This document shows positions 1-64,000 of a DNA stretch of 64,000 bases, piece by piece. Position 1 is the first letter of the stretch. Every line of letters starts with the position of its first letter. The position numbers and the translations under genes are program-made. The DNA is from Desulfococcus multivorans (GTDB lineage Bacteria; Desulfobacterota; Desulfobacteria; Desulfobacterales; Desulfococcaceae): positions 460,001 through 524,000 of the forward strand of contig NZ_CP015381.1 of the NCBI RefSeq assembly GCF_001854245.1, in the 5' to 3' direction. Under the pieces are notes generated by a model. It worked only from the letters and a program-made list of their open reading frames with translations, ran no database searches and was not told where the DNA came from.

Positions 1-9
1 TCCAGGCGG

Positions 10-1177
10 CCGCACCGATCTCCGATGCCGAAAGGCGTTGAGCACGCCTGAAATAGTTTCTCCTGTTCCGCCGTCTTGACCGCACCGATCTCCGATGCCG
101 AAAGGCGTTGAGCACTTGTAGACCGTTACAGGAGCCATCAACAGCACAGGCCGCACCGATCTCCGATGCCGAAAGGCGTTGAGCACCGGAGCAAAACGTT
201 GTTGCGCTTCAGCGGATCCTCCGCACCGATCTCCGATGCCGAAAGGCGTTGAGCACAGGTCGAAGACCGGGCAAAGAAGATTGTTTCGGAGCCCGCACCG
301 ATCTCCGATGCCGAAAGGCGTTGAGCACTTTTGATCAGACAGATGAAGCAGTATGGCAACGACCGCACCGATCTCCGATGCCGAAAGGCGTTGAGCACTG
401 TGACACTACCAGGATCAACAACTGTCATTGTTGTCCGCACCGATCTCCGATGCCGAAAGGCGTTGAGCACACGGAGCCCCTCGACTACACCCGGGTGGAT
501 CCCGTCCGCACCGATCTCCGATGCCGAAAGGCGTTGAGCACTGCTAACCCGCCGGCAATGTGAACGGGACCCGAACCGCACCGATCTCCGATGCCGAAAG
601 GCGTTGAGCACGGACGTTGCACGATATTTTCCAGGGCGGTGAGATTCCGCACCGATCTCCGATGCCGAAAGGCGTTGAGCACTTGCACTTCTTTTCCGAA
701 GGCCCAGCAGCCTTCGCCCGCACCGATCTCCGATGCCGAAAGGCGTTGAGCACTTGTGTGGTCGACGGATCGGCTCGGGTGCCGGCGACCGCACCGATCT
801 CCGATGCCGAAAGGCGTTGAGCACGGGCTTTGATAGCCACAGCGCAAACGCTCCGAGCTCCGCACCGATCTCCGATGCCGAAAGGCGTTGAGCACGGGCT
901 TTGATAGCCACAGCGCAAACGCTCCGAGCTCCGCACCGATCTCCGATGCCGAAAGGCGTTGAGCACAGATGTCCAAAAGGAGGGCCGTCATTCAGCAACT
1001 CCCGCACCGATCTCCGATGCCGAAAGGCGTTGAGCACTCGTCGGAATACTCCAAGCCGAACAGATCCACCACCGCACCGATCTCCGATGCCGAAAGGCGT
1101 TGAGCACAGTTGTTCGATCTCCCCCTCGAACGCCCGCTTAACCGCACCGATCTCCGATGCCGAAAGGCGTTGAGCAC
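10..1177 (+). CRISPR. CRISPR array 1 (17 repeats, 16 spacers, continues left of window)
   Basis: Seventeen identical 36-bp repeats (start CCGCACCGATC, end GGCGTTGAGCAC) at 10, 80, 151, 221, 293, 363, 435, 506, 576, 647, 718, 789, 860, 931, 1002, 1072 and 1142 are separated by spacers of 34-36 bp. The repeat holds a small stem (GCC-GAAA-GGC) and ends in TTGAGCAC, which resembles the usual 3' end of repeats that becomes the crRNA 5' handle, so plus-strand transcription is inferred. The leader would then lie left of the window. Spacers 825-859 and 896-930 are identical. No cas gene lies nearby. The many short ORFs here are translations of the repeat, not genes. Confidence 0.98.
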
Positions 1178-1600
1178 TCTTCATATTGAGCGAGGGTGAT
1201 CAATATGCTGCGCACGGTTCCGCGAGGCCGTGACATCCTGATTGGAAACGAAGGCTGCGGTTGATCGCGGGCTTATCCCGCTGCCGGGCGCTCGTGTCGC
1301 CGCGACGGCAAAGGGCTCGATCGCTTTCGCCTCTTTAGTTCGGAACCATTTGCGGGCCGTCGTCGCTCCCGCATGGGATCCCGGGAGAAAGCTCTGTCCC
1401 AGTCGCCGCGTGTCAGCGGCGTTCTTAAACTGCACCAACCCCGTCGGGCTGAAAATGCGTGATCGATCTTCTTCCTTTCTTTTCCTCTCCCATCATCTTC
1501 TTCCCAAAACATCGACTTTTTCCGTACCATCACATGAGGCGGTACATTGCCGATAGCGCGAAACCGGAAAAAGAAATGTCGTCATTGCGGTACGGAATCA
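1178..1600. other. Gene-free stretch after CRISPR array 1
   Basis: No reading frame here has a convincing ribosome site or recognisable protein. It joins the trailer side of the CRISPR array to the tandem repeat that starts at 1601. Confidence 0.6.
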
Positions 1601-1950
1601 GGGCGGACACACAGGTCCGCCCCTACGGTGACCGTGATGTCATATGATCTGGCCGTCGTGGCAGGGGGTTGTCGCAACAGGGCCGTATTTGGCGGGGTAT
1701 GGAACATCGTTAGGTGGGGTGCGGGATGAGGGCGGACACGCAGGTCCGCCCCTACGGTGACCGTGATGGCATATGATCTGGCCGTCGTGGCAGGGGGTTG
1801 CCGCAACAGGGCCGTATTTGGCGGGGTATGGAACATCGGTTGGTGGGGTGCGGGATGAGGGCGGACACGCAGGTCCGCCCCTACATTGACCGTGATGTCA
1901 TATCATCCGGGCATCGGGGTTTGGGTTTGGCGCAACGGGGCCGTATATCG
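1601..1950. repeat. 129-bp tandem repeat with GGGCGGAC palindrome
   Basis: Two complete units (1601-1729, 1730-1858) and a partial third (from 1859) repeat with a 129-bp period. Each unit begins with an inverted repeat GGGCGGAC-6 nt-GTCCGCCC followed by CCTAC. A diverged relative lies at 37141-37260, so this is a dispersed intergenic palindrome family rather than a local duplication only. No protein is supported. Confidence 0.85.
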
Positions 1951-2049
1951 CGGTTGGTTCCCGGGTTCCCCCGGATTTCCGATCATCGTGCCGAACCCGT
2001 GCGGTGACCGCGATTCCATACCTCTTGATGCCGGCCTGGAAGGCACGGG

Positions 2050-2451
2050 TCAAGAGGTACGCTTCTTGATTTTCAGTTTTTCGTTCTTCAGGCTGTTGAT
2101 GCAGAGCTCCAGAAAAACCGCCCACGGCAGATCGGCCTCGGCTGATTCGTTGGCGTGGTCGATAATCCGCTCAATTCTCGGATACATCTCCATCGCTTTA
2201 GCCGAGAACCCCTTGCCGTGTTTGGTATTGACGCTGTTTATCATCGGCGGCGGGGGAAACACCTCGGGGTCATACCGATGCAGCCGCAGCCATGACTCCA
2301 CCGACAGCGCCTTCTGTTTCCCACTGGCGATCCGCCCCAGGACCGGGGCGCTGACACCGGCGGCTCGGCTTAGCTTCGCCAGTTGGCCGCGCTCCTTCTG
2401 ATACTTCGCAAGGATTTTCCGAATCTCGTCGCATTTAAGGCCCTCCGGCAT
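2050..2451 (-). CDS. XRE-like phage-type repressor
   Basis: A 133-residue protein with a helix-turn-helix in its first half (around LAKLSRAAGVSAPVLGRI, where LAKLSRAAG is the first helix and VSAPVLGRIA the recognition helix) and a basic C-terminus (KNEKLKIKKR). The start at 2451 was chosen over an upstream ATG at 2523 because an AGGAG lies nine bases ahead of it. It reads away from the replication gene at 2915, the classic repressor/early-gene layout, and two matching 17-bp operator candidates lie between them. It probably represses both promoters. It lacks a visible S24 cleavage domain, so induction would not be LexA-like. Confidence 0.75.
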   Translation of the reverse strand: MPEGLKCDEIRKILAKYQKERGQLAKLSRAAGVSAPVLGRIASGKQKALSVESWLRLHRYDPEVFPPPPMINSVNTKHGKGFSAKAMEMYPRIERIIDHANESAEADLPWAVFLELCINSLKNEKLKIKKRTS

Positions 2452-2914
2452 TTTTTTGTTCTCCTGCTGAAAATTTCTATTCGTTAGTATCTTTCTATAA
2501 ACGCCTTTTAAGCTTACAGGCAAGCGAATTACTTGACTTATAATTTTCTTTCTGATAGAAATATAACCCTGTGATGTGAATCAAGTATCGATTCGATTTT
2601 AAAAAAATTATCGCGCCCGGATAACAAACACCCTGAGTCAGCACAAGTATGCCAAAAAGAATAGCAAAGATCGCGATGTTGTACGATATTCGGCCATCGG
2701 TGCGTTATTTCCGCCGCTGTTAAAAATATGTGACAACTTTGATATCTCACGGTGTTTGTTTTTCCAAAAAGATACTTTCTTCTCGGTAGAAATTTTCTAA
2801 CTAACCATAATTAAAGGCAATAGCTTAAGTCATAGGTTGTAGCGGCGTAGCAACCCAGGCAGCCGGAAAGGCAAAATGGATCGGTTCCTATTCTGACACA
2901 AACGGAGAGAGAAA
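2452..2914. promoter_or_regulatory. Divergent control region with two 17-bp operator candidates
   Basis: AT-rich intergenic DNA between the repressor and the replication gene. Two sites have the same layout and spacing: 2545-2561 (TTTCTTTCTGATAGAAA) and 2776-2792 (TTTCTTCTCGGTAGAAA), each TTTCT and AGAAA arms around seven bases. A half-matching site begins at 2474 (TTTCTATTCGTTAGTAT). One site sits toward each divergent gene. Binding by the neighbouring repressor is inferred. Confidence 0.6.
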
Positions 2915-3634
2915 ATGTCAATCGAACATCCCACCGAAAACTGGACAAGATTCCCGAACAGCATTCTGGACAACCTCGACCGATACTCCGGAAACGAGCT
3001 CAAGGTTCTGGCGCTCATGATCCGCAAGAATCTCGGATGGCGCGATCCGAACAAAAAGTATGCCGTGAAATACATCGCCGCGAAGACGGGCCTCTCGAAG
3101 CCCACGGCCCGGAAGGCGATTGGTTCCCTGCTGGAAAAGGCGGCGATTGACGAAATTTCTTCAGGGAAGCGGTGCACGCGACGATTCGAGATTAATCTGG
3201 AAGCGCTGGGGAAGGGTGAGAAGGCCTCTGCGAAGAAGAACGAGGCAGCCGTGCCGAAGGCTGTCGTCCGGCCCAAAATTCAAACGGTAACCCGGGAAAA
3301 AAATTTGCCCGTACCGGTAAAAGATTTTCCCCCGTCAACAGTCGGGACCGGGAAAAAAATTTTACCTGTACAGGTAAAAAAATTTGACCGGAACATGGCA
3401 AAAATTTTGACCCAGTATAAGAAACCAGTAAAAGAAACCAGGGGGAAGAAACCAGCAGCCCCCCACCGCCTTTTTTCAAAACCTGTTTACACGAAAGAAG
3501 ACTGGCACGCCGACGAAACCGACGAGCGGTTGAAAGAGATCAACAGGGAAATCATGGAAGTATGCGGCGGTCCGGATCCGGTTTGGGAAGCTGAGCTTAG
3601 AGCGCTCGAGCGGGAAATCCGGGAGACATGGTAA
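2915..3634 (+). CDS. Phage O-like replication initiation protein
   Basis: A 239-residue protein. Residues about 1-95 (starting MSIEHPTENWTRFPNSIL, with LDRYSGNELKVLALMIRKN and KTGLSKPTARKAIGSLLEKA) match the winged-helix domain of phage replication protein O, which binds the replication origin. The middle (about 105-190) is lysine-rich, low-complexity and repeats PVPVKDF/LPVQVKKFD-like segments; AT-rich codons there might form part of an origin. The C-terminus (KEINREIMEVCGGPDPVWEAELRALEREI) could contact the helicase loader. GGAGAGAG precedes the start. It overlaps the next gene by seven bases, so the two are co-translated. Confidence 0.8.
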   Translation: MSIEHPTENWTRFPNSILDNLDRYSGNELKVLALMIRKNLGWRDPNKKYAVKYIAAKTGLSKPTARKAIGSLLEKAAIDEISSGKRCTRRFEINLEALGKGEKASAKKNEAAVPKAVVRPKIQTVTREKNLPVPVKDFPPSTVGTGKKILPVQVKKFDRNMAKILTQYKKPVKETRGKKPAAPHRLFSKPVYTKEDWHADETDERLKEINREIMEVCGGPDPVWEAELRALEREIRETW

Positions 3635-4107
3635 GGCTGGTTCGGGGTATGGCCGAGATTTACGGCAGGCGTTACAGCCCCGACGCCCTGAAATTGGTCA
3701 TGCTGTCTTTGGATGATTACAGCTACGACGAGGTCCGGGAGGCTATCGCCCAAGTGCTCAAGAAAAGCCGCTTCTGCCCGACCCCCATGGAGATCATCCA
3801 GGAGATCAACGCACTGAAGGCGGCGCGCCGGGAGTGGGGGTGGCATCCGCCGGCAAGCCTGCAACAAGCGCAACGCCGCCTCTTTCGTCAAGAGGAGCTG
3901 GCCGACGCGTTTTTGCGACTGTTCCCAAAAGAGCAAGCCGAGCTGAAACAGGCCTTCCTGTCCGAGACCAACGCGTTCATTCGCAGGCGTTCCGAGAAAA
4001 CCGAACCGGAGCGGTTGGCCCGGAACACCTCGTTCAAACTGTTTCTGGAAGATCGATGGGACGGCGAGGATCGCCGCGAAAACGCCGTGTCCGAGACGGC
4101 GAACTAA
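3628..4107 (+). CDS. Possible helicase-loader/inhibitor-like replication accessory protein
   Basis: A 159-residue helical protein. Residues about 10-60 (YSPDALKLVMLSLDDYSYDE, then AIAQVLKKSRFCPTPMEI) have the pattern of the N-terminal helical domain of phage SPP1 G39P-type proteins, which bind the replicative helicase: a helix, a D-Y-Y-E turn, and an R-F-x-P-T-P-x-E-I end. This is a family-pattern match, not a proof. Its start codon lies inside the stop region of the O-like gene, consistent with a paired function in loading the host helicase. A second ATG at 3652 is an alternative start. Confidence 0.5.
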   Translation: MVRLVRGMAEIYGRRYSPDALKLVMLSLDDYSYDEVREAIAQVLKKSRFCPTPMEIIQEINALKAARREWGWHPPASLQQAQRRLFRQEELADAFLRLFPKEQAELKQAFLSETNAFIRRRSEKTEPERLARNTSFKLFLEDRWDGEDRRENAVSETAN

Positions 4108-4170
4108 CCGCTCTGCCCTGTTTCAACCCCAGAAAACGAACCGCATAACCCCGATACCAAGGAGTCTGGC

Positions 4171-4395
4171 ATGGATATCACCCCGGAATGGTTTGACACA
4201 TGGTTCGATGCAAAATTCCCGGAAGAGGAATACGGACCAAAGGACATCCGCAGAATCATGGGCATCGGCAAGAGCCGCGTATACAGGGCCATCGATTCCG
4301 GAGAGCTGGAGGCGATCCGGGTCGGGACCTGGTGGCTGGTGCCCAGGCCCGCCCTCAAGGCGTGGCTTCTGGCCGGATACAACCTCAACAACTGA
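4171..4395 (+). CDS. Small helix-turn-helix (excisionase-type) DNA-binding protein
   Basis: A 74-residue protein. Residues 22-60 (GPKDIRRIMGIGKSRVYRAI then GELEAIRVGTWWLVPRPAL) follow the HTH_17/excisionase pattern: helix-turn-helix, acidic turn, and a basic wing ending in a W-x-V-P-R motif. AAGGAG lies seven bases before the ATG. In phage-like elements such proteins act as excisionase or as a regulator. It is preceded by the replication genes and followed closely by a 51-residue ORF on the same strand. No integrase is in this module, so an excision role is only a possibility. Confidence 0.7.
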   Translation: MDITPEWFDTWFDAKFPEEEYGPKDIRRIMGIGKSRVYRAIDSGELEAIRVGTWWLVPRPALKAWLLAGYNLNN

Positions 4396-4412
4396 AAAAG
4401 GAGGCATTGATC

Positions 4413-4568
4413 ATGATGAAATACATCGTCTATCTTGGCGCCGTCGTGGCGTTGCTGGATTCGATGACCCGGGCCCTCGAAGACGGCAAGATCACCAAGG
4501 ATGAATGGGTCGGGATCCTGAAGGATGTGGCAAGGGCCGTCCTGGCGACAGGAGGTCGGGCGGCATAA
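4413..4568 (+). CDS. 51-residue hypothetical protein
   Basis: ATG-ATG start behind a perfect AAGGAGG (4397-4403). The peptide begins MMKYIVYLGAVVALLDSM, a short hydrophobic helix, then an acidic/basic helical part (EDGKITKDEWVGILKDVARA) and ends GGRAA. The hydrophobic stretch is short for a membrane helix. Size and place in a phage-like module recall small holin-like or structural proteins, but no family is recognised. Confidence 0.6.
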   Translation: MMKYIVYLGAVVALLDSMTRALEDGKITKDEWVGILKDVARAVLATGGRAA

Positions 4569-4714
4569 TGGGCGATCTCAGCGGGAATTTCAGCGCATCG
4601 GCCGTTTTTTTTGGATTGCCGTGCCGGTTTGTCCCCAAGCGTCCCACACGAAAAGACGTTATCTGGTAAGAAGCGGGTAAACATTAACCCCAAACCTGAA
4701 AGGAGGACAACATC

Positions 4715-5077
4715 ATGGCCATTCTACCGCTCGACTGGGAACAGGACTCGCTCGTTGCGGCGTCTCTTCTGGAAAACGGCGCCGACGATCTCAACTGGAC
4801 CCTGGCCGCCGACGCCCGCATCAAGACCGCTGAAAACCCCACGGGCATCGGCCCGGTCGCCTACAACGGCAGGCCCAAGGATGAAACCGGGAAGGTGGAC
4901 CTCAAGGAGGGCAGCCCCCGGGACGCGCTGTTCATCTTCTACAAGGCCGACGAGTCGGTGCGCGCCACCCTCGAGGCCCAGGACCCTGCCGACGTGGCGG
5001 AGACCATCGCCGACTTCCTCGCGAACCACGGCGGTGACGTCGCCGCCATGACGGCCCTGGCCCCGACCGTCGTCTAG
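4715..5077 (+). CDS. 120-residue hypothetical protein of the phage-like module
   Basis: Strong AAAGGAGGACA ribosome site before the ATG. The sequence is acidic and alanine-rich (MAILPLDWEQDSLVAASLLE at the start, then NWTLAADARI), with no membrane helix or cysteines. No family is recognised. It is followed at 5101 by a terminator, so the segment from 2915 to 5077 may be one transcription unit. Confidence 0.6.
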   Translation: MAILPLDWEQDSLVAASLLENGADDLNWTLAADARIKTAENPTGIGPVAYNGRPKDETGKVDLKEGSPRDALFIFYKADESVRATLEAQDPADVAETIADFLANHGGDVAAMTALAPTVV

Positions 5078-5100
5078 GCCGGATAAACCCTTCAACCCGC

Positions 5101-5140
5101 AAAAGCCTGGTGGCCCGTATGGGGCTTCCGGGCTTTTTTT
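5101..5140 (+). terminator. Rho-independent terminator
   Basis: AAAAGCC...GGCTTTT stem with an internal CCC/GGG pairing and a run of eight T, 23 bases after the stop of the 120-residue gene. Confidence 0.75.
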
Positions 5141-5288
5141 TACTCAAATCGACGTTCGTGACAGTGATCGGAAAGAGACTGAAGGCTGAAGGGGGATCAG
5201 GGCGTCGAGTCGAATCTGTTTTCAGCTCGCTCTCGAAACAGCGTCTCTGCCGGAAGGCTGGACCCAGGATTAACGGAGGTTTCGGAAT

Positions 5289-6572
5289 ATGGCATTCAAG
5301 CAATGTTCGTCCCTGCTGGCGGATCTCATTCAGGCCGGGGCGGAGAAAAGATGGAAGATGGAATACAAGGGCATCGTCAACACCGGCGATACCTTCGGCG
5401 GAAGGGCGGTGGGCCCGGCTGCCTGGCAAAGCAAGGACAAGGCATTCGTCCTGTTGATGTTCCGGGAGGATGCGGTCTGCGAGTACGACCTCCTGCAGAC
5501 GGACCCTGAAAGCACCGTGGAGATGGTGGATTTCATGGGGAGCTACGGCCATGCGCCGGACGAGCTCCTGGAGGCCACGCGGGTCGCCTTCACGGCCAAC
5601 GCGGCCTATGCGGCCCCACCCCCGGACACCACGCCCCGGGAGATCTTCTATGCCGTGGCCGGACACTGCGACGCCGAGGGCGTCGGCGGTGCGTTCGAAG
5701 CGGCGTCCGCCAATCCCGAGGGGCAGCTCATCACCCTGGGCCGCACCGAGGCGGCCGGCCTGCTCCGGTCCGTTGTCTTTTTTGAAAACGTTCAGCTTCC
5801 CAAAAAGCCCGTTGCCTCGGCCCGGCTCAAGTTCACGGCGGACGGCGGGGAAGCCCTGGTCCGGGACCTGATGACCGTCACCGAATGGACCGGGAGCGAC
5901 TACGTCGCCTTGGGGGAATGGGAGAACGGCATGTGGAAGATCTCCGAGGGGGGCATCGACCTGAACGGGCTCGCCCCCCAGCTCGTCCTGGACGGGGTGA
6001 CCCACTTCAGGATCAGCGTGGACCCCGTTGACAACGGCGGGGGCGGGATCTGGATCACCGTCAACGACACCGGGGGGCAGCCGGTCGGGAGTCTCTTCAC
6101 CGAGGATCCGATTACCGCGCCCGCGACCTTCCTCGTGGAATGCAGCCCCATCGGCGAGGGCCGGATTCTGGGTCACGTCAACATCAGCTTCAACAGCGCC
6201 GAGACCCATTCGTGGTGCACGGATCTCAAGGCCGTCGCCCGGACCGCGGGCAAGACGGAGGACCCCCTTGTCGCGCACATCGGCATCACCCCGAACCCGG
6301 CGTTGCCCACCGGGCAGAGCCAGCGGGCCGCGATCCTGGCGGGGCAACGGGCAATGCGAACCCACTGGGACCTCACCCAGGCCTGGGCCCCGGGCGCGGC
6401 GGTGCAGTCCCCCAACTTCGCGCCCATGCTCAACGCGCTCCTCACGGACAGCGCCTACGAACCCGGCCGGAACCTGGCCGTCGTCATCGAGAGCCGGTTC
6501 CCGGGAAAGACGGCGGTAAACATCGACCGCCGGTGCCGGGCCGGAAGCGATATCGTGCTGAAGATCAACTGA
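5289..6572 (+). CDS. 427-residue hypothetical protein, possibly virion-related
   Basis: Starts behind GGAGG (5276-5280). The protein looks soluble, beta-rich and without cysteine clusters, signal peptide or known catalytic motifs. The N-terminal third (MAFKQCSSLLADLIQAGAEK, then MEYKGIVNTGDTFGG) is charged. The central part has repeated beta-strand-like segments (PVASARLKFTADGGEALVRD, HFRISVDPVDNGGGGIWITV). Strong GC-rich coding bias gives a long opposite-strand frame (4932-6581) that is only a shadow. Position between a terminator and a small membrane protein in a phage-like module suggests a structural or host-interaction role, but I do not recognise the family. Confidence 0.6.
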   Translation: MAFKQCSSLLADLIQAGAEKRWKMEYKGIVNTGDTFGGRAVGPAAWQSKDKAFVLLMFREDAVCEYDLLQTDPESTVEMVDFMGSYGHAPDELLEATRVAFTANAAYAAPPPDTTPREIFYAVAGHCDAEGVGGAFEAASANPEGQLITLGRTEAAGLLRSVVFFENVQLPKKPVASARLKFTADGGEALVRDLMTVTEWTGSDYVALGEWENGMWKISEGGIDLNGLAPQLVLDGVTHFRISVDPVDNGGGGIWITVNDTGGQPVGSLFTEDPITAPATFLVECSPIGEGRILGHVNISFNSAETHSWCTDLKAVARTAGKTEDPLVAHIGITPNPALPTGQSQRAAILAGQRAMRTHWDLTQAWAPGAAVQSPNFAPMLNALLTDSAYEPGRNLAVVIESRFPGKTAVNIDRRCRAGSDIVLKIN

Positions 6573-6640
6573 GAACTGCAATGTCCCTTCCGCTTCGGCG
6601 CCCAGGCCGGAGGGGAGGGGCCGGAAAGGAGGTTAAGGAC

Positions 6641-7102
6641 ATGCCGACAGTCGAGATTCCCGAGCTCTGGGGTGTTGTCACGGCCGTGGTCCTGGCGCTC
6701 ATCGGCTGGCTCCAGTCGGCCGCCCGGACGGCCGCGAGCCTGCGACATCTCCAAGGCAGCATCAAGCGCCTGAACCTGAAGGTCGAGAACGCCGCATCCA
6801 GGTCGGACCTGAGAGAGAACATCGCCCTGGTCATGGCGGAGATCAAGGAGACGCGCCTGGCGATCACGGAGATTGACCGCCGCCGGGAGTTTGCCGGAAG
6901 CGAGTTTCACGAATTCCGCGAACGCATGGCCGGCGAGCTCGCAACGCTCCGTGCCCGGATGAAAACCCATCCCCGCCCCGACCCTCCCGAAGCTGATCCG
7001 GGCGGCTCTTGTAACCTGTTCGCACCGTCGGGACATCGGCTTGCAACCCTGCCCAAAAAGACCAACGCCACGGCGCCCGGGGAGGCGGTTTTGAAAGGGT
7101 GA
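6641..7102 (+). CDS. Small membrane-anchored coiled-coil protein with a chimeric C-terminus
   Basis: 153 residues, start behind AAAGGAGG (6625-6632). Residues about 8-26 (WGVVTAVVLALIGWLQSAA) form one membrane helix, followed by a coiled coil to about residue 110 (RHLQGSIKRLNLKVENAA, IKETRLAITEIDRRREF). This layout resembles small phage membrane proteins such as the DUF2730 type. From about residue 124 the code runs into a dispersed repeat (from 7011), which also occurs at 27479 and 28905, so the last ~30 residues are probably not original and the gene is likely truncated. Confidence 0.55.
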   Translation: MPTVEIPELWGVVTAVVLALIGWLQSAARTAASLRHLQGSIKRLNLKVENAASRSDLRENIALVMAEIKETRLAITEIDRRREFAGSEFHEFRERMAGELATLRARMKTHPRPDPPEADPGGSCNLFAPSGHRLATLPKKTNATAPGEAVLKG

Positions 7103-7294
7103 ACGCCCCGAAAGCACCCGGCAGCTGTTGAGCCCAATTTCCCCGTGATCGGCGGCCCGCAATTGTGCAATATGCCGGGCCGCCGGGTCATGACGGCCTG
7201 CATCGAAAACGCGTCGGCATCCACCCGGGGTGCCGACCCACGTCAGCCGCTATTACCTTCCACGTATTCGACCTTCCGCATTCCGATCTCCGTA
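7011..7294 (+). repeat. Composite dispersed repeat, copy a (segments R1 and R2)
   Basis: R1 (7011-7093) matches 27479-27575 and 28905-28975. R2 (about 7145-7294, containing GATCGGCGGCCCGC and CCGCTATTACCTTCCA) matches about 29020-29165. The block ends where the conserved promoter element (R3) begins. On the minus strand R1 reads as part of an open frame shared by the copies, so it may be the end of an old insertion element. Confidence 0.8.
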
Positions 7295-7400
7295 TCTCTT
7301 CATCACCTTGTTATGTTGGATCAGGCCGATAGGTATTTATACCTATGCGACAATAGGTACTTGTGCGCATTGACCGGAGAGAAGAAAAGTTTTAAGATCG
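7295..7400 (+). promoter_or_regulatory. Conserved promoter/operator element R3, copy a, ahead of mrr
   Basis: Contains a perfect inverted repeat ATAGGTATTTATACCTAT (7329-7346), then a second inverted repeat (7346-7369; TGCG-A-CAA arms against TTG-TG-CGCA), then TTGACC (7370-7375), a 17-bp gap and TAAGAT (7393-7398), a good sigma-70 promoter. The same order and near-identical sequence precede the other Mrr-family gene (51643-51742) and a membrane protein gene (29170-29272). The inverted repeats lie just upstream of -35, a position for an activator or repressor. Confidence 0.7.
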
Positions 7401-7559
7401 CGCTCGGATTTGGAGACGGCGGTAAAAAAATGGGATTCGTTTGGCGTATTGCCTATTTTTCACTGAAGCGGGCTGCGTTTCAGTTGGAATGGAACGAAAG
7501 GGGAAATGCCCGAATGCCGCCTCAATATCCGAGTATCCGATAAACATTGGAGGTGCCGA

Positions 7560-8477
7560 TTGGCTGTACCGGATTTTCAATCATTGATGCTGCCCATACT
7601 CAAATTCGCCGCTGACGGCAACGAGCATTCACTGCAGGCAACCCGAGAGGCGTTGGCTAACCGGTTAGGGCTTTCACAGGAAGATCTTGACGAAAGACTG
7701 CCAAGTGGAAGGCAGACCACTTTTGCAAACCGGGTAGCATGGGCCAAGGCCTATCTCACACAGGCAGGTGTGCTGGAATCTCCCAAAAGGGGGATGTTTC
7801 ACATATCCGACCGTGGACGGAAAGTTCTGGCGGAAAGTCCGGATCGAATTGATATCAAGTACCTTGAGCGTTTTCCTGAGTTTCAGGAGTTCCGGCAGGC
7901 GAGCAACAAAAATCGCACCGATAAAGTGACGCAGACAAATGACAAGGAAACAAGCCCCACAACGCCGGAGGAAACGCTGGAACAGGCATATCAGCAACTG
8001 CGCGACGAGGTTGCCAATGAACTGCTTCACCTCATCAACGGGAATAGCCCCGAGTTTTTTGAGCGGTTGGTGGTACACTTGCTCGTCGCCATGGGCTATG
8101 GCGGTTCGGTCAAAGAAGCGGGGAAAGCTACAAGAAAAACCGCAGATGAGGGCATAGACGGCGTCATCAAGGAAGATCGCCTCGGCCTCGATGCCATATA
8201 CCTCCAGGCGAAAAGATGGGAAGCGGTTGTCGGCCGTCCCGAAATACAGAAATTTGTCGGTGCGCTGCATGGCCAACGTGCAAAGAAAGGCGTCTTCATC
8301 ACAACCAGTCGCTTTTCAAGGGAAGCACTCGACTATGTCGGACAAATTGATCCGAAAGTTGTCTTGATTGATGGAGCCGATCTTGTCCAGTTGATGATAG
8401 ATCACGGGGTCGGGGTCAGTTCGGCAGCCGTTTACGAGGTCAGGAAGGTTGACACAGATTTCTTTATCGAGGAGTGA
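7560..8477 (+). CDS. mrr: Mrr-type restriction endonuclease (type IV)
   Basis: 305 residues, close to the 304 of E. coli Mrr, and collinear with it. Start TTG at 7560 was chosen because GGAGG (7549-7553) sits six bases before it and it gives the family N-terminus (LAVPDFQSLMLPILKF). Residues about 1-90 are the winged-helix Mrr N-domain (RVAWAKAYLTQAGVLESPKR). Residues about 155-290 are the PD-(D/E)xK nuclease: FFERLVVHLLVAMGYGG, the acidic DEGIDG and the QAKRW lysine, then KKGVFITTSRFS. It cleaves modified foreign DNA in known members. It is driven by the R3 promoter upstream. Confidence 0.9.
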   Translation: MAVPDFQSLMLPILKFAADGNEHSLQATREALANRLGLSQEDLDERLPSGRQTTFANRVAWAKAYLTQAGVLESPKRGMFHISDRGRKVLAESPDRIDIKYLERFPEFQEFRQASNKNRTDKVTQTNDKETSPTTPEETLEQAYQQLRDEVANELLHLINGNSPEFFERLVVHLLVAMGYGGSVKEAGKATRKTADEGIDGVIKEDRLGLDAIYLQAKRWEAVVGRPEIQKFVGALHGQRAKKGVFITTSRFSREALDYVGQIDPKVVLIDGADLVQLMIDHGVGVSSAAVYEVRKVDTDFFIEE

Positions 8478-8685
8478 CCCCTATCTCTATAACAAGTTTC
8501 AACAGCTACAGGCCGATGATCGTGAGGCATCCCCAACCGGCCGTTGCCATGCTTCGTGATGGGCTTCAAAATCGATGTGCCGACGCCACTTGCGGTCAGT
8601 TTACTGGTGGCTAACTCTTAAACGACTTTTTTGAACTTATTTTAATTACGATCAATCATAGGTGCTATGTGAAGGAAATCGAAAC

Positions 8686-9396
8686 ATGCCTACAGAAGCG
8701 TCATTCGCACCACCTCCGGCTGACAGATATGTCGCTGCGTTTCAATCCATTACAGGTCTTACTGATTGCCATTATCAGCTTCTCCGCCTCCACTATCATG
8801 CCCCAGAACATACGGTTACAGCCACGCAACTTGCGGAATTAGTCGGTTACAGCAGTTATTCGGTCGCCAACTTGCAGTACGGCCGGTTGGCTAGGCTTGT
8901 TGGCGAGCGATTGGATTACTCCCCAGAGCCGGAGTACCTTGGCACGTTGGTTTGGTTCGAGAAACGGCATGGTGAATGGCACTGGATTATGCGGCCCGAG
9001 GTCGCTCAAGCATTGGAACAGCTCGGATGGGTCGAAAGTACCGGGGTGCTTCTCCCGGAGGAGATCGCCGCCGCAACTGAGTCGATAGTCGAGGGGGCGG
9101 TGTATCGAGTAGTGGTCAGCGCTTACGAGCGTGACCCGGAGGCTCGCCGGCGCTGCATCGCAGCTCATGGTACCACCTGCTGCATCTGTGGATTCAACTT
9201 CACTGCTGCTTATGGTCCGGTGGCTGAAGGGTTCATCCATGTTCACCACCTGCATCCTTTGTCGGAAACGGGCGGAGTGCACCGGGTTGATCCGGTGAAG
9301 GACTTGCGGCCCGTATGTCCCAATTGCCATGCAGTTTTGCACCGTCGGGTACCAGCATACAGCATCGAGGACGTGCGCGGCTTCCTGGGACAGTAA
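8686..9396 (+). CDS. HNH endonuclease
   Basis: 236 residues from the ATG at 8686, preceded by AAGGA nine bases upstream. The N-terminal half (about 1-120) contains a helix-turn-helix-like segment (TVTATQLAELVGYSSYSVAN) and no known enzyme motif. The C-terminal 75 residues are an HNH nuclease with zinc-binding pairs: CCICGFNF, then FIHVHHLHPLSE (the catalytic HH), then DLRPVCPNCHAVLHRR. Proteins of this layout are common as lone restriction nucleases in defence islands. It sits between mrr and the large minus-strand operon but is not clearly co-transcribed with either. Confidence 0.85.
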   Translation: MPTEASFAPPPADRYVAAFQSITGLTDCHYQLLRLHYHAPEHTVTATQLAELVGYSSYSVANLQYGRLARLVGERLDYSPEPEYLGTLVWFEKRHGEWHWIMRPEVAQALEQLGWVESTGVLLPEEIAAATESIVEGAVYRVVVSAYERDPEARRRCIAAHGTTCCICGFNFTAAYGPVAEGFIHVHHLHPLSETGGVHRVDPVKDLRPVCPNCHAVLHRRVPAYSIEDVRGFLGQ

Positions 9397-10165
9397 AAGC
9401 GCGTCTAACCCTGAAACAAGTGTGATTTTATAGCATAAAGCAAAAAAATATTCGAAATATCCATCTTATCAGCGTATCATGTGTTTGCCAAAACCTATAA
9501 TGCCGTCAAGAAGGAGTATTTCGAGTGACACCAATTATCTCTTCTAAGAAAACGTCGTTTTCTTGTAAATTTTGGAACCGACCCTCGGATCGGTTAAAAC
9601 GCTAAAAAGCTGAAGAAGACGAAAAGGGGAAATGATGATGGTTGGAAACATAGTCCTCGGGCACCGCTCGGTTGAGCACACAATCCGACATGAAGTTCAA
9701 TAATTTCCCTGCATATTAGGATAGGAAGTAGCCTCACGACTCCCCCTCCCACGCCACACAGCGAACGAAGGGTGGCTCGTACTGTGCGGTTCGGCTGCTC
9801 AGGCAGAACGAGACTCTGGAAAAAATGTGGGAAGTGTGGCGGCGGGTAGCTATCAATTTCGAAACTGGCAAGGTTCTTTTCACAAGTAGGTCTCATGGAC
9901 AGGCCTTGGTGAGCGCTGAGTATTTTCTGGTGGAAAAACAGTATGACCGACCCTGGCATTTCATGGGTTTTTCAGGGCGAAAAGGCTTGACCAGCACCAA
10001 TGAAGCGGTCTATGGACAGGAAGGCGCGGAAGCCGAACGAAAGGCGTATGTCCTTGACCACCATAGCGATAGTGTTCCCCCTCAAAGGGCTTGGGGATGG
10101 GGATCTATCTTTTTGGAAACATTCATATAACTTGTTTTTGACCATATTTCATCTGCCCACCGGAG
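9397..10165. other. Gene-free stretch between HNH gene and the defence operon
   Basis: No convincing gene. The frame at 9825-10130 has no ribosome site or family match. 9715-9825 has structured, GC-rich sequence that could be the relic of an intron or insertion element, but no catalytic core is recognisable. Confidence 0.5.
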
Positions 10166-12937
10166 TTATCCAGCCAATTCATCCAACGCGGTAAGAATGT
10201 CGTTGCTGCCCTCGTAACGCATGAATTTTTCTATGCCGATTACGAGTTCTTTTGCCCTGACAGCGCCGGTAGCCTGACTATGAGAAAAATGGTTTTCTGC
10301 TGCCTTCAGACATTTCAGCGCACGTTCAAACAGATCACTATCCATCGGATTGCTCGGATCAAGGAAATCGTGGTCCACAACGCGGAATCGCAATAGGAAA
10401 AGAAAAAGGCGTGCGGCTTGAAAAAAACTTCTTTCAAAGTTCCCGAGGTCAGATTCCTGTTCCAATATTTTAACAGCTTCTTCAGTAAATGTTTTGGCCT
10501 GAGTGCGTGCCATGGCTCGGGGGCTTTTATCCCGCAAGCTCAGAGAACGCCAGAGCGCTCTCGATGACTGAATCGGAAAAGGTTTGTTGTGATTACTCTT
10601 GATTCGTTTATAAATTTTTTCATAAAGAAGCCGGAAGTCTTCTTCCGCCGTAAAAACTCTGCCTCCGGCATCAACCCCGTAATTCCACTTTTGGTTGTAA
10701 AGATTCTGCGAGATATATGTTCGGATTTGCTGTACCACCCTATTTGGGGTCTTTGCAAAAAGCCAACTCATCCTAACGACGAATCCCATCTTGTTGGCTG
10801 GACTGATGTCCACAAAATCTTTTTCTGCCTTGTCCGCTAGCCTGTCAATCACCATAGATGCCTCTTGATTTCCTGCCTTTCCATCCTGATCAATCGGCCG
10901 CAGGTGCTCAAAGCCTTCATCTGTTGGGTTGTTGGTAAATCTTGTCAGAGCATTTTTGACGCCGTCCACAATGCTCATGAAATCAGGAGTGAGTGGTGTC
11001 GTCTTTAAATATTTCTTGATTTCATATTTAAAATGCAACAGGAACGATGCCGTGGGATCGACCTTGAGGGTGATCACGTCCGGCCATCCCCGGGTTGGCG
11101 GGGGCGGAGGGTCGGCTTCCGCCATTGTCGAATAATCCAGGAATATCTGGCGGCCGCGCAGGAATGCCGCATCTTCGGAAAAGCTCGGGACAAGGGTGAT
11201 CTGTGCCAGACCGCTGGCAGGCCGAATCTCCAAGGATATATCCACGGGCATGTTCGCTTCCGGCACTGAAGGAAATGCAAACTCTGCGCGTCGGAAAGGG
11301 TTGCCGAACAGCTCACGAGCCAGCTTTCTGGCGTATTCAAGCGTCTCCATTTCTTTGTTTGCGAATGATTTGAGCACCTCCTCGTAGGTTCCAGCCTGTC
11401 GCACTTTGGCAATGATCTCGGAGCGACTGCTTTGTGGAAGTCTGGTTTCCTGCCCTTCAAGTGATTCCGGTGCTTCCAGATCAATCCTTCCTCGTATTCC
11501 CCCCTTTTTGAGAAATACTTGAAGATGTTGCGCTCCAGCCTGGATCGCAAATTTCCCTCGGATGGCTGCCGGTTTGTAAGGCTTGCCGCCTTGGCAGGTC
11601 TCAGCATTGAGCAGATCTACCCAAATATGATCACCCTGCTGCTCAGCAAGCACAGAAAGTTGGGGGAGCGTATCAAGATAGGTGGGCAAACCTCTATCAA
11701 GGCGCCGCCCATACTCGGCACATCCATCAATCACGGGGTTTTCCTCGTGGGCCAACCAGATAGTATCTAATTGTGGAGATGTGGTATTGGCTTTAATGCC
11801 AAAGGCTTGCAGCTTGTCCTCTGCCGATTGGATCCATATCGGCAGTCTTGGGGGGCAAAGCGGACCCGAGACAATGATGCCACGCAAGCGACTTTGAGGT
11901 CGGGAGTCGAGCACGCTTATGAATAGTTTTGCAAGAGCTTCTGCTGCTGGTGTCTCCTCTTTCTCAGAAACCACCGAGAAAAGTCTACACGAATTTTCCA
12001 ACAGCGCACGCAAACGGCTATTGGGAGCAGCGGGTACACTTCCGGCGCACTCGACCAATCTTTCATCCGGAGCCCAAAATGTCCATCGGTCCTCTAAACT
12101 CCAGACATCCACGTTCGAAGAAAACGACCGCCCGGAAAGGGCCTCCCAAACATGGGGGAATTTTGTGAACGCCTGCCAGAACGCGCCATCATCTATTCCC
12201 GGATAGGTCTTTTCAAGGGCATTGGCGGCCCAATCAAAACCCGCAACAGAGGAGACATGGCCAGGGCGTTCGCGCACGGGGATGATGAATAGGGTATTGT
12301 CGTGTTCCTCCCGATGTAAACGGAATGTGGTCATCTCAACACCATCAGGTCCAAGGTAGACCACCATAATGTGTTCCTTAACGCTCGTGTTTTCAGTAAA
12401 CACATTTTTGGGGTTCAGTTTGGACAACCAGGAGAGTGCAGCGGCCACTGGCCTCCACAGAAACTGAATATTCTCGAACCCGCAGATTTTCAGGTCACGG
12501 AGCAACATTTCCTGCCCGAATTCGTCAAGTGAGTCCGGTATGGCCAACACAGCTGTATCCTGTGCGCTGCATCCTGATTTTTTAAGAAGATTCGCTACAT
12601 GTTCGGAAAGGATACGACTGAGTGTGAAGCTTACACCCCGTCCCACTTGCCAACGGGCTGAACGGTCCCCAGCCTCCACCAGCCCATGCCAGACACACGG
12701 GATGGGCGCACGGCGCAGGGGAGCGTTGTGATTAACTCTTGCTTCTGGAGGCCAGGCCAGTCCTGAGTGGATACGATTCTCCTCTGCAGTAGCGCCTGTG
12801 TGGATTATACCTGAGGGATGGGTCGGCAACACCGCATTTGCAATACAAAGGGATCCATCACTTGCTCTACCTTCGACCTGAAGGACCTGGTCTGCCAAAC
12901 CGAATGCAGCACAACCGAAAATTGTTTTGTTGATCAT
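10166..12937 (-). CDS. Hsp70-like ATPase-fold protein of a CoCoNuT-like system
   Basis: 923 residues. The N-terminal ~400 follow a diverged Hsp70/actin ATPase fold: TAVLAIPDSLDEFGQE is the counterpart of the Hsp70 VITVPA strand and helix, ENIQFLWRPVAAALSWL (around 155-171) that of the NEPTAAALAYGL segment, HIMVVYLGPDGVEMTTF a degenerate second phosphate loop, and RLRGIIVSGPL the late adenosine-loop strand. The glycine loops are poorly kept, so ATPase activity may be weak. The long C-terminus is mixed beta and helical with no known domain. It is the last gene of the operon and overlaps the previous one by four bases (ATGA). Hsp70 homologues are a published hallmark of CoCoNuT systems. Confidence 0.7.
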   Translation of the reverse strand: MINKTIFGCAAFGLADQVLQVEGRASDGSLCIANAVLPTHPSGIIHTGATAEENRIHSGLAWPPEARVNHNAPLRRAPIPCVWHGLVEAGDRSARWQVGRGVSFTLSRILSEHVANLLKKSGCSAQDTAVLAIPDSLDEFGQEMLLRDLKICGFENIQFLWRPVAAALSWLSKLNPKNVFTENTSVKEHIMVVYLGPDGVEMTTFRLHREEHDNTLFIIPVRERPGHVSSVAGFDWAANALEKTYPGIDDGAFWQAFTKFPHVWEALSGRSFSSNVDVWSLEDRWTFWAPDERLVECAGSVPAAPNSRLRALLENSCRLFSVVSEKEETPAAEALAKLFISVLDSRPQSRLRGIIVSGPLCPPRLPIWIQSAEDKLQAFGIKANTTSPQLDTIWLAHEENPVIDGCAEYGRRLDRGLPTYLDTLPQLSVLAEQQGDHIWVDLLNAETCQGGKPYKPAAIRGKFAIQAGAQHLQVFLKKGGIRGRIDLEAPESLEGQETRLPQSSRSEIIAKVRQAGTYEEVLKSFANKEMETLEYARKLARELFGNPFRRAEFAFPSVPEANMPVDISLEIRPASGLAQITLVPSFSEDAAFLRGRQIFLDYSTMAEADPPPPPTRGWPDVITLKVDPTASFLLHFKYEIKKYLKTTPLTPDFMSIVDGVKNALTRFTNNPTDEGFEHLRPIDQDGKAGNQEASMVIDRLADKAEKDFVDISPANKMGFVVRMSWLFAKTPNRVVQQIRTYISQNLYNQKWNYGVDAGGRVFTAEEDFRLLYEKIYKRIKSNHNKPFPIQSSRALWRSLSLRDKSPRAMARTQAKTFTEEAVKILEQESDLGNFERSFFQAARLFLFLLRFRVVDHDFLDPSNPMDSDLFERALKCLKAAENHFSHSQATGAVRAKELVIGIEKFMRYEGSNDILTALDELAG

Positions 12938-14643
12938 ACCAGTCTATCCAACCTATCGTCTAAAAGGATTGCGAGGTATTCGACGACCTCGTGCCAATGA
13001 CGAGGGTCGGATGGCATAATCACCACAGGTGCGTCCGATAATTCACGCACAACATTCGTTTCCTCAGCATATAAAGAACTGGCGGCTACCAACCCCTGCA
13101 GAATTGGCAAATTTGGGATGCGAGCCCCTGCCAGAACATTTCTGTGGAATCTCATCGCGCTCGTTGCAGATTCAGAAATACCTTCCCAAAAGATTTCCTG
13201 ATTGGTACCAGCAGTGTTGATACCCCAAACGATGAGTACGTGATTTCTGTTGGGAGATTCGCCCAATGGCCGCACCACAAGATAGAGGTGTCCTCCGGTC
13301 CGGCTCAGGCTTTGGGTCAGAATATGTTCGCTTGCCTCATCCGGGTGCACAACTTCCAGGATAGCGATGGAACGTGGTGTCCCGTTGGCGATCCTTTCAA
13401 TGACAAATGGACCGGGCTCGGACCCGCCCCGAGTGCGACTGCCGAGTATTTGTTCGCGAGTCACATGAAGGGACGAGCCTATCACCTTTCGGATCCGAAT
13501 GCCGTTCTGTGGCGGCTTCAACCCTTCGCGTTCGAGATGGACAATAGCAAGATTCATAAGCAGCCGGACGATGTCCGCCCAGGTCCGGGCTTGCCAGTCC
13601 CAGAAGCGGTCTTCGTCTTCTTCCCGGCGCAACAGGCGGCAGTACCACGCCCAAATCTTGCGGTAGCGTAGATCGTTTTGGAGAACATAATTAGGCCGGA
13701 CTCCAGCCCTGGCCTTGGGTACCCCCTCAAAATCCGGATGCTTGCCTGCATCTACACATATTTCTCGAAAACGCCGCACGTCCCGCGCCCGCTTGGAATC
13801 CATGAACTGCGCATTGATCTCCACCTCGTTTGTAATATAACGAAGAGACTCTGCATCGCAACGGTGTATAAAATCTTTGAGCACGCGGTTTTCCAGCACG
13901 TCAAAAGATTCCCTGCGCACTACGGCCAGCAATTCCTGCCTGCTGCCGCCCTTTTCCGCCATGTTGGCGCCAGGTTGGCGCACAAACCACTGTAAACAAC
14001 GGACGTCCGTCTCACATATACGGTTGATTCGCTGCATGTTGCGCTCCCGCAGGAGAATCCGCCGCATTCCCTGAACCGTTCCAGATAAGCCGGCGCTCAT
14101 CTCCTCGGCAATACGCACGATCAAAGAAAGACGAGGCTGTTGTATATCATTCGATTGTTGTTTGAGAAATTCCAGAACAGTGTTCCAGGGAATCATGCCC
14201 CCTTTTGACTGTCGGTTGGTCTTGTCATCCAGCAGATCATCAAAGAATTGTGACCATCCAAGAACCATGCGTGCCAGAAGGCTTTCCGTCTTGCCGTCGG
14301 CTGTAGTTCTGCGCTGTGCTCCCTTGGCTTCGATTGTAATATTATAGCGCCTTCCGTTGGAGAATATCATCATCGCTCCTTGACCATGACCCGAGTGTGA
14401 AAGAATGCCATGAGGCGTTTCATACACTTCAGTCCCGTCCAAAAAGGGCGGCCCTAAGGGAACGAATTTTTCATGCCGTACAGCAAGCAAAACTTGGGCA
14501 CCGCTCATCACGGAGAGCACTGGGGAACCGAAAAACGGCAATACGACACCGTCGTTCGTGGCGGGAACAGATTCTTCCTCGACATCCACAGACCAGGGCC
14601 AGTGGTGAAAACATACTTCAATGGGCGCCGGCATCTGAGCCAT
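12934..14643 (-). CDS. DUF2357-containing McrC-like protein
   Basis: 569 residues. The central part (about 200-330: RLSLIVRIAEEMSAGLSG, RQELLAVVRRESFDVLENRV, YVLQNDLRYRKIWAWYCRLL) matches DUF2357, the middle region of McrC-type partners of McrB ATPases; the invariant F-E-N-R-x-x-K-F-like segment appears here as FDVLENRVLKDF. A PD-(D/E)xK nuclease usually follows. Here the C-terminal strand reads RSIAILEVVHP, with no clear lysine after the acidic residue, so nuclease activity is uncertain. It lies three bases after the McrB-like gene and overlaps the Hsp70-like gene, so all three are translationally coupled. Confidence 0.75.
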   Translation of the reverse strand: MAQMPAPIEVCFHHWPWSVDVEEESVPATNDGVVLPFFGSPVLSVMSGAQVLLAVRHEKFVPLGPPFLDGTEVYETPHGILSHSGHGQGAMMIFSNGRRYNITIEAKGAQRRTTADGKTESLLARMVLGWSQFFDDLLDDKTNRQSKGGMIPWNTVLEFLKQQSNDIQQPRLSLIVRIAEEMSAGLSGTVQGMRRILLRERNMQRINRICETDVRCLQWFVRQPGANMAEKGGSRQELLAVVRRESFDVLENRVLKDFIHRCDAESLRYITNEVEINAQFMDSKRARDVRRFREICVDAGKHPDFEGVPKARAGVRPNYVLQNDLRYRKIWAWYCRLLRREEDEDRFWDWQARTWADIVRLLMNLAIVHLEREGLKPPQNGIRIRKVIGSSLHVTREQILGSRTRGGSEPGPFVIERIANGTPRSIAILEVVHPDEASEHILTQSLSRTGGHLYLVVRPLGESPNRNHVLIVWGINTAGTNQEIFWEGISESATSAMRFHRNVLAGARIPNLPILQGLVAASSLYAEETNVVRELSDAPVVIMPSDPRHWHEVVEYLAILLDDRLDRLV

Positions 14644-14645
14644 CT

Positions 14646-16712
14646 TTATCTCCGCGGCACGCCGTGCCAGAGGAACAGGCTGGTGTTGCTCTTTTCTTTT
14701 GCCTCATTGAATGCATCAATGAGTTCTCCATCCCCCAATTCAACGATAATATCTTGTATCTGCGTCAAGCATTCAGCTGCATGGGGTTCCGATACATCAA
14801 GGCCTCTCAGTTTGGGTAGAATCTTCTGCTCAATCTGATCCGCAAACGCCAATTTATAGACTTCTCCTCTTCCGATCCTGGGATAATTAGCAACATAGGA
14901 ACGGATGGCCTTTTCCACGCGGTAGCCAAACGGTCTGCCTATTTTTTGGAGGGCTGAATTTATTGCCTCCGTCCAGCCCGCAACTGTTCGGCTCCAAGGA
15001 GATTGTTCGTCGAATCCATGAATCCAGCTATTCCAGACGTCATGTGTCAGAAATCCGTCCGCCTTTTCAGTTTCGTGGGACTCTTGTTTTTGCGTCAGTT
15101 GGCTTGCAGGCTTTCCGAAGCGAAGCACATTGGAGCGGTCGAGAACTTTGTCCGAGAGACTTTGTGTGGTCTCATCCTCGTTCATAGTGCCAACAAAGAG
15201 CACGTTACCGCCGACCCAGAGACGTGATGCCTCGGTGCCGCTCGGACCAAGGTCCAGTACGATTTCAGCCCGCTTACGATCGGATGGATCCGTCGGATCT
15301 TTTACGTCGCGGCGCAATTCCAGCTTGGATAGGAATTCACTGAAGTAGTATTCTGTTCGAGCGAGGTTCATTTCATCCATAAGGACCATAAGCATTCGAT
15401 CTTTGCTAACCCCACCGGTTCCCATGAATGGATGGTATTGATCCATACGAACCAATGCTTGTGCCATTTCAGTGGCCTTGTATTGCTTTTCCAGATAATT
15501 ATAGAACCCAAACATATCCTGGGGCGAATCCCAGCGTGGCTGAACAGCCATAACCAGCAGATGCATGCCCATGAGTTGTGCATACTTGATAGGCAGCAAT
15601 GTTTTGCCCGTGCCGGAGACGCCGGCCATAACGGTCAGGGGATTGATGTCCGCACATTTGAGCGATGTATGGAAGGAGTTTACCACGCGATCAGGGAAAA
15701 CCAGAGCTTCCCTCACAAGATGATCCTTGAATTTTTGCAGGGCCAGAACCTCGTCCATCTGCAGACGTTTTGGGGGGAATTCTTCGGGATTGAGACAGGC
15801 CGGTGCCACCAAGAGATCGTTGAAGGATTTGGAGGGGTTTTTCGTGCCTCCGGCATCGTTTTCCGCCATCAAACGGTTTCGTTCAATTTCCAGACGGCTA
15901 ACCTCTCGTTCTAGATAGGCCCGTCTCTCCTCAACTTGGATCATTTGTTCACGTTTCTGGTCGAAGTTTCGCAACGTCTTTTCCACTTCAGCCAACTCTG
16001 CTTTTTTCTGCTCTACTATTTCGGAAAGTTCGGCCCCAAGGATTTCCTTCCGCGCACAGATATCTCGAAGGTTCTGTTCCTTCTTTGCTAAGGATTGAAA
16101 ACGAGCCTCGGAATCGGAGAGCTTCTCCCGTAGGTCTCGCTTGCGGGCCTGGATTTCATCAATATCTTTTTTTAATCTATAGAATTCCATCATCATGGTC
16201 GTTTTGGTTTCTTCCTTTTGTCGCACCTCCTCATTCAGGGCTTTGATCTTCTCCCCCAAAATTTTGAGTTCTTCTGATGCAGCGTCCCGTTGGTCTATGG
16301 CAGCCTGAATCTCTTCGGTAATCTGACGAATCTTTCCCACATGTTGATGTTTTTCCAGCTCCAGTCGTCCCACCTCATCCCTGAGTGACTGATTCTGGCT
16401 ATCCATAGCCTGCACTTTCCGAGTCAGTTCATCCAGCTCAAGGCGCAGTTTTTCATGTTCTGCCCGTTCGGCGTCAACACGCAGCAATTCTTCTTTCTGC
16501 GCTCTGATATGGTCGCGGACCGCTTCATAATCCGCTTCGAGAAGTGTTTTTTTTGCCATGAGATCCGCCACACTCCCGCCCAGTTCCGTGATTACGGAAA
16601 TTCTGCGGTGATTGAATAGGTACAGCAGAAAAACAATTATCAGAACGGACGTGCCTATCGCTGCGGCGAGAAACCACGCAATTGTGGGAATAATGGTAAT
16701 GGTAGTATCCAC
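14646..16712 (-). CDS. Membrane-anchored coiled-coil McrB-type AAA+ NTPase
   Basis: 688 residues in three parts. Residues about 7-33 (IIPTIAWFLAAAIGTSVLII) are a membrane helix. Residues about 45-285 are a long coiled coil rich in E, K, R and L. Residues about 320-540 are an McrB-type AAA+ domain: Walker A GVSGTGKT (364-371), Walker B LMVLMDEMNLA (441-451), and GTMNEDETTQSLSDKVLDRS (508-527), equivalent to the MNTADRS signature for GTP specificity in McrB. McrB proteins form hexamers that power the McrC nuclease. The membrane anchor plus coiled coil replaces the DNA-recognition domain of classical McrB. This is the CnuB-like core of the CoCoNuT class. Confidence 0.85.
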   Translation of the reverse strand: MDTTITIIPTIAWFLAAAIGTSVLIIVFLLYLFNHRRISVITELGGSVADLMAKKTLLEADYEAVRDHIRAQKEELLRVDAERAEHEKLRLELDELTRKVQAMDSQNQSLRDEVGRLELEKHQHVGKIRQITEEIQAAIDQRDAASEELKILGEKIKALNEEVRQKEETKTTMMMEFYRLKKDIDEIQARKRDLREKLSDSEARFQSLAKKEQNLRDICARKEILGAELSEIVEQKKAELAEVEKTLRNFDQKREQMIQVEERRAYLEREVSRLEIERNRLMAENDAGGTKNPSKSFNDLLVAPACLNPEEFPPKRLQMDEVLALQKFKDHLVREALVFPDRVVNSFHTSLKCADINPLTVMAGVSGTGKTLLPIKYAQLMGMHLLVMAVQPRWDSPQDMFGFYNYLEKQYKATEMAQALVRMDQYHPFMGTGGVSKDRMLMVLMDEMNLARTEYYFSEFLSKLELRRDVKDPTDPSDRKRAEIVLDLGPSGTEASRLWVGGNVLFVGTMNEDETTQSLSDKVLDRSNVLRFGKPASQLTQKQESHETEKADGFLTHDVWNSWIHGFDEQSPWSRTVAGWTEAINSALQKIGRPFGYRVEKAIRSYVANYPRIGRGEVYKLAFADQIEQKILPKLRGLDVSEPHAAECLTQIQDIIVELGDGELIDAFNEAKEKSNTSLFLWHGVPRR

Positions 16713-16732
16713 TATCTTGTCTCCTTATGTTT

Positions 16733-18166
16733 TCAGGGCGTGTTTTCGGTCTTGGCGGCAGAAGATTGTGACTGAATCAACTGTTCACGGGCGACTTCAA
16801 GTTGGACGCGAATTTCTTTTTGCAGGATTCCGGCATCGCGGACCATGTTTTCCAGCTCAGTTTTCAGTTTGTTCCCATTGAAAAGGAGAGTTGAGGACGC
16901 CTCTTCACGCAGTTTGCCGATGTCTGTCAATGCACTCGTGATCTCGGCCAAGGTTGTTTTGAGTTCCGCAACAGCGTTTTTCAATTCCTGGTTTGTACCC
17001 TCAACATCTGAAACGTTTGGGGAGAGCCGGTTCATCATTGCCGTAAACTCCTGCAATGCCTGCTCTGCAGCCACAACCTGAGTCTCCAACCTTGAAATGT
17101 CGTTCATCCTGTCGCCGAAGTCCTGAATGTGCCTGCCCAACACTGCGGTGTTGCTGTTAAGAGACTTGATGGGGCTGTCAAGCTGGGTGGTCAGGCGCTG
17201 TGCCTGGGCTTTCGCCTCGGTACCCGCTCGAGCCAGATCCGCAACAGCCGTGCTCGTATCATTTCGATCCTTGCTGAATTCTCCCACAAGACGGGCAAAC
17301 CTCTCGATAGAACCGTGCAGATCCTCAATGGCATTTCCGGTAGATTGGGAGTTGGTCGCCAATTCCGTCACGGCCTGTTGGGCTGTATCGGCTGTAAGCT
17401 TCAGCGCGCCCGCCGCTTCTTCGCTTTTTTTCCTGGAATCCTCCATACCAGCTGCAAGGTTTTCAAGATGAGATCCAAGCTCTACGAGCCGGCTGTTGTC
17501 TTTGGTCAAAGCTTCAAGGTCTGAAAGACGTGCTTCTTTGGTCTTCGCCATGTTGGCAATTTCTGTGTTAAGCGACTGTGTGCGCGCCGTTAATTCCGCC
17601 ACCTGAGATCCCAGCCGTGTTACATCCTGTCTTAGCTTAGCGACATTAATGGCCAGGGTAGACTCTTGGGATTTCAGCCCGGATATCTCTGATTTCAATC
17701 GTCCTGCCTCTTCCCTGGCAGACTTGGTGGCTGCCTCGGCTTGTTTTCGATCCGCCACAGCCACTTCAAGGTCGTTCTGAAGGGTGGTGACAGTTTGCAG
17801 CAATGCAGCCTCACGGCTCGTGAGATCATGAATTTTTCCCTCTAAACCCGATATGTTAGCATTTAGATCTGTTTGGCGTGACTTCAGCTCCGGCAGTTCC
17901 TCTAAAAGTTTTGAGTGGGAGGCGATATCCGCTTCCAGACTCTTGGCCCGCTCATCTATAGTGACTTTTTCCAATCGGAGTTGGTTGCGTTCGGACTCCA
18001 GATTCATGATCTTGATTCCACAAAACAAATTCAACAAAAGCGTTACCGCCACGGCAGAAGCCATGAGCCAGAAGGAGGGAAATAAAGCTCGGGGATTCAT
18101 TTTGCTCTGCCCCTTTTTCTGGTCTTTTACCTGCTCCAAATTGAGTTCATCATTACGGGGTGTCAT
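16733..18166 (-). CDS. Membrane-anchored coiled-coil protein
   Basis: 477 residues from the ATG at 18166, which overlaps the helicase stop by 14 bases; an upstream ATG at 18202 lies deeper in the helicase. Residues about 24-46 (LFPSFWLMASAVAVTLLLNL) are a single membrane helix. The rest is almost entirely coiled coil with low aromatic content (ERNQLRLEKVTIDERAKSLE through LEVAREQLIQSQSS). It resembles ZorA-like or chemoreceptor-like rods only in general character. With the McrB-like protein, it gives the system two membrane-tethered rods, so they probably interact. Confidence 0.75.
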   Translation of the reverse strand: MTPRNDELNLEQVKDQKKGQSKMNPRALFPSFWLMASAVAVTLLLNLFCGIKIMNLESERNQLRLEKVTIDERAKSLEADIASHSKLLEELPELKSRQTDLNANISGLEGKIHDLTSREAALLQTVTTLQNDLEVAVADRKQAEAATKSAREEAGRLKSEISGLKSQESTLAINVAKLRQDVTRLGSQVAELTARTQSLNTEIANMAKTKEARLSDLEALTKDNSRLVELGSHLENLAAGMEDSRKKSEEAAGALKLTADTAQQAVTELATNSQSTGNAIEDLHGSIERFARLVGEFSKDRNDTSTAVADLARAGTEAKAQAQRLTTQLDSPIKSLNSNTAVLGRHIQDFGDRMNDISRLETQVVAAEQALQEFTAMMNRLSPNVSDVEGTNQELKNAVAELKTTLAEITSALTDIGKLREEASSTLLFNGNKLKTELENMVRDAGILQKEIRVQLEVAREQLIQSQSSAAKTENTP

Positions 18167-21100
18167 CGGTGCCTTTCCATATTTCAGAGATAGAAGCCAC
18201 ACATCCCTGGAGGTTTTCCCTCAACTGGTATACCCAGAATCGTTTTACTCGCCAACCCAAGCTCTTGAGCTGATAGTCGCGCCAAATATCATCCTGTTTG
18301 CGGGTCCCGTCGGGGTTGCGGTGGTATCGGTCCCCATCCACTTCAATATCAAGTTTAAGTGGTTTCTCGTCGGTGCGCACCAAGGCGAGGTCAAGCCGAC
18401 GCCCGGCAACGGGATACTGCACCGCAGGCGTCATTCCCCGCCCCACCAATGCGTTGTAAAGAACTTTCTCCCATGGAGAGTCGTGCGGCGCCCAAGGCCC
18501 TTGGGCCTCTTTTGCATCATTGCGGGTATGCTCCACCGATAGGCGCTCGATATGTTTAATGCCACATGAGCGGGCCCAGCTTCGGTTGCCTATTACGTGC
18601 AAGACAGCACGAGCCCGACTGGCTGCGACATTGAAAAGATTCCCCTGATCCTTCAAAAAATGGAGGGAGCCTTTCGGCATGTTCGGTCCGGCACAAAGAC
18701 TGAAAAGCATGACATCCCGTTCATCGCCCTGAAAGCCGTGTGATGTGTCAACATGCAGGCGTGTTTCCCGCATGGTTTCCTGGGAAATGTCCTGCGCATA
18801 TAGGGCATCGTTGATGCGATTCGCTTGTTGCCGAAAAGGTGTGACTACGCCGATGGTTCCCCGGAATCCGCTTGCCAGGAGTTCGACGATTTGCCTTACT
18901 ATCATGTCGCACTCCTTTGGACAGTGGCAGCCATTCGGGCCGGCACTGAGAATTTCGGCATCCACAGGGGTCCAGTGGAGGCCGGGTCGCATGTCAGGGG
19001 GTACGCTTAAGTGTAACGGATCCACCGCTATCCTGAGCCTGTTGTCGTAAAATAATTCATTGGAATAATTGGCTATGTCTGCATGACTCCGATAAGTTTC
19101 ACTGAGAAACACGGGTGCTGCACCATTAGCTTCAGCGAATAGATCATATAGTGAAGTGTTGGCGTAAGAAAAGCGACCCAGGGCGTATTCTGAAAGCCCA
19201 ACGCGTTGCCTGATCAACGCATCCTGACCCGTACCGAAATTTGCGATATGTCTTAACTGATAGGGGTCTCCGATGACTCCGGCCCTGCGGGCGCGATACA
19301 GGACGGGAATGGCGGAAGCCATGTCGCACTGACTGGCCTCGTCCAAAATGGATAGGTCGAACATACCCGCAACCAAAGGGAGGCGAGAGCCGACAGACAG
19401 GTTGGTGACCGCCCAGCAAGGGAAGTGGGATAGGAGCAGTTTGATGTCGCGCTGCGCTTGATCCAGATGAGTCTCTGCTACGTTGCGGTCCATCAACCCA
19501 GAAGACAAGGAACGCAGAGCTGCACTTAGGTTCGCCAGCCGCTCACGCTCTTCACCCGGTGGCAGGCCATTGCCGCGCGCGGATAGATCCAAAGGCAGTG
19601 CGCGCTGAGTGATCTCCTGAATCCTTTCGGATAAGTCAGCAATCTCGCTGGAAAGGACATCCACGGCCGGAAGGGGGCGGAGTTTCTCTGCGATTTTCTG
19701 GGCCTCTCGCAGGGCCGTGGAATAGAGCTCCGCATGCTTCAGAACAGCAAGCAGATCCGCGAGTGCCGGCAATCCCCCATCGCTGGAGGTGCACGATAAT
19801 GTGGGCATGCCCGGCAGCCTCAGAAACAAACTTTTTTTCAGTCGCAGCAGGAAAAGCCGTACATATGCGCCGATCTTTTCCATACAGGAGCCGTGCAAAA
19901 ACGTATTTGAAATCCATTCTGTCTTTTCTGTCCAGCCGCTGGGAAACTTCCCGCGTCGTTCAGTTAATGCTTGACAAAGCTCGTCAGGCAAGTGGAGGGA
20001 ATGGAATGACACAGCTTCCTCATGTCTGCTCATGCTCCATTCCAGCTCTGCTATCTCCCGGGCGAGACTAATACGCTCTCCACGAAGTCGAAGTAACTCG
20101 TCCGCTTGTTTTAGCAGAGCGTGACACTGTCGTTCGGCTTCATTGTCATGGCTTCCCTCCAGCAGCAAACGGATCATGGTTCGAAACGTAACTTTGAGAT
20201 TTGGATCGTTTTTGGCATTGGCCCGGATTACATAAGGATTGCCGTCCTCTACCTGCAGGCGGCCCATAACGGCATCAATGGCCTTGTGGTTTCTGCTGGC
20301 AAACAGCACGCTTTTCCCACGCAAGCGCATGTTTGCCATGGCGGCCGCCGCCACTTGGCTTTTTCCTGTACCCGGCGGCCCAGTGATAACGGAAATATTC
20401 GCCTCCTGCAAGGATGCCGCCGCCTCGCGCTGTTCACGGTTCAGGGGCAATGTATCCAGCAGGATCGAAGAATGGTCAGACCCTGGTTCTGGAGCGATCT
20501 GGTCTCCCTTATTCAAGAACAGGGCACCCAGAGCTGTGCTTCTTAGTTCTTCCTCGGGCCTTTCTGCAATATGCGTGAGCTCCGAGAGCAGGGTTTGAAC
20601 GTACCGGCCGCGCTTTCCGATCATCAGCACTGCACGGTTGTATATCCCGCTCTTAAGACCTTTTAGCGAACTGTTGATTACGGAATGGGACAGCAACGGC
20701 TCGCAGATATGATCAGGGAGCAGAGCTGATAGGTTTGATGTCACATGCCAAAGGGATTGCGAGCCACCCAAAAGGTTTGCCGTATCTTCATTGACATCTA
20801 TGAATCCACAGCTCCTCAGAAAGGCCATTTGCTGGTCTTTTTTCCGCAGCCTCTTGTTGAGCCAGGACAGGTTAACTTCAAGTATCGGATCAAGATTGAA
20901 AAAGCATCTTTGGCGGGCATCATAAGACATCTTGAACTGAAATACGGGTTTGACTATCGCGCTCGGAGGAAAGTCTTCGTGGGCTTGCGGGAGCAACCAT
21001 GTCTCTATGGGATAGCCAAGCAGCAAGGGCGTGTTAGGGGCCATGGATGCCAAACGGTTTAGAAACCCGGCGTGGCTTGCTTGAGGCGGAACAAAACCAA

Positions 21101-21605
21101 TGAACGGCTTGCCGGAACAGGGCATCCAGTCTCCATACCGGGGAAGGTAGATAAACTGCTCTCCCTCCGATTCGTCAAAATGCGACGCTACTGCGCCAGC
21201 CTCCTGCTGTAAACATTCAATAAGATAATACAGGAACTTACGAAAGACGCCCACGTCCATCGGCTTTTGTGTTGGTTTCTGGGGGACGTCATCGGGTAGA
21301 TTCAGACCAAGTAAGGATAGCGTCTCCGGCGACAATCGCTTTAAGAGCCTTTCCGACGTGCGGAAGGGTTGTGAAAAAGGTGGTGCAGCTGAATCATTGT
21401 GACGTTTCTCTATGCCGCGCCAGGAAAACGTTACTTCACCATTATCCATGTAAGACCGCACGGCTTTAAGGAGGTCTGAATATTGAGTTTGCGACTGAAC
21501 GGAGGAATTTTTGAGAATCTGGAGACAAGAAAATATTGGATAGTCGCTTTCTATAGCTGCTTTCAGGTCCTTGTTTTCGGTAGGCAATTCTTTAACCTCT
21601 ATCAA
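18153..21605 (-). CDS. SF1 helicase with C-terminal Vsr/DUF559-like nuclease
   Basis: 1150 residues. The helicase belongs to the UPF1/DNA2-like branch of superfamily 1: Walker A TGPPGTGKS (408-416), motif II LDEASQCDMA (754-763), motif III GVIGDPYQLRHI, SETYRSH, TPFRQQANRINDAL, and motif V/VI DTSHGFQGDERDVMLFS with FNVAASRARAVLHV. The last ~110 residues (from SPWEKVLYNAL at about 1043) are a PD-(D/E)xK fold of the Vsr/DUF559 type: glutamate in SPWEK, RRLDLAL, LDIEVDGDRYH. The N-terminal ~380 residues are of unknown fold. It is the first gene of the operon. SF1 helicase-nucleases accompany the more complex CoCoNuT types. Confidence 0.85.
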   Translation of the reverse strand: MIEVKELPTENKDLKAAIESDYPIFSCLQILKNSSVQSQTQYSDLLKAVRSYMDNGEVTFSWRGIEKRHNDSAAPPFSQPFRTSERLLKRLSPETLSLLGLNLPDDVPQKPTQKPMDVGVFRKFLYYLIECLQQEAGAVASHFDESEGEQFIYLPRYGDWMPCSGKPFIGFVPPQASHAGFLNRLASMAPNTPLLLGYPIETWLLPQAHEDFPPSAIVKPVFQFKMSYDARQRCFFNLDPILEVNLSWLNKRLRKKDQQMAFLRSCGFIDVNEDTANLLGGSQSLWHVTSNLSALLPDHICEPLLSHSVINSSLKGLKSGIYNRAVLMIGKRGRYVQTLLSELTHIAERPEEELRSTALGALFLNKGDQIAPEPGSDHSSILLDTLPLNREQREAAASLQEANISVITGPPGTGKSQVAAAAMANMRLRGKSVLFASRNHKAIDAVMGRLQVEDGNPYVIRANAKNDPNLKVTFRTMIRLLLEGSHDNEAERQCHALLKQADELLRLRGERISLAREIAELEWSMSRHEEAVSFHSLHLPDELCQALTERRGKFPSGWTEKTEWISNTFLHGSCMEKIGAYVRLFLLRLKKSLFLRLPGMPTLSCTSSDGGLPALADLLAVLKHAELYSTALREAQKIAEKLRPLPAVDVLSSEIADLSERIQEITQRALPLDLSARGNGLPPGEERERLANLSAALRSLSSGLMDRNVAETHLDQAQRDIKLLLSHFPCWAVTNLSVGSRLPLVAGMFDLSILDEASQCDMASAIPVLYRARRAGVIGDPYQLRHIANFGTGQDALIRQRVGLSEYALGRFSYANTSLYDLFAEANGAAPVFLSETYRSHADIANYSNELFYDNRLRIAVDPLHLSVPPDMRPGLHWTPVDAEILSAGPNGCHCPKECDMIVRQIVELLASGFRGTIGVVTPFRQQANRINDALYAQDISQETMRETRLHVDTSHGFQGDERDVMLFSLCAGPNMPKGSLHFLKDQGNLFNVAASRARAVLHVIGNRSWARSCGIKHIERLSVEHTRNDAKEAQGPWAPHDSPWEKVLYNALVGRGMTPAVQYPVAGRRLDLALVRTDEKPLKLDIEVDGDRYHRNPDGTRKQDDIWRDYQLKSLGWRVKRFWVYQLRENLQGCVASISEIWKGTDDTP

Positions 21606-21727
21606 GAAAGGATCCAGAATGGTTTACGGTTTTGTGAAACATTTAGCCTTTTGAATATTCTTATATCAGAATATTACGAGAACTCAAAAAGGTCTTGCCA
21701 CTACCACATGGATTTATCTGCATCGGC

Positions 21728-22255
21728 TCACACCTCCCGGATCGCCAACCGCCTGGAAGATTTCGTCTTCAGAAACTTCTTGATCAGAAACTCATAGCCC
21801 ACGCCCAGCTCATCTTCCGGGCGGGCAGTTAGAAGCGAAAGTGTTTGCGAGCTGAAATGCTCGATCAGTTTACGCAGCATGCGGTCCAGCAGGTGGTCCT
21901 TGTTGGTCCACTGGGCATCACCGAAGATTCCGTACAGCGTGTCGGGGTTCGCCGTCTCAATGGCACGCATGGCGTGCTGGATGGCCTTCGCCACATTCTT
22001 GACCTTGGTGTGGGTGGCCTTCCAGTGTGCGTCTTCCGGGATCTGGAAACGATGCTGTTCGGGGAGCGCGGCGTATTCTTGATCGCCGCCGGATTCCTCC
22101 AGCGCCTCGTCATAGACACCGCAAAGGTGTTTGTAGAACAGCAGCGGGAAGATGAGCTGCTTGTAATCCCCGGCATCGAAGTAGCCGCGCAGCAAGGTGG
22201 CCACGCCCCAGAGGTAGGATTCCAGTGCGGATTGGGAGATATGCCGGGTCTTCAT
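21728..22255 (-). pseudogene. hsdM: Truncated type I methyltransferase subunit HsdM
   Basis: About 175 residues matching only the HsdM N-terminal helical domain (ISQSALESYLWGVATLLRGY through HLLDRMLRKLIEHFSSQ to GVGYEFLIKKF). The frame diverges right after YEFLIKKF, where the methylase domain should begin with a G-x-F-Y-T-P-R segment, and stops at 21728. No catalytic NPPF is present, so it is a remnant. Its start overlaps the stop of the RAYT gene. It lies upstream of, and on the same strand as, the five-gene operon. Type I systems often share superoperons with CoCoNuTs, so this may be the remains of such a link. Confidence 0.8.
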
Positions 22256-22866
22256 ACCATCCATGTCTCCGTTGCATATTCGGTGGCTGGTTCCCGAACC
22301 TGCATAGGGGCGGTTCGCGAACCGCCCCTACAATTAATGCCAAATTCGGGTTGATCGGAATGTAATTTATCCATTTCCCATTGGGCAGGATTATTCCGGA
22401 TGTAATCGCGAATATGATTCAATTCCGATTCATCACGGATGATGTGTTCCCAATAATTGCGCTGCCACAATTTTGTGCCGGGTGTGTGGCGCAATTCGTT
22501 GATACGTTTGGTTGACACCGTTTTGAATGCGCCGATTAATCGACCAATGGGTTTGCGTTTACCCGTAGGGGCGGTTCGCGAACCGCCCCTACAATCGTCG
22601 GTGATTACGATAATTCCATGTAAATGATTCGGCATGACTACAAATGCATCCAACGCAACATGGTCATATTGTTCTGCCAACCATTTCCATGAATCTATAA
22701 TAAATTTTCCAGCCTCGTTCAACCGCATTTCGCCATTCACGATATCCCCAAACAGGCATTCCCGGTTCTGGGTGCAAATGGTCATAAAATACGCGCCTGC
22801 TTGGGAATAATTGTATCCCTTGAGGCGGATGGAACGGCGATTGTGGATTTCCGGGTTGTATTTCAT
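22252..22866 (-). CDS. REP-associated tyrosine transposase (RAYT) carrying palindromes in frame
   Basis: 204 residues of the Y1 HUH (IS200-like) RAYT family: IRLKGYNYSQAGAYFMTICT near the start, the HUH pair in VVMPNHLHGIIV, WQRNYWEHIIRDESELN, and the catalytic tyrosine region NHIRDYIRNNPAQWEMD. Two 22-bp perfect palindromes (half GGGGCGGTTCG) lie inside the reading frame at 22568-22589 and 22307-22328 and are translated as CRGGSRTAP. The first falls between the HUH motif and KPIGRLIGAFKTVSTK, the second in the C-terminal tail. The frame stays open through both. The last codons run into the hsdM start. Possibly active, as no key residue is missing. Confidence 0.85.
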   Translation of the reverse strand: MKYNPEIHNRRSIRLKGYNYSQAGAYFMTICTQNRECLFGDIVNGEMRLNEAGKFIIDSWKWLAEQYDHVALDAFVVMPNHLHGIIVITDDCRGGSRTAPTGKRKPIGRLIGAFKTVSTKRINELRHTPGTKLWQRNYWEHIIRDESELNHIRDYIRNNPAQWEMDKLHSDQPEFGINCRGGSRTAPMQVREPATEYATETWMV

Positions 22867-23640
22867 GGCAATAATCCATTCCGTTTACCCGCAGGGGCGG
22901 TTCGCGAACCGCCCCTGCGATCATCACAAAATTCGGGTTGATCGGGATGTAATTTATCCATTTCCCATTGGGCAGGATTATTCCGGATGTAATCCCGAAT
23001 ATGATTCAATTTCGATTTATCACGGACGATGTGTTCCCAATAATTGCTGCCACAATTTTGTGTCGGGTGTGTGACGCGATTCGTTGATGCGTTTGGTTGA
23101 CACCGTTTTGAATGCGTCGATTAATCGACCAATGGGTTTGCGTTTACCCGTAGGGGCGGTTCGCGAACCGTCCCTGCGATCATCACAAAATTCGGGTTGA
23201 TCGGGATGTAATTTATCCATTTCCCATTGGGCAGGATTATTCCGGATGTAATCGCGAATATGATTCAATTCCGATTTATCACGGACGATGTGTTCCCAAT
23301 AATTGCTGCCACAATTTTGTGCCGGGTGTGTGGCGCGATTCGTTGATGCGTTTGGTTGACACCGTTTTGAATGCGCCGATTAATCGACAAATGGGTTTGC
23401 GTTCAACCGTGGGGGCGGTTCGCGAACCGCCCCTACAATCGTCGGTGATTACGATAATTCCATGTAAATAACAGGCATTCCCGGTTCTGGGTGCAAATGG
23501 TCATAAAATACGCGCCTGCCTGGGAATAATCGTATCCCTTCAGACGGATGGAACGGCGATTGTGGATTTCCGGGTTGTATTTCATGGCAATAATCCATTC
23601 CGTTTACCCGTAGGGGCGGTTCGCGAACCGCCCCTTAATG
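22867..23640 (-). repeat. Tandem RAYT fragments separated by 22-bp palindromes
   Basis: Four more palindromes (22894-22915, 23153-23174 with one mismatch, 23412-23433, 23613-23634) bound partial copies of the RAYT gene. The units between the second, third and fourth palindromes are 259 bp apart and repeat the C-terminal half (DYIRNNPAQWEMDKL, then STKRINESRHTP). In these copies WQRNYWEH has become WQQLLGTH through a small deletion, so they are dead. The last piece (about 23465-23600) repeats the RAYT N-terminus. Confidence 0.85.
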
Positions 23641-23846
23641 GCCGGACCAACGATGGCTAAACAGGCGCTGTTTGCTTTATAAAACGCCCTGGAAAGGAGA
23701 TCCAAGGATAACTATCCAGAATCACAAAGGCAAGGCCAAGGCAGATCAAGCTGCCTTCCCGCCGGTGAAGGCAACGTTAACCTGAGGTGAATCAGGCTTT
23801 CGAAACACCATGGTATGATATGTGGCCATACCGGAGAGTGATTGAA

Positions 23847-24089
23847 ATGGCAGCATCAAAAATTGCAATTACAATTGACGATAACACACTTAACCGTTTG
23901 GATATGATAGTTAAATCGAAAGTTTTTCCAAGCCGCAGCAAAGCTATCCAGGAGGCTGTCGCTGAAAAATTGATGCGCATCGAGAAAAGTCGTCTCGCCC
24001 ATGAGTGTGCTAAGTTGGATCCGGAATTCGAACAATCCCTGGCGGAGGAAGGCTTCTCATCGGAGTTGGCAGAATGGCCGGAATACTGA
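23847..24089 (+). CDS. Ribbon-helix-helix antitoxin (MazE-like)
   Basis: 80 residues from the ATG at 23847 (GGAGAG eight bases upstream). The N-terminal strand and two helices ([34 protein letters not shown]) form a CopG/ribbon-helix-helix DNA-binding domain. The acidic C-terminus ([16 protein letters not shown]) is the toxin-binding tail typical of MazE partners of MazF. The toxin start codon at 24074 overlaps this gene by 16 bases, the standard layout, but the toxin is destroyed. It may now be a lone antitoxin. Confidence 0.85.
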
Positions 24090-24196
24090 GAGGTGATATA
24101 CATCACCAGCCGGTCGCAAAGGGCTGGTTATCCGCTGACTATGGGACTGGTGAATACCGATTAAGAATTGGCTCTCATCATCGATGGTTTGAATGA
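24074..24196 (+). pseudogene. Truncated MazF toxin start
   Basis: The frame opens [11 protein letters not shown], the family N-terminus ([11 protein letters not shown]), then changes to unrelated sequence and stops after 40 residues. The MazF core (the conserved GHEQ region and the catalytic R and T/S) is absent. The break falls about 36 bases into the gene. Confidence 0.8.
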
Positions 24197-24245
24197 AATC
24201 ATTGGCGGTTGATCACGTGTCGTATGCGGACGAGTGCTCTGCTGC

Positions 24246-24620
24246 TATGCGGAATAGGCACTTGTGCGCATTGACTTGATCGGAAAAAGTGTTTTAAGAT
24301 CGCGCGTGGATCCGGGAGGCGGTTAAAAAACAGATCATTGTTATCGAAGCGCCGGCCAACGACAGCCAACCATAACGAGCAGGAATTTTCGAAGGATGAA
24401 AAACGACCGGTGAAGCCGACACGGGAACGAATGCTCAAGGCCCTGGGAAAAGGACAGGGCATTGGGAATGCCGTCCCTGTTTTCCGGAAAAGCTCCCTCA
24501 TCGGTATTGATGGCGGGGCTTTTTTTGTTTTGAAATCGGGAGCGGGATTCAGTGTGAATGATATTGAGGGCGTGCAAAATTGCCCGAACCCACTCTCTAT
24601 AATATCAGGTCGAATTATTG
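24246..24620 (+). repeat. Composite dispersed repeat, copy e (partial R3 plus R4)
   Basis: Nearly identical to 29220-29595. It keeps the second inverted repeat, TTGACT (24271-24276) and TAAGAT (24295-24300) of the R3 promoter but has lost the first inverted repeat. R4 (about 24330-24620) contains an open frame at 24338, beginning MLSKRRPTTANHNEQEF, shared by both copies; whether it is translated is unclear. R4 also holds AAAAGC...GCTTTTTTT (around 24491-24530), a possible terminator. Confidence 0.75.
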
Positions 24621-24724
24621 GCAATTTACGCACCTTTTTCCGGATCTGTTGCCCCCCCCCTGTGTCAGGATAGTTGTCGCATGAACTGAAACCCGTTATA
24701 ATAAGGGGCGCAGGAGGTTCATGC

Positions 24725-25219
24725 ATGCGATATTCACCAGAACGAAAAGAGGCCGTCCTCAAAAAGATGCTGCCGCCACATAATCGGTCCGTAAAACAAA
24801 TCGCTCTTGAAGAGGGCATCAGTGAAGCAACACTGTATAACTGGCGCCAGTAGGCTCGATCGAAAGGGATCCTGATGCCTGACGGCGATGCCGGACCTGA
24901 AAGCTGGAACGCTCGGGACAAGTTTGCCGCCGTCCTTGAAAGTGCGTCCCTGAATGAACATGAGACCGCTGAATACTGCCGGCGGAAGGGCATTTATCCG
25001 CAGCAACTGGAGCAATGGCGCCAGGCCTGTGAAGCCGCCAATGACTGGGATCGGCAGACCAACATCAAGCTGAAATCGGATCGGAAAACCGATCGAAAGC
25101 GCATCAAGGATCTTGAAAGAGAACTCCGGCGCAAGGAGAAAGCACTTGCCGAAGCCGCGGCCCTGTTGGTGCTGCAAAAAAAAGCACAGGCGATCTGGGG
25201 GGACCCCGAGGACGAATGA
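24725..25219 (+). pseudogene. IS3-family transposase OrfA with amber stop
   Basis: The frame from ATG 24725 reads as a complete OrfA: MRYSPERKEAVLKKMLPPHN, helix-turn-helix (QIALEEGISEATLYNWRQ), then MPDGDAGPESWNARDKFAAV and a lysine-rich end (RELRRKEKALAEAAALLVLQ). A single TAG at 24851-24853 interrupts it right after LYNWRQ, where relatives read on through Q-A-R. A C-to-T change in CAG explains it. Translation could restart at the ATG at 24875, giving a protein without the first HTH. The OrfA stop overlaps the OrfB start (ATGA). Confidence 0.85.
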
Positions 25220-26274
25220 TCAGCACCTCTGATCGCCGCAAAACCGTTGCGCTGATCGATAATGCGCGTCAGGAAGGTGCGCGCCTGGCACCGGCCTGTG
25301 AAGTGCTCGGGATCAATGTCCGAACCTACCAGCGCTGGACCCGGGGCGGCGAAGTCAAGCCGGACGGGCGCCCTATTGCCGAACGTCCGGAGCCGGCGAA
25401 CAAACTGACTCTCCAGGAGAGACAACGGGTTTTGGATATCTGCCATGCGCCTGAATATGCCGACCTGCCGCCTGGGCAAATCGTTCCCCGACTCGCCGAC
25501 AAGGGCCGGTACGTTGCCTCGGAATCGAGCTTTTACCGGATCCTGCACGATGCTGATGAGCAACACCACCGGGGCCGGAGCGCAAAGCCGCGGGATATTG
25601 ACCCGCCCAGGGGATATCGCGCCATACGCCCCAACCAGGTGTGGAGTTGGGACATTACCTGGCTACCGTCACCGATCCGGGGCATGTATTTCTATCTGTA
25701 CATGATTCTGGACATCTACAGCCGCAAGGTGGTTGCCTGGGAAATCCATCCCGCCGAGAGTGCGGACTATGCATCGGTCTTGTTGCATAAGGCCGTGCTG
25801 TCCGAAGGATGCCTGCTGGACCCGCCAGTGCTGCATGCGGACAACGGTGGTCCCCAAAAGGGCTTTACCATGAAGGCCAAACTGGAAGCGCTGGGCGTGA
25901 CGCCCTCCTACAGTCGTCCACGGGTCAGTAATGACAATCCCTATTCGGAGGCGCTTTTTCGAACGTTCAAATACCGTCCGGAATATCCGGTGAAGGGGTT
26001 TAAGAGCATCGATGCCGCACGGCAGTGGGTCAGTCTGTTCGTCGCATGGTATAATGGCGAACACCGCCACAGCGCCATTGGATATGTTACGCCGAGGCAA
26101 CGCCACAAGGGAGAAGACCTGAAAATCCTGGTCAATCGCGACAGGGTCTACCGACTGGCGAAACAACGGCGTCCGGATCGGTGGAGCGGTAAAAGCCGAA
26201 ACTGGGAACCGGTTCGGGAAGTGTGGTTGAACTGTCCCAAAGAAAAGACAACGGCACTGGATAAGGCCGCTTGA
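25216..26274 (+). CDS. IS3-family transposase OrfB (DDE integrase core)
   Basis: 352 residues, full length. N-terminal helix-turn-helix (LAPACEVLGINVRTYQRWTR), HTH_21-like middle (LPPGQIVPRLADKGRYVASE), then the integrase core with all three acidic residues: WSWDITWL, LHADNGGP and SEALFRTFK. C-terminal integrase end (FVAWYNGEHRHSAIGYVTP). It performs strand transfer of the element. OrfA carries a stop, so the IS may now be non-autonomous, although OrfB is intact. Confidence 0.9.
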   Translation: MISTSDRRKTVALIDNARQEGARLAPACEVLGINVRTYQRWTRGGEVKPDGRPIAERPEPANKLTLQERQRVLDICHAPEYADLPPGQIVPRLADKGRYVASESSFYRILHDADEQHHRGRSAKPRDIDPPRGYRAIRPNQVWSWDITWLPSPIRGMYFYLYMILDIYSRKVVAWEIHPAESADYASVLLHKAVLSEGCLLDPPVLHADNGGPQKGFTMKAKLEALGVTPSYSRPRVSNDNPYSEALFRTFKYRPEYPVKGFKSIDAARQWVSLFVAWYNGEHRHSAIGYVTPRQRHKGEDLKILVNRDRVYRLAKQRRPDRWSGKSRNWEPVREVWLNCPKEKTTALDKAA

Positions 26275-26308
26275 TGATCAGTCGGTTTCAAAGAGCAACT
26301 GAAACAGC

Positions 26309-26417
26309 AGAGATGATTTTCAATCATCTCTTGTCAACGCCGTCAGCCGGAGGGCTTGGGAATGTCAAGGGCGCGAAGCGCAGCGGAGCGTTCATCTCGA
26401 CCCTTGACATTCCCAAG
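26309..26417. repeat. Two strong hairpins after the IS3 orfB
   Basis: 26309-26331 is a 10-bp perfect stem (AGAGATGATT, loop TTC). 26355-26371 (CTTGGGAATGTCAAGGG) pairs perfectly with 26401-26417 across a 29-base loop. They may belong to the IS end or a separate palindromic repeat. Confidence 0.75.
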
Positions 26418-26498
26418 ACTGGAGGCTACCTCGAATTCAGTCGGGACCGCCTTCATTTAGACAAATCTTTTTCAAAAAATGCGGCATCTGTCTTGACA

Positions 26499-26575
26499 AA
26501 TAGCGCCCCGCTTGGGGTCCCGTCTATTTTTTTTTGCTTGGATTGCCCTGTTGTGGTTGTGAGCGACTCAAGAGA
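26499..26575 (+). pseudogene. Remnant of the small membrane protein gene found at 29628
   Basis: About 75 bases align with 29964-30040, the end of the membrane protein gene (GVPLIFFIAWIALLLL) and its stop, with frame-breaking changes. Together with the R3/R4 copy left of the IS3 element, it shows a second copy of that block split and shortened by insertion and deletion. Confidence 0.65.
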
Positions 26576-26611
26576 TTGCACACAGAGTGCAATGTCGGCA
26601 GGAAGTTATCC

Positions 26612-27185
26612 CTACAACGCCACTTGTCTCGAGCAGCCAGTCTCTTGCATGCGCCTTCGCCGGTGTGACAGATAGGCGCGATGGTTTTTTGTCTGAATCC
26701 AGAAGATTTGTTCGATCATTGTTTCAAAACTGTGCTTTTTCATTGGCAGCAACAGGTTGAGCAGGATTCCAATCTGCGACAGCGTAATGGACGGTGCTTT
26801 TTTTCCCAACCTTATTTTCATGTGCCAGAGGAAGAAATGCGCCAACATGCAGGTTAACATGTGGTGATGCCGGCCCATAAATTTTCGCACCTCATAGTGG
26901 TCCATGCCCAGCTCTGTTCTGGTTTCCTCGAAACATTGCTCGATCGCCCACCGCAGCCCGCTGAGCCATACCAGCGTCTTCAGTCGCACCACCGCTTCGG
27001 AAGAAAAAGTCGTTTGTCGACAAGGGCATATCCCTGGATCATCATTTTGTCGTCATCCCATGGCGCATCGCTGACAAAGCGCTGCAGCGACCTGACCTTG
27101 ACCCCTTCGACGGAAAGGGCAATGGGTTCAAAGGACTTTCGTTCCAGCTCGCTGAATTGGCCGGCCATATAGTTGAAAAAGTGCT
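26612..27185 (-). pseudogene. IS701-like transposase, internally deleted and frameshifted
   Basis: Two frames carry IS701-family pieces. The upstream one (27168 to ~26985) reads MAGQFSELERKSFEPIALSV, RSLQRFVSDAPWDDDKM, then jumps to GYALVDKRLFLPKRW, so the segment with the first catalytic acid is missing. The downstream one (26992-26612) has the C-terminus GLRWAIEQCFEETRTELGMD and MGRHHHMLTCMLAHFFLW. The element is dead. Confidence 0.8.
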
Positions 27186-27425
27186 CTCGGGGTTCACTGC
27201 GATGGAAACAATCGGCAGCAGCGTCTTGACGTCGGTGGTGTTGCCGGGCCGCATCTCACAGCAGATCGGCTGCCCCTTGTCATCGATGACCGCGCCCACA
27301 ACCATCTGCTTCAGGTCCGGCCGATGGCCCTTGCTGAAACCCCTTTGTCCGAGAGCTTCGCCGCCGCACCCTTCGAAGTAGATCGATGTGGTGTCGAAAA
27401 AGACGACGTTCTGGCTTAAAAAACA
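27180..27425 (-). pseudogene. IS1634/IS4-like transposase fragment
   Basis: The minus strand reads VVFFDTTSIYFEGCGGEAL, GFSKGHRPDLKQMVVGAVID then RPGNTTDVKTLLPIV: the DDE core start of IS1634-type transposases (D in FFDTT). It is cut at both ends, by the IS701 remnant on one side and repeat R1 on the other. Confidence 0.8.
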
Positions 27426-27729
27426 TGTCGAACGTCATGGCCCGACACAGGTGATGCGCACGACCCGTTCGTCCCCGGCAACCTGTTTGCGCCGTCGGGA
27501 CATCGGCTTGTAGCCCGGCCCAAAAAGACCAACATCACGGCTCCCGGGGAGGCGGTTTTGATAGGGTGAACGCCGACAGCGCAGGGCAAGGGTTTTGAGA
27601 CGCCTTCCCCGCACATGATTTTCGATTTTTGCCGGCCGGAGGATGTCGCTGCTAAAATATCAAACAGATGCAGTGGGTTAAGACGATTTTTGTCGTGTTG
27701 GCCGGTGCGGAGATGTGCGGAGAACAATA
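27426..27729. repeat. Dispersed repeat R1, copy b, upstream of CRISPR array 2
   Basis: 27479-27575 repeats 7011-7093 (copy a) and 28905-28975 (copy c), same orientation. 27576-27729 holds no recognisable gene. The CRISPR array thus lies between two direct copies of R1. Confidence 0.75.
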
Positions 27730-27867
27730 TGGTTAATATTCAAAGAGGCTTACATGAAATTTGTGCCGTTTTGGAGGTGGGGAAAATCTTCCCAAACACG
27801 TTTTTTGGGGGGATGTGCGGAAACCCTGTTGCAACCCCAGGAAAAATTTGCTAAAAAAACACCCAGA
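27730..27867 (+). promoter_or_regulatory. Putative leader of CRISPR array 2
   Basis: AT-rich stretch without a gene directly before the first repeat, with A/T and G homopolymers (TTTTTTGGGGGG near 27801, AAAAAAACACCC near 27853). Its position agrees with the plus-strand orientation deduced from the repeat. Confidence 0.6.
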
Positions 27868-28891
27868 GTCTGAACCATTGCCCCGATTCGAGGGGATTGA
27901 GACAAATGACTGCGGCAGAAACAAGGGCGGTTGTTAAATTTTGTCTGAACCATTGCCCCGATTCGAGGGGATTGAGACGGTATTGGCCTCATTACCGGGT
28001 CTGATCAAACGTGGGTCTGAACCATTGCCCCGATTCGAGGGGATTGAGACCTTTGCTTAAGCCCATATCGAAGACAAAAATCTTTTACGTCTGAACCATT
28101 GCCCCGATTCGAGGGGATTGAGACGTGGAAGGCTGGAAACGTCAACCGAAATAACCTCTGTCTGAACCATTGCCCCGATTCGAGGGGATTGAGACAGAGT
28201 ATTAGGATAGCCTCGACTTTCTGGAACCTATGGTCTGAACCATTGCCCCGATTCGAGGGGATTGAGACTTTCATTAACAGTTTCCTTCCGTTTTCGGAAA
28301 ATTCTGTCTGAACCATTGCCCCGATTCGAGGGGATTGAGACTTTCGTCCCGTGCCTTCACAGCACGGGCAAATTTCATAGGTCTGAACCATTGCCCCGAT
28401 TCGAGGGGATTGAGACAGGATCAAGCCGAGAATACGCTCGGCCTCCATGAAAGTCTGAACCATTGCCCCGATTCGAGGGGATTGAGACAAAAGTCTAATG
28501 CTCCCAAATTCAAAGAAATAAGATGGTCTGAACCATTGCCCCGATTCGAGGGGATTGAGACTTGTTTTTTAGCCATTGTCACCATCATTCAGTTTGTGTT
28601 TGAGACTGCTTGCGGCCCTGAACGACACAGCTACTTTAGTCTGAACCATTGCCCCGATTCGAGGGGATTGAGACTTGCTCCAACCAGATATGCGCGGATA
28701 TCCGAGAGGCGTCTGAACCATTGCCCCGATTCGAGGGGATTGAGACTGGATTCTGCCATGCAGGGACACTGGCAGCTCTTCCAGTCTGAACCATTGCCCC
28801 GATTCGAGGGGATTGAGACCTGCTCGATGCTGTAATCGAACATGCTTCCGCCATAGTCTGAACCATTGCCCCGATTCGAGGGGATTGAGAC
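27868..28891 (+). CRISPR. CRISPR array 2 (14 repeats, 13 spacers)
   Basis: Fourteen identical 36-bp repeats (start GTCTGAACCATTGCC, end GGGGATTGAGAC) at 27868, 27943, 28015, 28089, 28160, 28233, 28306, 28381, 28453, 28526, 28639, 28711, 28784 and 28856. Twelve spacers are 35-39 bp; one (28562-28638) is 77 bp and contains a 9-base repeat tail. The repeat has a CCCC/GGGG stem and ends in ATTGAGAC, a crRNA-handle-like end, so transcription is to the right. The repeat differs from array 1, so two CRISPR types or subtypes are implied. No cas genes are present here. Confidence 0.98.
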
Positions 28892-28904
28892 ACTTCACCA
28901 GGCA

Positions 28905-29300
28905 GGACATCGGTTTGCAGTCCGGTCCAAATAGACCAACACCACGGCTCCCGGGGAGGCGGTTCTGAAAAGGCGATTCCTCAATATCGCCCGACAGCCG
29001 TTGACTCGAATTTCCGCGTGATCGGCGGCTCGCAATTGTGCGATATGCCGGGTCGCCGGCTCATTACGGACTGCATTGATCGCGCGTTTGCATCCACCCG
29101 GGGTACCGACCAGCGTTAGCCGCTATTACCTTCCAATTATCCGACCTTCAGCATTCCGACAGCTCTCTGTCTTCATCACCTTATTATGTCGGATCTGTCC
29201 GATAGGTATTTATACCTATGCGGCAATAGGCACTTGTACGCATTGACTTGATCGGAAAAAGTATTTTAAGATCGCGCGTGGATCCGGCCGGAGGCGGCCA
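28905..29300 (+). repeat. Composite dispersed repeat, copy c (R1-R2-R3)
   Basis: The most complete copy. R1 28905-28975, R2 about 29020-29165, then R3 with the perfect inverted repeat ATAGGTATTTATACCTAT (29202-29219), the second inverted repeat, TTGACT (29243-29248) and TAAGAT (29267-29272, 18-bp gap). It abuts the last CRISPR repeat of array 2. R3 would drive transcription toward the membrane protein gene at 29628. Confidence 0.75.
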
Positions 29301-29627
29301 AAAAGCAGATCATTGTTATCGAAGCGCCGGCCAACGACAGCCAACCATAACGAGCAGGAATTTTCGAAGGATGAAAAACGACCGGTGAAGCCGACACGGG
29401 AACGAATGCTCAAGGCCCTGGGAAAAGGACAGGGCATTGGGAATGCCGTCCCTGTTTTCCGGAAAAGCTCCCTCATCGGTATTGATGGCGGGGCTTTTTT
29501 TGTTTTGAAATCGGGAGCGGGATTCAGTGTGAATGATATTGAGGGCGTGCAAAATTGCCCGAACCCACTCTCTATAATATCAGGTCGAATTGACAGGATC
29601 ATCAATGAGTAAGCGAGGAATGGACGC
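29301..29627 (+). repeat. Repeat R4, second copy, leader of the membrane protein gene
   Basis: Matches 24330-24620. It contains the same small open frame (29313-29612, starting MLSKRRPTTANHNEQEF, ending GRIDRIINE) and the AAAAGC...GCTTTTTTT hairpin. The frame is 99 codons, open in both copies, but no family is recognised. It could be a leader peptide or just noncoding DNA. Confidence 0.5.
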
Positions 29628-30026
29628 ATGTGCAATCAAGATCGATACGCCGAATTTCGAGAGAAGTATACGCATGAAGATAACCTGTTAAATCATCGGA
29701 TATCTTGGCTGATCATGTCTCAGACCATTTTGTCTGCTACTTATAGCGTTGTGATAGGGGCATCTCGGAATGTAGCCTGCCAGGATCAACTGGACCTGAT
29801 CATAACATACGGGCCATGGTTGGGCATTTGTCTTGTGATAGTGTCTGCAGTGGCTATTGGGCTTGCGATAGTCGCGCAAAATAAAATAATAAAGGAGTGG
29901 CGTTGGATACGCAAGTGGAACGATCAAAGAGAATTAACCGCAATTGAATCAGATTTCGGATATGTTGCCCCGATTGGGGTCCCGTTGATTTTCTTTATCG
30001 CTTGGATTGCCTTGTTGCTATTGTGA
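29628..30026 (+). CDS. Small three-helix membrane protein (RipA/SLATT-like)
   Basis: 132 residues. A short N-terminal charged part (YAEFREKYTHEDNLLNHRIS) is followed by membrane helices at about 27-48 (WLIMSQTILSATYSVVIGA), 63-87 (WLGICLVIVSAVAIGLAIVA) and 113-132 (IGVPLIFFIAWIALLLL). The H-E-D-N-L-x-N-x-R-x-S-W entry to the first helix recalls RipA-like and SLATT-type small membrane proteins, some of which act as membrane effectors in defence. That match is from memory of the pattern. It is transcribed from an R3 promoter like the two Mrr genes. Confidence 0.55.
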   Translation: MCNQDRYAEFREKYTHEDNLLNHRISWLIMSQTILSATYSVVIGASRNVACQDQLDLIITYGPWLGICLVIVSAVAIGLAIVAQNKIIKEWRWIRKWNDQRELTAIESDFGYVAPIGVPLIFFIAWIALLLL

Positions 30027-30044
30027 GCGACTCAAGAACGCTTA

Positions 30045-30293
30045 TGGACATCGGATAAGGCGGACCGGGTAAGAGCCTGCTATCTTCATGCCTGCCTGAA
30101 GTGGGTGGTGCGGGATTATTTGACCAACGCCTCTCTTAGGGAACGTTTTGGCATGGAGGAAAAGAATAAAGCATCTGTTTCCAGGTACATCCGCGAAGCG
30201 ATTGAAGATGGGGCCATAAAGCCTTTTGATGAAAGCGCACCTAAAAAGTTTATGAAGTATGTCCCGTTCCCCCCTGGGCGAAAGCTTAATTGA
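30045..30293 (+). pseudogene. C-terminal fragment of an AlbA_2/RecG-like ATP-binding regulator
   Basis: The open frame reads DKADRVRACYLHACLKWVV, then NASLRERFGMEEKNKASVSR and IREAIEDGAIKPFDESAPKK. This is the C-terminal end of the AlbA_2-domain ATP-binding proteins often listed as RecG-like regulators. The first ~400 residues are missing. It joins the membrane protein's downstream flank at about 30035. Confidence 0.7.
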
Positions 30294-30617
30294 TGGGTAA
30301 TTGATGGGGGCGTGAATGAAGCCAACCGACACCAGCGGGAAGCATCTGGAAACCATCATCGTCGCTGCTCTGGTGGAGGATGCCGGTTATGTTCGTGGTA
30401 CTATTGGCGGTAAACCGTGGCCGCAAAAAATGATAAATATACGTACCGGGTTACCGGGTCTGAAGATGATAATGAGTATGTGGGACTGTGTGCTGAATTT
30501 CCCAGCTTATTAATCCGGCAATTAAAGATCCGAACAAGAAGTTGTTAAGAATATTGCTGACAACCTAAAATATTTGATCAAGAAAATCATGGTCTGTTTC
30601 TGTAAATAGTTGCCGGT
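30294..30617 (+). pseudogene. hsdR: HsdR N-terminal fragment
   Basis: 30316-30411 reads MKPTDTSGKHLETIIVAALV then EDAGYVRGTIGG, the typical start of type I restriction subunit HsdR (M-K-P-T-D-T-S-E-K-G-L-E). It breaks off after about 32 residues. The rest of the stretch to 30617 has no recognisable gene. Confidence 0.7.
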
Positions 30618-30860
30618 TTAATAAGTTGGCTGGACGATACCCCGGAAAAGGCCCTGAAAGGCATACGAAATCTTGTAGCGGATGTGTTGTCGGACATGGG
30701 ACAAACCGGTGAGCCAGTCCCGGAGCCAATCGCAGGCAAACATTTCAGCGGGAAATTCATGGTCCGGGTGCCTCCTGAGGTACATAGAAAATTGGCCATA
30801 CAAGCTGCTGAGTCCGGCGTTAGCCTTAATCGTATTGCAAGTTTCAAATTGAGCCAATAA
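30618..30860 (+). pseudogene. HicB-type antitoxin C-terminal fragment
   Basis: The frame reads LISWLDDTPEKALKGIRNLV ... PIAGKHFSGKFMVRVPPEVH RKLAIQAAESGVSLNRIASF and stops at 30860. SGKFMVRxPPExH...AxxxGVSLNR is the ribbon-helix-helix end of HicB-family antitoxins. The N-terminal HicB fold and any HicA are missing. The last ~45 residues recur at 37897-38031. Confidence 0.75.
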
Positions 30861-30911
30861 TATTTAGACAATAATAATATAGATCTGTACACGACCATGC
30901 CTTCCACATCA

Positions 30912-30934
30912 CGGGCGGCAATTCCGCTGCGCTG
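30912..30934 (+). repeat. Left 23-bp direct repeat flanking the methyltransferase insert
   Basis: CGGGCGGCAATTCC plus CTGCGCTG with one variable base between; its partner is 31846-31868. The copy at 38061-38083 is uninterrupted, which marks the DNA between as an insertion. The repeat plus the following bases can fold as a hairpin (GGCGG/CCGCC with ATTCCA/TGGAAT). Confidence 0.75.
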
Positions 30935-30970
30935 CGTAACCTGTACGGCCGGCGCAGCGCCGTACGAACG

Positions 30971-31822
30971 ATGAAAGAGACGATGTTTGAAGCGCTGGAG
31001 AGAATCAACGAACGTCCCGAACCGTTCGAATTCTACACGGCAAGCGATCTGTGGACTGACGAGCATACCTCGGCGCGGATGCTTTCGTTGCACCTCGATG
31101 AGACAATCGACGTTTCATCACGGAAGGCGGCGTTCATCAATCGATCGGTGAAATGGATCACATCCCGATTCGATATCGACAGGAACCGCACGATTGTGGA
31201 TTTTGGCTGCGGTCCGGGATTGTACACAACGCGTTTGGCGAAGCGCGGGGCGGATGTGACGGGCATTGATTTCTCGGGGAGGTCCATCCGGTATGCAAGG
31301 GAAGTCGCCGCCCGCGAACAGTTGAACATCAACTACGTGAACCAGAATTACCTTGACTTTGAAACAGAAAAACGATTCGACCTGGTGTTGATGATCATGT
31401 GCGATTTCTGTGCCCTCGGCCCAGCACAGCGGAGAGTGATTCTCGACAAATTCCACACGCTTTTAAAGCCGGGCGGCTCGGTCCTTCTCGACGTCTATTC
31501 TCTGTCGGCGTTCCAACAAAGAGAAGAAGCGGCCATATACGAACAGAACCTGCTCGATGGATTCTGGTCGCCGCACAAGTATTACGGCTTTCTGAATATC
31601 TTCAAATATCACAGAGAGAAGGTCATGCTTGAAAAGTACACGATTGTTGAGCCGGCCCGCACCAGAACGGTATACAACTGGCTGCAGTATTTTGCCCTGG
31701 AGGACCTGGAGAGCGAGTTCCTCGAGGCGGGATTTTCCATTGACGGGATTTATGCGGACGTCGCGGGAACCCCGTATGATCGAAATTCGGACGAATTTGC
31801 CGTTATCGCCGGGAAGGCGTAG
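30971..31822 (+). CDS. SAM-dependent methyltransferase
   Basis: 283 residues of class I Rossmann methyltransferase fold. SAM-binding motif I is TIVDFGCGPGLYTTRLAKRG (around 75-94), the acidic end of strand 2 is VTGIDFSGRS, motif IV lies in FDLVLMIMCDFCALGP, and LLKPGGSVLLDVYS is the post-motif strand. The C-terminal part (ARTRTVYNWLQYFALEDLES) is typical of small-molecule or unknown-substrate enzymes. No substrate can be assigned. The gene sits alone in a ~934-bp insert bounded by 23-bp direct repeats (30912, 31846), like a mobile single-gene cassette. Confidence 0.85.
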   Translation: MKETMFEALERINERPEPFEFYTASDLWTDEHTSARMLSLHLDETIDVSSRKAAFINRSVKWITSRFDIDRNRTIVDFGCGPGLYTTRLAKRGADVTGIDFSGRSIRYAREVAAREQLNINYVNQNYLDFETEKRFDLVLMIMCDFCALGPAQRRVILDKFHTLLKPGGSVLLDVYSLSAFQQREEAAIYEQNLLDGFWSPHKYYGFLNIFKYHREKVMLEKYTIVEPARTRTVYNWLQYFALEDLESEFLEAGFSIDGIYADVAGTPYDRNSDEFAVIAGKA

Positions 31823-31845
31823 AGGACAGATCTCCGCAGTGCACC

Positions 31846-31976
31846 CGGGCGGCAATTCCACTGCGCTGGCATCCCGCCGGTGAAGGCAATGTCAGGCAGC
31901 CAAAATTGAAAGTGATCAACCGATGAGCTATATTGGATCTAACCCGGAAAAACAATAAAATCAATGTGGCAGGTGA
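31846..31976 (+). repeat. Right direct repeat and shared downstream segment
   Basis: 31846-31868 repeats 30912-30934. 31846-31976 as a whole matches 38061-38176 (GGCAGCCAAAATTGAAAG, GAGCTATATTGGATCTAACC). A short part also recurs near 23760. Confidence 0.75.
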
Positions 31977-32024
31977 TCGGAATATTTTATTCGGAGCTAT
32001 TGAAAATTTAAAAGGGTGATAAAA

Positions 32025-32237
32025 ATGAAGTTTAGAATTATTATTGAACAAGATGAAGATGGGATGTTTGTGGCTGAAGTTCCTGCCTTGCCGGGTTGTA
32101 TTTCCCAAGGCACCACGCGAGAAGAATCGCTTACAAATATAAAAGATGCCATTATCGGATATTTGGAAAGTTTGAAAAAGCATGGAGATCCGATACCCCC
32201 GTCAATATACGAAGAGGTAATCGAGGTAGCGGTGTGA
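32025..32237 (+). CDS. hicB: HicB antitoxin
   Basis: 70 residues from the ATG at 32025 (an in-frame GTG at 32016 is less likely). MKFRIIIEQDEDGMFVAEVP then ALPGCISQGTTREESLTNIK is the partly degraded RNase-H-like fold of HicB: E-Q-D-x-D-G-x-F and P-A-L-P-G-C-x-S-x-G-x-T. It neutralises HicA and lacks the C-terminal DNA-binding domain of long HicBs. Its stop overlaps the HicA start by four bases. Confidence 0.92.
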   Translation: MKFRIIIEQDEDGMFVAEVPALPGCISQGTTREESLTNIKDAIIGYLESLKKHGDPIPPSIYEEVIEVAV

Positions 32238-32458
32238 GCAAGCTACCCAAAATATCCGGAAAAGCAGCGGTGTCTGCATTGTCAAAAATCGGATATGGAA
32301 TCGATCATCAAACAGGAAGCCACATGATACTTAGGCAATCTGCTCCGCCAAATCGACGGCTCACAATACCCAATCACAAAGAATTGGCAACAGGTACACT
32401 ACGGGCAATAATCAGGCAAGCTGGGTTAACAGTCGAAGAGTTCATGAATCTGCTTTGA
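32234..32458 (+). CDS. hicA: HicA toxin (mRNA interferase)
   Basis: 74 residues from GTG at 32234. The double-stranded-RNA-binding-like fold is complete: KLPKISGKAAVSALSKIGYG, the catalytic histidine in GSHMILRQ, then LTIPNHKELATGTLRAIIRQ and LTVEEF. Antitoxin-first order and four-base overlap are usual for this subgroup. Likely an active pair. Confidence 0.92.
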   Translation: MSKLPKISGKAAVSALSKIGYGIDHQTGSHMILRQSAPPNRRLTIPNHKELATGTLRAIIRQAGLTVEEFMNLL

Positions 32459-32588
32459 GGCGGGATCTTGAACGCGTGAGAAAGCAAGAGGGATGTGTCT
32501 ATATCATCCACGAGCTTCGTCAAGAGGTCGGTTTTGAGTCTTCGATCTGAATCCCAAAAGGAATGGGAGGCTTTTTAAGGACTGAATC

Positions 32589-32777
32589 ATGGACATGTGG
32601 AAATTCTACGACATCACTCACCGCGAACACGTGGTGTGCAACCCTGCGAGCGAGGAGAAACTGGCGCGTCTCGTGGCGCTCCTGCGCCTCCCGACCGGCG
32701 CACAGGTGGTTGACATTGCGTGCGGGAAGGGCGAGTTCCTGATTCGCCTGGCAAAGGGCGGTAACGTCCCAAAATAG
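32589..32777 (+). pseudogene. 5' fragment of the methyltransferase gene found at 39402
   Basis: The first 55 residues (MDMWKFYDITHREHVVCNPA through VVDIACGKGEFLIRLA) are the same as the start of 39402-40181 except for one change (A for V). The match runs from about 32575, 14 bases before the ATG, and breaks inside SAM motif I's helix, followed by KGGNVPK and a stop. Confidence 0.85.
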
Positions 32778-32795
32778 CCGGAGGGAGACAGATCA

Positions 32796-33566
32796 ATGAA
32801 AATTACTCAGATTCGTAGTGCAACCCTACTGATCGACTTTGGGGGTACCCGTTTTCTGGTCGATCCCGTATTGGCGGACAAAGACAGCTACCCGGGCATT
32901 CCCGGAACATACAATGCTCATCTCAAATGGCCGAAAGTCGATCTGTCCTTGCCCATATCCGAGGTCGTCGATGTAAATGCCGTCATCGTCACCCATACGC
33001 ATCGAGATCACTGGGACGAGGCGGCGATGGCGGCAATTCGCAAGGACATGCCCGTCTTCGCGCAGCACGAGAATGACGCACGCCTGATCAAGGACGCAGG
33101 ATTCACTGATGTGCGCATCCTCTCGGAAGATTCGACGTTCCGTGGCGTCTCGCTGATCAAGACTCCCGGCCAACACGGCTCCGATGAAGCAATGGCGGTT
33201 GTCGGCCAACTCTTAGGCCAGGTCTGCGGCGTTATATTCAAATCCGGAGATGAGAAGACCCTTTACCTTGCCGGAGACACTGTCTGGAACCGATATGTCG
33301 AAGACACCCTGCGAAACCACTCTCCAGATGTGGTCATTCTCAACAGTGGCGACGCACAAATTCCCGGACTCGGGCCGGTCATCATGAACAAGGAGGATGT
33401 CTACAAGGTTTTCAAAGCCGCCCCGAGGGCAACGCTGATCGCGAGTCACATGGACGCTGTAAATCATGCGGCGCTTACCCGCGCTCAACTCCGGAACTAC
33501 TCGGCCAAAACCGGCATGGTCCACCGCCTGCTCGTGCCTGAAGATGGCGAAACGCTGATCTTCTGA
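32796..33566 (+). CDS. Metallo-beta-lactamase-fold hydrolase (UlaG-like)
   Basis: 256 residues. The metal site motif is VTHTHRDHWDEAA (H-x-H-x-D-H), followed by the second-site histidine TPGQHGSDEA, and TLYLAGDTVWN supplies the bridging aspartate; ATLIASHMDAVNH holds the last histidine. The short, lid-poor form with an N-terminal ITQIRSATLLIDFGGTRFLV strand is typical of the UlaG/L-ascorbate-6-phosphate lactonase-like group. Substrate unknown. It begins 18 bases after the truncated methyltransferase, with GGAGG ahead of its ATG. Confidence 0.85.
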   Translation: MKITQIRSATLLIDFGGTRFLVDPVLADKDSYPGIPGTYNAHLKWPKVDLSLPISEVVDVNAVIVTHTHRDHWDEAAMAAIRKDMPVFAQHENDARLIKDAGFTDVRILSEDSTFRGVSLIKTPGQHGSDEAMAVVGQLLGQVCGVIFKSGDEKTLYLAGDTVWNRYVEDTLRNHSPDVVILNSGDAQIPGLGPVIMNKEDVYKVFKAAPRATLIASHMDAVNHAALTRAQLRNYSAKTGMVHRLLVPEDGETLIF

Positions 33567-34329
33567 GACGGCGGATCGCTCGAACCGATCCGCTGCCAGG
33601 CGGTCACGGTTACATCCAGACCATCCCCGCCAACGCATGCGCAAAAGTGCCCGGCAACGTCACGATGCGTTTAAAGCCGTTAATGGCGCAACCTGCTGTA
33701 GCGTTCTCTCTCGAAGTGTCCGCCATGATCGTCAAGCCCACTTCCAGCAGTGTCCGCATTTGACGGTTATTGCTGCGGAAATGGCCGCGAGGTTGATTCT
33801 ATCTCAAAGACCTGAGCTTGTTCGATGCGCCGAAGATGGATTTCTCCATAAGATGGATACCAGGATCGGGGCCATGATAACGCGCCTGTTTCGGATTGTC
33901 TGCCTGAAGCTGCGGTTATCGGTTGATCACCCTGCAACGGGATGAAACCCTGTTCATCCCCAAAATCGAAAACGGGTTGTTCAGAGACCAATATGTTGCA
34001 TCGCAGTTATTATTTTGTCGGAGCTTATCGGCTCCGATATTTTTCAGGATAAAATATATAATTAATAACACATATAATTCAAATAGATAAAATTTTCAGC
34101 AAAAAACCGTATCTACGCGATGAAAATATATGTTGCATTGCAGCAATAAAGGTGACATAGTTATTTCCGAATCGCGTATTCAGTGCCGTTCGCACAGATT
34201 TCAGAGGAACTGAAACTTTTTAGATATCGCGGCCGGAATAAATGCGTTGATTTTGCAGTACATTCCTCGGCAGATGCCGGAAAGCAGATGATTCGAGGAA
34301 AAACGCAACAAAACACAGGAGAGAAAAAA
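33567..34329. promoter_or_regulatory. Gene-free stretch with TGC-rich repeats upstream of the phasin gene
   Basis: No gene is convincing. Two near-identical 14-mers, ATGTTGCATCGCAG (33993-34006) and ATGTTGCATTGCAG (34130-34143), sit in AT-rich DNA upstream of the phasin gene. TGC-rich inverted sites bind the PHA regulator PhaR in other bacteria, so regulation by a PhaR-like protein is plausible but inferred. Confidence 0.4.
34018..34044 (+). terminator. Rho-independent terminator
   Basis: TCGGAGC-TTATCG-GCTCCGA stem followed by TATTTTT. Confidence 0.7.
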
Positions 34330-34593
34330 ATGGAACAGATGAACATGTTTAAACAGATGATCGATTTCAACAACGCCGCCTTCAATAACACCTTCAACGC
34401 AATGGTCACGCTCCAGGAACAGATGGAAAAAACGACCAATACGCTGATCGATATGGCGACCTGGCTTCCCGAAGAGGGCAGAAATGCCATCAAGGGTTGG
34501 GTTGGAACCTGCAAAGCGGGTCGGGAAGAGTTCAAATCCGCCATCGATGAAAACGTCAAGAAGAGCGAAGAATTTTTCAACACCGCAAACTAA
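34330..34593 (+). CDS. Phasin-like protein
   Basis: 87 residues, start behind AGGAGAG. An all-helical amphipathic protein (MFKQMIDFNNAAFNNTFNAM, LQEQMEKTTNTLIDMATWLP, GREEFKSAIDENVKKSEEFF) with the pattern of small phasins that coat polyhydroxyalkanoate granules. The W-L-P-E-E-G break between the two helices is characteristic. No PHA synthase is in the window. A TGC-rich repeated motif lies 190-340 bases upstream. Confidence 0.7.
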   Translation: MEQMNMFKQMIDFNNAAFNNTFNAMVTLQEQMEKTTNTLIDMATWLPEEGRNAIKGWVGTCKAGREEFKSAIDENVKKSEEFFNTAN

Positions 34594-34783
34594 CGCATGA
34601 CGTATTGAGCGGCAACTGCACCATCTTCTTTTTTCATGGCCCTTCGCATGAAGGACCATGAAGATATCGACCAGGGGAATGACCGTATGAAGGCATTCAT
34701 TCGGAAAACCCCTGGCTCTTCTTTTATGGGGCAATCCCAACCCGAACCCATTGAAGCCACCAACGGCCATAGTGACCGCGATA

Positions 34784-36364
34784 CTACAGTAACGGCTCGA
34801 TGGGCAGCCACGAAAGAACCGTAACCAGCGCCCGCAGCCGCCAGGAGGTCTCCGGCTCCGTTGTGTGAAGGATCTTATCGCCCCCCCTTTCCTCCTCCCA
34901 TTGCAGATTACCGTCGCGGTCCAACCGCACTTGATAAGCGAACGGGTTAATCTTTTTCGTGAACCTGTCGGATATGGCGCCGGCCAGTCGGGGGCTTTCG
35001 ATGACAAAGCCCATCTCGGTATTGAGAAGCGCCGAACGCGGATCGAAATTGAATGAACCGACAAAGATCCGCTCCCCATCCAGAGACAAGGTCTTGGCAT
35101 GCAGACTTGCGGCTGAACTGCCAAGCGGCCCCCTGTCTTCAAGGGCGGAACGGATCACGCCCGCGCTTTTCTTCATTTCGTAAAGCGACACGCCCTGCTG
35201 CAGAAGTTTTTGGCGGTGTTTTCCGTAGCCCGCGTGAACGGCGGGAACATCCGTTGCCGAAAGGGAGTTGGTCAGCACATGGACACGGAGCCCTTTCCGG
35301 GCAGCCCCCCCGAGCGCCGAGGTCCCGATTCTGGTAGGAACAAAATAGGGAGAGACGAGTTCGATCTCCTGTTTTGCCGTGCCGATCCTTTTGAGCATGT
35401 TGGTTCCGATATGGTCCGCCGGTTCCACCGCGCCGAGCCCCTTGGCGGGATCGTCGCTGATCAGGTGAACCGGAACCCATTCGAAGGAGAGTCGTCCGTT
35501 TTTAAGATCCTGCACAAGGGTGTTTTCTGAAACGGCTTTCCGGTAGACGCGGGCTTCCGGGGCCTGCATGATCGCTTGCGTCCTGCGGCTGAGCCGTTGG
35601 AGAGCTTCTTCCGGAGGTGCCGATACCAGCCGGTCGATGGGGTAGGCCGAGCCGCTGGCCCAATAGCGGTCGAAGTTGTCGGAAATCCGCGGCACCACAT
35701 CGCCCACCGCCAGAACGTCGAGATCGATGAAAAAAAACGACTGATCGGCGTCGAAATATTCGTCGCCGACATTGCGGCCTCCGACAATGGCCACCTGATT
35801 GTCCACGACAAGAGCCTTGTTGTGCATGCGCCGATTCACCCGCCGGAAATCGGTGAGATAGTTGAGCCACGGCCAACGGCGTTGTACGAAGGGATTGAAA
35901 AGCCGAACTTCGATCAGGGGATGGCGGTCAAGGGCCGAAAGGAACGTATCCAGATCCGTGCCGTTATCGTCTAACAGCATTCGAACCCGGACGCCGCGCA
36001 GGGCGGCTCGATACAAGGAATTGAGCAGCAGCGTGCCCGACAGATCCCCGTGCCAGATATAGACCTGAACGTCGATGGAGATTTCAGCGCTGTCGACCAG
36101 CAGCTTCCGCACGGCGAAGGCGTCCCGTCCGTCCGCCACCGGAACGACGCCGGAGCGATCGGGGTGGGCGGCCGCCAGGGACGCAAGCGTCCGGCCGATC
36201 CGGGTGTGGGATGTGTCTGAAAAGGCCGTTGTGAACGATCGTCCTTCAAGACTGGGCAACGGGGGGTGGAAGAGCAGCAATGCCGCCCATCCTGACAGAA
36301 TCACCGTCATCGCCCACAAGAGAGTCCGAAAGAGGCCCCTGAGAAAAAATCGGCGTTGGCGCAT
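34784..36364 (-). CDS. Phospholipase D-family protein, cardiolipin synthase-like (ClsC-type)
   Basis: 526 residues. Residues about 10-32 form an N-terminal membrane anchor (LFRTLLWAMTVILSGWAALL). Two PLD domains carry the HKD motifs MHNKALVVDNQVAIVGGRN (around 180-198) and LHAKTLSLDGERIFVGSFNF (around 415-434). VPVADGRDAFAVRKLLVDSA and SIDVQVYIWHGDLSG lead into the first domain. This layout fits ClsC-type cardiolipin synthases, which condense phospholipids at the inner membrane. An 85-base piece of this gene is copied at 40236-40320. Confidence 0.85.
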   Translation of the reverse strand: MRQRRFFLRGLFRTLLWAMTVILSGWAALLLFHPPLPSLEGRSFTTAFSDTSHTRIGRTLASLAAAHPDRSGVVPVADGRDAFAVRKLLVDSAEISIDVQVYIWHGDLSGTLLLNSLYRAALRGVRVRMLLDDNGTDLDTFLSALDRHPLIEVRLFNPFVQRRWPWLNYLTDFRRVNRRMHNKALVVDNQVAIVGGRNVGDEYFDADQSFFFIDLDVLAVGDVVPRISDNFDRYWASGSAYPIDRLVSAPPEEALQRLSRRTQAIMQAPEARVYRKAVSENTLVQDLKNGRLSFEWVPVHLISDDPAKGLGAVEPADHIGTNMLKRIGTAKQEIELVSPYFVPTRIGTSALGGAARKGLRVHVLTNSLSATDVPAVHAGYGKHRQKLLQQGVSLYEMKKSAGVIRSALEDRGPLGSSAASLHAKTLSLDGERIFVGSFNFDPRSALLNTEMGFVIESPRLAGAISDRFTKKINPFAYQVRLDRDGNLQWEEERGGDKILHTTEPETSWRLRALVTVLSWLPIEPLL

Positions 36365-37140
36365 GGTCTTTCCCCCATCCCTCTCTCATCTGGTCGACGG
36401 CAAAAGTGTAGATCATCCTGGGACCCGGCTTCGTTTCCAGGGTGCCGGCCACGGCCGCACGGCGGCAGGCAAGCGCTTGCAATTGAAGCTTGCTCCGGGC
36501 GGGCCGGAAACTCGATACAGGATCCGCCGCCCGAAATAATAGAAGCATAGGTGTGCCGTTTTCTCAAGAAATTTATAGCGCTAATGCCTCTGATGCCGGA
36601 AATTCCAGGGAATACCTCGATGAACGTTGTTCAATGCTCAACTTTCGACTTTCATAGGCCGGTGCCGGGAGGATACGGCCCGCGCCCTGCGCGGTTTCGT
36701 TCAAGTGCCGCTAAAGCTTGCTCCGGGCGGCCCGGAAACTCGCTGCGCTCAAACAGTCCGGGCCGCTGATCCTCCGCGGCGCTTAAGCGGCACTAAAACT
36801 CACCGCTGAAGGGGCCCGGGCCGTATCCTCCCGGCACCGCTTTCCGGTTACCATCATGAAAGTCGAAAGTTGAGGTTCAATGATTATAACAGCGGTCCTT
36901 ATGCAGATATTATATTGCCAAATCCGGCTCGACCTACCGTGATTCCGGGTATTCTCCGGCAAGGATTGCGGTCCTGCTCGACGCCATCCCGCTGGCAGGT
37001 ATACTGCGGTAAACGGTTGCCTTCCCGCGGCCGACTCTTGGGGTGCGTCAGGCCTTCGCACGATTTTGTGTTTTTACAAAAATCAAACCCAAGTTTGGGT
37101 TTGTCGCAACATGCTCGCATACCGCGGATGGTTTCCGGAT
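36365..37140. repeat. Gene-free region with a large inverted repeat
   Basis: Left arm about 36637-36680 (CTCAACTTTCGACTTTCAT, CGGTGCCGGGAGGATACGGC) pairs with right arm about 36822-36872 (GCCGTATCCTCCCGGCACCG, ATGAAAGTCGAAAGTTGAG). Inside lies another stem, GGCGGCCCGGA near 36735 against TCCGGGCCGC near 36759. A related GC-rich hairpin is at 36495-36535. No protein is supported, so this looks like a palindromic repeat or MITE-like element. Confidence 0.7.
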
Positions 37141-37260
37141 TCCCGTAGGGGCGGACCTGTGTGTCCGCCCTTTGCGGGTTTGCACGGATTTCCCATCATC
37201 GGGGCGAATAATTGGTGCCGGCCACTGTTTGACGGGGCACGGAACATCGTTTGGCGGGGT
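37141..37260 (+). repeat. Diverged copy of the 1601 palindromic repeat
   Basis: GGGCGGAC (37149-37156), six-base loop, GTCCGCCC (37163-37170), then sequence matching the 129-bp unit (GGCACGGAACATCGTTTGGCG). Confidence 0.8.
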
Positions 37261-37284
37261 GCGGGAACTGAGTTGTTGTTTGTG

Positions 37285-37692
37285 CTATCCGATTTTTTTC
37301 CCTGCATTCGGGCCGGGAGACTGGTCATAGATCTCCTCGACGGTGATTTTTGCCACGTATCTGGGTTCGGGCAGCGGTGTCGGCGCCTTCTTCAGATCTT
37401 CCTTCACTTTGTCGTAAAGCGGACCGGTATCGATCAACTCCGCCTTTCCCTTGAATTGATATCCGGTGAATTTGTTCAGGTCCACAACCGTCACGGCGAT
37501 GTTGGGATTGTTCCTGAGATTGTCTCTGGTTTTGACGGAAAAAAGATCGGCAAAGATGATTGTGTGTTCATCCAACACCTGAACTGTGCCTTTAGGGGTG
37601 ACATTGGGCATGCCGTCCGGATTCACTGTGGCCACCCAACCCAGCTTGCCCTTTACAAACTCCTGCACTTCTTTGGAAATCTTTGATGCCAT
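37285..37692 (-). CDS. Pyridoxamine 5'-phosphate oxidase-like FMN-binding protein
   Basis: 135 residues, the split-barrel fold: FVKGKLGWVATVNPDGMPNV, then PKGTVQVLDEHTIIFADLFS, KTRDNLRNNPNIAVTVVD and GYQFKGKAELIDTGPLYDKV. The V-A-T-V-x-x-D-G-x-P strand and the K-T-R-D-N-L segment are characteristic of FMN-binding members. The true PdxH substrate residues are not evident, so it is probably a small flavin- or F420-type reductase of unknown substrate. The gene is free-standing. Confidence 0.85.
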   Translation of the reverse strand: MASKISKEVQEFVKGKLGWVATVNPDGMPNVTPKGTVQVLDEHTIIFADLFSVKTRDNLRNNPNIAVTVVDLNKFTGYQFKGKAELIDTGPLYDKVKEDLKKAPTPLPEPRYVAKITVEEIYDQSPGPNAGKKIG

Positions 37693-38293
37693 GATGAGCC
37701 TCCCATGGGTTATAGAATGCGGGTAAAAAGAGAGTTGCCTGTCGTTCAGCAGGCGACAGCGTCCTTTTCCTTTATGGTGTTTTACCTCCTTTTCATGAAT
37801 CCTGCGCGAATCGGCACTGATCTTTATACATCGAACGCCGCGTCAACACAACAAAGGCGGTTGGGTGGTCAGGCAATATTCGGCCGCCGTCCCCAGCCAA
37901 TCGCAGGCAAACATTTCAGCGGGAAATTTATGGTCCGGGTGCCTCCTGAGGTACATAGAAAATTGGCCATACAAGCTGCTGAGTCCGGCGTTAGCCTTAA
38001 TCGTGTTGCAAGTTTCAAATCGAGCCAATAAATAGATCTGTACACGACCATGCCTTCCACACGGGCGGCAATTCCACTGCGCTGGAATCCCGCCGGTGAA
38101 GGCAACGCCAGGCAGCCAAAATTGAAAGAGATCAACCGATGAGCTATATTGGATCTAACCCGGAAAAACTATAAAATCCGCTTGTGCTCGACAAAGATCC
38201 CGCGAATATTGTACTATGCACAAAACGGGAGGTCATGTGTCCCCGCAATCCGGCAGGAGCATGCCGTCCCACAAATCAGCAAAGGAGAGAATC
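37693..38293 (+). pseudogene. HicB-like antitoxin tail and shared repeat
   Basis: 37897-38031 reads PIAGKHFSGKFMVRVPPEVH, then RKLAIQAAESGVSLNRVASF and a stop, an almost exact copy of the end of the fragment at 30618-30860. The flank continues to 38176 as a copy of the DNA around the methyltransferase insert, but without the insert. The remaining bases up to 38293 show no gene. Confidence 0.75.
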
Positions 38294-38677
38294 ATGGGAT
38301 TTTTCAGCAAGATCCTCACGAAACTCGGCATCGGCAGCGCGGCTGCCGCCCAGACTCCTGACGCCGCACCCGCGGACGCAACGCCGGCTGCACCGCCGAC
38401 GTCCGGTTCGGTCGCAGTCGTCGATGTCGTCGCGCAACTGGAACAGCGCGCGGCAGCGAACCCGCAGAAGTTGAACTGGCGGACCTCGATTGTCGATCTG
38501 CTGAAGCTCCTCGATATCGACAGCAGCTTCGCAGCGCGCAAGGAACTGGCCGCGGAGCTGGGTTGCCCGGCCGATTTGATGGGGGATTCGGCGAAGATGA
38601 ACATATGGCTGCACAAGACCGTGCTTGCGCGCATCGCCGAAAACGGCGGCAATGTACCGGCAGAGCTGCTGGACTGA
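38294..38677 (+). CDS. DUF3597 protein
   Basis: 127 residues from the ATG at 38294, behind AAAGGAGAG. Start MGFFSKILTKLGIG, an alanine/proline-rich linker (residues about 15-45), then the DUF3597 domain: VAQLEQRAAANPQKLNWRTS, IVDLLKLLDIDSSFAARKEL, MNIWLHKTVLARIAENGGNV, PAELLD. Function unknown; this small protein is widespread in proteobacteria. It is followed 44 bases later by a DUF937 gene, suggesting a two-gene operon. Confidence 0.9.
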   Translation: MGFFSKILTKLGIGSAAAAQTPDAAPADATPAAPPTSGSVAVVDVVAQLEQRAAANPQKLNWRTSIVDLLKLLDIDSSFAARKELAAELGCPADLMGDSAKMNIWLHKTVLARIAENGGNVPAELLD

Positions 38678-38721
38678 CCCCCAGGCCCATTATGCCGCCA
38701 CACAACAAAGGGAGAATGTAT

Positions 38722-39297
38722 ATGGAAATCAATGACATTATAGCCCGGATGGGCGGGATGCAATCCATTGCCCGGGAGCTGGGCGTTAGCGAAACCGACG
38801 CGAAGAATGCATCAACGGCGCTTCTCCCGGCGATTCTTGGTGGTATGAAGAAGCAGGCCCAGGCCCAGCCGTCCGGACTCGAAGGGTTGGGCGGCCTGCT
38901 GGGGCAGCTGGGTGGAAGCGGTTTGCTCGACCAGGTGCTGGCCCCGCAGGCGACCGATCTGAGTAGCGGCAACGATGTCCTGGGCCAGATATTCGGCTCC
39001 AAGGATGTGAGCCGTGCGGTCGCCGGGAAGGCGGCCTCGCAAACGGGTCTGGAGCCGTCCCTGCTGAAGAAGATGTTGCCCATGCTGGCGATGCTGGTAG
39101 CCGGTTACATGGCCAAACAGGGCAGTCATGGCGGTCCAGGGCAACAGGCAGCGCCGCAGTCCGGTGGCCTGGGCGGCCTGTTGGGTGGACTTCTGGGTGG
39201 CGGCAGCGGCCGGGGTCTTGCTTCCATGCTCGACCTGGACGGCGACGGTAATCCGCTCGATGATATCCTGCGCATGGTCGACCAGTTCAAGCGATAG
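38722..39297 (+). CDS. DUF937 (YidB-like) protein
   Basis: 191 residues; the ATG at 38722 is preferred because GGGAG lies seven bases upstream (another ATG at 38716). DUF937 is seen in GGMQSIARELGVSETDAKNA, STALLPAILGGMKKQA and SLLKKMLPMLAMLVAGYMAK. A glycine/leucine-rich linker (GGLGGLLGGLLGGGSGRG) leads to a calcium-binding-like end (LDLDGDGNPLDDIL). YidB-like proteins have no agreed role. Confidence 0.85.
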   Translation: MEINDIIARMGGMQSIARELGVSETDAKNASTALLPAILGGMKKQAQAQPSGLEGLGGLLGQLGGSGLLDQVLAPQATDLSSGNDVLGQIFGSKDVSRAVAGKAASQTGLEPSLLKKMLPMLAMLVAGYMAKQGSHGGPGQQAAPQSGGLGGLLGGLLGGGSGRGLASMLDLDGDGNPLDDILRMVDQFKR

Positions 39298-39401
39298 CGG
39301 GCAGTGCCCTATCACCGTAGATTTTGAATGACCAGCCGCCCTGGACGGGGTTTTGTCCACGGGCGGCGTGTCATGCCTGGGCGTCTGTTAAGGACTGAAT
39401 C

Positions 39402-40181
39402 ATGGACATGTGGAAATTCTACGACATCACTCACCGCGAACACGTGGTGTGCAATCCTGTAAGCGAGGAGAAACTGGCGCGTCTCGTGGCGCTCCTGCGC
39501 CTTCCGACCGGCGCACAGGTGGTTGACATTGCGTGCGGGAAGGGCGAGTTCCTGATTCGCCTGGCCGAAGCCTATGGCGCTCGTGGTGCAGGGATCGATA
39601 TTTCTCCTTTTTTTATCGCCGAAGCAGAGAGAAGAATTGAGATTCGGGCATCGGGCGCGGGCATCACGTTCACTCAGATGAATGGTGCGGATTTCAAGCC
39701 GGATGAGCCGGAAGGCCTCGATCTGGCATCCTGTATCGGTGCGAGCTGGGTTTTCGGGGGGCACGCCAACACCCTCGAAGCCCTGATCCGCATGGTGAAA
39801 CCCGGCGGCTGGGTAATCGTGGGGGAGCCATACTGGCGGCGGGAGCCGTCCGGGGACTACCTGGAGGCATCCGGGATCGCGGAAGCGGACTTCGGGAGCC
39901 ACTTCTCCAATGCGGAAGCCGGAGAGCGGCGAGGATTGGATCTCGTCCACGCCATTGTGAGCAATACCGACGACTGGGACAGGTACGAAGGCCTCCAATG
40001 GTACGCAACGGCCGATTACGCCCGCACCCATCCGGATGATCCGGACCTGGCGACGGTGGTTGAGCGGGTGGAGAAGGATAAGGCAACATACCTGCGTTGG
40101 GGGCGCGACACGCTGGGTTGGGCCATCTACATGTTCAGGCGGCGCACTCCCCGGCTTCCGAGCGGCACGTCACTGGATTGA
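39402..40181 (+). CDS. SAM-dependent methyltransferase
   Basis: 259 residues. Motif I is VVDIACGKGEFLIRLAEAYG (around 43-62), GAGIDISPFFIAEAERRIE the strand-2 acid and helix, and MVKPGGWVIVGEPYWRREPS the post-motif strand. LDLASCIGASWVFGGHANTL supplies the strand-4 segment. The late part (TDDWDRYEGLQWYATADYAR) is typical of a group of small-molecule methyltransferases of unknown substrate. The first 55 codons and 14 upstream bases are duplicated at 32575-32753. Confidence 0.85.
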   Translation: MDMWKFYDITHREHVVCNPVSEEKLARLVALLRLPTGAQVVDIACGKGEFLIRLAEAYGARGAGIDISPFFIAEAERRIEIRASGAGITFTQMNGADFKPDEPEGLDLASCIGASWVFGGHANTLEALIRMVKPGGWVIVGEPYWRREPSGDYLEASGIAEADFGSHFSNAEAGERRGLDLVHAIVSNTDDWDRYEGLQWYATADYARTHPDDPDLATVVERVEKDKATYLRWGRDTLGWAIYMFRRRTPRLPSGTSLD

Positions 40182-40235
40182 TCGGAAAGCAGTAACCAGT
40201 TGAATTGAATGCCGACTATACTCAGATCCGGTCCC

Positions 40236-40320
40236 TATTTCGTAACGCGACACGCCCTGCTACATAAGTTTTTGGCGGTGTTTCCCGTAGCCCGCGTGAA
40301 CGGCGGGAACATCCGTCGCC
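40236..40320 (+). repeat. 85-base copy of a piece of the cardiolipin-synthase-like gene
   Basis: Aligns with 35175-35258 with about eight differences (GCGACACGCCCTGCT, GTTTTTGGCGGTGTTT, GCCCGCGTGAACGGCGGGAA). It is too short to code for anything and ends where the next gene's stop lies. Confidence 0.8.
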
Positions 40321-41496
40321 TCAAGTGGCGGAAGATGCTGCGCGGTCTAAGGCCGGAATTATGTGTAGGGAGCGGTCTTGTTCTGTCAAGTAGTCGAGAT
40401 TTGCAAGTTGTGCACCCCCGCGAAGGCGTGGTACGCCGTTTTTCACATCAAAACCGACGATATGGCCCTCTAGCTCAGGTATCACGCGACATGCATAGAG
40501 CCCGCTGGTTGGTCCTGCAATGATTTCGTGCTTCGGTGAGTATTTCTTATTGAATAAGCTGTCGAAATCTTTGTAGCGCAAAGCGATCAAATAACCACCT
40601 CGTATGCGAACATTTGCGCTAGGCGGAAGATTATTCCATGGATTGTACCCTCGGTAATATGTAAGTTGGTAGTCCTCCGGGTGCGCGGTCGATGCAAGCA
40701 CGACAATTTCGTTCGAACTCAGATCGTTATAGATTTGCGGCACCTCAAGCTCATCTCCTCCCAGGAATCTGTTCCCGCCGACAAATTTTCCTGGTGTGGG
40801 CGACAGCATAATCGGTTCCGAGTTGCCATCGTGATATTTTGCGAGACGCCATTTTTCTAGCTTGTCGTCCTCCGCCTCTAACATAGCGATAGTCGCATTT
40901 TGCCTTTCCGCAGCGTTCTTCTTTTTGGCGGCGACCAACATATAGTACTTGTCCTTAGCATGGAATACATGAGGGTCTCGCCATGCATGAACGGTGCAAC
41001 TCTCTTTGTGAGGACAGATTCGAAAATACTTTTTCTTTTTCCCGTTTTCCAGCGCCTCTGGACTGATCGATTTTAGGTCAGTCTCAATATGCCAGTCCAA
41101 CAATCCGGTTGACTTAGCAATCTTAATTTCCTGGCACGCCCAGTAATCCCATTTTTGTCCGTCATCACTATCTACGTCCCAGGTTGTTCTCTCTGTATAG
41201 AATGTGAGGAAGTCTTTTTTACTATGGCGGTATACTATGCAGCTGTTCCAGATTGAAGAGTAGCGGTCGCCCCTACTCTCGATTAGATCATACGCTATGT
41301 AGTTGATTTTCTCGAAGTCTCGCGTAACGGCATAGGCCACTCGAGAAACCTCTGAGTACTTTCCCACCCAGCGGGAGCCTTTTTCCATGCACTGAATGAA
41401 GAGATGGAACGTCCCGTCTGACGGTTCAAAAATGTACCAGAAGTCGCCGAAGAAGTAGTCCTTTTCCCAACCTGGCTTCACGATTTTTGGTTTCAT
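40321..41496 (-). CDS. Glycoside-hydrolase-fold five-bladed propeller protein (GH32/43/68-like)
   Basis: 391 residues. Blade-like repeats with acidic turn residues: FGDFWYIFEPSDGTFHLFIQ (first blade), SIWNSCIVYRHSKKDFLTFY (second), AWRDPHVFHAKDKYYMLVAA (third, with the R-D-P that carries the stabilising acid in GH32/68) and GGDELEVPQIYNDLSSNEIV (fourth, with the general-acid E). No signal peptide is seen. The last residues run into the copied DNA near 40321, so the natural end may be altered. GAGGAG precedes the ATG. Likely acts on fructosides or arabinosides or a modified sugar; exact family unknown. Confidence 0.6.
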   Translation of the reverse strand: MKPKIVKPGWEKDYFFGDFWYIFEPSDGTFHLFIQCMEKGSRWVGKYSEVSRVAYAVTRDFEKINYIAYDLIESRGDRYSSIWNSCIVYRHSKKDFLTFYTERTTWDVDSDDGQKWDYWACQEIKIAKSTGLLDWHIETDLKSISPEALENGKKKKYFRICPHKESCTVHAWRDPHVFHAKDKYYMLVAAKKKNAAERQNATIAMLEAEDDKLEKWRLAKYHDGNSEPIMLSPTPGKFVGGNRFLGGDELEVPQIYNDLSSNEIVVLASTAHPEDYQLTYYRGYNPWNNLPPSANVRIRGGYLIALRYKDFDSLFNKKYSPKHEIIAGPTSGLYACRVIPELEGHIVGFDVKNGVPRLRGGAQLANLDYLTEQDRSLHIIPALDRAASSAT

Positions 41497-41916
41497 ATGC
41501 TCCTCACTCTAATTTGCATGTTGGATACGCTCAGATACCCCCCCAGGACTCTGAAGCCACTGCTTTTCAGTGACGCCGTGGTTGAACCGGACTTCGCAAT
41601 GTCACTTCAGCGCCTGTGACTTTTTGAGGGGGTCTGTAATAGTTAAAACGCAAGTATATCAAGCGAATACGAATAACATGGCTGACTTATATATTGTTTC
41701 GGTAACCAATAAGGTTTGATCTAACCGAGGCAATAGCCCATGAAAAACCGGACGCTCTCCCCGGTCAGAATCAAACCTGAGTTCATGGAGGCCGTTTTTA
41801 AAGGGGGGAGCATTACCTGATTCGCCAAAACAGATTTGGTATAATGGCTTTCCCATAAATCATGTCACTTTTCCTTCATTTATGGTGCATAGAACCCATT
41901 CGCAGAGAGATATATA
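41497..41916. repeat. Gene-free stretch with a hairpin element, first copy
   Basis: 41711-41727 pairs with 41762-41778 (AGGTTTGATCT... against ...AGAATCAAACCT). The block about 41708-41810 matches 44788-44897. No gene is supported. Confidence 0.75.
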
Positions 41917-43461
41917 TTATTTAAATCTGATGGACGGGATTTTTTGAGAAACGGGTAGTGCTTCTTTCCCGTTTTTATACTTGGCGATAAAGATATCGAC
42001 TTGACCAGCGCTCGTCAGCGCGGTTTCGTTGGCTTCCCCCGCGCCAAAGACCGCTGCATTCCAGAAACCACCCGTCACATAAATATTTCCCCATCTATCT
42101 AAAGCGATGTCGGTGCCGGTATCAAGGCTGAAGCCGCCGGCCTGTGTTGCCCACACCAGGCGGCCATTGCGGTCATACTTGGCAATAAAGATATCAGCAC
42201 CATCGCCGTCACTACCACTGGGGTTCGCGCTCGTCAGCGCGGTTTCGTTGGCTTCCCCCGCACCAAAGGTCGCTGTGCCCTGAAAATCACCCGTCACATA
42301 ACTATTTCCCCATTTATCTACAGCGATGCCCGAGCCTCCATCCTCATAGCCGCCAGGACCGCTGGTCTGTTTTGCCCACACCAGGCCGCCATTGCGGTCA
42401 TACTTGGCGATAAAGATATCCTGGTAACCAGCGCTTATCAGCTCGATTTCATTGGCTTCTCCCGTACCAAAGGTTGCCGTACCCGCGAAAAAACCCGTTA
42501 TATAACTATTTCCCCATTTATCCACAGCGATGGCGGAGCCTCTATCCCAATCAATATCGCCGGCCTGTTTTGCCCAGATCAAACGGCCATTGCGGTCATA
42601 CTTGGCGATAAAGATATCACCATCACTCGTCGTCAGCTCGGTCTCATTGGCTTCCCCTGCACCAAAGGTTGCTGTATCCATGAAATCACCCGTCACATAA
42701 CTATTTCCCCATTTATCTACAGCGATGTCGGAGCTATAATTATAGCCATTAGTACCACTGGCCTGTTTTGCCCACACCAGGCCGCCATTGCGGTCATACT
42801 TGGCGATAAAGATCTCCCGATAACCAGTACTCGTCAGCACGGTTTCATTGGCTTCTCCCGCACCAAAGGTCGCTGTGCCCTGAAAATCACCCGTCACATA
42901 ACTATTCCCCCATTTATCCACAGCTACAGCGTTGCCGGAGTCACTATCCCAATCAATACCACCGGCCTGTTTTGCCCAGATCAAGCGGCCATTCCGATTA
43001 TACTTGGCGATGAAGATATCCTGATAACCAGTACTCGTCAGCTCGGTTTCATTGCCTTCTCCCGCGCCAAAGGTTGCCGTACCCATGAAATGACCCGTCA
43101 CATAACTATTCCCCCATTGATCTACAGCGATGCCGGAGCCTCTATCCCAATCAATACCACCGGCCTGTCTTGCCCACACTATGCCGCCATTACGGTCATA
43201 CTTGGCGATAAAGATATCACTATCAATATTACCAGCGCTCGTCAGTTCGGTTTCATTGGCTTCTCCCGCACCAAAGGTCGCGGTACCATCGAAATGACCC
43301 GTCACGTAACTATTTCCCCATTTATCTACAGCGATGCAGGAGTCACCATCCCCATCAACGCCACCGGCCTGTTTTACCCAATCCAGCTCCTGAGCTTTCG
43401 CTATCCCGCCCATAAAAGACAAGAACGCGATAAAGGTAAAGATAAGAATTGTATGCCTCAT
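41917..43461 (-). CDS. Secreted seven-unit SBBP beta-propeller protein
   Basis: 514 residues. A signal peptide covers residues about 1-23 (MRHTILIFTFIAFLSFMGGI then AKA-Q). Seven repeats of about 70 residues follow, each with W-A-K-Q-A-G, an I-A-V-D-K-W-G-N-S-Y-V-T-G core, T-A-T-F-G-A-G-E-A-N-E-T, and DIFIAKYDRNG. This is the SBBP repeat and seven units make one closed propeller. Copies are close at DNA level, so they arose by recent duplication. A c-di-GMP-I riboswitch and a terminator lie in its leader, so it is probably made in response to c-di-GMP, as for surface or biofilm proteins. Confidence 0.85.
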   Translation of the reverse strand: MRHTILIFTFIAFLSFMGGIAKAQELDWVKQAGGVDGDGDSCIAVDKWGNSYVTGHFDGTATFGAGEANETELTSAGNIDSDIFIAKYDRNGGIVWARQAGGIDWDRGSGIAVDQWGNSYVTGHFMGTATFGAGEGNETELTSTGYQDIFIAKYNRNGRLIWAKQAGGIDWDSDSGNAVAVDKWGNSYVTGDFQGTATFGAGEANETVLTSTGYREIFIAKYDRNGGLVWAKQASGTNGYNYSSDIAVDKWGNSYVTGDFMDTATFGAGEANETELTTSDGDIFIAKYDRNGRLIWAKQAGDIDWDRGSAIAVDKWGNSYITGFFAGTATFGTGEANEIELISAGYQDIFIAKYDRNGGLVWAKQTSGPGGYEDGGSGIAVDKWGNSYVTGDFQGTATFGAGEANETALTSANPSGSDGDGADIFIAKYDRNGRLVWATQAGGFSLDTGTDIALDRWGNIYVTGGFWNAAVFGAGEANETALTSAGQVDIFIAKYKNGKEALPVSQKIPSIRFK

Positions 43462-43499
43462 ATACCCCTCCTTATTGAAATGGTTAAGACACTCGGGAA

Positions 43500-43524
43500 G
43501 AAAAAAGCCGAATTACCTTTTTTC
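43500..43524 (-). terminator. Riboswitch expression-platform hairpin
   Basis: GAAAAAAG and CTTTTTTC pair perfectly across a nine-base loop (minus-strand reading), between the aptamer and the gene start. The loop-side CGGCT can compete with the aptamer's AGCCGG strand, which fits a switchable terminator. Confidence 0.6.
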
Positions 43525-43592
43525 AAGGCAACCCGGCTATCTCATTAAGATCCGTGGCTTTCCGTCCCTATCTCACGATAGGTTTGGTTTTA
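43525..43592 (-). ncRNA. Cyclic di-GMP-I (GEMM) riboswitch
   Basis: Read on the minus strand: AAACC, then stem CCTATC-GTGA-GATAGG with a GNRA tetraloop, GGACGGAAAGCC (consensus GGACGCAAAGCC), CGGATCT-TAATG-AGAT stem, then AGCCGGGTTGCC closing the aptamer. These are the ordered core parts of class I c-di-GMP aptamers, with one base different in GACGC. It ends about 66 bases before the start of the propeller gene. Confidence 0.75.
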
Positions 43593-43606
43593 TCATGAAA
43601 AGAAAT

Positions 43607-43648
43607 AGAAAAGCCTCCTGCTGGACCGAATGGTCCGATGGAGGCTCT
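43607..43648 (-). terminator. Rho-independent terminator
   Basis: Minus strand: GAGCCTCC, inner stem GGACC-ATTC-GGTCC, GGAGGC then TTTTCTATTTC. It lies downstream of the lectin-like gene at 43905-44900 and just before the riboswitch, insulating the two units. Confidence 0.8.
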
Positions 43649-43904
43649 ATTGGGGAAATTTAAGAGGTATCGCTTTTCCGTGCATGGTTTTGCCATACCT
43701 TTTCAAGCAGAGAGGCGTTATGTTTTCACGCAAAAACTATCCAGCCGGGGGAAAGCTGGGGTAGGCATCAATCTTTGCCTTCGGGTGAAAGTGGGTAGGA
43801 CTTGATCGTATTATTTATTTACCTCAATAAATGAATGGCTTTTTTTTGTAAAGAGATTTATTTTGTTATTGCATCGATCCCGCAGCACATCACTCGTGAC
43901 TGCT
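43649..43904 (-). other. Structured gene-free stretch
   Basis: Contains a possible folded segment at about 43664-43695 (minus: GGTATGGCAAAACCATGC, ACGGAAAAGCGATACC) whose parts recall the c-di-GMP aptamer core without a complete match. No gene. Confidence 0.35.
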
Positions 43905-44900
43905 TCACAATTTCCGGAGCTTAATGCTTATTGTATAGATGCCGCCATTGGGATCGGTCACAAACAGCGTGACCCGGTCCGAACCGCTCATCACAGCGGC
44001 AATCGGCGCACCGGGCGTACTGCGGCCCTCGGAAACGCCGGCCCAGGGTCCCCAACCGTCCTGAAGGCTGCCCGAAGCGGTGTAGATGCCGCCATTGGTA
44101 TCGGCCACAAACAGCGTGACCCGGTCCGGACCGCTCATCACAGCGGCAATCGGCGCACCGGGCGTGCTGCGGCCCTCGGAAACGCCGGCCCAGGGTCCCC
44201 AACCGTTCTGAGGGCTGCCTGAAGCGGTGTAGATGCCGCCATTGGGATCGGTCACAAACAGCGTGACCCGGTCCGAATTGCTCATCACAGCGGCAATCGG
44301 CGCACCGGGCTTACATCGGCCCTCGGAAACGCCGGCCCAGGGTCCCCAACCGCCCTGAGGGCTGCCCGAAGCGGTGTAGATGCCGCCATTGGGATCGGTC
44401 ACAAACAGCGTGACCCGGTCCGAACCGCTCATCACAGCGGCAATCGGCGCACCGGGCGTACTGCGGCCCTCGGAAACGCCGGCCCAGGGTCCCCAACCGT
44501 CCTGAGGGCTGCCCGAAGCGGTGTAGATGCCGCCATTGGGATCGGTCACAAACAGCGTGACCCGGTCCGGACCGCTCATCACAGCGGTAATCGGCGCACC
44601 GGGCTTACTGCGGCCCTCGGAAACGCCGGCCCAGGGTCCCCAACCGCCCTGAGGGCTGCCCGAAGCGGTGTAGATGCCGCCATTGGGATCGGTCGCAAAC
44701 AGCGTGACCCGGTCCGAACCGCTCATCACAGCGGTAATCGGCGCACCGGGCTTACTGCGGCCCTCGGAAACGCCGGCCCAGGGCAGCAACCCATAAGGTT
44801 TGATCTGACCGGGCAGCAAGAAATAACCCATGAAAAGCCGAACGTCCTTCCCGGTCAGAATCAAACCTGAGTTCATGAAGCCCGGTTTTAAAGGAGCCAA
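43905..44900 (-). CDS. Six-unit lectin-like beta-propeller protein
   Basis: About 331 residues, made of six almost identical 49-residue (147-bp) units: WGPWAGVSEGR-[S/C]-[K/T]-PGAP, ITAVMSGSDRVTLFATDP, NGGIYTASGSPQGG. The pattern of one W-G-P-W and one N-G-G-I-Y-T per unit fits tectonin/PLL-type fucose-lectin propellers, which close with five to seven blades. No signal peptide is visible. The first ~40 residues (MAPLKPGFMNSGLILTGKDV) come from a dispersed hairpin element, so the true start is uncertain (ATGs at 44876 and 44831 are also possible). Confidence 0.7.
   Translation of the reverse strand: MAPLKPGFMNSGLILTGKDVRLFMGYFLLPGQIKPYGLLPWAGVSEGRSKPGAPITAVMSGSDRVTLFATDPNGGIYTASGSPQGGWGPWAGVSEGRSKPGAPITAVMSGPDRVTLFVTDPNGGIYTASGSPQDGWGPWAGVSEGRSTPGAPIAAVMSGSDRVTLFVTDPNGGIYTASGSPQGGWGPWAGVSEGRCKPGAPIAAVMSNSDRVTLFVTDPNGGIYTASGSPQNGWGPWAGVSEGRSTPGAPIAAVMSGPDRVTLFVADTNGGIYTASGSLQDGWGPWAGVSEGRSTPGAPIAAVMSGSDRVTLFVTDPNGGIYTISIKLRKL
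44788..44897. repeat. Hairpin element, second copy
   Basis: 44796-44813 (AGGTTTGATCTGACCGGG) pairs with 44850-44868 (CCCGGTCAGAATCAAACCT). The whole block repeats about 41708-41810. Confidence 0.85.
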
Positions 44901-45148
44901 TTATAAGGGGATTGCTTTGAACAGGTTGCTGATCTTACAGATATGTCGAAGCGTTTTGGAGGAGTCATCACTGCCTCGACGCGAAAACTTTGCCGAAGAC
45001 AGTGATGATGCCGTTTAAAGTCGCTATGAATAGCCGTCTATTTTGCTGATATTCCGAGTAAAGGCCGCAGCCGGCCTGGCCGCGCCAACGATTCGGTTTT
45101 GCGGTTCAAGGCTCGCTCTTTGAAAACCATTTTTACGGGTCGCTGAAG
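44901..45148. other. Gene-free gap with a hairpin
   Basis: TCATCACTG (44968-44976) pairs with CAGTGATGA (44999-45007). No gene seen. Confidence 0.5.
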
Positions 45149-46252
45149 CTACCCGGGTCCGCGATATTCCGGCACCTGGTGCGGCAGCACCGAATAGCAA
45201 TATTTCAGCTCGCCTCCGCAATCCGGGCAGGTCGGCCCGCTCTTTTCACGGGTATCCCTGGGCGTTTCCGGAACCACCAGCTCAAAGGCGTGCATCATCT
45301 CGATGGATGCCCGGACGTTTTCAAGCGGAACGCCGCTGCAGGAGTGCATGAACCCATAGTAGCGCACCTTCATGAATCCGGGCGGCAGGGAATGCTGCAA
45401 AAACCGGCTCATAAAATCCTGGGCATCGAGCTCCATGTAGCGGGTGCGACGGCTCTTCGGCTTTTTATACGAAAACGTGACCGTGCCGTCGGCTGCATCG
45501 ACGATCCGATGATCGGAGATCGCCACCTTGAATACATAGTGCGACAGATAGCGGATGCTCTGCTCGGCCGCCCCGACCGGCTGGATGTTCACATTCCAGC
45601 CTTCCCGGAAAATACCAGGGTCGATAAGGCGGCTCATGCCGGCGTCACGCATCAGGTCCCTGAATTTCGCCCGACAGATCCGGGACAGCGCTTTGTTGGG
45701 AACATAGAAGTCCGGCCTGGACGGATGCCATGCGTTGTCGTCTTTTGACCATGCCCCGCCGGCAACCACATAATGGATATGTGGATGGTAGTTCAAGGTT
45801 CGGCCCCAGGTGTGGAGCACGCCGAAGAAGCCGGGGACATCTCCGCCGATGAACTTTCCATCCCTGACCAACTTTTTCATGGCCGCCGAAGACGCCTTGA
45901 AAAGGGCGTCATAGGCAATGCTCTGCCGGCTTCTGAAAAAGCGACGAATCTCCTTCGGGACGGTGAAGGTGATCATGAAATATGGCCCCGGCACCTGTCG
46001 GTCCAACTGGCGATCCATCCAGTCCAGTGCCTTTTGATTCTGGCATGCCGGGCAGTGGCGGTTGCCGCAGGAGCGAAAAATATGGTGGTGTTTTCCACAT
46101 CCGGCGCATTCGTATACGGTCATACCGCATGCCGGTGTTCGGCATGACAGGATGGCATCGATGACGCTCCGGTGGTTCCGGGGCATCCGGTCACCGTATT
46201 TTTCAAGATATGCCGGCGCATGCTCGCGAAAGATGTTTTGAATGGCGACCAT
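45149..46252 (-). CDS. IS91-family transposase (rolling-circle HUH)
   Basis: 367 residues. Zinc-binding N-terminus: CRTPACGMTVYECAGCGKHH and CGNRHCPACQNQKALDWMDR. HUH relaxase motif GRTLNYHPHIHYVVAGG, catalytic tyrosine region QSIRYLSHYVFKVAIS with two tyrosines (Y-L-S-H-Y), and YKKPKSRRTRYMELDAQDF. The C-terminal CPDCGGELKYCYSV adds another zinc site. It moves the element by rolling-circle replication. It overlaps the upstream integrase by 50 bases on the same strand. Complete and probably active. Confidence 0.92.
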   Translation of the reverse strand: MVAIQNIFREHAPAYLEKYGDRMPRNHRSVIDAILSCRTPACGMTVYECAGCGKHHHIFRSCGNRHCPACQNQKALDWMDRQLDRQVPGPYFMITFTVPKEIRRFFRSRQSIAYDALFKASSAAMKKLVRDGKFIGGDVPGFFGVLHTWGRTLNYHPHIHYVVAGGAWSKDDNAWHPSRPDFYVPNKALSRICRAKFRDLMRDAGMSRLIDPGIFREGWNVNIQPVGAAEQSIRYLSHYVFKVAISDHRIVDAADGTVTFSYKKPKSRRTRYMELDAQDFMSRFLQHSLPPGFMKVRYYGFMHSCSGVPLENVRASIEMMHAFELVVPETPRDTREKSGPTCPDCGGELKYCYSVLPHQVPEYRGPG

Positions 46253-47144
46253 TTTCGAAACCCCTCATGCTCTGGTTGATGATCTGATAGGCATCCTCCT
46301 GTCCTTTTTGGGTGAGATGCAGATAGACCATAGTGGTTTCGAGCCTGGCATGTCCCAGGTAGCGTTGGATGACCCGAATGTTCACGCCCTGCTCCAGCAA
46401 ATAGGTTGCATAGGAGTGGCGAAGGGTATGAATGGAAACGTGTCGTTTAATAATGCCGGCCTGCTCTCTTGCAGCCCGAAAGGCGCCCTGAACGCTGTCA
46501 ATGGACATCGGGGTTTCGGACGTGGAAGCGCTCTTTCCGCTCCTGCCCAGAGCCGGGAAGATCAGAACGGGATTTCGATGGACCAGCCAGTATCGACGGA
46601 GCAAGTGGTAGGTTTCCTCGGGCAAGGGCACGTATCGGTCTTTGGATCCTTTGCCTCGGTGAATATGAATCATCATGCGTTTTCCATCAATGTCGGATAC
46701 TTGCAGGTAAAGAGCCTCCTTGAGCCGAAGCCCGCAGGTGTAAACGGTGACCAGGAATGTGTAGTTGTGGAACGTACGGACACGGCTCAGGATCTTCCGA
46801 ACCTCGTCAGGGCTGAGCACGCTCGGAAGGCGGTTTTCTTTTTGTGCCTTGAGGTATTCAAACAGCGGCCATTTTCGCTGAAGCACATTGATGAAGAAAA
46901 ACTTCAGGGCACAGAAGCAGATTTTCATGGTTGACGGCGCCCAATTGGCCTCGTTTCGGAGGTGCAGGAAATATTTTTTTAACTCGTCCTCTGTTATTTT
47001 TTGGGGCTCTTTGTTGTAAAATTCAATGAGCTTGCGTACAGCTCGGGCATAGGTCTGCTGGGTGCTTTCGCTCATGCCGGCCAATTGAAAGGCCTTGATG
47101 GCTTCGTCATACCAAGGGGTCTGAAGTGTTTTGGGTTTTGTCAT
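46203..47144 (-). CDS. Tyrosine recombinase linked to IS91 transposase
   Basis: 313 residues. SAM-like N-terminal domain (TPWYDEAIKAFQLAGMSEST, LRNEANWAPSTMKICFCALK), then the catalytic domain with the first arginine in VYTCGLRLKEALYLQ, the H-x-x-R in SIHTLRHSYATYLLEQG, the GHARLETT histidine and the tyrosine in MVYLHLTQKG. It belongs to the integrase commonly coded just upstream of this IS91 subgroup transposase. A 15-bp hairpin covers its ribosome site and start codon. Confidence 0.92.
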   Translation of the reverse strand: MTKPKTLQTPWYDEAIKAFQLAGMSESTQQTYARAVRKLIEFYNKEPQKITEDELKKYFLHLRNEANWAPSTMKICFCALKFFFINVLQRKWPLFEYLKAQKENRLPSVLSPDEVRKILSRVRTFHNYTFLVTVYTCGLRLKEALYLQVSDIDGKRMMIHIHRGKGSKDRYVPLPEETYHLLRRYWLVHRNPVLIFPALGRSGKSASTSETPMSIDSVQGAFRAAREQAGIIKRHVSIHTLRHSYATYLLEQGVNIRVIQRYLGHARLETTMVYLHLTQKGQEDAYQIINQSMRGFENGRHSKHLSRACAGIS

Positions 47145-47196
47145 GATACCTCTCCTTTGTTTGAGGTTGATAAGGTTCCCTAAGGAGAGGTATCAT
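47143..47196 (-). promoter_or_regulatory. 15-bp hairpin sequestering the integrase ribosome site
   Basis: ATGATACCTCTCCTT (47143-47157) and AAGGAGAGGTATCAT (47182-47196) are perfect inverse complements with a 24-base loop. Read on the minus strand the mRNA-side arm near the gene contains AAGGAGAGG, four bases, and the ATG at 47144, so folding hides both the ribosome site and the start codon. Confidence 0.75.
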
Positions 47197-47269
47197 ATCT
47201 ATTTTATTGAAGCATGTTGGCGGGATGGAGACGGAGTGGGTGATATCAAAAGCTCAACGACGTCAACTG

Positions 47270-50200
47270 CTACTGCCGCGGAGCGGCTTCCTTGAACCCC
47301 GGTTTAAACGGTGGATCCGGTCGGATTGCCTCCTCCCATGCAAGCCGGTACTGGTTTGTTTCCAGCTTTGCGGTCGAGATGAAGTGAATCCTATCAATGA
47401 CATCGTTTTTCACAGACAAAATCCGAAACCCAGTGAAGCTGATTTGCGAGTTTTCGAGTGGTCCCAGTGCGCCGGTCTGCAGAACCAAAGGGCGATGCTC
47501 GGACCACCAGGCACGCGGATCGGGCGAGGATGACAGCGGATTCGGATAGGGGGGCACCTGAAGTTGGTAATTGTACATCGTATCGTAGGGTAACGGCTGG
47601 GGAGCAGCATCAGGTGGCGCATCCTCGGCTATCTCGACGTAGGTCACGTCGGTTTCCGGTACTTTAGCCCCCACAATATCTTCCCAACCCCTTGTAAATC
47701 GGGTCGGGTAATAGTTCACTGGATTCTGGGCGTAGTAATCCATGTAGAAAGCGAGCTCGCCGGTCTGCATCGTTCTGACGATGAATTCATTGTGGTGGTG
47801 GGTGTGACCGGCCAGCACGACATCAGCGGGACGGTGTGATCCGACTCCCGCCAGGAGCTGAATCAAGGCCTCGGCGTTACCCCGCGAGACTCCGTAGTCG
47901 AGCAGGTCCTGGCTGTCCACGCGCTTGACGAACCGGGGAGCACTGTGGTCGTGCTCTCCGGCGAACCAGAGCGGGTGACTGGCTTCCACCGCTTTCTCGA
48001 TTATCTTGATGTTCTTTTTGAGAAGAGGGCGGATTCGGGCAAGGAACGCGTGATCCTGGCCCCGCTGGGCCGGGCGTTGCGTCCGGCGCAAAAAATAAGG
48101 GTATTCATTATTCCAGAGGTTGAACAACGGCGCGTGCACGCCCAAGATAAAAAGGCCGCCGTCCGGCGTCTCCGCCAGAGCATCAGAAACCATCGCGAGT
48201 TCTTCAGAGGAAATTCCCTCACAGTTTGGGGAGCCGCCGACGAATGTCTTTTCGTCCTCACTTGCGTTTCCAAACCTTATCCGCAATCCATCCATGATAC
48301 CGGTTATCATGCCGACGTCGTGGGCACTGTCGAGCATCGCGATGCGATGGGCGCCCAACCGCACGACGTAGGATCCACGGTCTGCCAGGAACGCTTTGTA
48401 CGCCTTGATCTCCGGATCCACCTCAACCATCCGCTCGGCACCGTCCACCCCAACATTCGGCACCCCTCCGCCGATCAACTCGAAGGGGCTGGAGCGGCCA
48501 TCGAGGCGGTTGCCCAACACGATTGCATCCTGTCGGAGGAGATGATACCCGGAGAAGTTCGTGATTCGCTCGATATCTATGCCGAGATGCATGCCGAGCG
48601 CGGTGCCGCCAAAGTGGATATCGAAGATGAGTTTGTAAGGGTGTTTCCGATAGTCGTGGTTGCCGGGCACCATGAAGATCGGGACAAGTAGCTCCTCGAC
48701 ATCGGGGAAGTCCGGCCCGGGTGCTTGTCCCAGGATAAGCTTCCGAAAGAACTCGGCGTTCCCGCCACCGATCGGGTCATCATCGTCCTCGTAGATGTAA
48801 TCGTAGAGGTCGCCGGTGGCGAGAATCACATCCAATGCGCCGATCCCATGCAGATAGTTGGCGTACCGTACGAATCCCCGGAAGCGATCGTTCCAGTTGT
48901 ACATGCGCTGCGCAGCCTCTGCGCGACCTGCCTGTGAGAGAAGCTTCCGAAACTGATCGATGCGGCGGGCGACATGTATATCGGTGATATGCGCGATCCC
49001 GAAATCGGTCCAGGTTCGGCGATAATAGACGGCATGGGGCGCGATACGCCATTGATTGCCGTCAGCGATGATCGCCACATCGTAAAGTTGCCTTTCCTGG
49101 AGGGTGGAAACAGTTACCATGATACCATAATCTCCCGACTGATCGATGGTCTCCGGTCCGATAATCAAGGGAACCGGAATAGCGGGTTGACCGGTTGGCA
49201 CCAGCACAAGACGTCCGGCGAGTGCGTTCTGAATCAGCGGTACGATTTGCTCAAGTTGCCATTTGCCTGACTGAAAATTGATTACGCTGTCCTCGAACAG
49301 GCGTGTTTTGGCAGGATCACCGGTTACGATACTGGGCCGGCCTATCATCGGGAAGGCGAACGATACGACGACCCGGCCTCCTGCGCCGTTGACAATCATG
49401 CCGCGCTCAAAAAGACGCGCGTCGCCGCCCTGAACGGAATACACGCCGGTCAGAGGTTCACCGAGAGACGCAACGGGCATGGACATACCTGTCAGCCATT
49501 GAGCGCTTAACCATCCCGGCTCAATTGGCCCTGCCTCCAAAATACCGCGTTCGATATGGAGGTAACGGTCAAGCTCCCAACGATTCCTTAACCATACGAA
49601 GGCCGTTCCCGGCACCGGCTCGAGAAGCCATTGGGCGCTGAGCCATCCCTGTTGAACAGGACCGGCTTCGGTTCGACCACTTTCGATGTGAAAATATTGA
49701 TCAGGCTTCCATCGGTTCTTGAACCGAAAGAAGGATGTTCCCGCGACTTTTTCCATCGACCACTGCCCACTCAACATCCCCGGCGCCACGGGACCAGCGC
49801 TCAAGACTCCGCTTTCGATATGCAGGCCGTGGTCGGGTTTCCAACGACTCCTGATCCTGACAAAGGAGGTCCCTTGAACCTGCTCCAACAACCACTGGGC
49901 GCTGAGCCATCCGGGTTCGACATGACCTGCATCAATCTGACCTGACTCGATATGCGCATACCGAACCTGGGGTAAACGGTTGCGGATTCTTACAAAAGCC
50001 GTGCCCTGCACGACTATGGACTGCCATTGAGAACTGAGCCATCCAGGTTCAATTGGCCCGGCCTCTGGAATACCTCCCTCGATATGCAGATAATTATCCG
50101 GCTTCGAAAGATTCTTGAATCGAACGTAAGAAGTGCCGGGAACAGGCTCGATTTGCCACTGTGCACTCAACCAGTCCCGTTGAATGAGTCCAACGGTCAA

Positions 50201-50275
50201 GTTGCCGGCTTCATTATTGATATATTTTGCAGGATTCAAACGGTTAGCGAACCGAGTAATTGTAATCTCGCTCAT
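47270..50275 (-). CDS. Repeat-domain plus calcineurin-like metallophosphoesterase
   Basis: 1001 residues. Residues about 1-270 contain six ~45-residue repeats with the pattern R-W-K-P-D-x-Y-L-H-I-E-x-G, E-A-G-P-V-x-P-G-W-L-S-A-Q-W, P-V-P-G-T-S-F-V-R, close to AbfB/fascin-like beta-trefoil units. Residues about 440-860 are a metallophosphoesterase: AHITDIHVARR, ILATGDLYDYI, MVPGNHDYRKH, ILGVHAPLF and VVLAGHTHHHNEF, with all metal-binding residues. The C-terminus is proline-rich. GGAGG precedes the start. No signal peptide was seen, which is odd for a carbohydrate-binding-like domain. Confidence 0.8.
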   Translation of the reverse strand: MSEITITRFANRLNPAKYINNEAGNLTVGLIQRDWLSAQWQIEPVPGTSYVRFKNLSKPDNYLHIEGGIPEAGPIEPGWLSSQWQSIVVQGTAFVRIRNRLPQVRYAHIESGQIDAGHVEPGWLSAQWLLEQVQGTSFVRIRSRWKPDHGLHIESGVLSAGPVAPGMLSGQWSMEKVAGTSFFRFKNRWKPDQYFHIESGRTEAGPVQQGWLSAQWLLEPVPGTAFVWLRNRWELDRYLHIERGILEAGPIEPGWLSAQWLTGMSMPVASLGEPLTGVYSVQGGDARLFERGMIVNGAGGRVVVSFAFPMIGRPSIVTGDPAKTRLFEDSVINFQSGKWQLEQIVPLIQNALAGRLVLVPTGQPAIPVPLIIGPETIDQSGDYGIMVTVSTLQERQLYDVAIIADGNQWRIAPHAVYYRRTWTDFGIAHITDIHVARRIDQFRKLLSQAGRAEAAQRMYNWNDRFRGFVRYANYLHGIGALDVILATGDLYDYIYEDDDDPIGGGNAEFFRKLILGQAPGPDFPDVEELLVPIFMVPGNHDYRKHPYKLIFDIHFGGTALGMHLGIDIERITNFSGYHLLRQDAIVLGNRLDGRSSPFELIGGGVPNVGVDGAERMVEVDPEIKAYKAFLADRGSYVVRLGAHRIAMLDSAHDVGMITGIMDGLRIRFGNASEDEKTFVGGSPNCEGISSEELAMVSDALAETPDGGLFILGVHAPLFNLWNNEYPYFLRRTQRPAQRGQDHAFLARIRPLLKKNIKIIEKAVEASHPLWFAGEHDHSAPRFVKRVDSQDLLDYGVSRGNAEALIQLLAGVGSHRPADVVLAGHTHHHNEFIVRTMQTGELAFYMDYYAQNPVNYYPTRFTRGWEDIVGAKVPETDVTYVEIAEDAPPDAAPQPLPYDTMYNYQLQVPPYPNPLSSSPDPRAWWSEHRPLVLQTGALGPLENSQISFTGFRILSVKNDVIDRIHFISTAKLETNQYRLAWEEAIRPDPPFKPGFKEAAPRQ

Positions 50276-50699
50276 AGGTTATCCTCCCTATACGCAGACT
50301 GATAAGTGGATTCTTATAAAGTCAGCACGATATCAGTCAGTCGCGGAATGAACGAACCAATGCTTTTGTGTCGCCGACGAAATCTCAGCAACCCGCAGGG
50401 GCATGGGGCATTATTGCCTTGTTACAATATCCAGTCTGATTTTTATGGAAAATCTTTTCTTCTAAGATGAGAAAGACATGTTTGGTTTAGAGGCTACAGT
50501 GTTTTTCAAGCCAATGGATCAGACTCAGTTCATTAATCCTGAAATTATGAGATATTTGAGGGATTCCGAAGGCAATATAGTAGGCGGTGTAAAGAGAAAT
50601 GGATGCGAAAGATGAATTGGAGAAAGGAAATAAAAGTTATTTGAAAATTAACATTGTGCATAAAGATCCCAAAGTCAATAGAAATGCATTTGCATTTTT
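50276..50699. other. Gene-free stretch
   Basis: AT-rich DNA without a recognisable gene or repeat. A short frame near 50478 (plus, MFGLEATVFFKPMDQTQFIN) has no supporting signal. Confidence 0.4.
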
Positions 50700-50846
50700 T
50701 TACATCCTGTTTTGAACGTTGAGGACACTTGCATTATTTTTGGGTGCCCCGCGGAGTTCGTCATACGTGGGCTCCCAATCAGCATTCGCAAGTGATTTCC
50801 AATCGCTGAAATCTTTTGGCTCGGCCCGCTTCACAATATGCTTCAT
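50700..50846 (-). pseudogene. Start of a PtuB-like (TIGR02646) HNH nuclease
   Basis: Reads MKHIVKRAEPKDFSDWKSLA then NADWEPTYDELRGAP, the N-terminus of TIGR02646 nucleases found in Septu-type and retron-linked pairs. It breaks after about 35 residues and stops at 50700, before the HNH motif. Its ATG overlaps the stop of the preceding ATPase fragment (ATGA). Confidence 0.65.
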
Positions 50847-50992
50847 TTGCCGATCAATTCCTTGCGCTTGATCAGCACAGATGCCTTGATCAACTCCGGG
50901 TCTTCGCCAATACGGTTCTTCAACTTGCCAATCGTCTCATGGGCCTTTTTAAAATCGCCTTTATCGATCTGATCATAAATCTGCTGGATCGT
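50843..50992 (-). pseudogene. C-terminal tail of a PtuA-like ATPase
   Basis: The open frame reads IQQIYDQIDKGDFKKAHETI, GKLKNRIGEDPELIKASVLI, KRKELIGK, stop. This end, followed by a four-base overlap to a TIGR02646 start, is the arrangement of ATPase/HNH defence pairs. The ATPase core is missing. The preceding minus frame up to 51117 (VQRLFPDQNH) may be a frameshifted part. Confidence 0.6.
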
Positions 50993-51094
50993 CTATGATT
51001 TTGGTCTGGAAACAGTCGTTGTACTTTATCGGCCGTAGCCTGATTCATGATTTCAGCTTTTCTGGTGTGATCTGTATTTACTGTCCAGTTCTCG

Positions 51095-51433
51095 TTATCC
51101 TGGTTTGGATTGGGCATATTGTTTCTGCCGTTGACGTAGATGGATCGCTTCCACGTGTAATTTCAATCCAAGGGCGCTGATAACCTTGAGTATTGTGTCA
51201 AACCCCGGGGTTCTTTCTCCCGAGAGTGCTTTATAAAGGCTTTCCCGAGACAGGCCGGCGTTTCGTGCGACCTGGGTCATACCTTTTGCCCGCGCGATAT
51301 CCCCCAGGGCCTTGGCAATGAATGCCGCGTCGCCGTTTGCCTCCTCGAGGCAGGCTTCAAGATAAGCCGCCATTTCTTCCCGGGTACCTATATGTTTCGC
51401 GACATCACATCCGGCGGTTTTGGTTTTTGCCAT
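51095..51433 (-). CDS. higA: HigA-type antitoxin (TIGR02684-like)
   Basis: 112 residues, start behind AGGAG. EEMAAYLEACLEEANGDAAF, IAKALGDIARAKGMTQVARN, AGLSRESLYKALSGERTPGF and DTILKVISALGLKLHVEA give the N-terminal adapter and the lambda-repressor-like HTH of the addiction-module antidote family. It follows a dead toxin gene and a good operator/promoter, so it may still autorepress. It ends 90-250 bases before the Septu-like remnant. Confidence 0.9.
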   Translation of the reverse strand: MAKTKTAGCDVAKHIGTREEMAAYLEACLEEANGDAAFIAKALGDIARAKGMTQVARNAGLSRESLYKALSGERTPGFDTILKVISALGLKLHVEAIHLRQRQKQYAQSKPG

Positions 51434-51442
51434 GGTTTACTC

Positions 51443-51544
51443 CTATATTTCGATCCGCACGAGGATCCGCTCATGAGTATGGATGTCATGTAACCGTTCG
51501 ATCTATTTGGCAAAAATTTCTATTTTGCGAGTTTCGATTATAAT
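51443..51544 (-). pseudogene. higB: Eroded HigB toxin
   Basis: The frame reads IETRKIEIFAK, TAG, IERLHDIHTHERILVRIEI, stop. In relatives the stop position is W (F-x-K-W-L/I-x-x-L-x-D). So a W-to-amber change plus loss of the last two thirds has killed it; no clear start codon remains either. It lies between its promoter and higA. Confidence 0.8.
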
Positions 51545-51547
51545 GGT

Positions 51548-51575
51548 ATTGTAGCCACAAGGCTACATTTGTCAA
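51548..51575 (-). promoter_or_regulatory. higBA promoter and operator
   Basis: Minus strand: TTGACA (51575-51570), 16 bases, TACAAT (51553-51548). A perfect 18-bp inverted repeat TGTAGCCACAAGGCTACA (51550-51567, plus strand) fills the spacer, the standard place for an autorepressing antitoxin. Confidence 0.8.
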
Positions 51576-51642
51576 GACGTTCGGGATGCCGAATGTACTC
51601 GGCTTTCCGAAGATCGTAATGGAAAACCGATCTCCATCTGTT

Positions 51643-51804
51643 TTCATCACCTTATTATGCTGGATCAGGCCGATAGGTATTTATACCTATACGGCAATAG
51701 GTACTTGTGCGCATTGACCGGATAGAAGAAAAGTTTTAAAATCGCGCTCGGATTTGGAGGCGGCGCTAATAAAATGGGATTTGTTTGAGGTGTTGCCTAT
51801 TTTC
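51643..51804 (+). promoter_or_regulatory. Conserved promoter/operator element R3, copy d, ahead of a second Mrr-family gene
   Basis: About 162 bp closely match 7295-7459. It has the perfect inverted repeat ATAGGTATTTATACCTAT (51673-51690), the second inverted repeat, TTGACC (51714-51719), a 17-bp gap and TAAAAT (51737-51742). R1 and R2 are absent here, which shows that R3 is the unit kept with Mrr genes. Confidence 0.7.
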
Positions 51805-51895
51805 AATAGAAGAAGCATGGCAAGCGGGGAAACGAGCTGATTCTCAAACAGATGATCGGTTTTACTGAAAAGCTAAAAACGGAAGTAGGTTTGTT

Positions 51896-52771
51896 ATGAA
51901 AAGAAACAGTCAGATGCCAAAATATCATGAACTTATGAATCCGCTTCTTCAAGCTTTGCACGAATTAGGAGGGTCTGGTTCAATTGAGGAAATATCCCAG
52001 AAAGTTTCTGAACTATCCGGTCTGCCTGAAGATGTCTTGAACATACCACACAACCCGGAAAAAAGCAGTCAAACAGAAATCGAATATCGATTGGCATGGG
52101 CACGTACCTACTTAAAAAAATACGGTTTGCTGGAAAATTCCGATAGAGGAATCTGGCTCATAGTTGCAGATAAGCGTGATGTAAAATCAGTAGACCCACA
52201 ACAGGTTGTTAAAACAGTACGAGAGGAACACAAACGGCAGAAAGAAATTGCCGAAAAGGAAACTTCTACTGAAGAGGATTCAGAAATAGAAATCCCAGAC
52301 GAAGCTGAATCCTGGCGCAGTATGCTCCATCATGTTCTCATAAATGATATGTCACCAGATGCTTTCGAGCGATTAGCGAAAAGAATTTTGAGAGAATCTG
52401 GTTTCATACAAGTTGAGGTGACTGGTCGTTCCGGCGATGGTGGTATTGACGGTAAAGGCATTATGCGATTAAGCGGCTTGCTGAGTTTTCATGTAATCTT
52501 TCAGTGTAAAAAATATAAAGGAACAGTAACTGCTTCGGAAATTCGCGATTTTCGCGGTGCTATGATTGGTCGCGCCGATAAAGGATTATTTATTACAACT
52601 GGGACTTTTACCCGTGATGCCACCAAGGAAGCTACAAGAGATGGTGCGCCACCAATAGACTTGGTTGATGGTGATCAACTTGCGGACAAACTCAAGGAAT
52701 TGGGATTGGGAATAAAAAAAGAGATGGTTGAAAAAATTACGGTTGATTCTGAGTGGTTTAAAGCCATCTGA
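51896..52771 (+). CDS. Mrr-family restriction endonuclease
   Basis: 291 residues. N-terminal winged-helix Mrr domain (YHELMNPLLQALHELGGSGS, EIEYRLAWARTYLKKYGLLE, NSDRGIWLIVADKR), an acidic linker (about 105-145), then the PD-(D/E)xK domain: FERLAKRILRESGF, RSGDGGIDGKGIMR, FQCKKYKGTV and KGLFITTGTFTRDA. The acidic-G-G-x-D and Q-C-K residues are intact. It is longer in the linker and clearly diverged from the gene at 7560, yet has the same promoter element. Confidence 0.88.
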   Translation: MKRNSQMPKYHELMNPLLQALHELGGSGSIEEISQKVSELSGLPEDVLNIPHNPEKSSQTEIEYRLAWARTYLKKYGLLENSDRGIWLIVADKRDVKSVDPQQVVKTVREEHKRQKEIAEKETSTEEDSEIEIPDEAESWRSMLHHVLINDMSPDAFERLAKRILRESGFIQVEVTGRSGDGGIDGKGIMRLSGLLSFHVIFQCKKYKGTVTASEIRDFRGAMIGRADKGLFITTGTFTRDATKEATRDGAPPIDLVDGDQLADKLKELGLGIKKEMVEKITVDSEWFKAI

Positions 52772-53013
52772 ATGCATGACAAGGCAAATACAGCCGATGC
52801 AAAATCTGTGCGGCTGATTTGCAGCGTTCTGCAGCAAATAAAAGGGTTTTTCTAAACAGTATCCATACACGATCATAACTACCTGATCGGAATAAAAAAA
52901 AGCGCATTTTGTTCTGGTTTTCGGGGCTGAGCGTAGTATGCGCGAAGGCGCCAACTTCAAGGAGTACACCGATATCATCGTCAAGAACCGCCGCGACACA
53001 TTTTGCGGGCACA
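52772..53013. other. Gene-poor stretch
   Basis: The plus frame near 52916-53065 (FGAERSMREGANFKEYTDII) looks like a piece of a protein but I cannot name the family; it runs into the RAYT remnant. Confidence 0.35.
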
Positions 53014-53190
53014 AAAATAATTGCGTTGCCATGATTTTGCGGAAAGGGTTCGGTGCAATTCGCTGATGCGTTTGGCGGCGGCGGATTTGAACGATCGGAC
53101 AATCGTCGGGAGGGAATCGGGCACTGGGCAGCCGAATTCTTTCATTGCAGGGGGGCGTCGCGTAGGGGCACGGCGCGCCGTGCCCCTACT
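53014..53190 (-). pseudogene. RAYT remnant with a different internal palindrome
   Basis: Minus strand reads SRGTARRAPTRRPPAMKEFG, PVPDSLPTIVRSFKSAAAK, RISELHRTLSAKSWQRNYF: the RAYT middle after the HUH motif. The first ten residues are coded by a 28-bp perfect palindrome (53162-53189; half GTAGGGGCACGGCG), at the same protein position as the palindrome in the RAYT at 22252. The HUH and tyrosine parts are missing. A half copy of the palindrome lies at about 61040. Confidence 0.8.
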
Positions 53191-53249
53191 GACACCACCG
53201 ATGACGCCATCGACTGCCTGGGCGAGCAGCTCCCAGGCTTTTTCGATGC

Positions 53250-54296
53250 TCACCGGTAGCTGGATAGACAGTTTTTCCACTCTGTCTCAAAACGTGATCT
53301 GAATCCTTCTTTTTCGCTTGTTTCCATGAATGACGCTTTAATCGCGTTGAGAGACAGTTTTTTCAGGTCATCCAGGGTAAAGTCCAACCCGTCGATCAGC
53401 GTAACATATTCTTGGGTAATGGAGGTGTTAAAGAGGGTCGGATCGTCAGAGTTGACGGTAACCAAGAGGTCTCGTTTGAAATAATCCACTATGGGATGCG
53501 CTTTGAGGTCAGGAACGACCCCGGTCTTCAAATTGCTCGTGATGCACATTTCCAATGGAATTTGTTTCTCGGATAGATAGGAAATCAACCGTGGATCTTC
53601 GCCGGCTCTCACGCCGTGCCCAATCCGCTCCACATTCAAGTCATTCAGCGCCGCCCAGACCGATTCAGGTCCCGCGGCTTCACCCGCGTGAGCGGTCAAC
53701 CTGAAACCTCTTCTTTTTGCCTCTTTGTAGATTCCAGCCCAGGCACCCGCCGGATACTCCGGTTCACTTCCGCCAAGTCCGATGCCGACAACGCCGTTTC
53801 CCAGGAAGGGCGTCACCTCATCGAGTCTTTCCATGCCGACGTCCGGACCATCATCCCTGACCAGATCAATAATGAGGCGGCTCTGGATTCCAAAATCTTT
53901 CGTCGCCCGTCGCGCGGCGCGAATCAAGCTCGAGGTAATTCCTTTAACCGACAGTCCTTGTTTAGAAAAATCACCAGGTGAATAAAAGGCTTCAACGTAT
54001 CTGACATTCTGGCGATGGAGGTCTTTTAATACATCGTAACCGATCTTTTCAAAATCGCTTTCTTGATGGATGAACTGGTTTTTCCAAATCCAGGTTTCAA
54101 TGAAGTGCGCGAAATCCCGGTAGGTCATCTTTTTCTCCAGGTCCGCCATATCCCTCACTGAACTATCCATCCGGCTGCTGCGAATCAGTCCGAACAGGGT
54201 GTCCATGGGAATAGCCCCTTCTAGATGAACGTGAAGCTCGATCTTGGGCATTTGTGCCGCGAAGGATTTCAGCTCACGCTTGGAAAGCCGATTCAT
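53250..54296 (-). CDS. add: Adenosine deaminase
   Basis: 348 residues. Metal and catalytic motifs are complete: MPKIELHVHLEGAIP (H-x-H), LTAHAGEAAGPESVW (the zinc H and general-acid E), ERIGHGVRAG (the catalytic H), MCITSNLKTGVV, and VTVNSDDPTLFNTS (the D-D pair). It deaminates adenosine (or deoxyadenosine) to inosine in purine salvage. Length is normal. It faces away from the RiPP cluster and is a stand-alone gene. Confidence 0.9.
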   Translation of the reverse strand: MNRLSKRELKSFAAQMPKIELHVHLEGAIPMDTLFGLIRSSRMDSSVRDMADLEKKMTYRDFAHFIETWIWKNQFIHQESDFEKIGYDVLKDLHRQNVRYVEAFYSPGDFSKQGLSVKGITSSLIRAARRATKDFGIQSRLIIDLVRDDGPDVGMERLDEVTPFLGNGVVGIGLGGSEPEYPAGAWAGIYKEAKRRGFRLTAHAGEAAGPESVWAALNDLNVERIGHGVRAGEDPRLISYLSEKQIPLEMCITSNLKTGVVPDLKAHPIVDYFKRDLLVTVNSDDPTLFNTSITQEYVTLIDGLDFTLDDLKKLSLNAIKASFMETSEKEGFRSRFETEWKNCLSSYR

Positions 54297-54689
54297 GCAA
54301 CCCTCTTTTTGTGGTTGTTGTCCATTTCGTCAACGCGTCCTGATCCATCATCCTGTTGAATCACGCCGAGGGCGGATGCTGTTTTTTTCTTGACAAATGT
54401 TTCCCAATGTAATAAGCATTAGCCTGAGTTATACCAAGCAGTGTTCACTGCTAATAAAATAGACCACACAGAATATTTAGACAAGGGAAAATCTACCAGT
54501 AAAATTGCATCACGCGATGCTCTCTTGTTGCTTTGGTTTTTTTCTTTCTCCCCATCCACAACTCGCTGAACTTCAATATTCAATCACCCTGCATCGCGAT
54601 TCAAGCAGATCCATTTTTTAGTATTTTTGTGGTCCAGACAGACTGAATCCATAAAATTTAACATAGCCGTTTTACGGGTGGGGTCAGCC
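54297..54689. other. Gene-free divergent intergenic region
   Basis: AT-rich DNA between add and the aldo/keto reductase; must hold both promoters. No riboswitch or repeat was recognised. Confidence 0.5.
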
Positions 54690-55652
54690 ATGATAAAAAG
54701 ACCTGGACACGATCAGTCTTCTCCCATAGCGACACCAGCACCTGTTTCCGATACGCCGGGGCATCGCGTCCTGGGTCGAACCGGCGTTCGGGTCTCCGAA
54801 ATCGGTTTCGGCAGCTGGGCCGTCGGCGGCGGTCATCGGGGGCTGGGCTACGGCCCGACGGATGACCGGAACTCCCTCCGCGCGATCCGGGAAGCGTGCG
54901 AAGCAGGCTGTAACTTTTTTGACACTGCGGATTCATACGGTTTCGGCCACAGTGAAGAGCTGTTGGGCCAGGCGTTGCATCGCCACCGTCATGAAGTCAT
55001 CATCGCCACCAAGGTCGGTTATGATTTTTATCGAAGCCCTCCCCTGCAGAATTTTCATCCAGCCTATATTCGATTCGCCCTCCACCAGAGTCTCCAAAGG
55101 TTAAGAACGGAGTATGTCGATCTTTACCAACTCCACAATCCACCGCCGGAGATTTTGTTTCGAAGCGATGTGATCGAAGCTTTGGACGCCTTGCGTCAAC
55201 AGGGCAAAATCCGCTGCCTGGGGGTTTCGGTCAACCTTGTCCAGGATGCCGTCGAAGCTTTGGCGGCCGCCTGGCCCGAAGTCGTTCAGGTCCCCTACAA
55301 CCTGCTCGCGCCCGAGGCTGAAACCATGATCTTCAGCGAAGCGACGCGAAAACAGATCGGTATCATCGCCAGGGAGCCGCTCGCAAATGGATTTTTATCC
55401 GGGAAATACCATCGCGACAGTCACTTTCCTCCGAGTGACATCCGTAGTCTTTGGGGAACTGAAAGAATTGCCGGGACAGCACACATCGTGGAACAGCTAA
55501 AGCCGTATTGCCGTCAGAACGAGACCCTCGCCCAGCTTGCGATACGGTTTGTCCTCGAGGCGCCTGCCGTATCAACGGTAATTCCCGGCTGCAAAACCGC
55601 TGACCAGGTCAAGGAAAACTTCGCCATGCTCAGAGCCCGCCGGTCAGTCTGA
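54690..55652 (+). CDS. Aldo/keto reductase
   Basis: 320 residues from the ATG at 54690. VLGRTGVRVSEIGFGSWAVG starts the barrel. The catalytic tetrad is present: D and Y in CNFFDTADSYGFGHSEELLG, K in VIIATKVGYDF, H in VDLYQLHNPPP. The C-terminal NADPH site is in STVIPGCKTADQVKENFAML. It reduces an aldehyde or ketone or acts on an unknown partner. It lies 115 bases upstream of the PqqD-like gene on the same strand, so it may be part of the RiPP-type cluster, though a separate promoter cannot be excluded. Confidence 0.85.
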   Translation: MIKRPGHDQSSPIATPAPVSDTPGHRVLGRTGVRVSEIGFGSWAVGGGHRGLGYGPTDDRNSLRAIREACEAGCNFFDTADSYGFGHSEELLGQALHRHRHEVIIATKVGYDFYRSPPLQNFHPAYIRFALHQSLQRLRTEYVDLYQLHNPPPEILFRSDVIEALDALRQQGKIRCLGVSVNLVQDAVEALAAAWPEVVQVPYNLLAPEAETMIFSEATRKQIGIIAREPLANGFLSGKYHRDSHFPPSDIRSLWGTERIAGTAHIVEQLKPYCRQNETLAQLAIRFVLEAPAVSTVIPGCKTADQVKENFAMLRARRSV

Positions 55653-55766
55653 ACGGAAGCATCAGTGCCCGAGGGGCGGACCGTGGAGATGCCCATCAGC
55701 GGCGGTAATCCGGACCGGCCCTTTTAGCGCCTGACCCGAAACTTATTGGCCAAGAGGAGAGAAACG

Positions 55767-56213
55767 ATGGAAATATCAGCATCTCAACAGGCGAATGAAT
55801 CAACGGGGTATACAGTCTTTCCGGAAGCCCCCGTGCATTTTCCCATTCCGGCATCGCTTGCGCCGTTTCCCCCGTATTTGCAGGCTGCCATTATAAAGGC
55901 CGTCGGAATATGCAAACCGCGGCCTGCTACCGATATCTGGTATCAGGATCGTGGAACCGGCTCGGTTTATGTCATTCGACACGGCATTCAATGGCAATTC
56001 AACAAAACGGCCAGTTTCATCTGGATGAAGCTTGGAAACGGAGTCACCGTGAAGGAAATTGTCGAGCAACTTTGTCGGGAGTACACGGAGGATAATGCGG
56101 AAGATATTGAATTTCAAACAGTTGAATTTGTGCTCCATGCCCTTTCCTATGGCGTCCTCGATATCGCGGAGGACGAGGAAGTCCCGCCTCCCGGAGAGCG
56201 GGCCGAAAGTTGA
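55767..56213 (+). CDS. PqqD-like RiPP recognition element protein
   Basis: 148 residues, start behind AGAGGAGAG. The central part (residues about 65-125: SVYVIRHGIQWQFNKTASFI, WMKLGNGVTVKEIVEQLCRE, YTEDNAEDIEFQTVEFVLHA) has the beta-hairpin and three-helix pattern of PqqD-type proteins: an N-x-T/A-x-x-x-I/L-W segment followed by T-V-x-E-I-V-E-x-L. These bind the leader of a precursor peptide and present it to a radical SAM enzyme. The N-terminal ~60 residues are an extension. The stop lies three bases before the next gene, so they are coupled. Confidence 0.8.
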   Translation: MEISASQQANESTGYTVFPEAPVHFPIPASLAPFPPYLQAAIIKAVGICKPRPATDIWYQDRGTGSVYVIRHGIQWQFNKTASFIWMKLGNGVTVKEIVEQLCREYTEDNAEDIEFQTVEFVLHALSYGVLDIAEDEEVPPPGERAES

Positions 56214-56216
56214 AAA

Positions 56217-57674
56217 ATGCCCTTGAATGATCAAAAATGCCGGCTCAAGGACAATCGATGCCGGTTCCCCCTGGCGTTTCAAGGTCTTGTGCCCGGAGAG
56301 CCGTTCAGTCTGAGGGTCGGGATTTATGCCAACTCGAATCTTCCCTGGCAGGAACCGGCAGGAATTTGGACCTTCGATATTTCTGATTGTTACGCCGAAG
56401 GTTTGGAAATCGATCTCTGGCGGCTCGATTTCTATTCCGTTCAGCTTCGTGCGTCAGCTCGCCGCCGGCTGGCGCGGGCATTCCGACGGTCTCAAGACAT
56501 ATCCTTATCCGCGTGGGCGATGTTTACCGTCGAGGTGTTCGGAAAAAACGGCGGAGTCCTCGGAACGATGAGAGTCGGCTTGTCCATTGCTTCCCATGAT
56601 CTGGCCGTGATGAACGAGCGATATCGATTGGCGGCCATTCCGCCGATTCAGTGGTTCTTCGTTGAATTGACCAACCGTTGCAACTATGCCTGCAGCTGGT
56701 GTCCCTCTTCATCAATGACAAGAAAACAGGGGAGGATGCCTTTCGAGCGTGTGCAATGGTTGTTTAAGGAAATTGCCGATTATCGATACCGTAATCCTCA
56801 ATTTTCGATGCACGCCGAGATCAAAAACCTGGTGTTCCTGCATGTCATGGGAGAACCGTTGCTGCATCCCCGCTTCTTTGAAATCCTTGAATACGGACAT
56901 AGCATCGGGCTTGATTTCTGCCTCGTGACCAACGCCAGCCTTCTCACCCCTGAACGGATCGACAGGCTGCTTGCCGGCGGGATCAGCAGCATCACCATCA
57001 GCCTCAATGTGCCGGACGGTTCACATTTTTCGAAGACCGGCGCTCCCCTTGCATATTCGGCCGTAATCAGCAGAATCCAGAATCTCATTCAGGAGAGATA
57101 CCGTCGAGGGAGCGATCTTCCCCGGATAGAAATTCAGATGCTGAATAGCAGAGGGGTTGCTCTGTCGGCAGCGCCCCTTGTGGAGGAGGCGTACCAGGTC
57201 GAGGACCAGCTGACATTCTGGTCAATGTTCGTGCGCCAACAGGAGCAAGCGCATCAGGTAATTTCTCATATACCCGATACCCACGAGGCATTGCGCGTTC
57301 GACAGGTTCTCGACCGCGTAACAAACGATCCCGATATTTATTTCGAGATCGGCAAGAATCTTTATGTTGTTTTTAAACGGGCGTGCAATTTCGGGAATAT
57401 ACTGCTTCCCGAGGGTTATCGTGTTATCGAGTCTGCCGAAGGGCGGTGCGCTTTTTTCAACGCCCACCGGACAATAGCTGTTCTCTGGGACGGCTCCTGC
57501 ACGTTCTGTTCACTTGATTATAATAATTCGGTCAATCTTGGGAATGTATTTGATGAAGGACTCGAAGGCATCTGGACCGGCAAAAGGATGAATCAAATCC
57601 GGAGATTGATGGAGCATGGCATTCTTTCAGAATCTCTGTGCCGCCGGTGCCAGGGCGAAGTAATCCGTGACTAA
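56217..57674 (+). CDS. Radical SAM/SPASM enzyme with an extra N-terminal domain
   Basis: 485 residues. Radical SAM cluster motif FFVELTNRCNYACSWC (C155, C159, C162), GEP motif VMGEPLLHP, then the SPASM-type end RCAFFNAHRTIAVLWDGSCT, FCSLDYNNSVNLGNV and ESLCRRCQG with several cysteines for extra iron-sulfur clusters. Residues 1-140 are a beta-rich domain with no match I know (VPGEPFSLRVGIYANSNLPW). Such enzymes modify ribosomal peptides by radical chemistry. It follows the PqqD-like protein directly and is its likely partner. Confidence 0.85.
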   Translation: MPLNDQKCRLKDNRCRFPLAFQGLVPGEPFSLRVGIYANSNLPWQEPAGIWTFDISDCYAEGLEIDLWRLDFYSVQLRASARRRLARAFRRSQDISLSAWAMFTVEVFGKNGGVLGTMRVGLSIASHDLAVMNERYRLAAIPPIQWFFVELTNRCNYACSWCPSSSMTRKQGRMPFERVQWLFKEIADYRYRNPQFSMHAEIKNLVFLHVMGEPLLHPRFFEILEYGHSIGLDFCLVTNASLLTPERIDRLLAGGISSITISLNVPDGSHFSKTGAPLAYSAVISRIQNLIQERYRRGSDLPRIEIQMLNSRGVALSAAPLVEEAYQVEDQLTFWSMFVRQQEQAHQVISHIPDTHEALRVRQVLDRVTNDPDIYFEIGKNLYVVFKRACNFGNILLPEGYRVIESAEGRCAFFNAHRTIAVLWDGSCTFCSLDYNNSVNLGNVFDEGLEGIWTGKRMNQIRRLMEHGILSESLCRRCQGEVIRD

Positions 57675-57701
57675 GGGCCGGCTTCGTGAAAGGAGAATCG
57701 C

Positions 57702-58988
57702 ATGACCGACGTGCTTCTGGTTGCCCCACCCATGCAGTCGCCCGCGGCGCAATCTTCGTTTAATGCGTTGTGTCCGCCGCTGGGCCTGGGCTATCTGGCC
57801 GCCTGCTTACTGAAAGAAGGCATTTCAGTTGAAATCGCGGATCTGAGCAAGCAGGCCGATCCCTGGGCTTTTTTAAGCCGAACAATTGAGAGGACTTCCC
57901 CTCCTTTCGTGGGAATCACCTGCGTCACCCAGAATTATGCCCTCGGGTTGAAAGCCGCCGGGGTCGTCAGGGCAAAGGCGCCCGGCGCCTTTGTTGCGAT
58001 GGGGGGACCGCACACAACGTATCGATATGAGGATGTCCTGGCCGAAAAGACTGTCGATGTCGTCGTGCGCTTCGAGGGAGAGAAGAGTGTGGTACAATTA
58101 TTTCATCATGTGGCGAACAAAGCGCCCGACCTCAATCTCATCAACGGCATCGCCTTCCGCGACGGCGACCGTGTCTTGAAGACACCCCATCGAAAACATG
58201 AGGAAAGTCTGGATGACATTCCATTTCCCGCCCGGCATTTGATGCCGATGGCGACGTACGGCCGCCCCGGCACGATCATGACAAGCCGCGGCTGCCCTTA
58301 TAAATGCATTTTCTGTATCTCCAGCACATACGAGGGAAATTACCGGATGCGCAGCCCTGAAAACGTCATCGCCGAACTCGTGATGTTGCGGGAAATCTGG
58401 GGTCTGAGAGAGATCTATTTCATCGATAACGTGTTTACCGCGAGCTCGGAAAGGGTTCAACAGATCTGCCGCCAACTTGTTGATTTAAAATTAGACATTC
58501 GTTTTCATTGCGTGTGTCGACTTGATTTGATTACCCACGAACTGGTGGAGATGCTGAAAGACGCCGGCTGCATCGGTATGGAGATCGGCGTGGAATCGGG
58601 CGATCAGGAAGTGATAAATTCGATGAACAAGCATATTTCCGTCAGCGACGTACTGCGGGCTACCGATATCGTAGTGGGGGCGCGAATTCAGCCGATGTTT
58701 ACATTTCAAATCGGTTCTCCCTTTGATCGACCGGAATCCGTTGCGAAGACCCAAGCGCTGGCGGCTCAGGTCCGCGCCAAGGGAGCGATTGCTTTTGTTT
58801 CAATCATGACCCCATTTCCGGGCACGCCTCTTGCCGACCGCGCCCAGGAATTCGGCATCCATATTCACGATGTTCCCTGGAGTGAATATCGGACATCCAA
58901 TCCGATTACCGACACTCCCCATCTGAAACGGCAGGATTTTCGCCGGGCCCTTTATGAGGAAGCGATACGTTCCGGCGTCATCTATTAA
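57702..58988 (+). CDS. B12-binding-domain radical SAM enzyme
   Basis: 428 residues. N-terminal cobalamin-binding Rossmann domain: MTDVLLVAPPMQSPAAQSSF, CPPLGLGYLAACLLKEGISV, VGITCVTQNYALGLKAAGVV and VAMGGPHTTYRYEDV (the D-x-H-x-x-G signature is not kept, as in many class B members). The radical SAM motif is SRGCPYKCIFC (C198, C202, C205). DAGCIGMEIGVESGDQEVIN and TPFPGTPLADRAQEFG are typical of this superfamily. B12 radical SAM enzymes methylate unactivated carbons or do rearrangements. It begins 27 bases after the first SPASM gene. Confidence 0.88.
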   Translation: MTDVLLVAPPMQSPAAQSSFNALCPPLGLGYLAACLLKEGISVEIADLSKQADPWAFLSRTIERTSPPFVGITCVTQNYALGLKAAGVVRAKAPGAFVAMGGPHTTYRYEDVLAEKTVDVVVRFEGEKSVVQLFHHVANKAPDLNLINGIAFRDGDRVLKTPHRKHEESLDDIPFPARHLMPMATYGRPGTIMTSRGCPYKCIFCISSTYEGNYRMRSPENVIAELVMLREIWGLREIYFIDNVFTASSERVQQICRQLVDLKLDIRFHCVCRLDLITHELVEMLKDAGCIGMEIGVESGDQEVINSMNKHISVSDVLRATDIVVGARIQPMFTFQIGSPFDRPESVAKTQALAAQVRAKGAIAFVSIMTPFPGTPLADRAQEFGIHIHDVPWSEYRTSNPITDTPHLKRQDFRRALYEEAIRSGVIY

Positions 58989-59085
58989 CGCATGTCCCTT
59001 TACAAGTCGCATCTCTCGCGCTGATGTGACGAAAGAGATGCTGTCTGTGGATCGACACCAACTCAAACGGCTTTTTGGGGTATTC

Positions 59086-60156
59086 ATGGAAACAAGTTCA
59101 CTGCCCATTCAGGCGGCGCCGCCGGATCACCTGTACATCGAGTTGACCAACCAGTGTAATCTTAGATGCAAACACTGTTATCTCGACGCCGGTCCGGGCG
59201 GCAACCACACCCTGTCTTCTTCTCTGGTGCGCCGGGCATTGCATGACTTCGCAACCTTCGGTGGTATGTCTGTAACCTTCAGCGGCGGGGAACCGCTGTT
59301 GCACCCTGATTGGCCGGCGCTGGTCGGATATGCGAGGTCGCTGAATCTGGTGACAGCGGTGGTGACCAACGGTCTGCTGCTCGACTCAGCCGCCGTGAAA
59401 GATTTGAGAGAATTAGGAGCAACGGTAACGCTCAGCCTGGATGGCGCGAGCCGCGAAACCCATGAATCGATTCGAGGCGCCGGATCCTATGCCAAAGCGC
59501 TGGCCGCTCTGGATCAACTTGAGGCGTCTCACTCCAGAGATCAGGTGATTATCGCATTCACGCCGACCAATACCAATGTGGACGATTTGATACCCTTGGC
59601 GCGGCATATTTCTGAACGCGGGTTTTACAGACTGTATGTTTCACCGCTTGAGGATCGCGGCCGCAGCCTGGTTCATGAAGACAAATTGTCCCTTGACGAT
59701 GAATCCAGGATGCGTCTGCTCATTCAAATCGCATTGCTGAACACGGGTCCGTATCGATACATGGATATTGACTGCGGACATTTGAATTATTTTTTTCACC
59801 GATTGCTGACAGGGGAAGGTGATCTCGGAGATCCGATCGAGGGGACCCTGAGGATCAATCCTGATGGGGATATCTTTTTGACCGCTTATTCGGATGATCG
59901 CCGATTCCTGCTGGGTGACCTGCTGAACGGAAGCATCCGCCAAGCGTGGCAATCCGACGCGACACGATTTCTCCTGAATGCGGTTGATCAGCGCCGTTTG
60001 GGTTTGCCGGATTGTAATTCCTGCCCTTATTGGATCATTTGCGGCGGCGGAAGTCCGGTTCGAGCATATATGAGGCACGGCAGTTTCCAGAAGCCGGATG
60101 AATTTTGCCGGGCCAAACAGATGTTTCTTGACCGTTGGTTTTCCGCTTTGCGCTGA
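59086..60156 (+). CDS. Radical SAM/SPASM peptide-modifying enzyme
   Basis: 356 residues from the ATG at 59086; an ATG at 59038 is possible. Radical SAM motif YIELTNQCNLRCKHCYLDAG (C24, C28, C31), then VTFSGGEPLLHPDW. The SPASM end is LPDCNSCPYWIICGGGSPVR with FQKPDEFCRAK. The order C-x-x-C-x5-C-G-G-G is the classical SPASM pattern of enzymes making thioether, carbon-carbon or epimerised peptides. The repeat protein gene starts 58 bases after its stop, so this enzyme is the closest partner of the putative substrate. Confidence 0.88.
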   Translation: METSSLPIQAAPPDHLYIELTNQCNLRCKHCYLDAGPGGNHTLSSSLVRRALHDFATFGGMSVTFSGGEPLLHPDWPALVGYARSLNLVTAVVTNGLLLDSAAVKDLRELGATVTLSLDGASRETHESIRGAGSYAKALAALDQLEASHSRDQVIIAFTPTNTNVDDLIPLARHISERGFYRLYVSPLEDRGRSLVHEDKLSLDDESRMRLLIQIALLNTGPYRYMDIDCGHLNYFFHRLLTGEGDLGDPIEGTLRINPDGDIFLTAYSDDRRFLLGDLLNGSIRQAWQSDATRFLLNAVDQRRLGLPDCNSCPYWIICGGGSPVRAYMRHGSFQKPDEFCRAKQMFLDRWFSALR

Positions 60157-60214
60157 GGAGATAACCCCGGCGTTCAAAGCAGAACGAATTCCATTTCAGA
60201 AAAAGGAGGAAACC

Positions 60215-60946
60215 ATGGAACAACAATCACAAAAATTTCAGCAGCCAGGGGGCTTCGGGTTTCCTTTTGGATACCCGGCAGGGGGTGTCCGGATGGGATA
60301 CCCGGCAGGGGGTGTCCGGATGGGATATCCGGCAGGGGGTGTCCGGATGGGATACCCGGCAGGGGGCGTCCGGATGGGATACCCGGCAGGGGGTGTCCGG
60401 ATGGGATACCCGGCAGGGGGTGTCCGGATGGGATACCCGGCAGGGGGCGTCCGGATGGGATACCCGGCAGGGGGCGTCCGGATGGGATACCCGGCAGGGG
60501 GCGTCCGGATGGGATACCCGGCAGGGGGCGTCCGGATGGGATACCCGGCAGGGGGCGTCCGGATGGGATACCCGGCAGGGGGCGTCCGGATGGGATACCC
60601 GGCAGGCGGCGTCCGGATGGGATATCCGGCAGGCGGTGTCCGGATGGGATACCCGGCAGGGGGCGTCCGGATGGGATACCCGGCAGGGGGCGTCCGGATG
60701 GGATACCCGGCAGGGGGCGTCCGGATGGGATACCCGGCAGGGGGCGTCCGGATGGAATCCTTGGCAGGGGGCGTTAGGATGGGATACCCGGCAGGGGGCG
60801 TCCGGATGGGATACCCGGCAGGGGGTGTCCGGATGGGATATCCGGCAGGGGGTGTCCGGATGGGATATCCGGCAGGGGGTGTCCGGATGGGATACCCGGC
60901 AGGCGGCGTCCGGATGGGATACCCCATTGGACGGATGTTTATGTGA
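60215..60946 (+). CDS. Repeat protein, putative multi-core RiPP precursor (24 x GYPAGGVRM)
   Basis: 243 residues, start at ATG 60215 behind a perfect AAAAGGAGGA. A short leader (residues 1-18, MEQQSQKFQQPGGFGFPF) is followed by 24 nine-residue units GYPAGGVRM and a final degenerate GYPIGRMFM. One unit (60755-60781) is ESLAGGVRM. Base differences between units (TAC/TAT, GGG/GGC, GGT/GGC) are all silent in this frame, apart from that unit, and would change residues in the other frames. So this frame is under selection. A PqqD-like protein and three radical SAM genes precede it in one run, so it is the likely modified substrate. A structural repeat protein is the alternative. Confidence 0.75.
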   Translation: MEQQSQKFQQPGGFGFPFGYPAGGVRMGYPAGGVRMGYPAGGVRMGYPAGGVRMGYPAGGVRMGYPAGGVRMGYPAGGVRMGYPAGGVRMGYPAGGVRMGYPAGGVRMGYPAGGVRMGYPAGGVRMGYPAGGVRMGYPAGGVRMGYPAGGVRMGYPAGGVRMGYPAGGVRMGYPAGGVRMESLAGGVRMGYPAGGVRMGYPAGGVRMGYPAGGVRMGYPAGGVRMGYPAGGVRMGYPIGRMFM

Positions 60947-60980
60947 CTTGCGCCGGGGCGTCATATGCGCTCATACTATC

Positions 60981-61011
60981 CCGGTGGGCTGGGTTGCAGC
61001 CCACCGGTTTT
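60981..61011 (+). terminator. Rho-independent terminator after the RiPP-type cluster
   Basis: CCGGTGGGCT, seven-base loop, AGCCCACCGG then TTTT. Ten perfect pairs, 35 bases after the repeat gene. Confidence 0.85.
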
Positions 61012-61053
61012 CCAGGACCTTATGTCCTTGAGGGAAAGCGGCGCGCCGTCCCC

Positions 61054-61821
61054 CTACTGATTGCGTCCAGCCATGACCCCGCCGTCCACATTCCAGATCG
61101 CACCCGTTACCCAACCTGCATCGTCCGAAAGCAGAAACACGATCACCGATGCCACATCAAGAGGTTTTCCGATTCGGCCAATAGGGTGAAAATCATTGAA
61201 GGCCTTTAGCGCCTCGTGAATCTCATCGGGTTTGATGAAGGCGCCGTATATGGGGGTCTCCACCACTGCGGGAGCCACTGCGTTGACGCGTATGCCGTAT
61301 TCCGCCAGTTCCATGGCCAGATGCTGGGTCATGGCATGCAGGCCGGCTTTGGCCATCGAGTAGGCGGATGAGGGCGTGGCTTTAATGGCCTGATGCGCCC
61401 ACATGGAACCGATGTTGACGATGGCCCCGCCGCCGTTTGCAGCCATGTTCTTCGCTGCCTGCTGGGTCACGAAAAAAGCGGCCTTGTTAAGATCCATGTA
61501 GGCATCATAGTCCTCGTTTGTGTGCTGCAGAAAAGCCTTGGGGGAGAATACACCCGCAGCGTTGACGAGGTACTTCACGTTCTTCATTTTATCACGCACG
61601 TGGGAAATCAATCTGGTCACGTCATCCTTTTGCGTGAGATCGCACTGGAAGATATGCACATTATCGGGGGAATCGAAGCCTTCACGGGCTGCCGCCAGTT
61701 TTTCCCGACGGCGGCCGACTATCGTAACCGAGGCGCCGGCATGTACCAACAGCATAGCCGCCTCCAGACCCATTCCACTGCTGCCGCCAATGATCAGCGC
61801 TTCTTTGCCTGAAAAGCTCAT
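61054..61821 (-). CDS. Short-chain dehydrogenase/reductase
   Basis: 255 residues. Cofactor site [20 protein letters not shown] (G-x3-G-x-G), the acidic or basic selector region [12 protein letters not shown] (R-R favours NADP), NAAGVF (N-A-A-G), the catalytic serine in [10 protein letters not shown] and Y-x3-K in [10 protein letters not shown], and [16 protein letters not shown]. Substrate unknown. It faces the RiPP-type cluster and ends next to a half palindrome at about 61040 of the RAYT-linked kind. Confidence 0.9.
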
Positions 61822-61919
61822 ATGTCGCTCCTTTTTTCGTCATTGATTGACGCTGCATTTGAAAACAAGCGGCCGTTTTGCACCCGACCGGGCAGCATCA
61901 CGGCCCTTTTTCCCTTCTA

Positions 61920-63671
61920 TCAACTCCCCCCATGCCGTATTGCAGCATCGTTTTCGTAGACAATCTTCCCATCGATGATGGTACAAAGCACCCGGGCGCC
62001 GGCAATCCTGTCTTCCGGAACGGTCAGGATGTCTTCCGACAGCACTACCATATCCGCCAGTTTTCCCGGTGTCAGGGTCCCTTTGATGTGTTCCTCGAAG
62101 GCGGCATAGGCATTGTTGACGGTGTAGGACTTCAAGGCCTCCTCGCGGGTAAGGCGTTGTTCCGGAAAAAAGGACGAACCATCGGGCAGGCGGCGGGTAA
62201 CGGCGGCATGGAAGTTGGCGATGGGATCGATATCTTCGACCGGCGCATCCGTGCCGTTGCTCACAACGGCCTTTGAATCCCAGAGTTTGCGCCAGGCATA
62301 TGCCCCTTCCCGGGCCCGCTGCTCTCCGATCCGTTTGATGACCCACGGGCCGTCGGAGGTTGCATGAACCGCCTGCATGGACGCGATGACCCCGAGAGCC
62401 GCAAATCGCGGGATATCATCGGGATGAAGATGCTGAGCATGCTCTATTCGCCAGCGAAGGCCTCTCTGGCCCGGATGGGCTCGAAACACTTTTTCATACA
62501 GGTCTAAAACTTCGCGATTCGCGCGATCGCCGATGGCATGGGTGTTGATCTGGAATCCGTGTTCAATTCCAAACGCTGCCGCCCTGGTCATGCCGTCGAT
62601 GGATGCCGTGGGAAGTCCCGTACTTTCCGGTTTGTCTGTGTAGGGTTCAAGAAGCCAGGCGCCGTGAGCGCCAAGCGCACCATCCATGAATAGTTTTATG
62701 GATCGAACCGTCAGAAATCCGTTTCCGTAATCCACCAGACGATACGCTGCAAGGTTCTCGAACGGGGTTTTGTCCGGTTTGATCATCACATAGAGCCGAA
62801 CCTGCAATAAACCTTCATCAGCCAATTTTTTGTATAAATCGATTGTGTCCAACGACACGCCACAATCATGGAATGTGGTGATTCCATGGGACACGGCCTT
62901 CTTCATCGCGAGCTGAACCTGTTTCGTCTGTTCAGCCCTGATGTCTTCGGCGGAACGCTGGGCTTGATACCGCTCGAAAGCATCCCGGACAAAGTCCTGG
63001 GCCGATTCACGCAGCATGCCGATGGGTTGGCCGTTGGGGTCGCGAACGATTTCACCCCCTGGCGGATCCGGCGTGTCCGGCCCGATGCCGGCAAGTTCCA
63101 GAGCCTTCCCGTTGACAAATGATGCATGGCCGCTTGCATGGGTCAATCGAACAGGATTATGCGGCGATATTCCGCTCAGATCATGGTGGGTCGGCAATCC
63201 GTCGATGACGGATCTGGGTGGTTTATCCCACTTCTCCTGATGCCATCCCCATCCTTGAATCCATGCCCCGGGTTCGACTCGCTGCGCAGCTTCGGCGATC
63301 ATGGCGACGATGTCGTCCCAATTCCGGGCCATGGTCAGATCAAGCATCATCTGAACCCTTCCCAGTGCCGGCAGGTGTCCGTGCCCTTCGATAAAGCCGG
63401 GTATGACCGGTCGACCCTTCAAATCAATGACCTTGGTGGATGGACCGATAAGCGCTTCCATCTCCTGGGTCGTACCCACGGCTTTGATCCTGTTTCCCTT
63501 AACGGCAAGGGCTTCGGTAAGGTTTATGGCGGGATCGAGCGTCACGATCTTTCCGTTTTTGATCACCAGGTCGGCACGTTCAGCCGCCGCCTTGCCGTCC
63601 ACGCCTGACAAGCCGAGAAACATGGCCGTTATGACGAGTACGGAAACCGCAGATGTCCATTTTTTTTCCAT
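61920..63671 (-). CDS. Secreted amidohydrolase 3-family protein (YtcJ-like)
   Basis: 583 residues from ATG 63671, chosen over an upstream ATG because AGGAGG lies six bases before it and it gives a clean signal peptide (residues about 1-28, WTSAVSVLVITAMFLGLSG then DGKAAAE). DLVIKNGKIVTLDPAINLTE, VIPGFIEGHGHL (metal H-x-H), SIKLFMDGALGAHGAWLLEP, INTHAIGDRANREV, WRIEHAQHLHP and VVSNGTDAPVEDIDP are the amidohydrolase 3 motifs. The lysine that would be carboxylated is in KLFMDGALG. Exported to the periplasm; substrate unknown. Confidence 0.88.
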   Translation of the reverse strand: MEKKWTSAVSVLVITAMFLGLSGVDGKAAAERADLVIKNGKIVTLDPAINLTEALAVKGNRIKAVGTTQEMEALIGPSTKVIDLKGRPVIPGFIEGHGHLPALGRVQMMLDLTMARNWDDIVAMIAEAAQRVEPGAWIQGWGWHQEKWDKPPRSVIDGLPTHHDLSGISPHNPVRLTHASGHASFVNGKALELAGIGPDTPDPPGGEIVRDPNGQPIGMLRESAQDFVRDAFERYQAQRSAEDIRAEQTKQVQLAMKKAVSHGITTFHDCGVSLDTIDLYKKLADEGLLQVRLYVMIKPDKTPFENLAAYRLVDYGNGFLTVRSIKLFMDGALGAHGAWLLEPYTDKPESTGLPTASIDGMTRAAAFGIEHGFQINTHAIGDRANREVLDLYEKVFRAHPGQRGLRWRIEHAQHLHPDDIPRFAALGVIASMQAVHATSDGPWVIKRIGEQRAREGAYAWRKLWDSKAVVSNGTDAPVEDIDPIANFHAAVTRRLPDGSSFFPEQRLTREEALKSYTVNNAYAAFEEHIKGTLTPGKLADMVVLSEDILTVPEDRIAGARVLCTIIDGKIVYENDAAIRHGGS

Positions 63672-63764
63672 GGCGACCTCCTCGAGAACCGCCCGTCCAT
63701 TTAAGTACTGTTCCTTTCGACGAAAAAGAACGTTTATTCTTCCCACGAAAAAAATACGTAATTC

Positions 63765-63992
63765 TCAGAATACGTCATCTGCGGGCGATTGTTCCAGCCG
63801 GCGTAACGCTTCATCGATGGCAGCTCGCGCGTCGGCTGCCGCCGCCCGGCTCATGGCGTCGCCTCCCGCTGGCGGCAGGAGTCCTTTATGGGGTGAACGC
63901 CCCTTGTACTCCGGATCACCGAGCATTTTGCCGGCCCGGCTAGTGCCTCGGCCTACGGTGAGGCGCGCGTCCGGCAAGCTTGGATCGCGCAT
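63765..63992 (-). CDS. Hypothetical protein (possibly partial at window end)
   Basis: 75 residues (MRDPSLPDARLTVGRGTSRA start, DARAAIDEALRRLEQSPADD end). No family is recognised. Alanine- and arginine-rich, so it could be a chance frame; the start may lie beyond 64000. Confidence 0.3.
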   Translation of the reverse strand: MRDPSLPDARLTVGRGTSRAGKMLGDPEYKGRSPHKGLLPPAGGDAMSRAAAADARAAIDEALRRLEQSPADDVF

Positions 63993-64000
63993 GTAAGTCT

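Follow-up and report, generated by a model that had tools for sequence, protein, structure and literature searches.

Tandem nonapeptide repeats encoded with three radical SAM enzymes in Desulfococcus multivorans look like a rare, undescribed peptide pathway

The 64,000-nucleotide stretch of Desulfococcus multivorans DNA analyzed here (the window) contains genes for three radical SAM enzymes followed by an open reading frame (ORF) of tandem nine-residue units, which raises the question of whether the repeat protein is what the enzymes act on. The function of enzymes of this kind is hard to establish because their substrate is usually unknown; here the candidate substrate is marked in three ways, by gene order, by a core that stayed invariant although the lineages diverged deeply, and by the natural fusion that joins the repeat to the carrier domain and the reductase. 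We consider it highly probable that the locus encodes a RiPP-type pathway, with the repeat protein as its substrate, and that its family is missing from the libraries searched.

Organization of the cluster

Pfam matches (Table 1) bore out the head-to-tail order of a PqqD-like protein, a SPASM enzyme (SPASM1) and a B12-binding radical SAM enzyme that had been proposed from the DNA without database searches (the sequence-only reading), including the unmatched N terminus of SPASM1, whose first ~140 residues gave no Pfam model at E 0.1. Low-confidence structure predictions, made without an alignment (mean pLDDT values of 48.7 and 39.3), suggest that this part is mostly strands. The second SPASM enzyme of that reading (SPASM2) was in place as a radical SAM protein, while its SPASM domain turned out to be partial (17.3 bits versus a cutoff of 21.5, with four Cys residues kept in the three homologues) and its start was moved, most likely to 59086, because the homologues, both as called here and by annotators, align from about there. 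The boundaries first drawn for the cluster (55767 to 60946) left out a conserved aldo/keto reductase (AKR) gene that heads it in all three orthologous clusters; in each of them the repeat ORF lies beside the enzymes or is fused with them. The AKR of the window matches the family profile PF00248 and carries the motifs DTADSYG, TK, and LH, with D-Y-K-H residues that we take to be the catalytic tetrad, and its ORF may alternatively start at 54627. Judged by motifs, these residues and the radical SAM cysteines are intact in all three clusters.

The distance of 58 bases between SPASM2 and the repeat ORF was confirmed by the coordinates, and the terminator read behind the repeats corresponds to a hairpin with a folding energy of -25 kcal/mol (z, -4.9), which our terminator scan did not list since it requires five T. 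The sigma-70-like promoter is a weak candidate because the scan found 8 sites versus 4.5 expected. Visual inspection showed a strong ribosome-binding site ahead of the precursor gene both in the window and in the orthologous cluster of genome G184, described below.

Table 1. Features of the cluster, with positions in the window
Feature	Position	Strand	Basis or remark
Possible sigma-70-like promoter, TAGACA-16-TAAAAT	54478..54505	+	5' of cluster; consensus scan alone
Aldo/keto reductase (AKR), 320 aa	54690..55652	+	PF00248, E 3.5e-62
PqqD-like peptide carrier (putative RiPP recognition element), 148 aa	55767..56213	+	PF05402, E 2.5e-9, 37.8 bits versus cutoff 23.4
Radical SAM/SPASM enzyme 1 (SPASM1), 485 aa, CNYACSWC	56217..57674	+	PF04055, PF13186
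B12-binding radical SAM enzyme, 428 aa, CPYKCIFC	57702..58988	+	PF02310, PF04055
Radical SAM enzyme 2 (SPASM2), 356 aa, CNLRCKHC, partial SPASM	59086..60156	+	PF04055; start from alignment
Precursor leader MEQQSQKFQQPGGFGFPF	60215..60268	+	preceded by AAGGAGG
24 tandem 9-residue units	60269..60916	+	23 GYPAGGVRM + one ESLAGGVRM (at 60755)
Degenerate terminal unit GYPIGRMFM + stop	60917..60946	+	reading of units
Hairpin plus UUUU, probable terminator	60981..61011	+	GC-rich hairpin 60981-61007, then four T

Conservation of the repeat peptide

The repeat ORF (60215 to 60946) encodes 243 amino acids, comprising an 18-residue leader, 24 units, and a degenerate terminal unit. The count of 24 units in the sequence-only reading stood, and its assignment of all of them to GYPAGGVRM did not, as one unit deviates and the terminal unit comes in addition. 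With a TRF score of 1158, the array is not a chance occurrence. The 23 exact units differ by 16 substitutions, every one of which is synonymous in the sense frame. One antisense frame in the window shows the same synonymous-only pattern, and an antisense product was rejected on the basis of G184, in which that frame has stops in five of six complete units and the sense peptide is identical.

Genome G184, from the same phylum, carries six genes in identical order, the last of which encodes GYPAGGVRM repeats; a search for such repeats near radical SAM genes in related genomes had been proposed in the sequence-only reading. The cluster proteins are 38 to 58% identical to those of the window by BLAST (AKR, 54%; SPASM1, 49% over the aligned parts; B12 enzyme, 58%; SPASM2, 49%), a PqqD-like homologue being present as well. 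The G184 repeats sit at two contig ends, with four and three exact units, a contig end cutting the fourth. When the six complete G184 units were compared with the window consensus, all 27 nucleotide differences were found at third codon positions. The same nonapeptide is kept under purifying selection in the two lineages.

Tandem arrays are common in the window (TRF gave 13 rows, some of which overlap), a setting in which the repeat ORF might be a minisatellite lying merely beside an unrelated radical SAM operon. We give this explanation hardly any weight: G184 encodes the same peptide with different codons in the same place, the exact units differ by synonymous changes only, and in Rhizobium acidisoli a repeat is found in frame between an AKR and a PqqD-like domain. 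The codon-position evidence led us to reject both a minisatellite and a chance ORF.

A fused and diverged cluster in Rhizobium acidisoli

Plasmid pRapFH23a of R. acidisoli encodes all five partner proteins, with 25 to 45% identity to those of the window (AKR, 31%, fused; SPASM1, 31% over the aligned parts; B12 enzyme, 42%; SPASM2, 32%). A single ORF of 618 amino acids from the annotated start contains the AKR, 12 copies of the 14-mer NMAMSPRGAFAVTP, and the PqqD-like domain, and it is followed by SPASM1, the B12 radical SAM enzyme, and SPASM2. The PqqD-like domain was not recognized in a Pfam search and was matched through comparison with the other two clusters (hhalign probability, 97.4). The 12 units show one synonymous base difference, in a single copy, and are therefore almost uninformative on selection for the reading frame. 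The fused ORF is preceded by a candidate NifA/sigma-54 promoter. About 1 kb behind SPASM2, on the opposite strand, lies a pyroglutamyl-peptidase gene (15559-16185 of locus L105).

An orthologous five-part cluster with a tandem-repeat ORF is present in three lineages. The link between repeats and enzymes, which had rested on position, gained from the shared gene order and nonapeptide in G184 and from the R. acidisoli fusion, which joins a repeat to the AKR and the PqqD-like domain. No clear likeness was seen among the three precursor leaders.

Distribution of the cluster

SPASM1 matches at E 1e-12 were obtained in 51 genomes, with wide stretches available for 9 and short loci or none for the rest. 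Of 45 loci scanned for tandem peptide repeats (those of the SPASM1 hits and that of R. acidisoli, with several loci coming from the same genome and 33 being shorter than 5 kb), two were positive, namely, the G184 and R. acidisoli clusters. The more distant SPASM hits of 15 genomes were set aside, as the wider or short loci examined there had no AKR or PqqD-like relative by tblastn and no tandem peptide repeat; four loci with distant SPASM hits have distant B12 radical SAM relatives nearby. Repeat homologues found mostly away from radical SAM or PqqD neighbors had been named beforehand as counterevidence; the one homologue found ends an orthologous AKR-PqqD-SPASM-B12 radical SAM-SPASM cluster, and the reading passed this check, albeit on small numbers.

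When 84,980 species genomes were scanned with the pattern GGxRM-Gxxx-GGxRM, 17 matches were returned, all Gly-rich or spurious as judged by the peptide alone; the scan had no positive control, since neither the window nor G184 was returned although both match the pattern, which means that they are outside the collection or were omitted. No family member was found in IMG/VR and phages, with 29 IMG/VR loci judged solely on weak scores and one empty pattern search counting for little. The upstream neighbor gene, sought for an empty-site comparison, was not found at E 1e-40 in any of five related genomes. The larger species-genome searches, run on overlapping genome sets, scored at most 3 to 10 candidates per genome, and two of the empty results had no positive control, so that misses are possible. 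The locus looks like a rare pathway because the distant G184 has the same repeat and genes and R. acidisoli has a variant repeat fused to two partners.

Proposed pathway and alternatives

Judged from the families involved, the PqqD-like protein most likely captures the short leader and passes the tandem units to the three radical SAM enzymes, which would act again and again on the units. For the B12 enzyme, C-methylation of an unactivated carbon is the probable reaction; by analogy, candidates are the Cbeta of an aromatic residue, as for ApyD on Tyr, or that of Val, as for PoyC. The two SPASM-type enzymes would introduce an oxidation or a side-chain crosslink, and the AKR would then reduce a carbonyl arising en route. 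Conservation does not reveal which residue is modified, as only three clusters are known and the third has a different unit, a 14-mer without Tyr. The spacing Arg-x-[Gly/Ala]-[Tyr/Phe] is common to both unit types by eye (RMGY and RGAF), a weak hint of a possible Arg-aromatic crosslink.

The enzymes might instead act on a cofactor or lipid, with the repeat protein serving as a scaffold that clusters them via the PqqD-like domain, and in favor of this, the small-molecule enzyme AprD4 comes closest in sequence to the B12 enzyme among solved structures, and BtrN matches the C-terminal part of SPASM1. We regard a scaffold as improbable, given that the closest PDB entries to SPASM2 are SkfB, the radical SAM protein 5wgg, and anSME, which act on peptides or proteins, and that PqqD presents a peptide substrate to PqqE (PMC8326336).

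In the proposed pathway, many copies of a short peptide would be released. Judged from annotation and by eye, the co-directional genes of the three clusters include neither a protease nor an exporter gene, the nearest candidate being the pyroglutamyl-peptidase gene of R. acidisoli, and release would thus depend on other proteases. The lack of such genes, together with the extreme uniformity of the units and the placement of the R. acidisoli repeats within a larger ORF, would fit a repeat protein that remains uncut after modification and forms a long decorated polymer with a metal-binding, redox, or structural role. Such a polymer is a serious possibility that we nevertheless rate somewhat below even, since both unit types have one Arg per unit and could be cut by other proteases, the R. 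acidisoli cluster has the pyroglutamyl-peptidase gene close by, and the authors of the TVG study (PMC9062424) think that TvgA encodes several small products.

The fullest version of the substrate reading is a close call that tips slightly to the negative: the three radical SAM enzymes and the reductase would modify each unit, yielding about two dozen copies of a nonapeptide that is methylated and also crosslinked or oxidized, or one heavily decorated polymer, a new RiPP class that, in a bean-nodule Rhizobium, would be induced along with nitrogen fixation through NifA/sigma-54. A repetitive substrate multiplies the mass shift, and therefore the chemistry of the B12 enzyme, the two SPASM-type enzymes, and the AKR could be readable in one experiment. 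The NifA-type candidate promoter in Rhizobium offers a testable biological setting, the nitrogen-fixing nodule.

Comparison with known systems

None of the listed NCBIfam matches of the cluster proteins reached its cutoff, including the 25 listed for SPASM1. A PqqD-type carrier plus a SPASM enzyme is shared with the PQQ (PqqD/PqqE) and mycofactocin (MftC) pathways, and in NCBIfam the mycofactocin radical SAM family ranked first for SPASM2 of both R. acidisoli and G184. The SPASM2 scores for that family, TIGR03962, were 97.5 (window), 95.7 (G184), and 90 (R. acidisoli) versus 265 bits, and the PqqD-like protein, which matches the Pfam family alone, scored 16.4 versus 46 bits for the PqqD equivalog TIGR03859. 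PQQ and mycofactocin have small single-core precursors, and they also differ from the present cluster with its three radical SAM enzymes. The Hxs and ACGX peptides are repetitive and, like the cluster, pair radical SAM enzymes with short recurrent motifs; the Hxs and ACGX motifs are absent here, and the NCBIfam scores were low (HxsB versus SPASM2, 62.5 of 370 bits; ACGX versus SPASM1, 38.7 of 400 bits). In spliceotides (PlpX/PcpX) the excision motif is X-Tyr-Gly, whereas Tyr is followed by Pro in GYPAGGVRM and is missing from the R. acidisoli unit.

AprD4 (6fd2), which ranks first in the PDB for the B12 enzyme family, resembles the cluster in combining a B12-domain radical SAM enzyme with a reductase, AprD3, but its substrate is a sugar and it has no peptide or PqqD-like partner. 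ApyD was the best NCBIfam match of the window B12 enzyme and second to BchE in the two homologues; the window enzyme scored 148 versus 750 bits for the ApyD family (NF050148) and 94.6 versus 281.85 bits for the RiPP maturation radical SAM C-methyltransferases (TIGR03975). According to PMC11117315, ApyD C-methylates the Tyr Cbeta in a GYLYD motif, has its own RiPP recognition element, and works with P450 and MNIO partners; the word repeats occurs nowhere in the text of that paper.

A close precedent is the TVG pathway of Halomonas anticariensis, in which, as described in PMC9062424, the radical SAM-SPASM enzyme TvgB acts repeatedly on the TVGG repeats of TvgA. Both systems direct a radical SAM-SPASM enzyme to a precursor of short Gly/Val-containing repeats, and the same paper reports up to six Asp-Cys repeats in radical SAM precursors and mentions His-Xaa-Ser (Hxs) systems, so the repetitive precursor is less unusual than the sequence-only reading had supposed. 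In the TVG pathway, as given there, a single radical SAM enzyme is accompanied by a putative dioxygenase and two putative transporter proteins. In contrast, our cluster has two SPASM-type enzymes, a B12 enzyme, a PqqD-like protein, and an AKR, with another unit and length, and is set apart by this description; with GYPAGGVRM as its unit and none of its six proteins matching dioxygenase or transporter families, it does not fit a TVG-type poly-cyclopropylglycine pathway. In all three clusters the precursor is encoded with its putative modifying enzymes, as in RiPP pathways, and a predicted RiPP recognition element is detected by Pfam in the window and G184 and by hhalign in R. acidisoli. We file the cluster as a new RiPP family set within the already known repetitive radical SAM precursors.

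Conservation of the nine-residue unit

The contig bearing the window is single and 4.46 Mb long, and the window spans its positions 460001-524000. Six co-directional genes form the cluster, from an aldo/keto reductase (AKR) to the repeat ORF; SPASM1 and SPASM2 denote its first and second radical SAM enzymes, and B12 rSAM its B12-binding radical SAM enzyme. The head-to-tail order that the sequence-only reading had claimed, from the PqqD-like gene to the repeat ORF, was borne out by the gene and domain calls, and a strong hairpin followed by UUUU lies 3' of the ORF where a strong terminator had been proposed. Among the matches listed (the best 25 for three of the proteins), none of the six proteins exceeded an NCBIfam cut-off. 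The repeat protein had no match in Pfam or NCBIfam (E 0.1) or PADLOC (0.001), and no Pfam model matched the N-terminal ~140 residues of SPASM1.

Genes of the cluster, in coordinates counted from the window start
Feature	Position	Strand	Basis
AKR	54690-55652	+	gene and domain calls
PqqD-like protein	55767-56213	+	gene and domain calls
SPASM1, radical SAM/SPASM enzyme	56217-57674	+	gene and domain calls
B12 rSAM	57702-58988	+	gene and domain calls
SPASM2, radical SAM enzyme with partial SPASM domain	59086-60156	+	gene and domain calls
Repeat ORF	60215-60946	+	gene call

In the repeat ORF, a leader of 18 residues precedes 23 exact GYPAGGVRM units and one ESLAGGVRM, and the array closes with GYPIGRMFM; the array first described as 24 GYPAGGVRM units is real, with 23 exact copies and one divergent. 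All 16 substitutions from the consensus among the exact units are synonymous, and they are equally so in one antisense frame, which is open at 60238-60927 (-) as a near-perfect GYPIRTPPA repeat. The window alone does not separate the two readings, but the units of G184, a genome from another family of the phylum, do: the antisense frame is closed there by stops in five of six complete units, which speaks against an antisense product. In the sense frame these six units have the same nine residues as the window unit, and all 27 nucleotide differences from the window consensus fall at third codon positions. The partner proteins have diverged (BLAST identities to the window of 54% for AKR, 38% for the PqqD-like protein, 58% for B12 rSAM, 49% for SPASM2 and 49% for SPASM1 over residues 134-483). 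Thus, judged from these comparisons, the 9-mer is held by selection.

G184 carries the same six genes in identical order and, as a check for such repeats beside radical SAM genes in relatives revealed, its cluster ends in them; the link between enzymes and repeat, first drawn from position, is thereby backed. Its contig C10 ends with four units, the fourth cut by the contig end, while an end of contig C11 holds three further units and then GYPAGGPFGWR-stop. The break in the assembly seems to lie within the repeats, and we infer that the two ends belong together. Beside this cluster (locus L039), an opposite-strand ORF at 6086-7603 (-) reads by eye like a radical SAM enzyme, with two small, very similar ORFs (78 and 71 residues) upstream at 7488-7971 (-), possibly a separate enzyme-peptide system.

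Distribution of the cluster

SPASM1 searches of 58 relatives, 395 phylum genomes, 148 G184 relatives and 389 genomes of the window's class (overlapping sets, only some of the candidates scored per genome) found the cluster in G184 alone besides the window genome. Matches at E 1e-12 occurred in 51 of the 395 phylum genomes, the best after G184 being 5.7e-43; wide stretches were inspected for nine of the 51. The one genus mate of the window genome that was searched gave no SPASM1 match at 1e-20, so the distribution seems patchy. Samples of four further phyla (398, 169, 179 and 178 genomes) held no cluster member among the candidates scored per genome; relatives of AKR and the PqqD-like protein were absent near the two matches in other phyla (G914 and G1534), which were rejected. 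The repeat pattern matched only G184 among 46 genomes of its class. A looser pattern gave 17 matches in 84,980 species genomes, none with the GYPAGGVRM unit. The scan did not recover G184, whose repeats fit the pattern, and so had no positive control.

A tblastn search with the G184 B12 rSAM against 72,556 plasmid records (E 1e-40) matched a single record, Rhizobium acidisoli pRapFH23a (locus L105). In this record, one ORF (618 residues counted from the annotated start) carries AKR, then NMAMSPRGAFAVTP repeated 12 times, then a PqqD-like domain that has no Pfam match and aligns with the window and G184 counterparts at an hhalign probability of 97.4. Behind this ORF come SPASM1, B12 rSAM, SPASM2 and, overlapping the SPASM2 end, a small gene (14539-14850) that resembles Fe-S assembly genes, with PF01521 barely over cut-off. 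On inspection of the window and G184 clusters, no counterpart of this small gene came to notice. An in-frame ATG just 5' of the repeats is preceded, by eye, by a ribosome-binding site, making a separate repeat-PqqD product possible. Behind the cluster, ~145 bases (~14902-15050) match other rhizobial plasmid records, in multiple places in some, and may be a mobile element or a repeat element bordering an island. Tandem peptide repeats occurred in two of 45 loci scanned, the G184 and R. acidisoli clusters (SPASM1 matches plus the R. acidisoli locus; several share a genome, and 33 are under 5 kb).

Upstream of the R. acidisoli AKR, whose likely start is a GTG at 8607, lie two TGT-N10-ACA boxes (8430 and 8448) and a -24/-12 site, TGGCACGAATAATGC (8510, 10/11 match), by the consensuses that we take to apply. 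Taken singly, neither kind of element exceeds chance expectation, with six boxes in the 25-kb locus and a second 10/11 site at 5697. In combination they do: the arrangement occurred once in 1000 simulated sequences matched in length and dinucleotide make-up (~1e-5 per 300 bp), for a pattern chosen post hoc on sequence already seen. This suggests NifA/sigma-54 control, which would imply expression in nitrogen-fixing nodules. The window has one box 5' of AKR (54380) and no -24/-12 site there; G184 has an 8/11 site and no box.

Other repeats in the window include an array at 219-1178 (~71-base unit) in which a ~36-base stretch recurs between variable stretches and which by eye looks like a CRISPR array. 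Two arrays at 28157-28416 and 28637-28891, CRISPR-like by eye, share a ~34-base repeat, CTGAACCATTGCCCCGATTCGAGGGGATTGAGAC, with a period of 72-73. A 147-base unit is repeated 5.8 times (95% matches) at 43936-44783, near another array at 42230-43387.

Proposed pathway and comparison with known systems

The repeat protein is very probably the substrate. The PqqD-like protein would hold its leader, as PqqD presents substrate to PqqE (PMC8326336). The nearest models to B12 rSAM among the matches listed are ApyD, BchE, HpnJ and PhpK, all under cut-off, and its nearest PDB entry is AprD4. ApyD methylates Tyr Cbeta (PMC11117315), PoyC methylates Val Cbeta according to the title of a cited reference, and each of the two unit types has one aromatic position and a Val. 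That B12 rSAM methylates the repeat protein is slightly more likely than not. In the PDB, the closest entries to SPASM2 are SkfB, the radical SAM protein 5wgg and anSME, and BtrN is closest to the C-terminal region of SPASM1; the two enzymes would make a crosslink or oxidation. AKR might then reduce a peptide carbonyl, to which we give an even chance, and the release of the units as separate peptides is an equally balanced possibility.

The GYPAGGVRM unit had no match in literature whose coverage leaves out most subscription journals, and the gene set no description in sources that were mostly titles and abstract openings, with few subscription journals. It is fair to call a precursor with many cores unusual, as the sequence-only reading did, but repetitive substrates of radical SAM enzymes are on record: TvgA carries TVGG repeats that are modified many times (PMC9062424).
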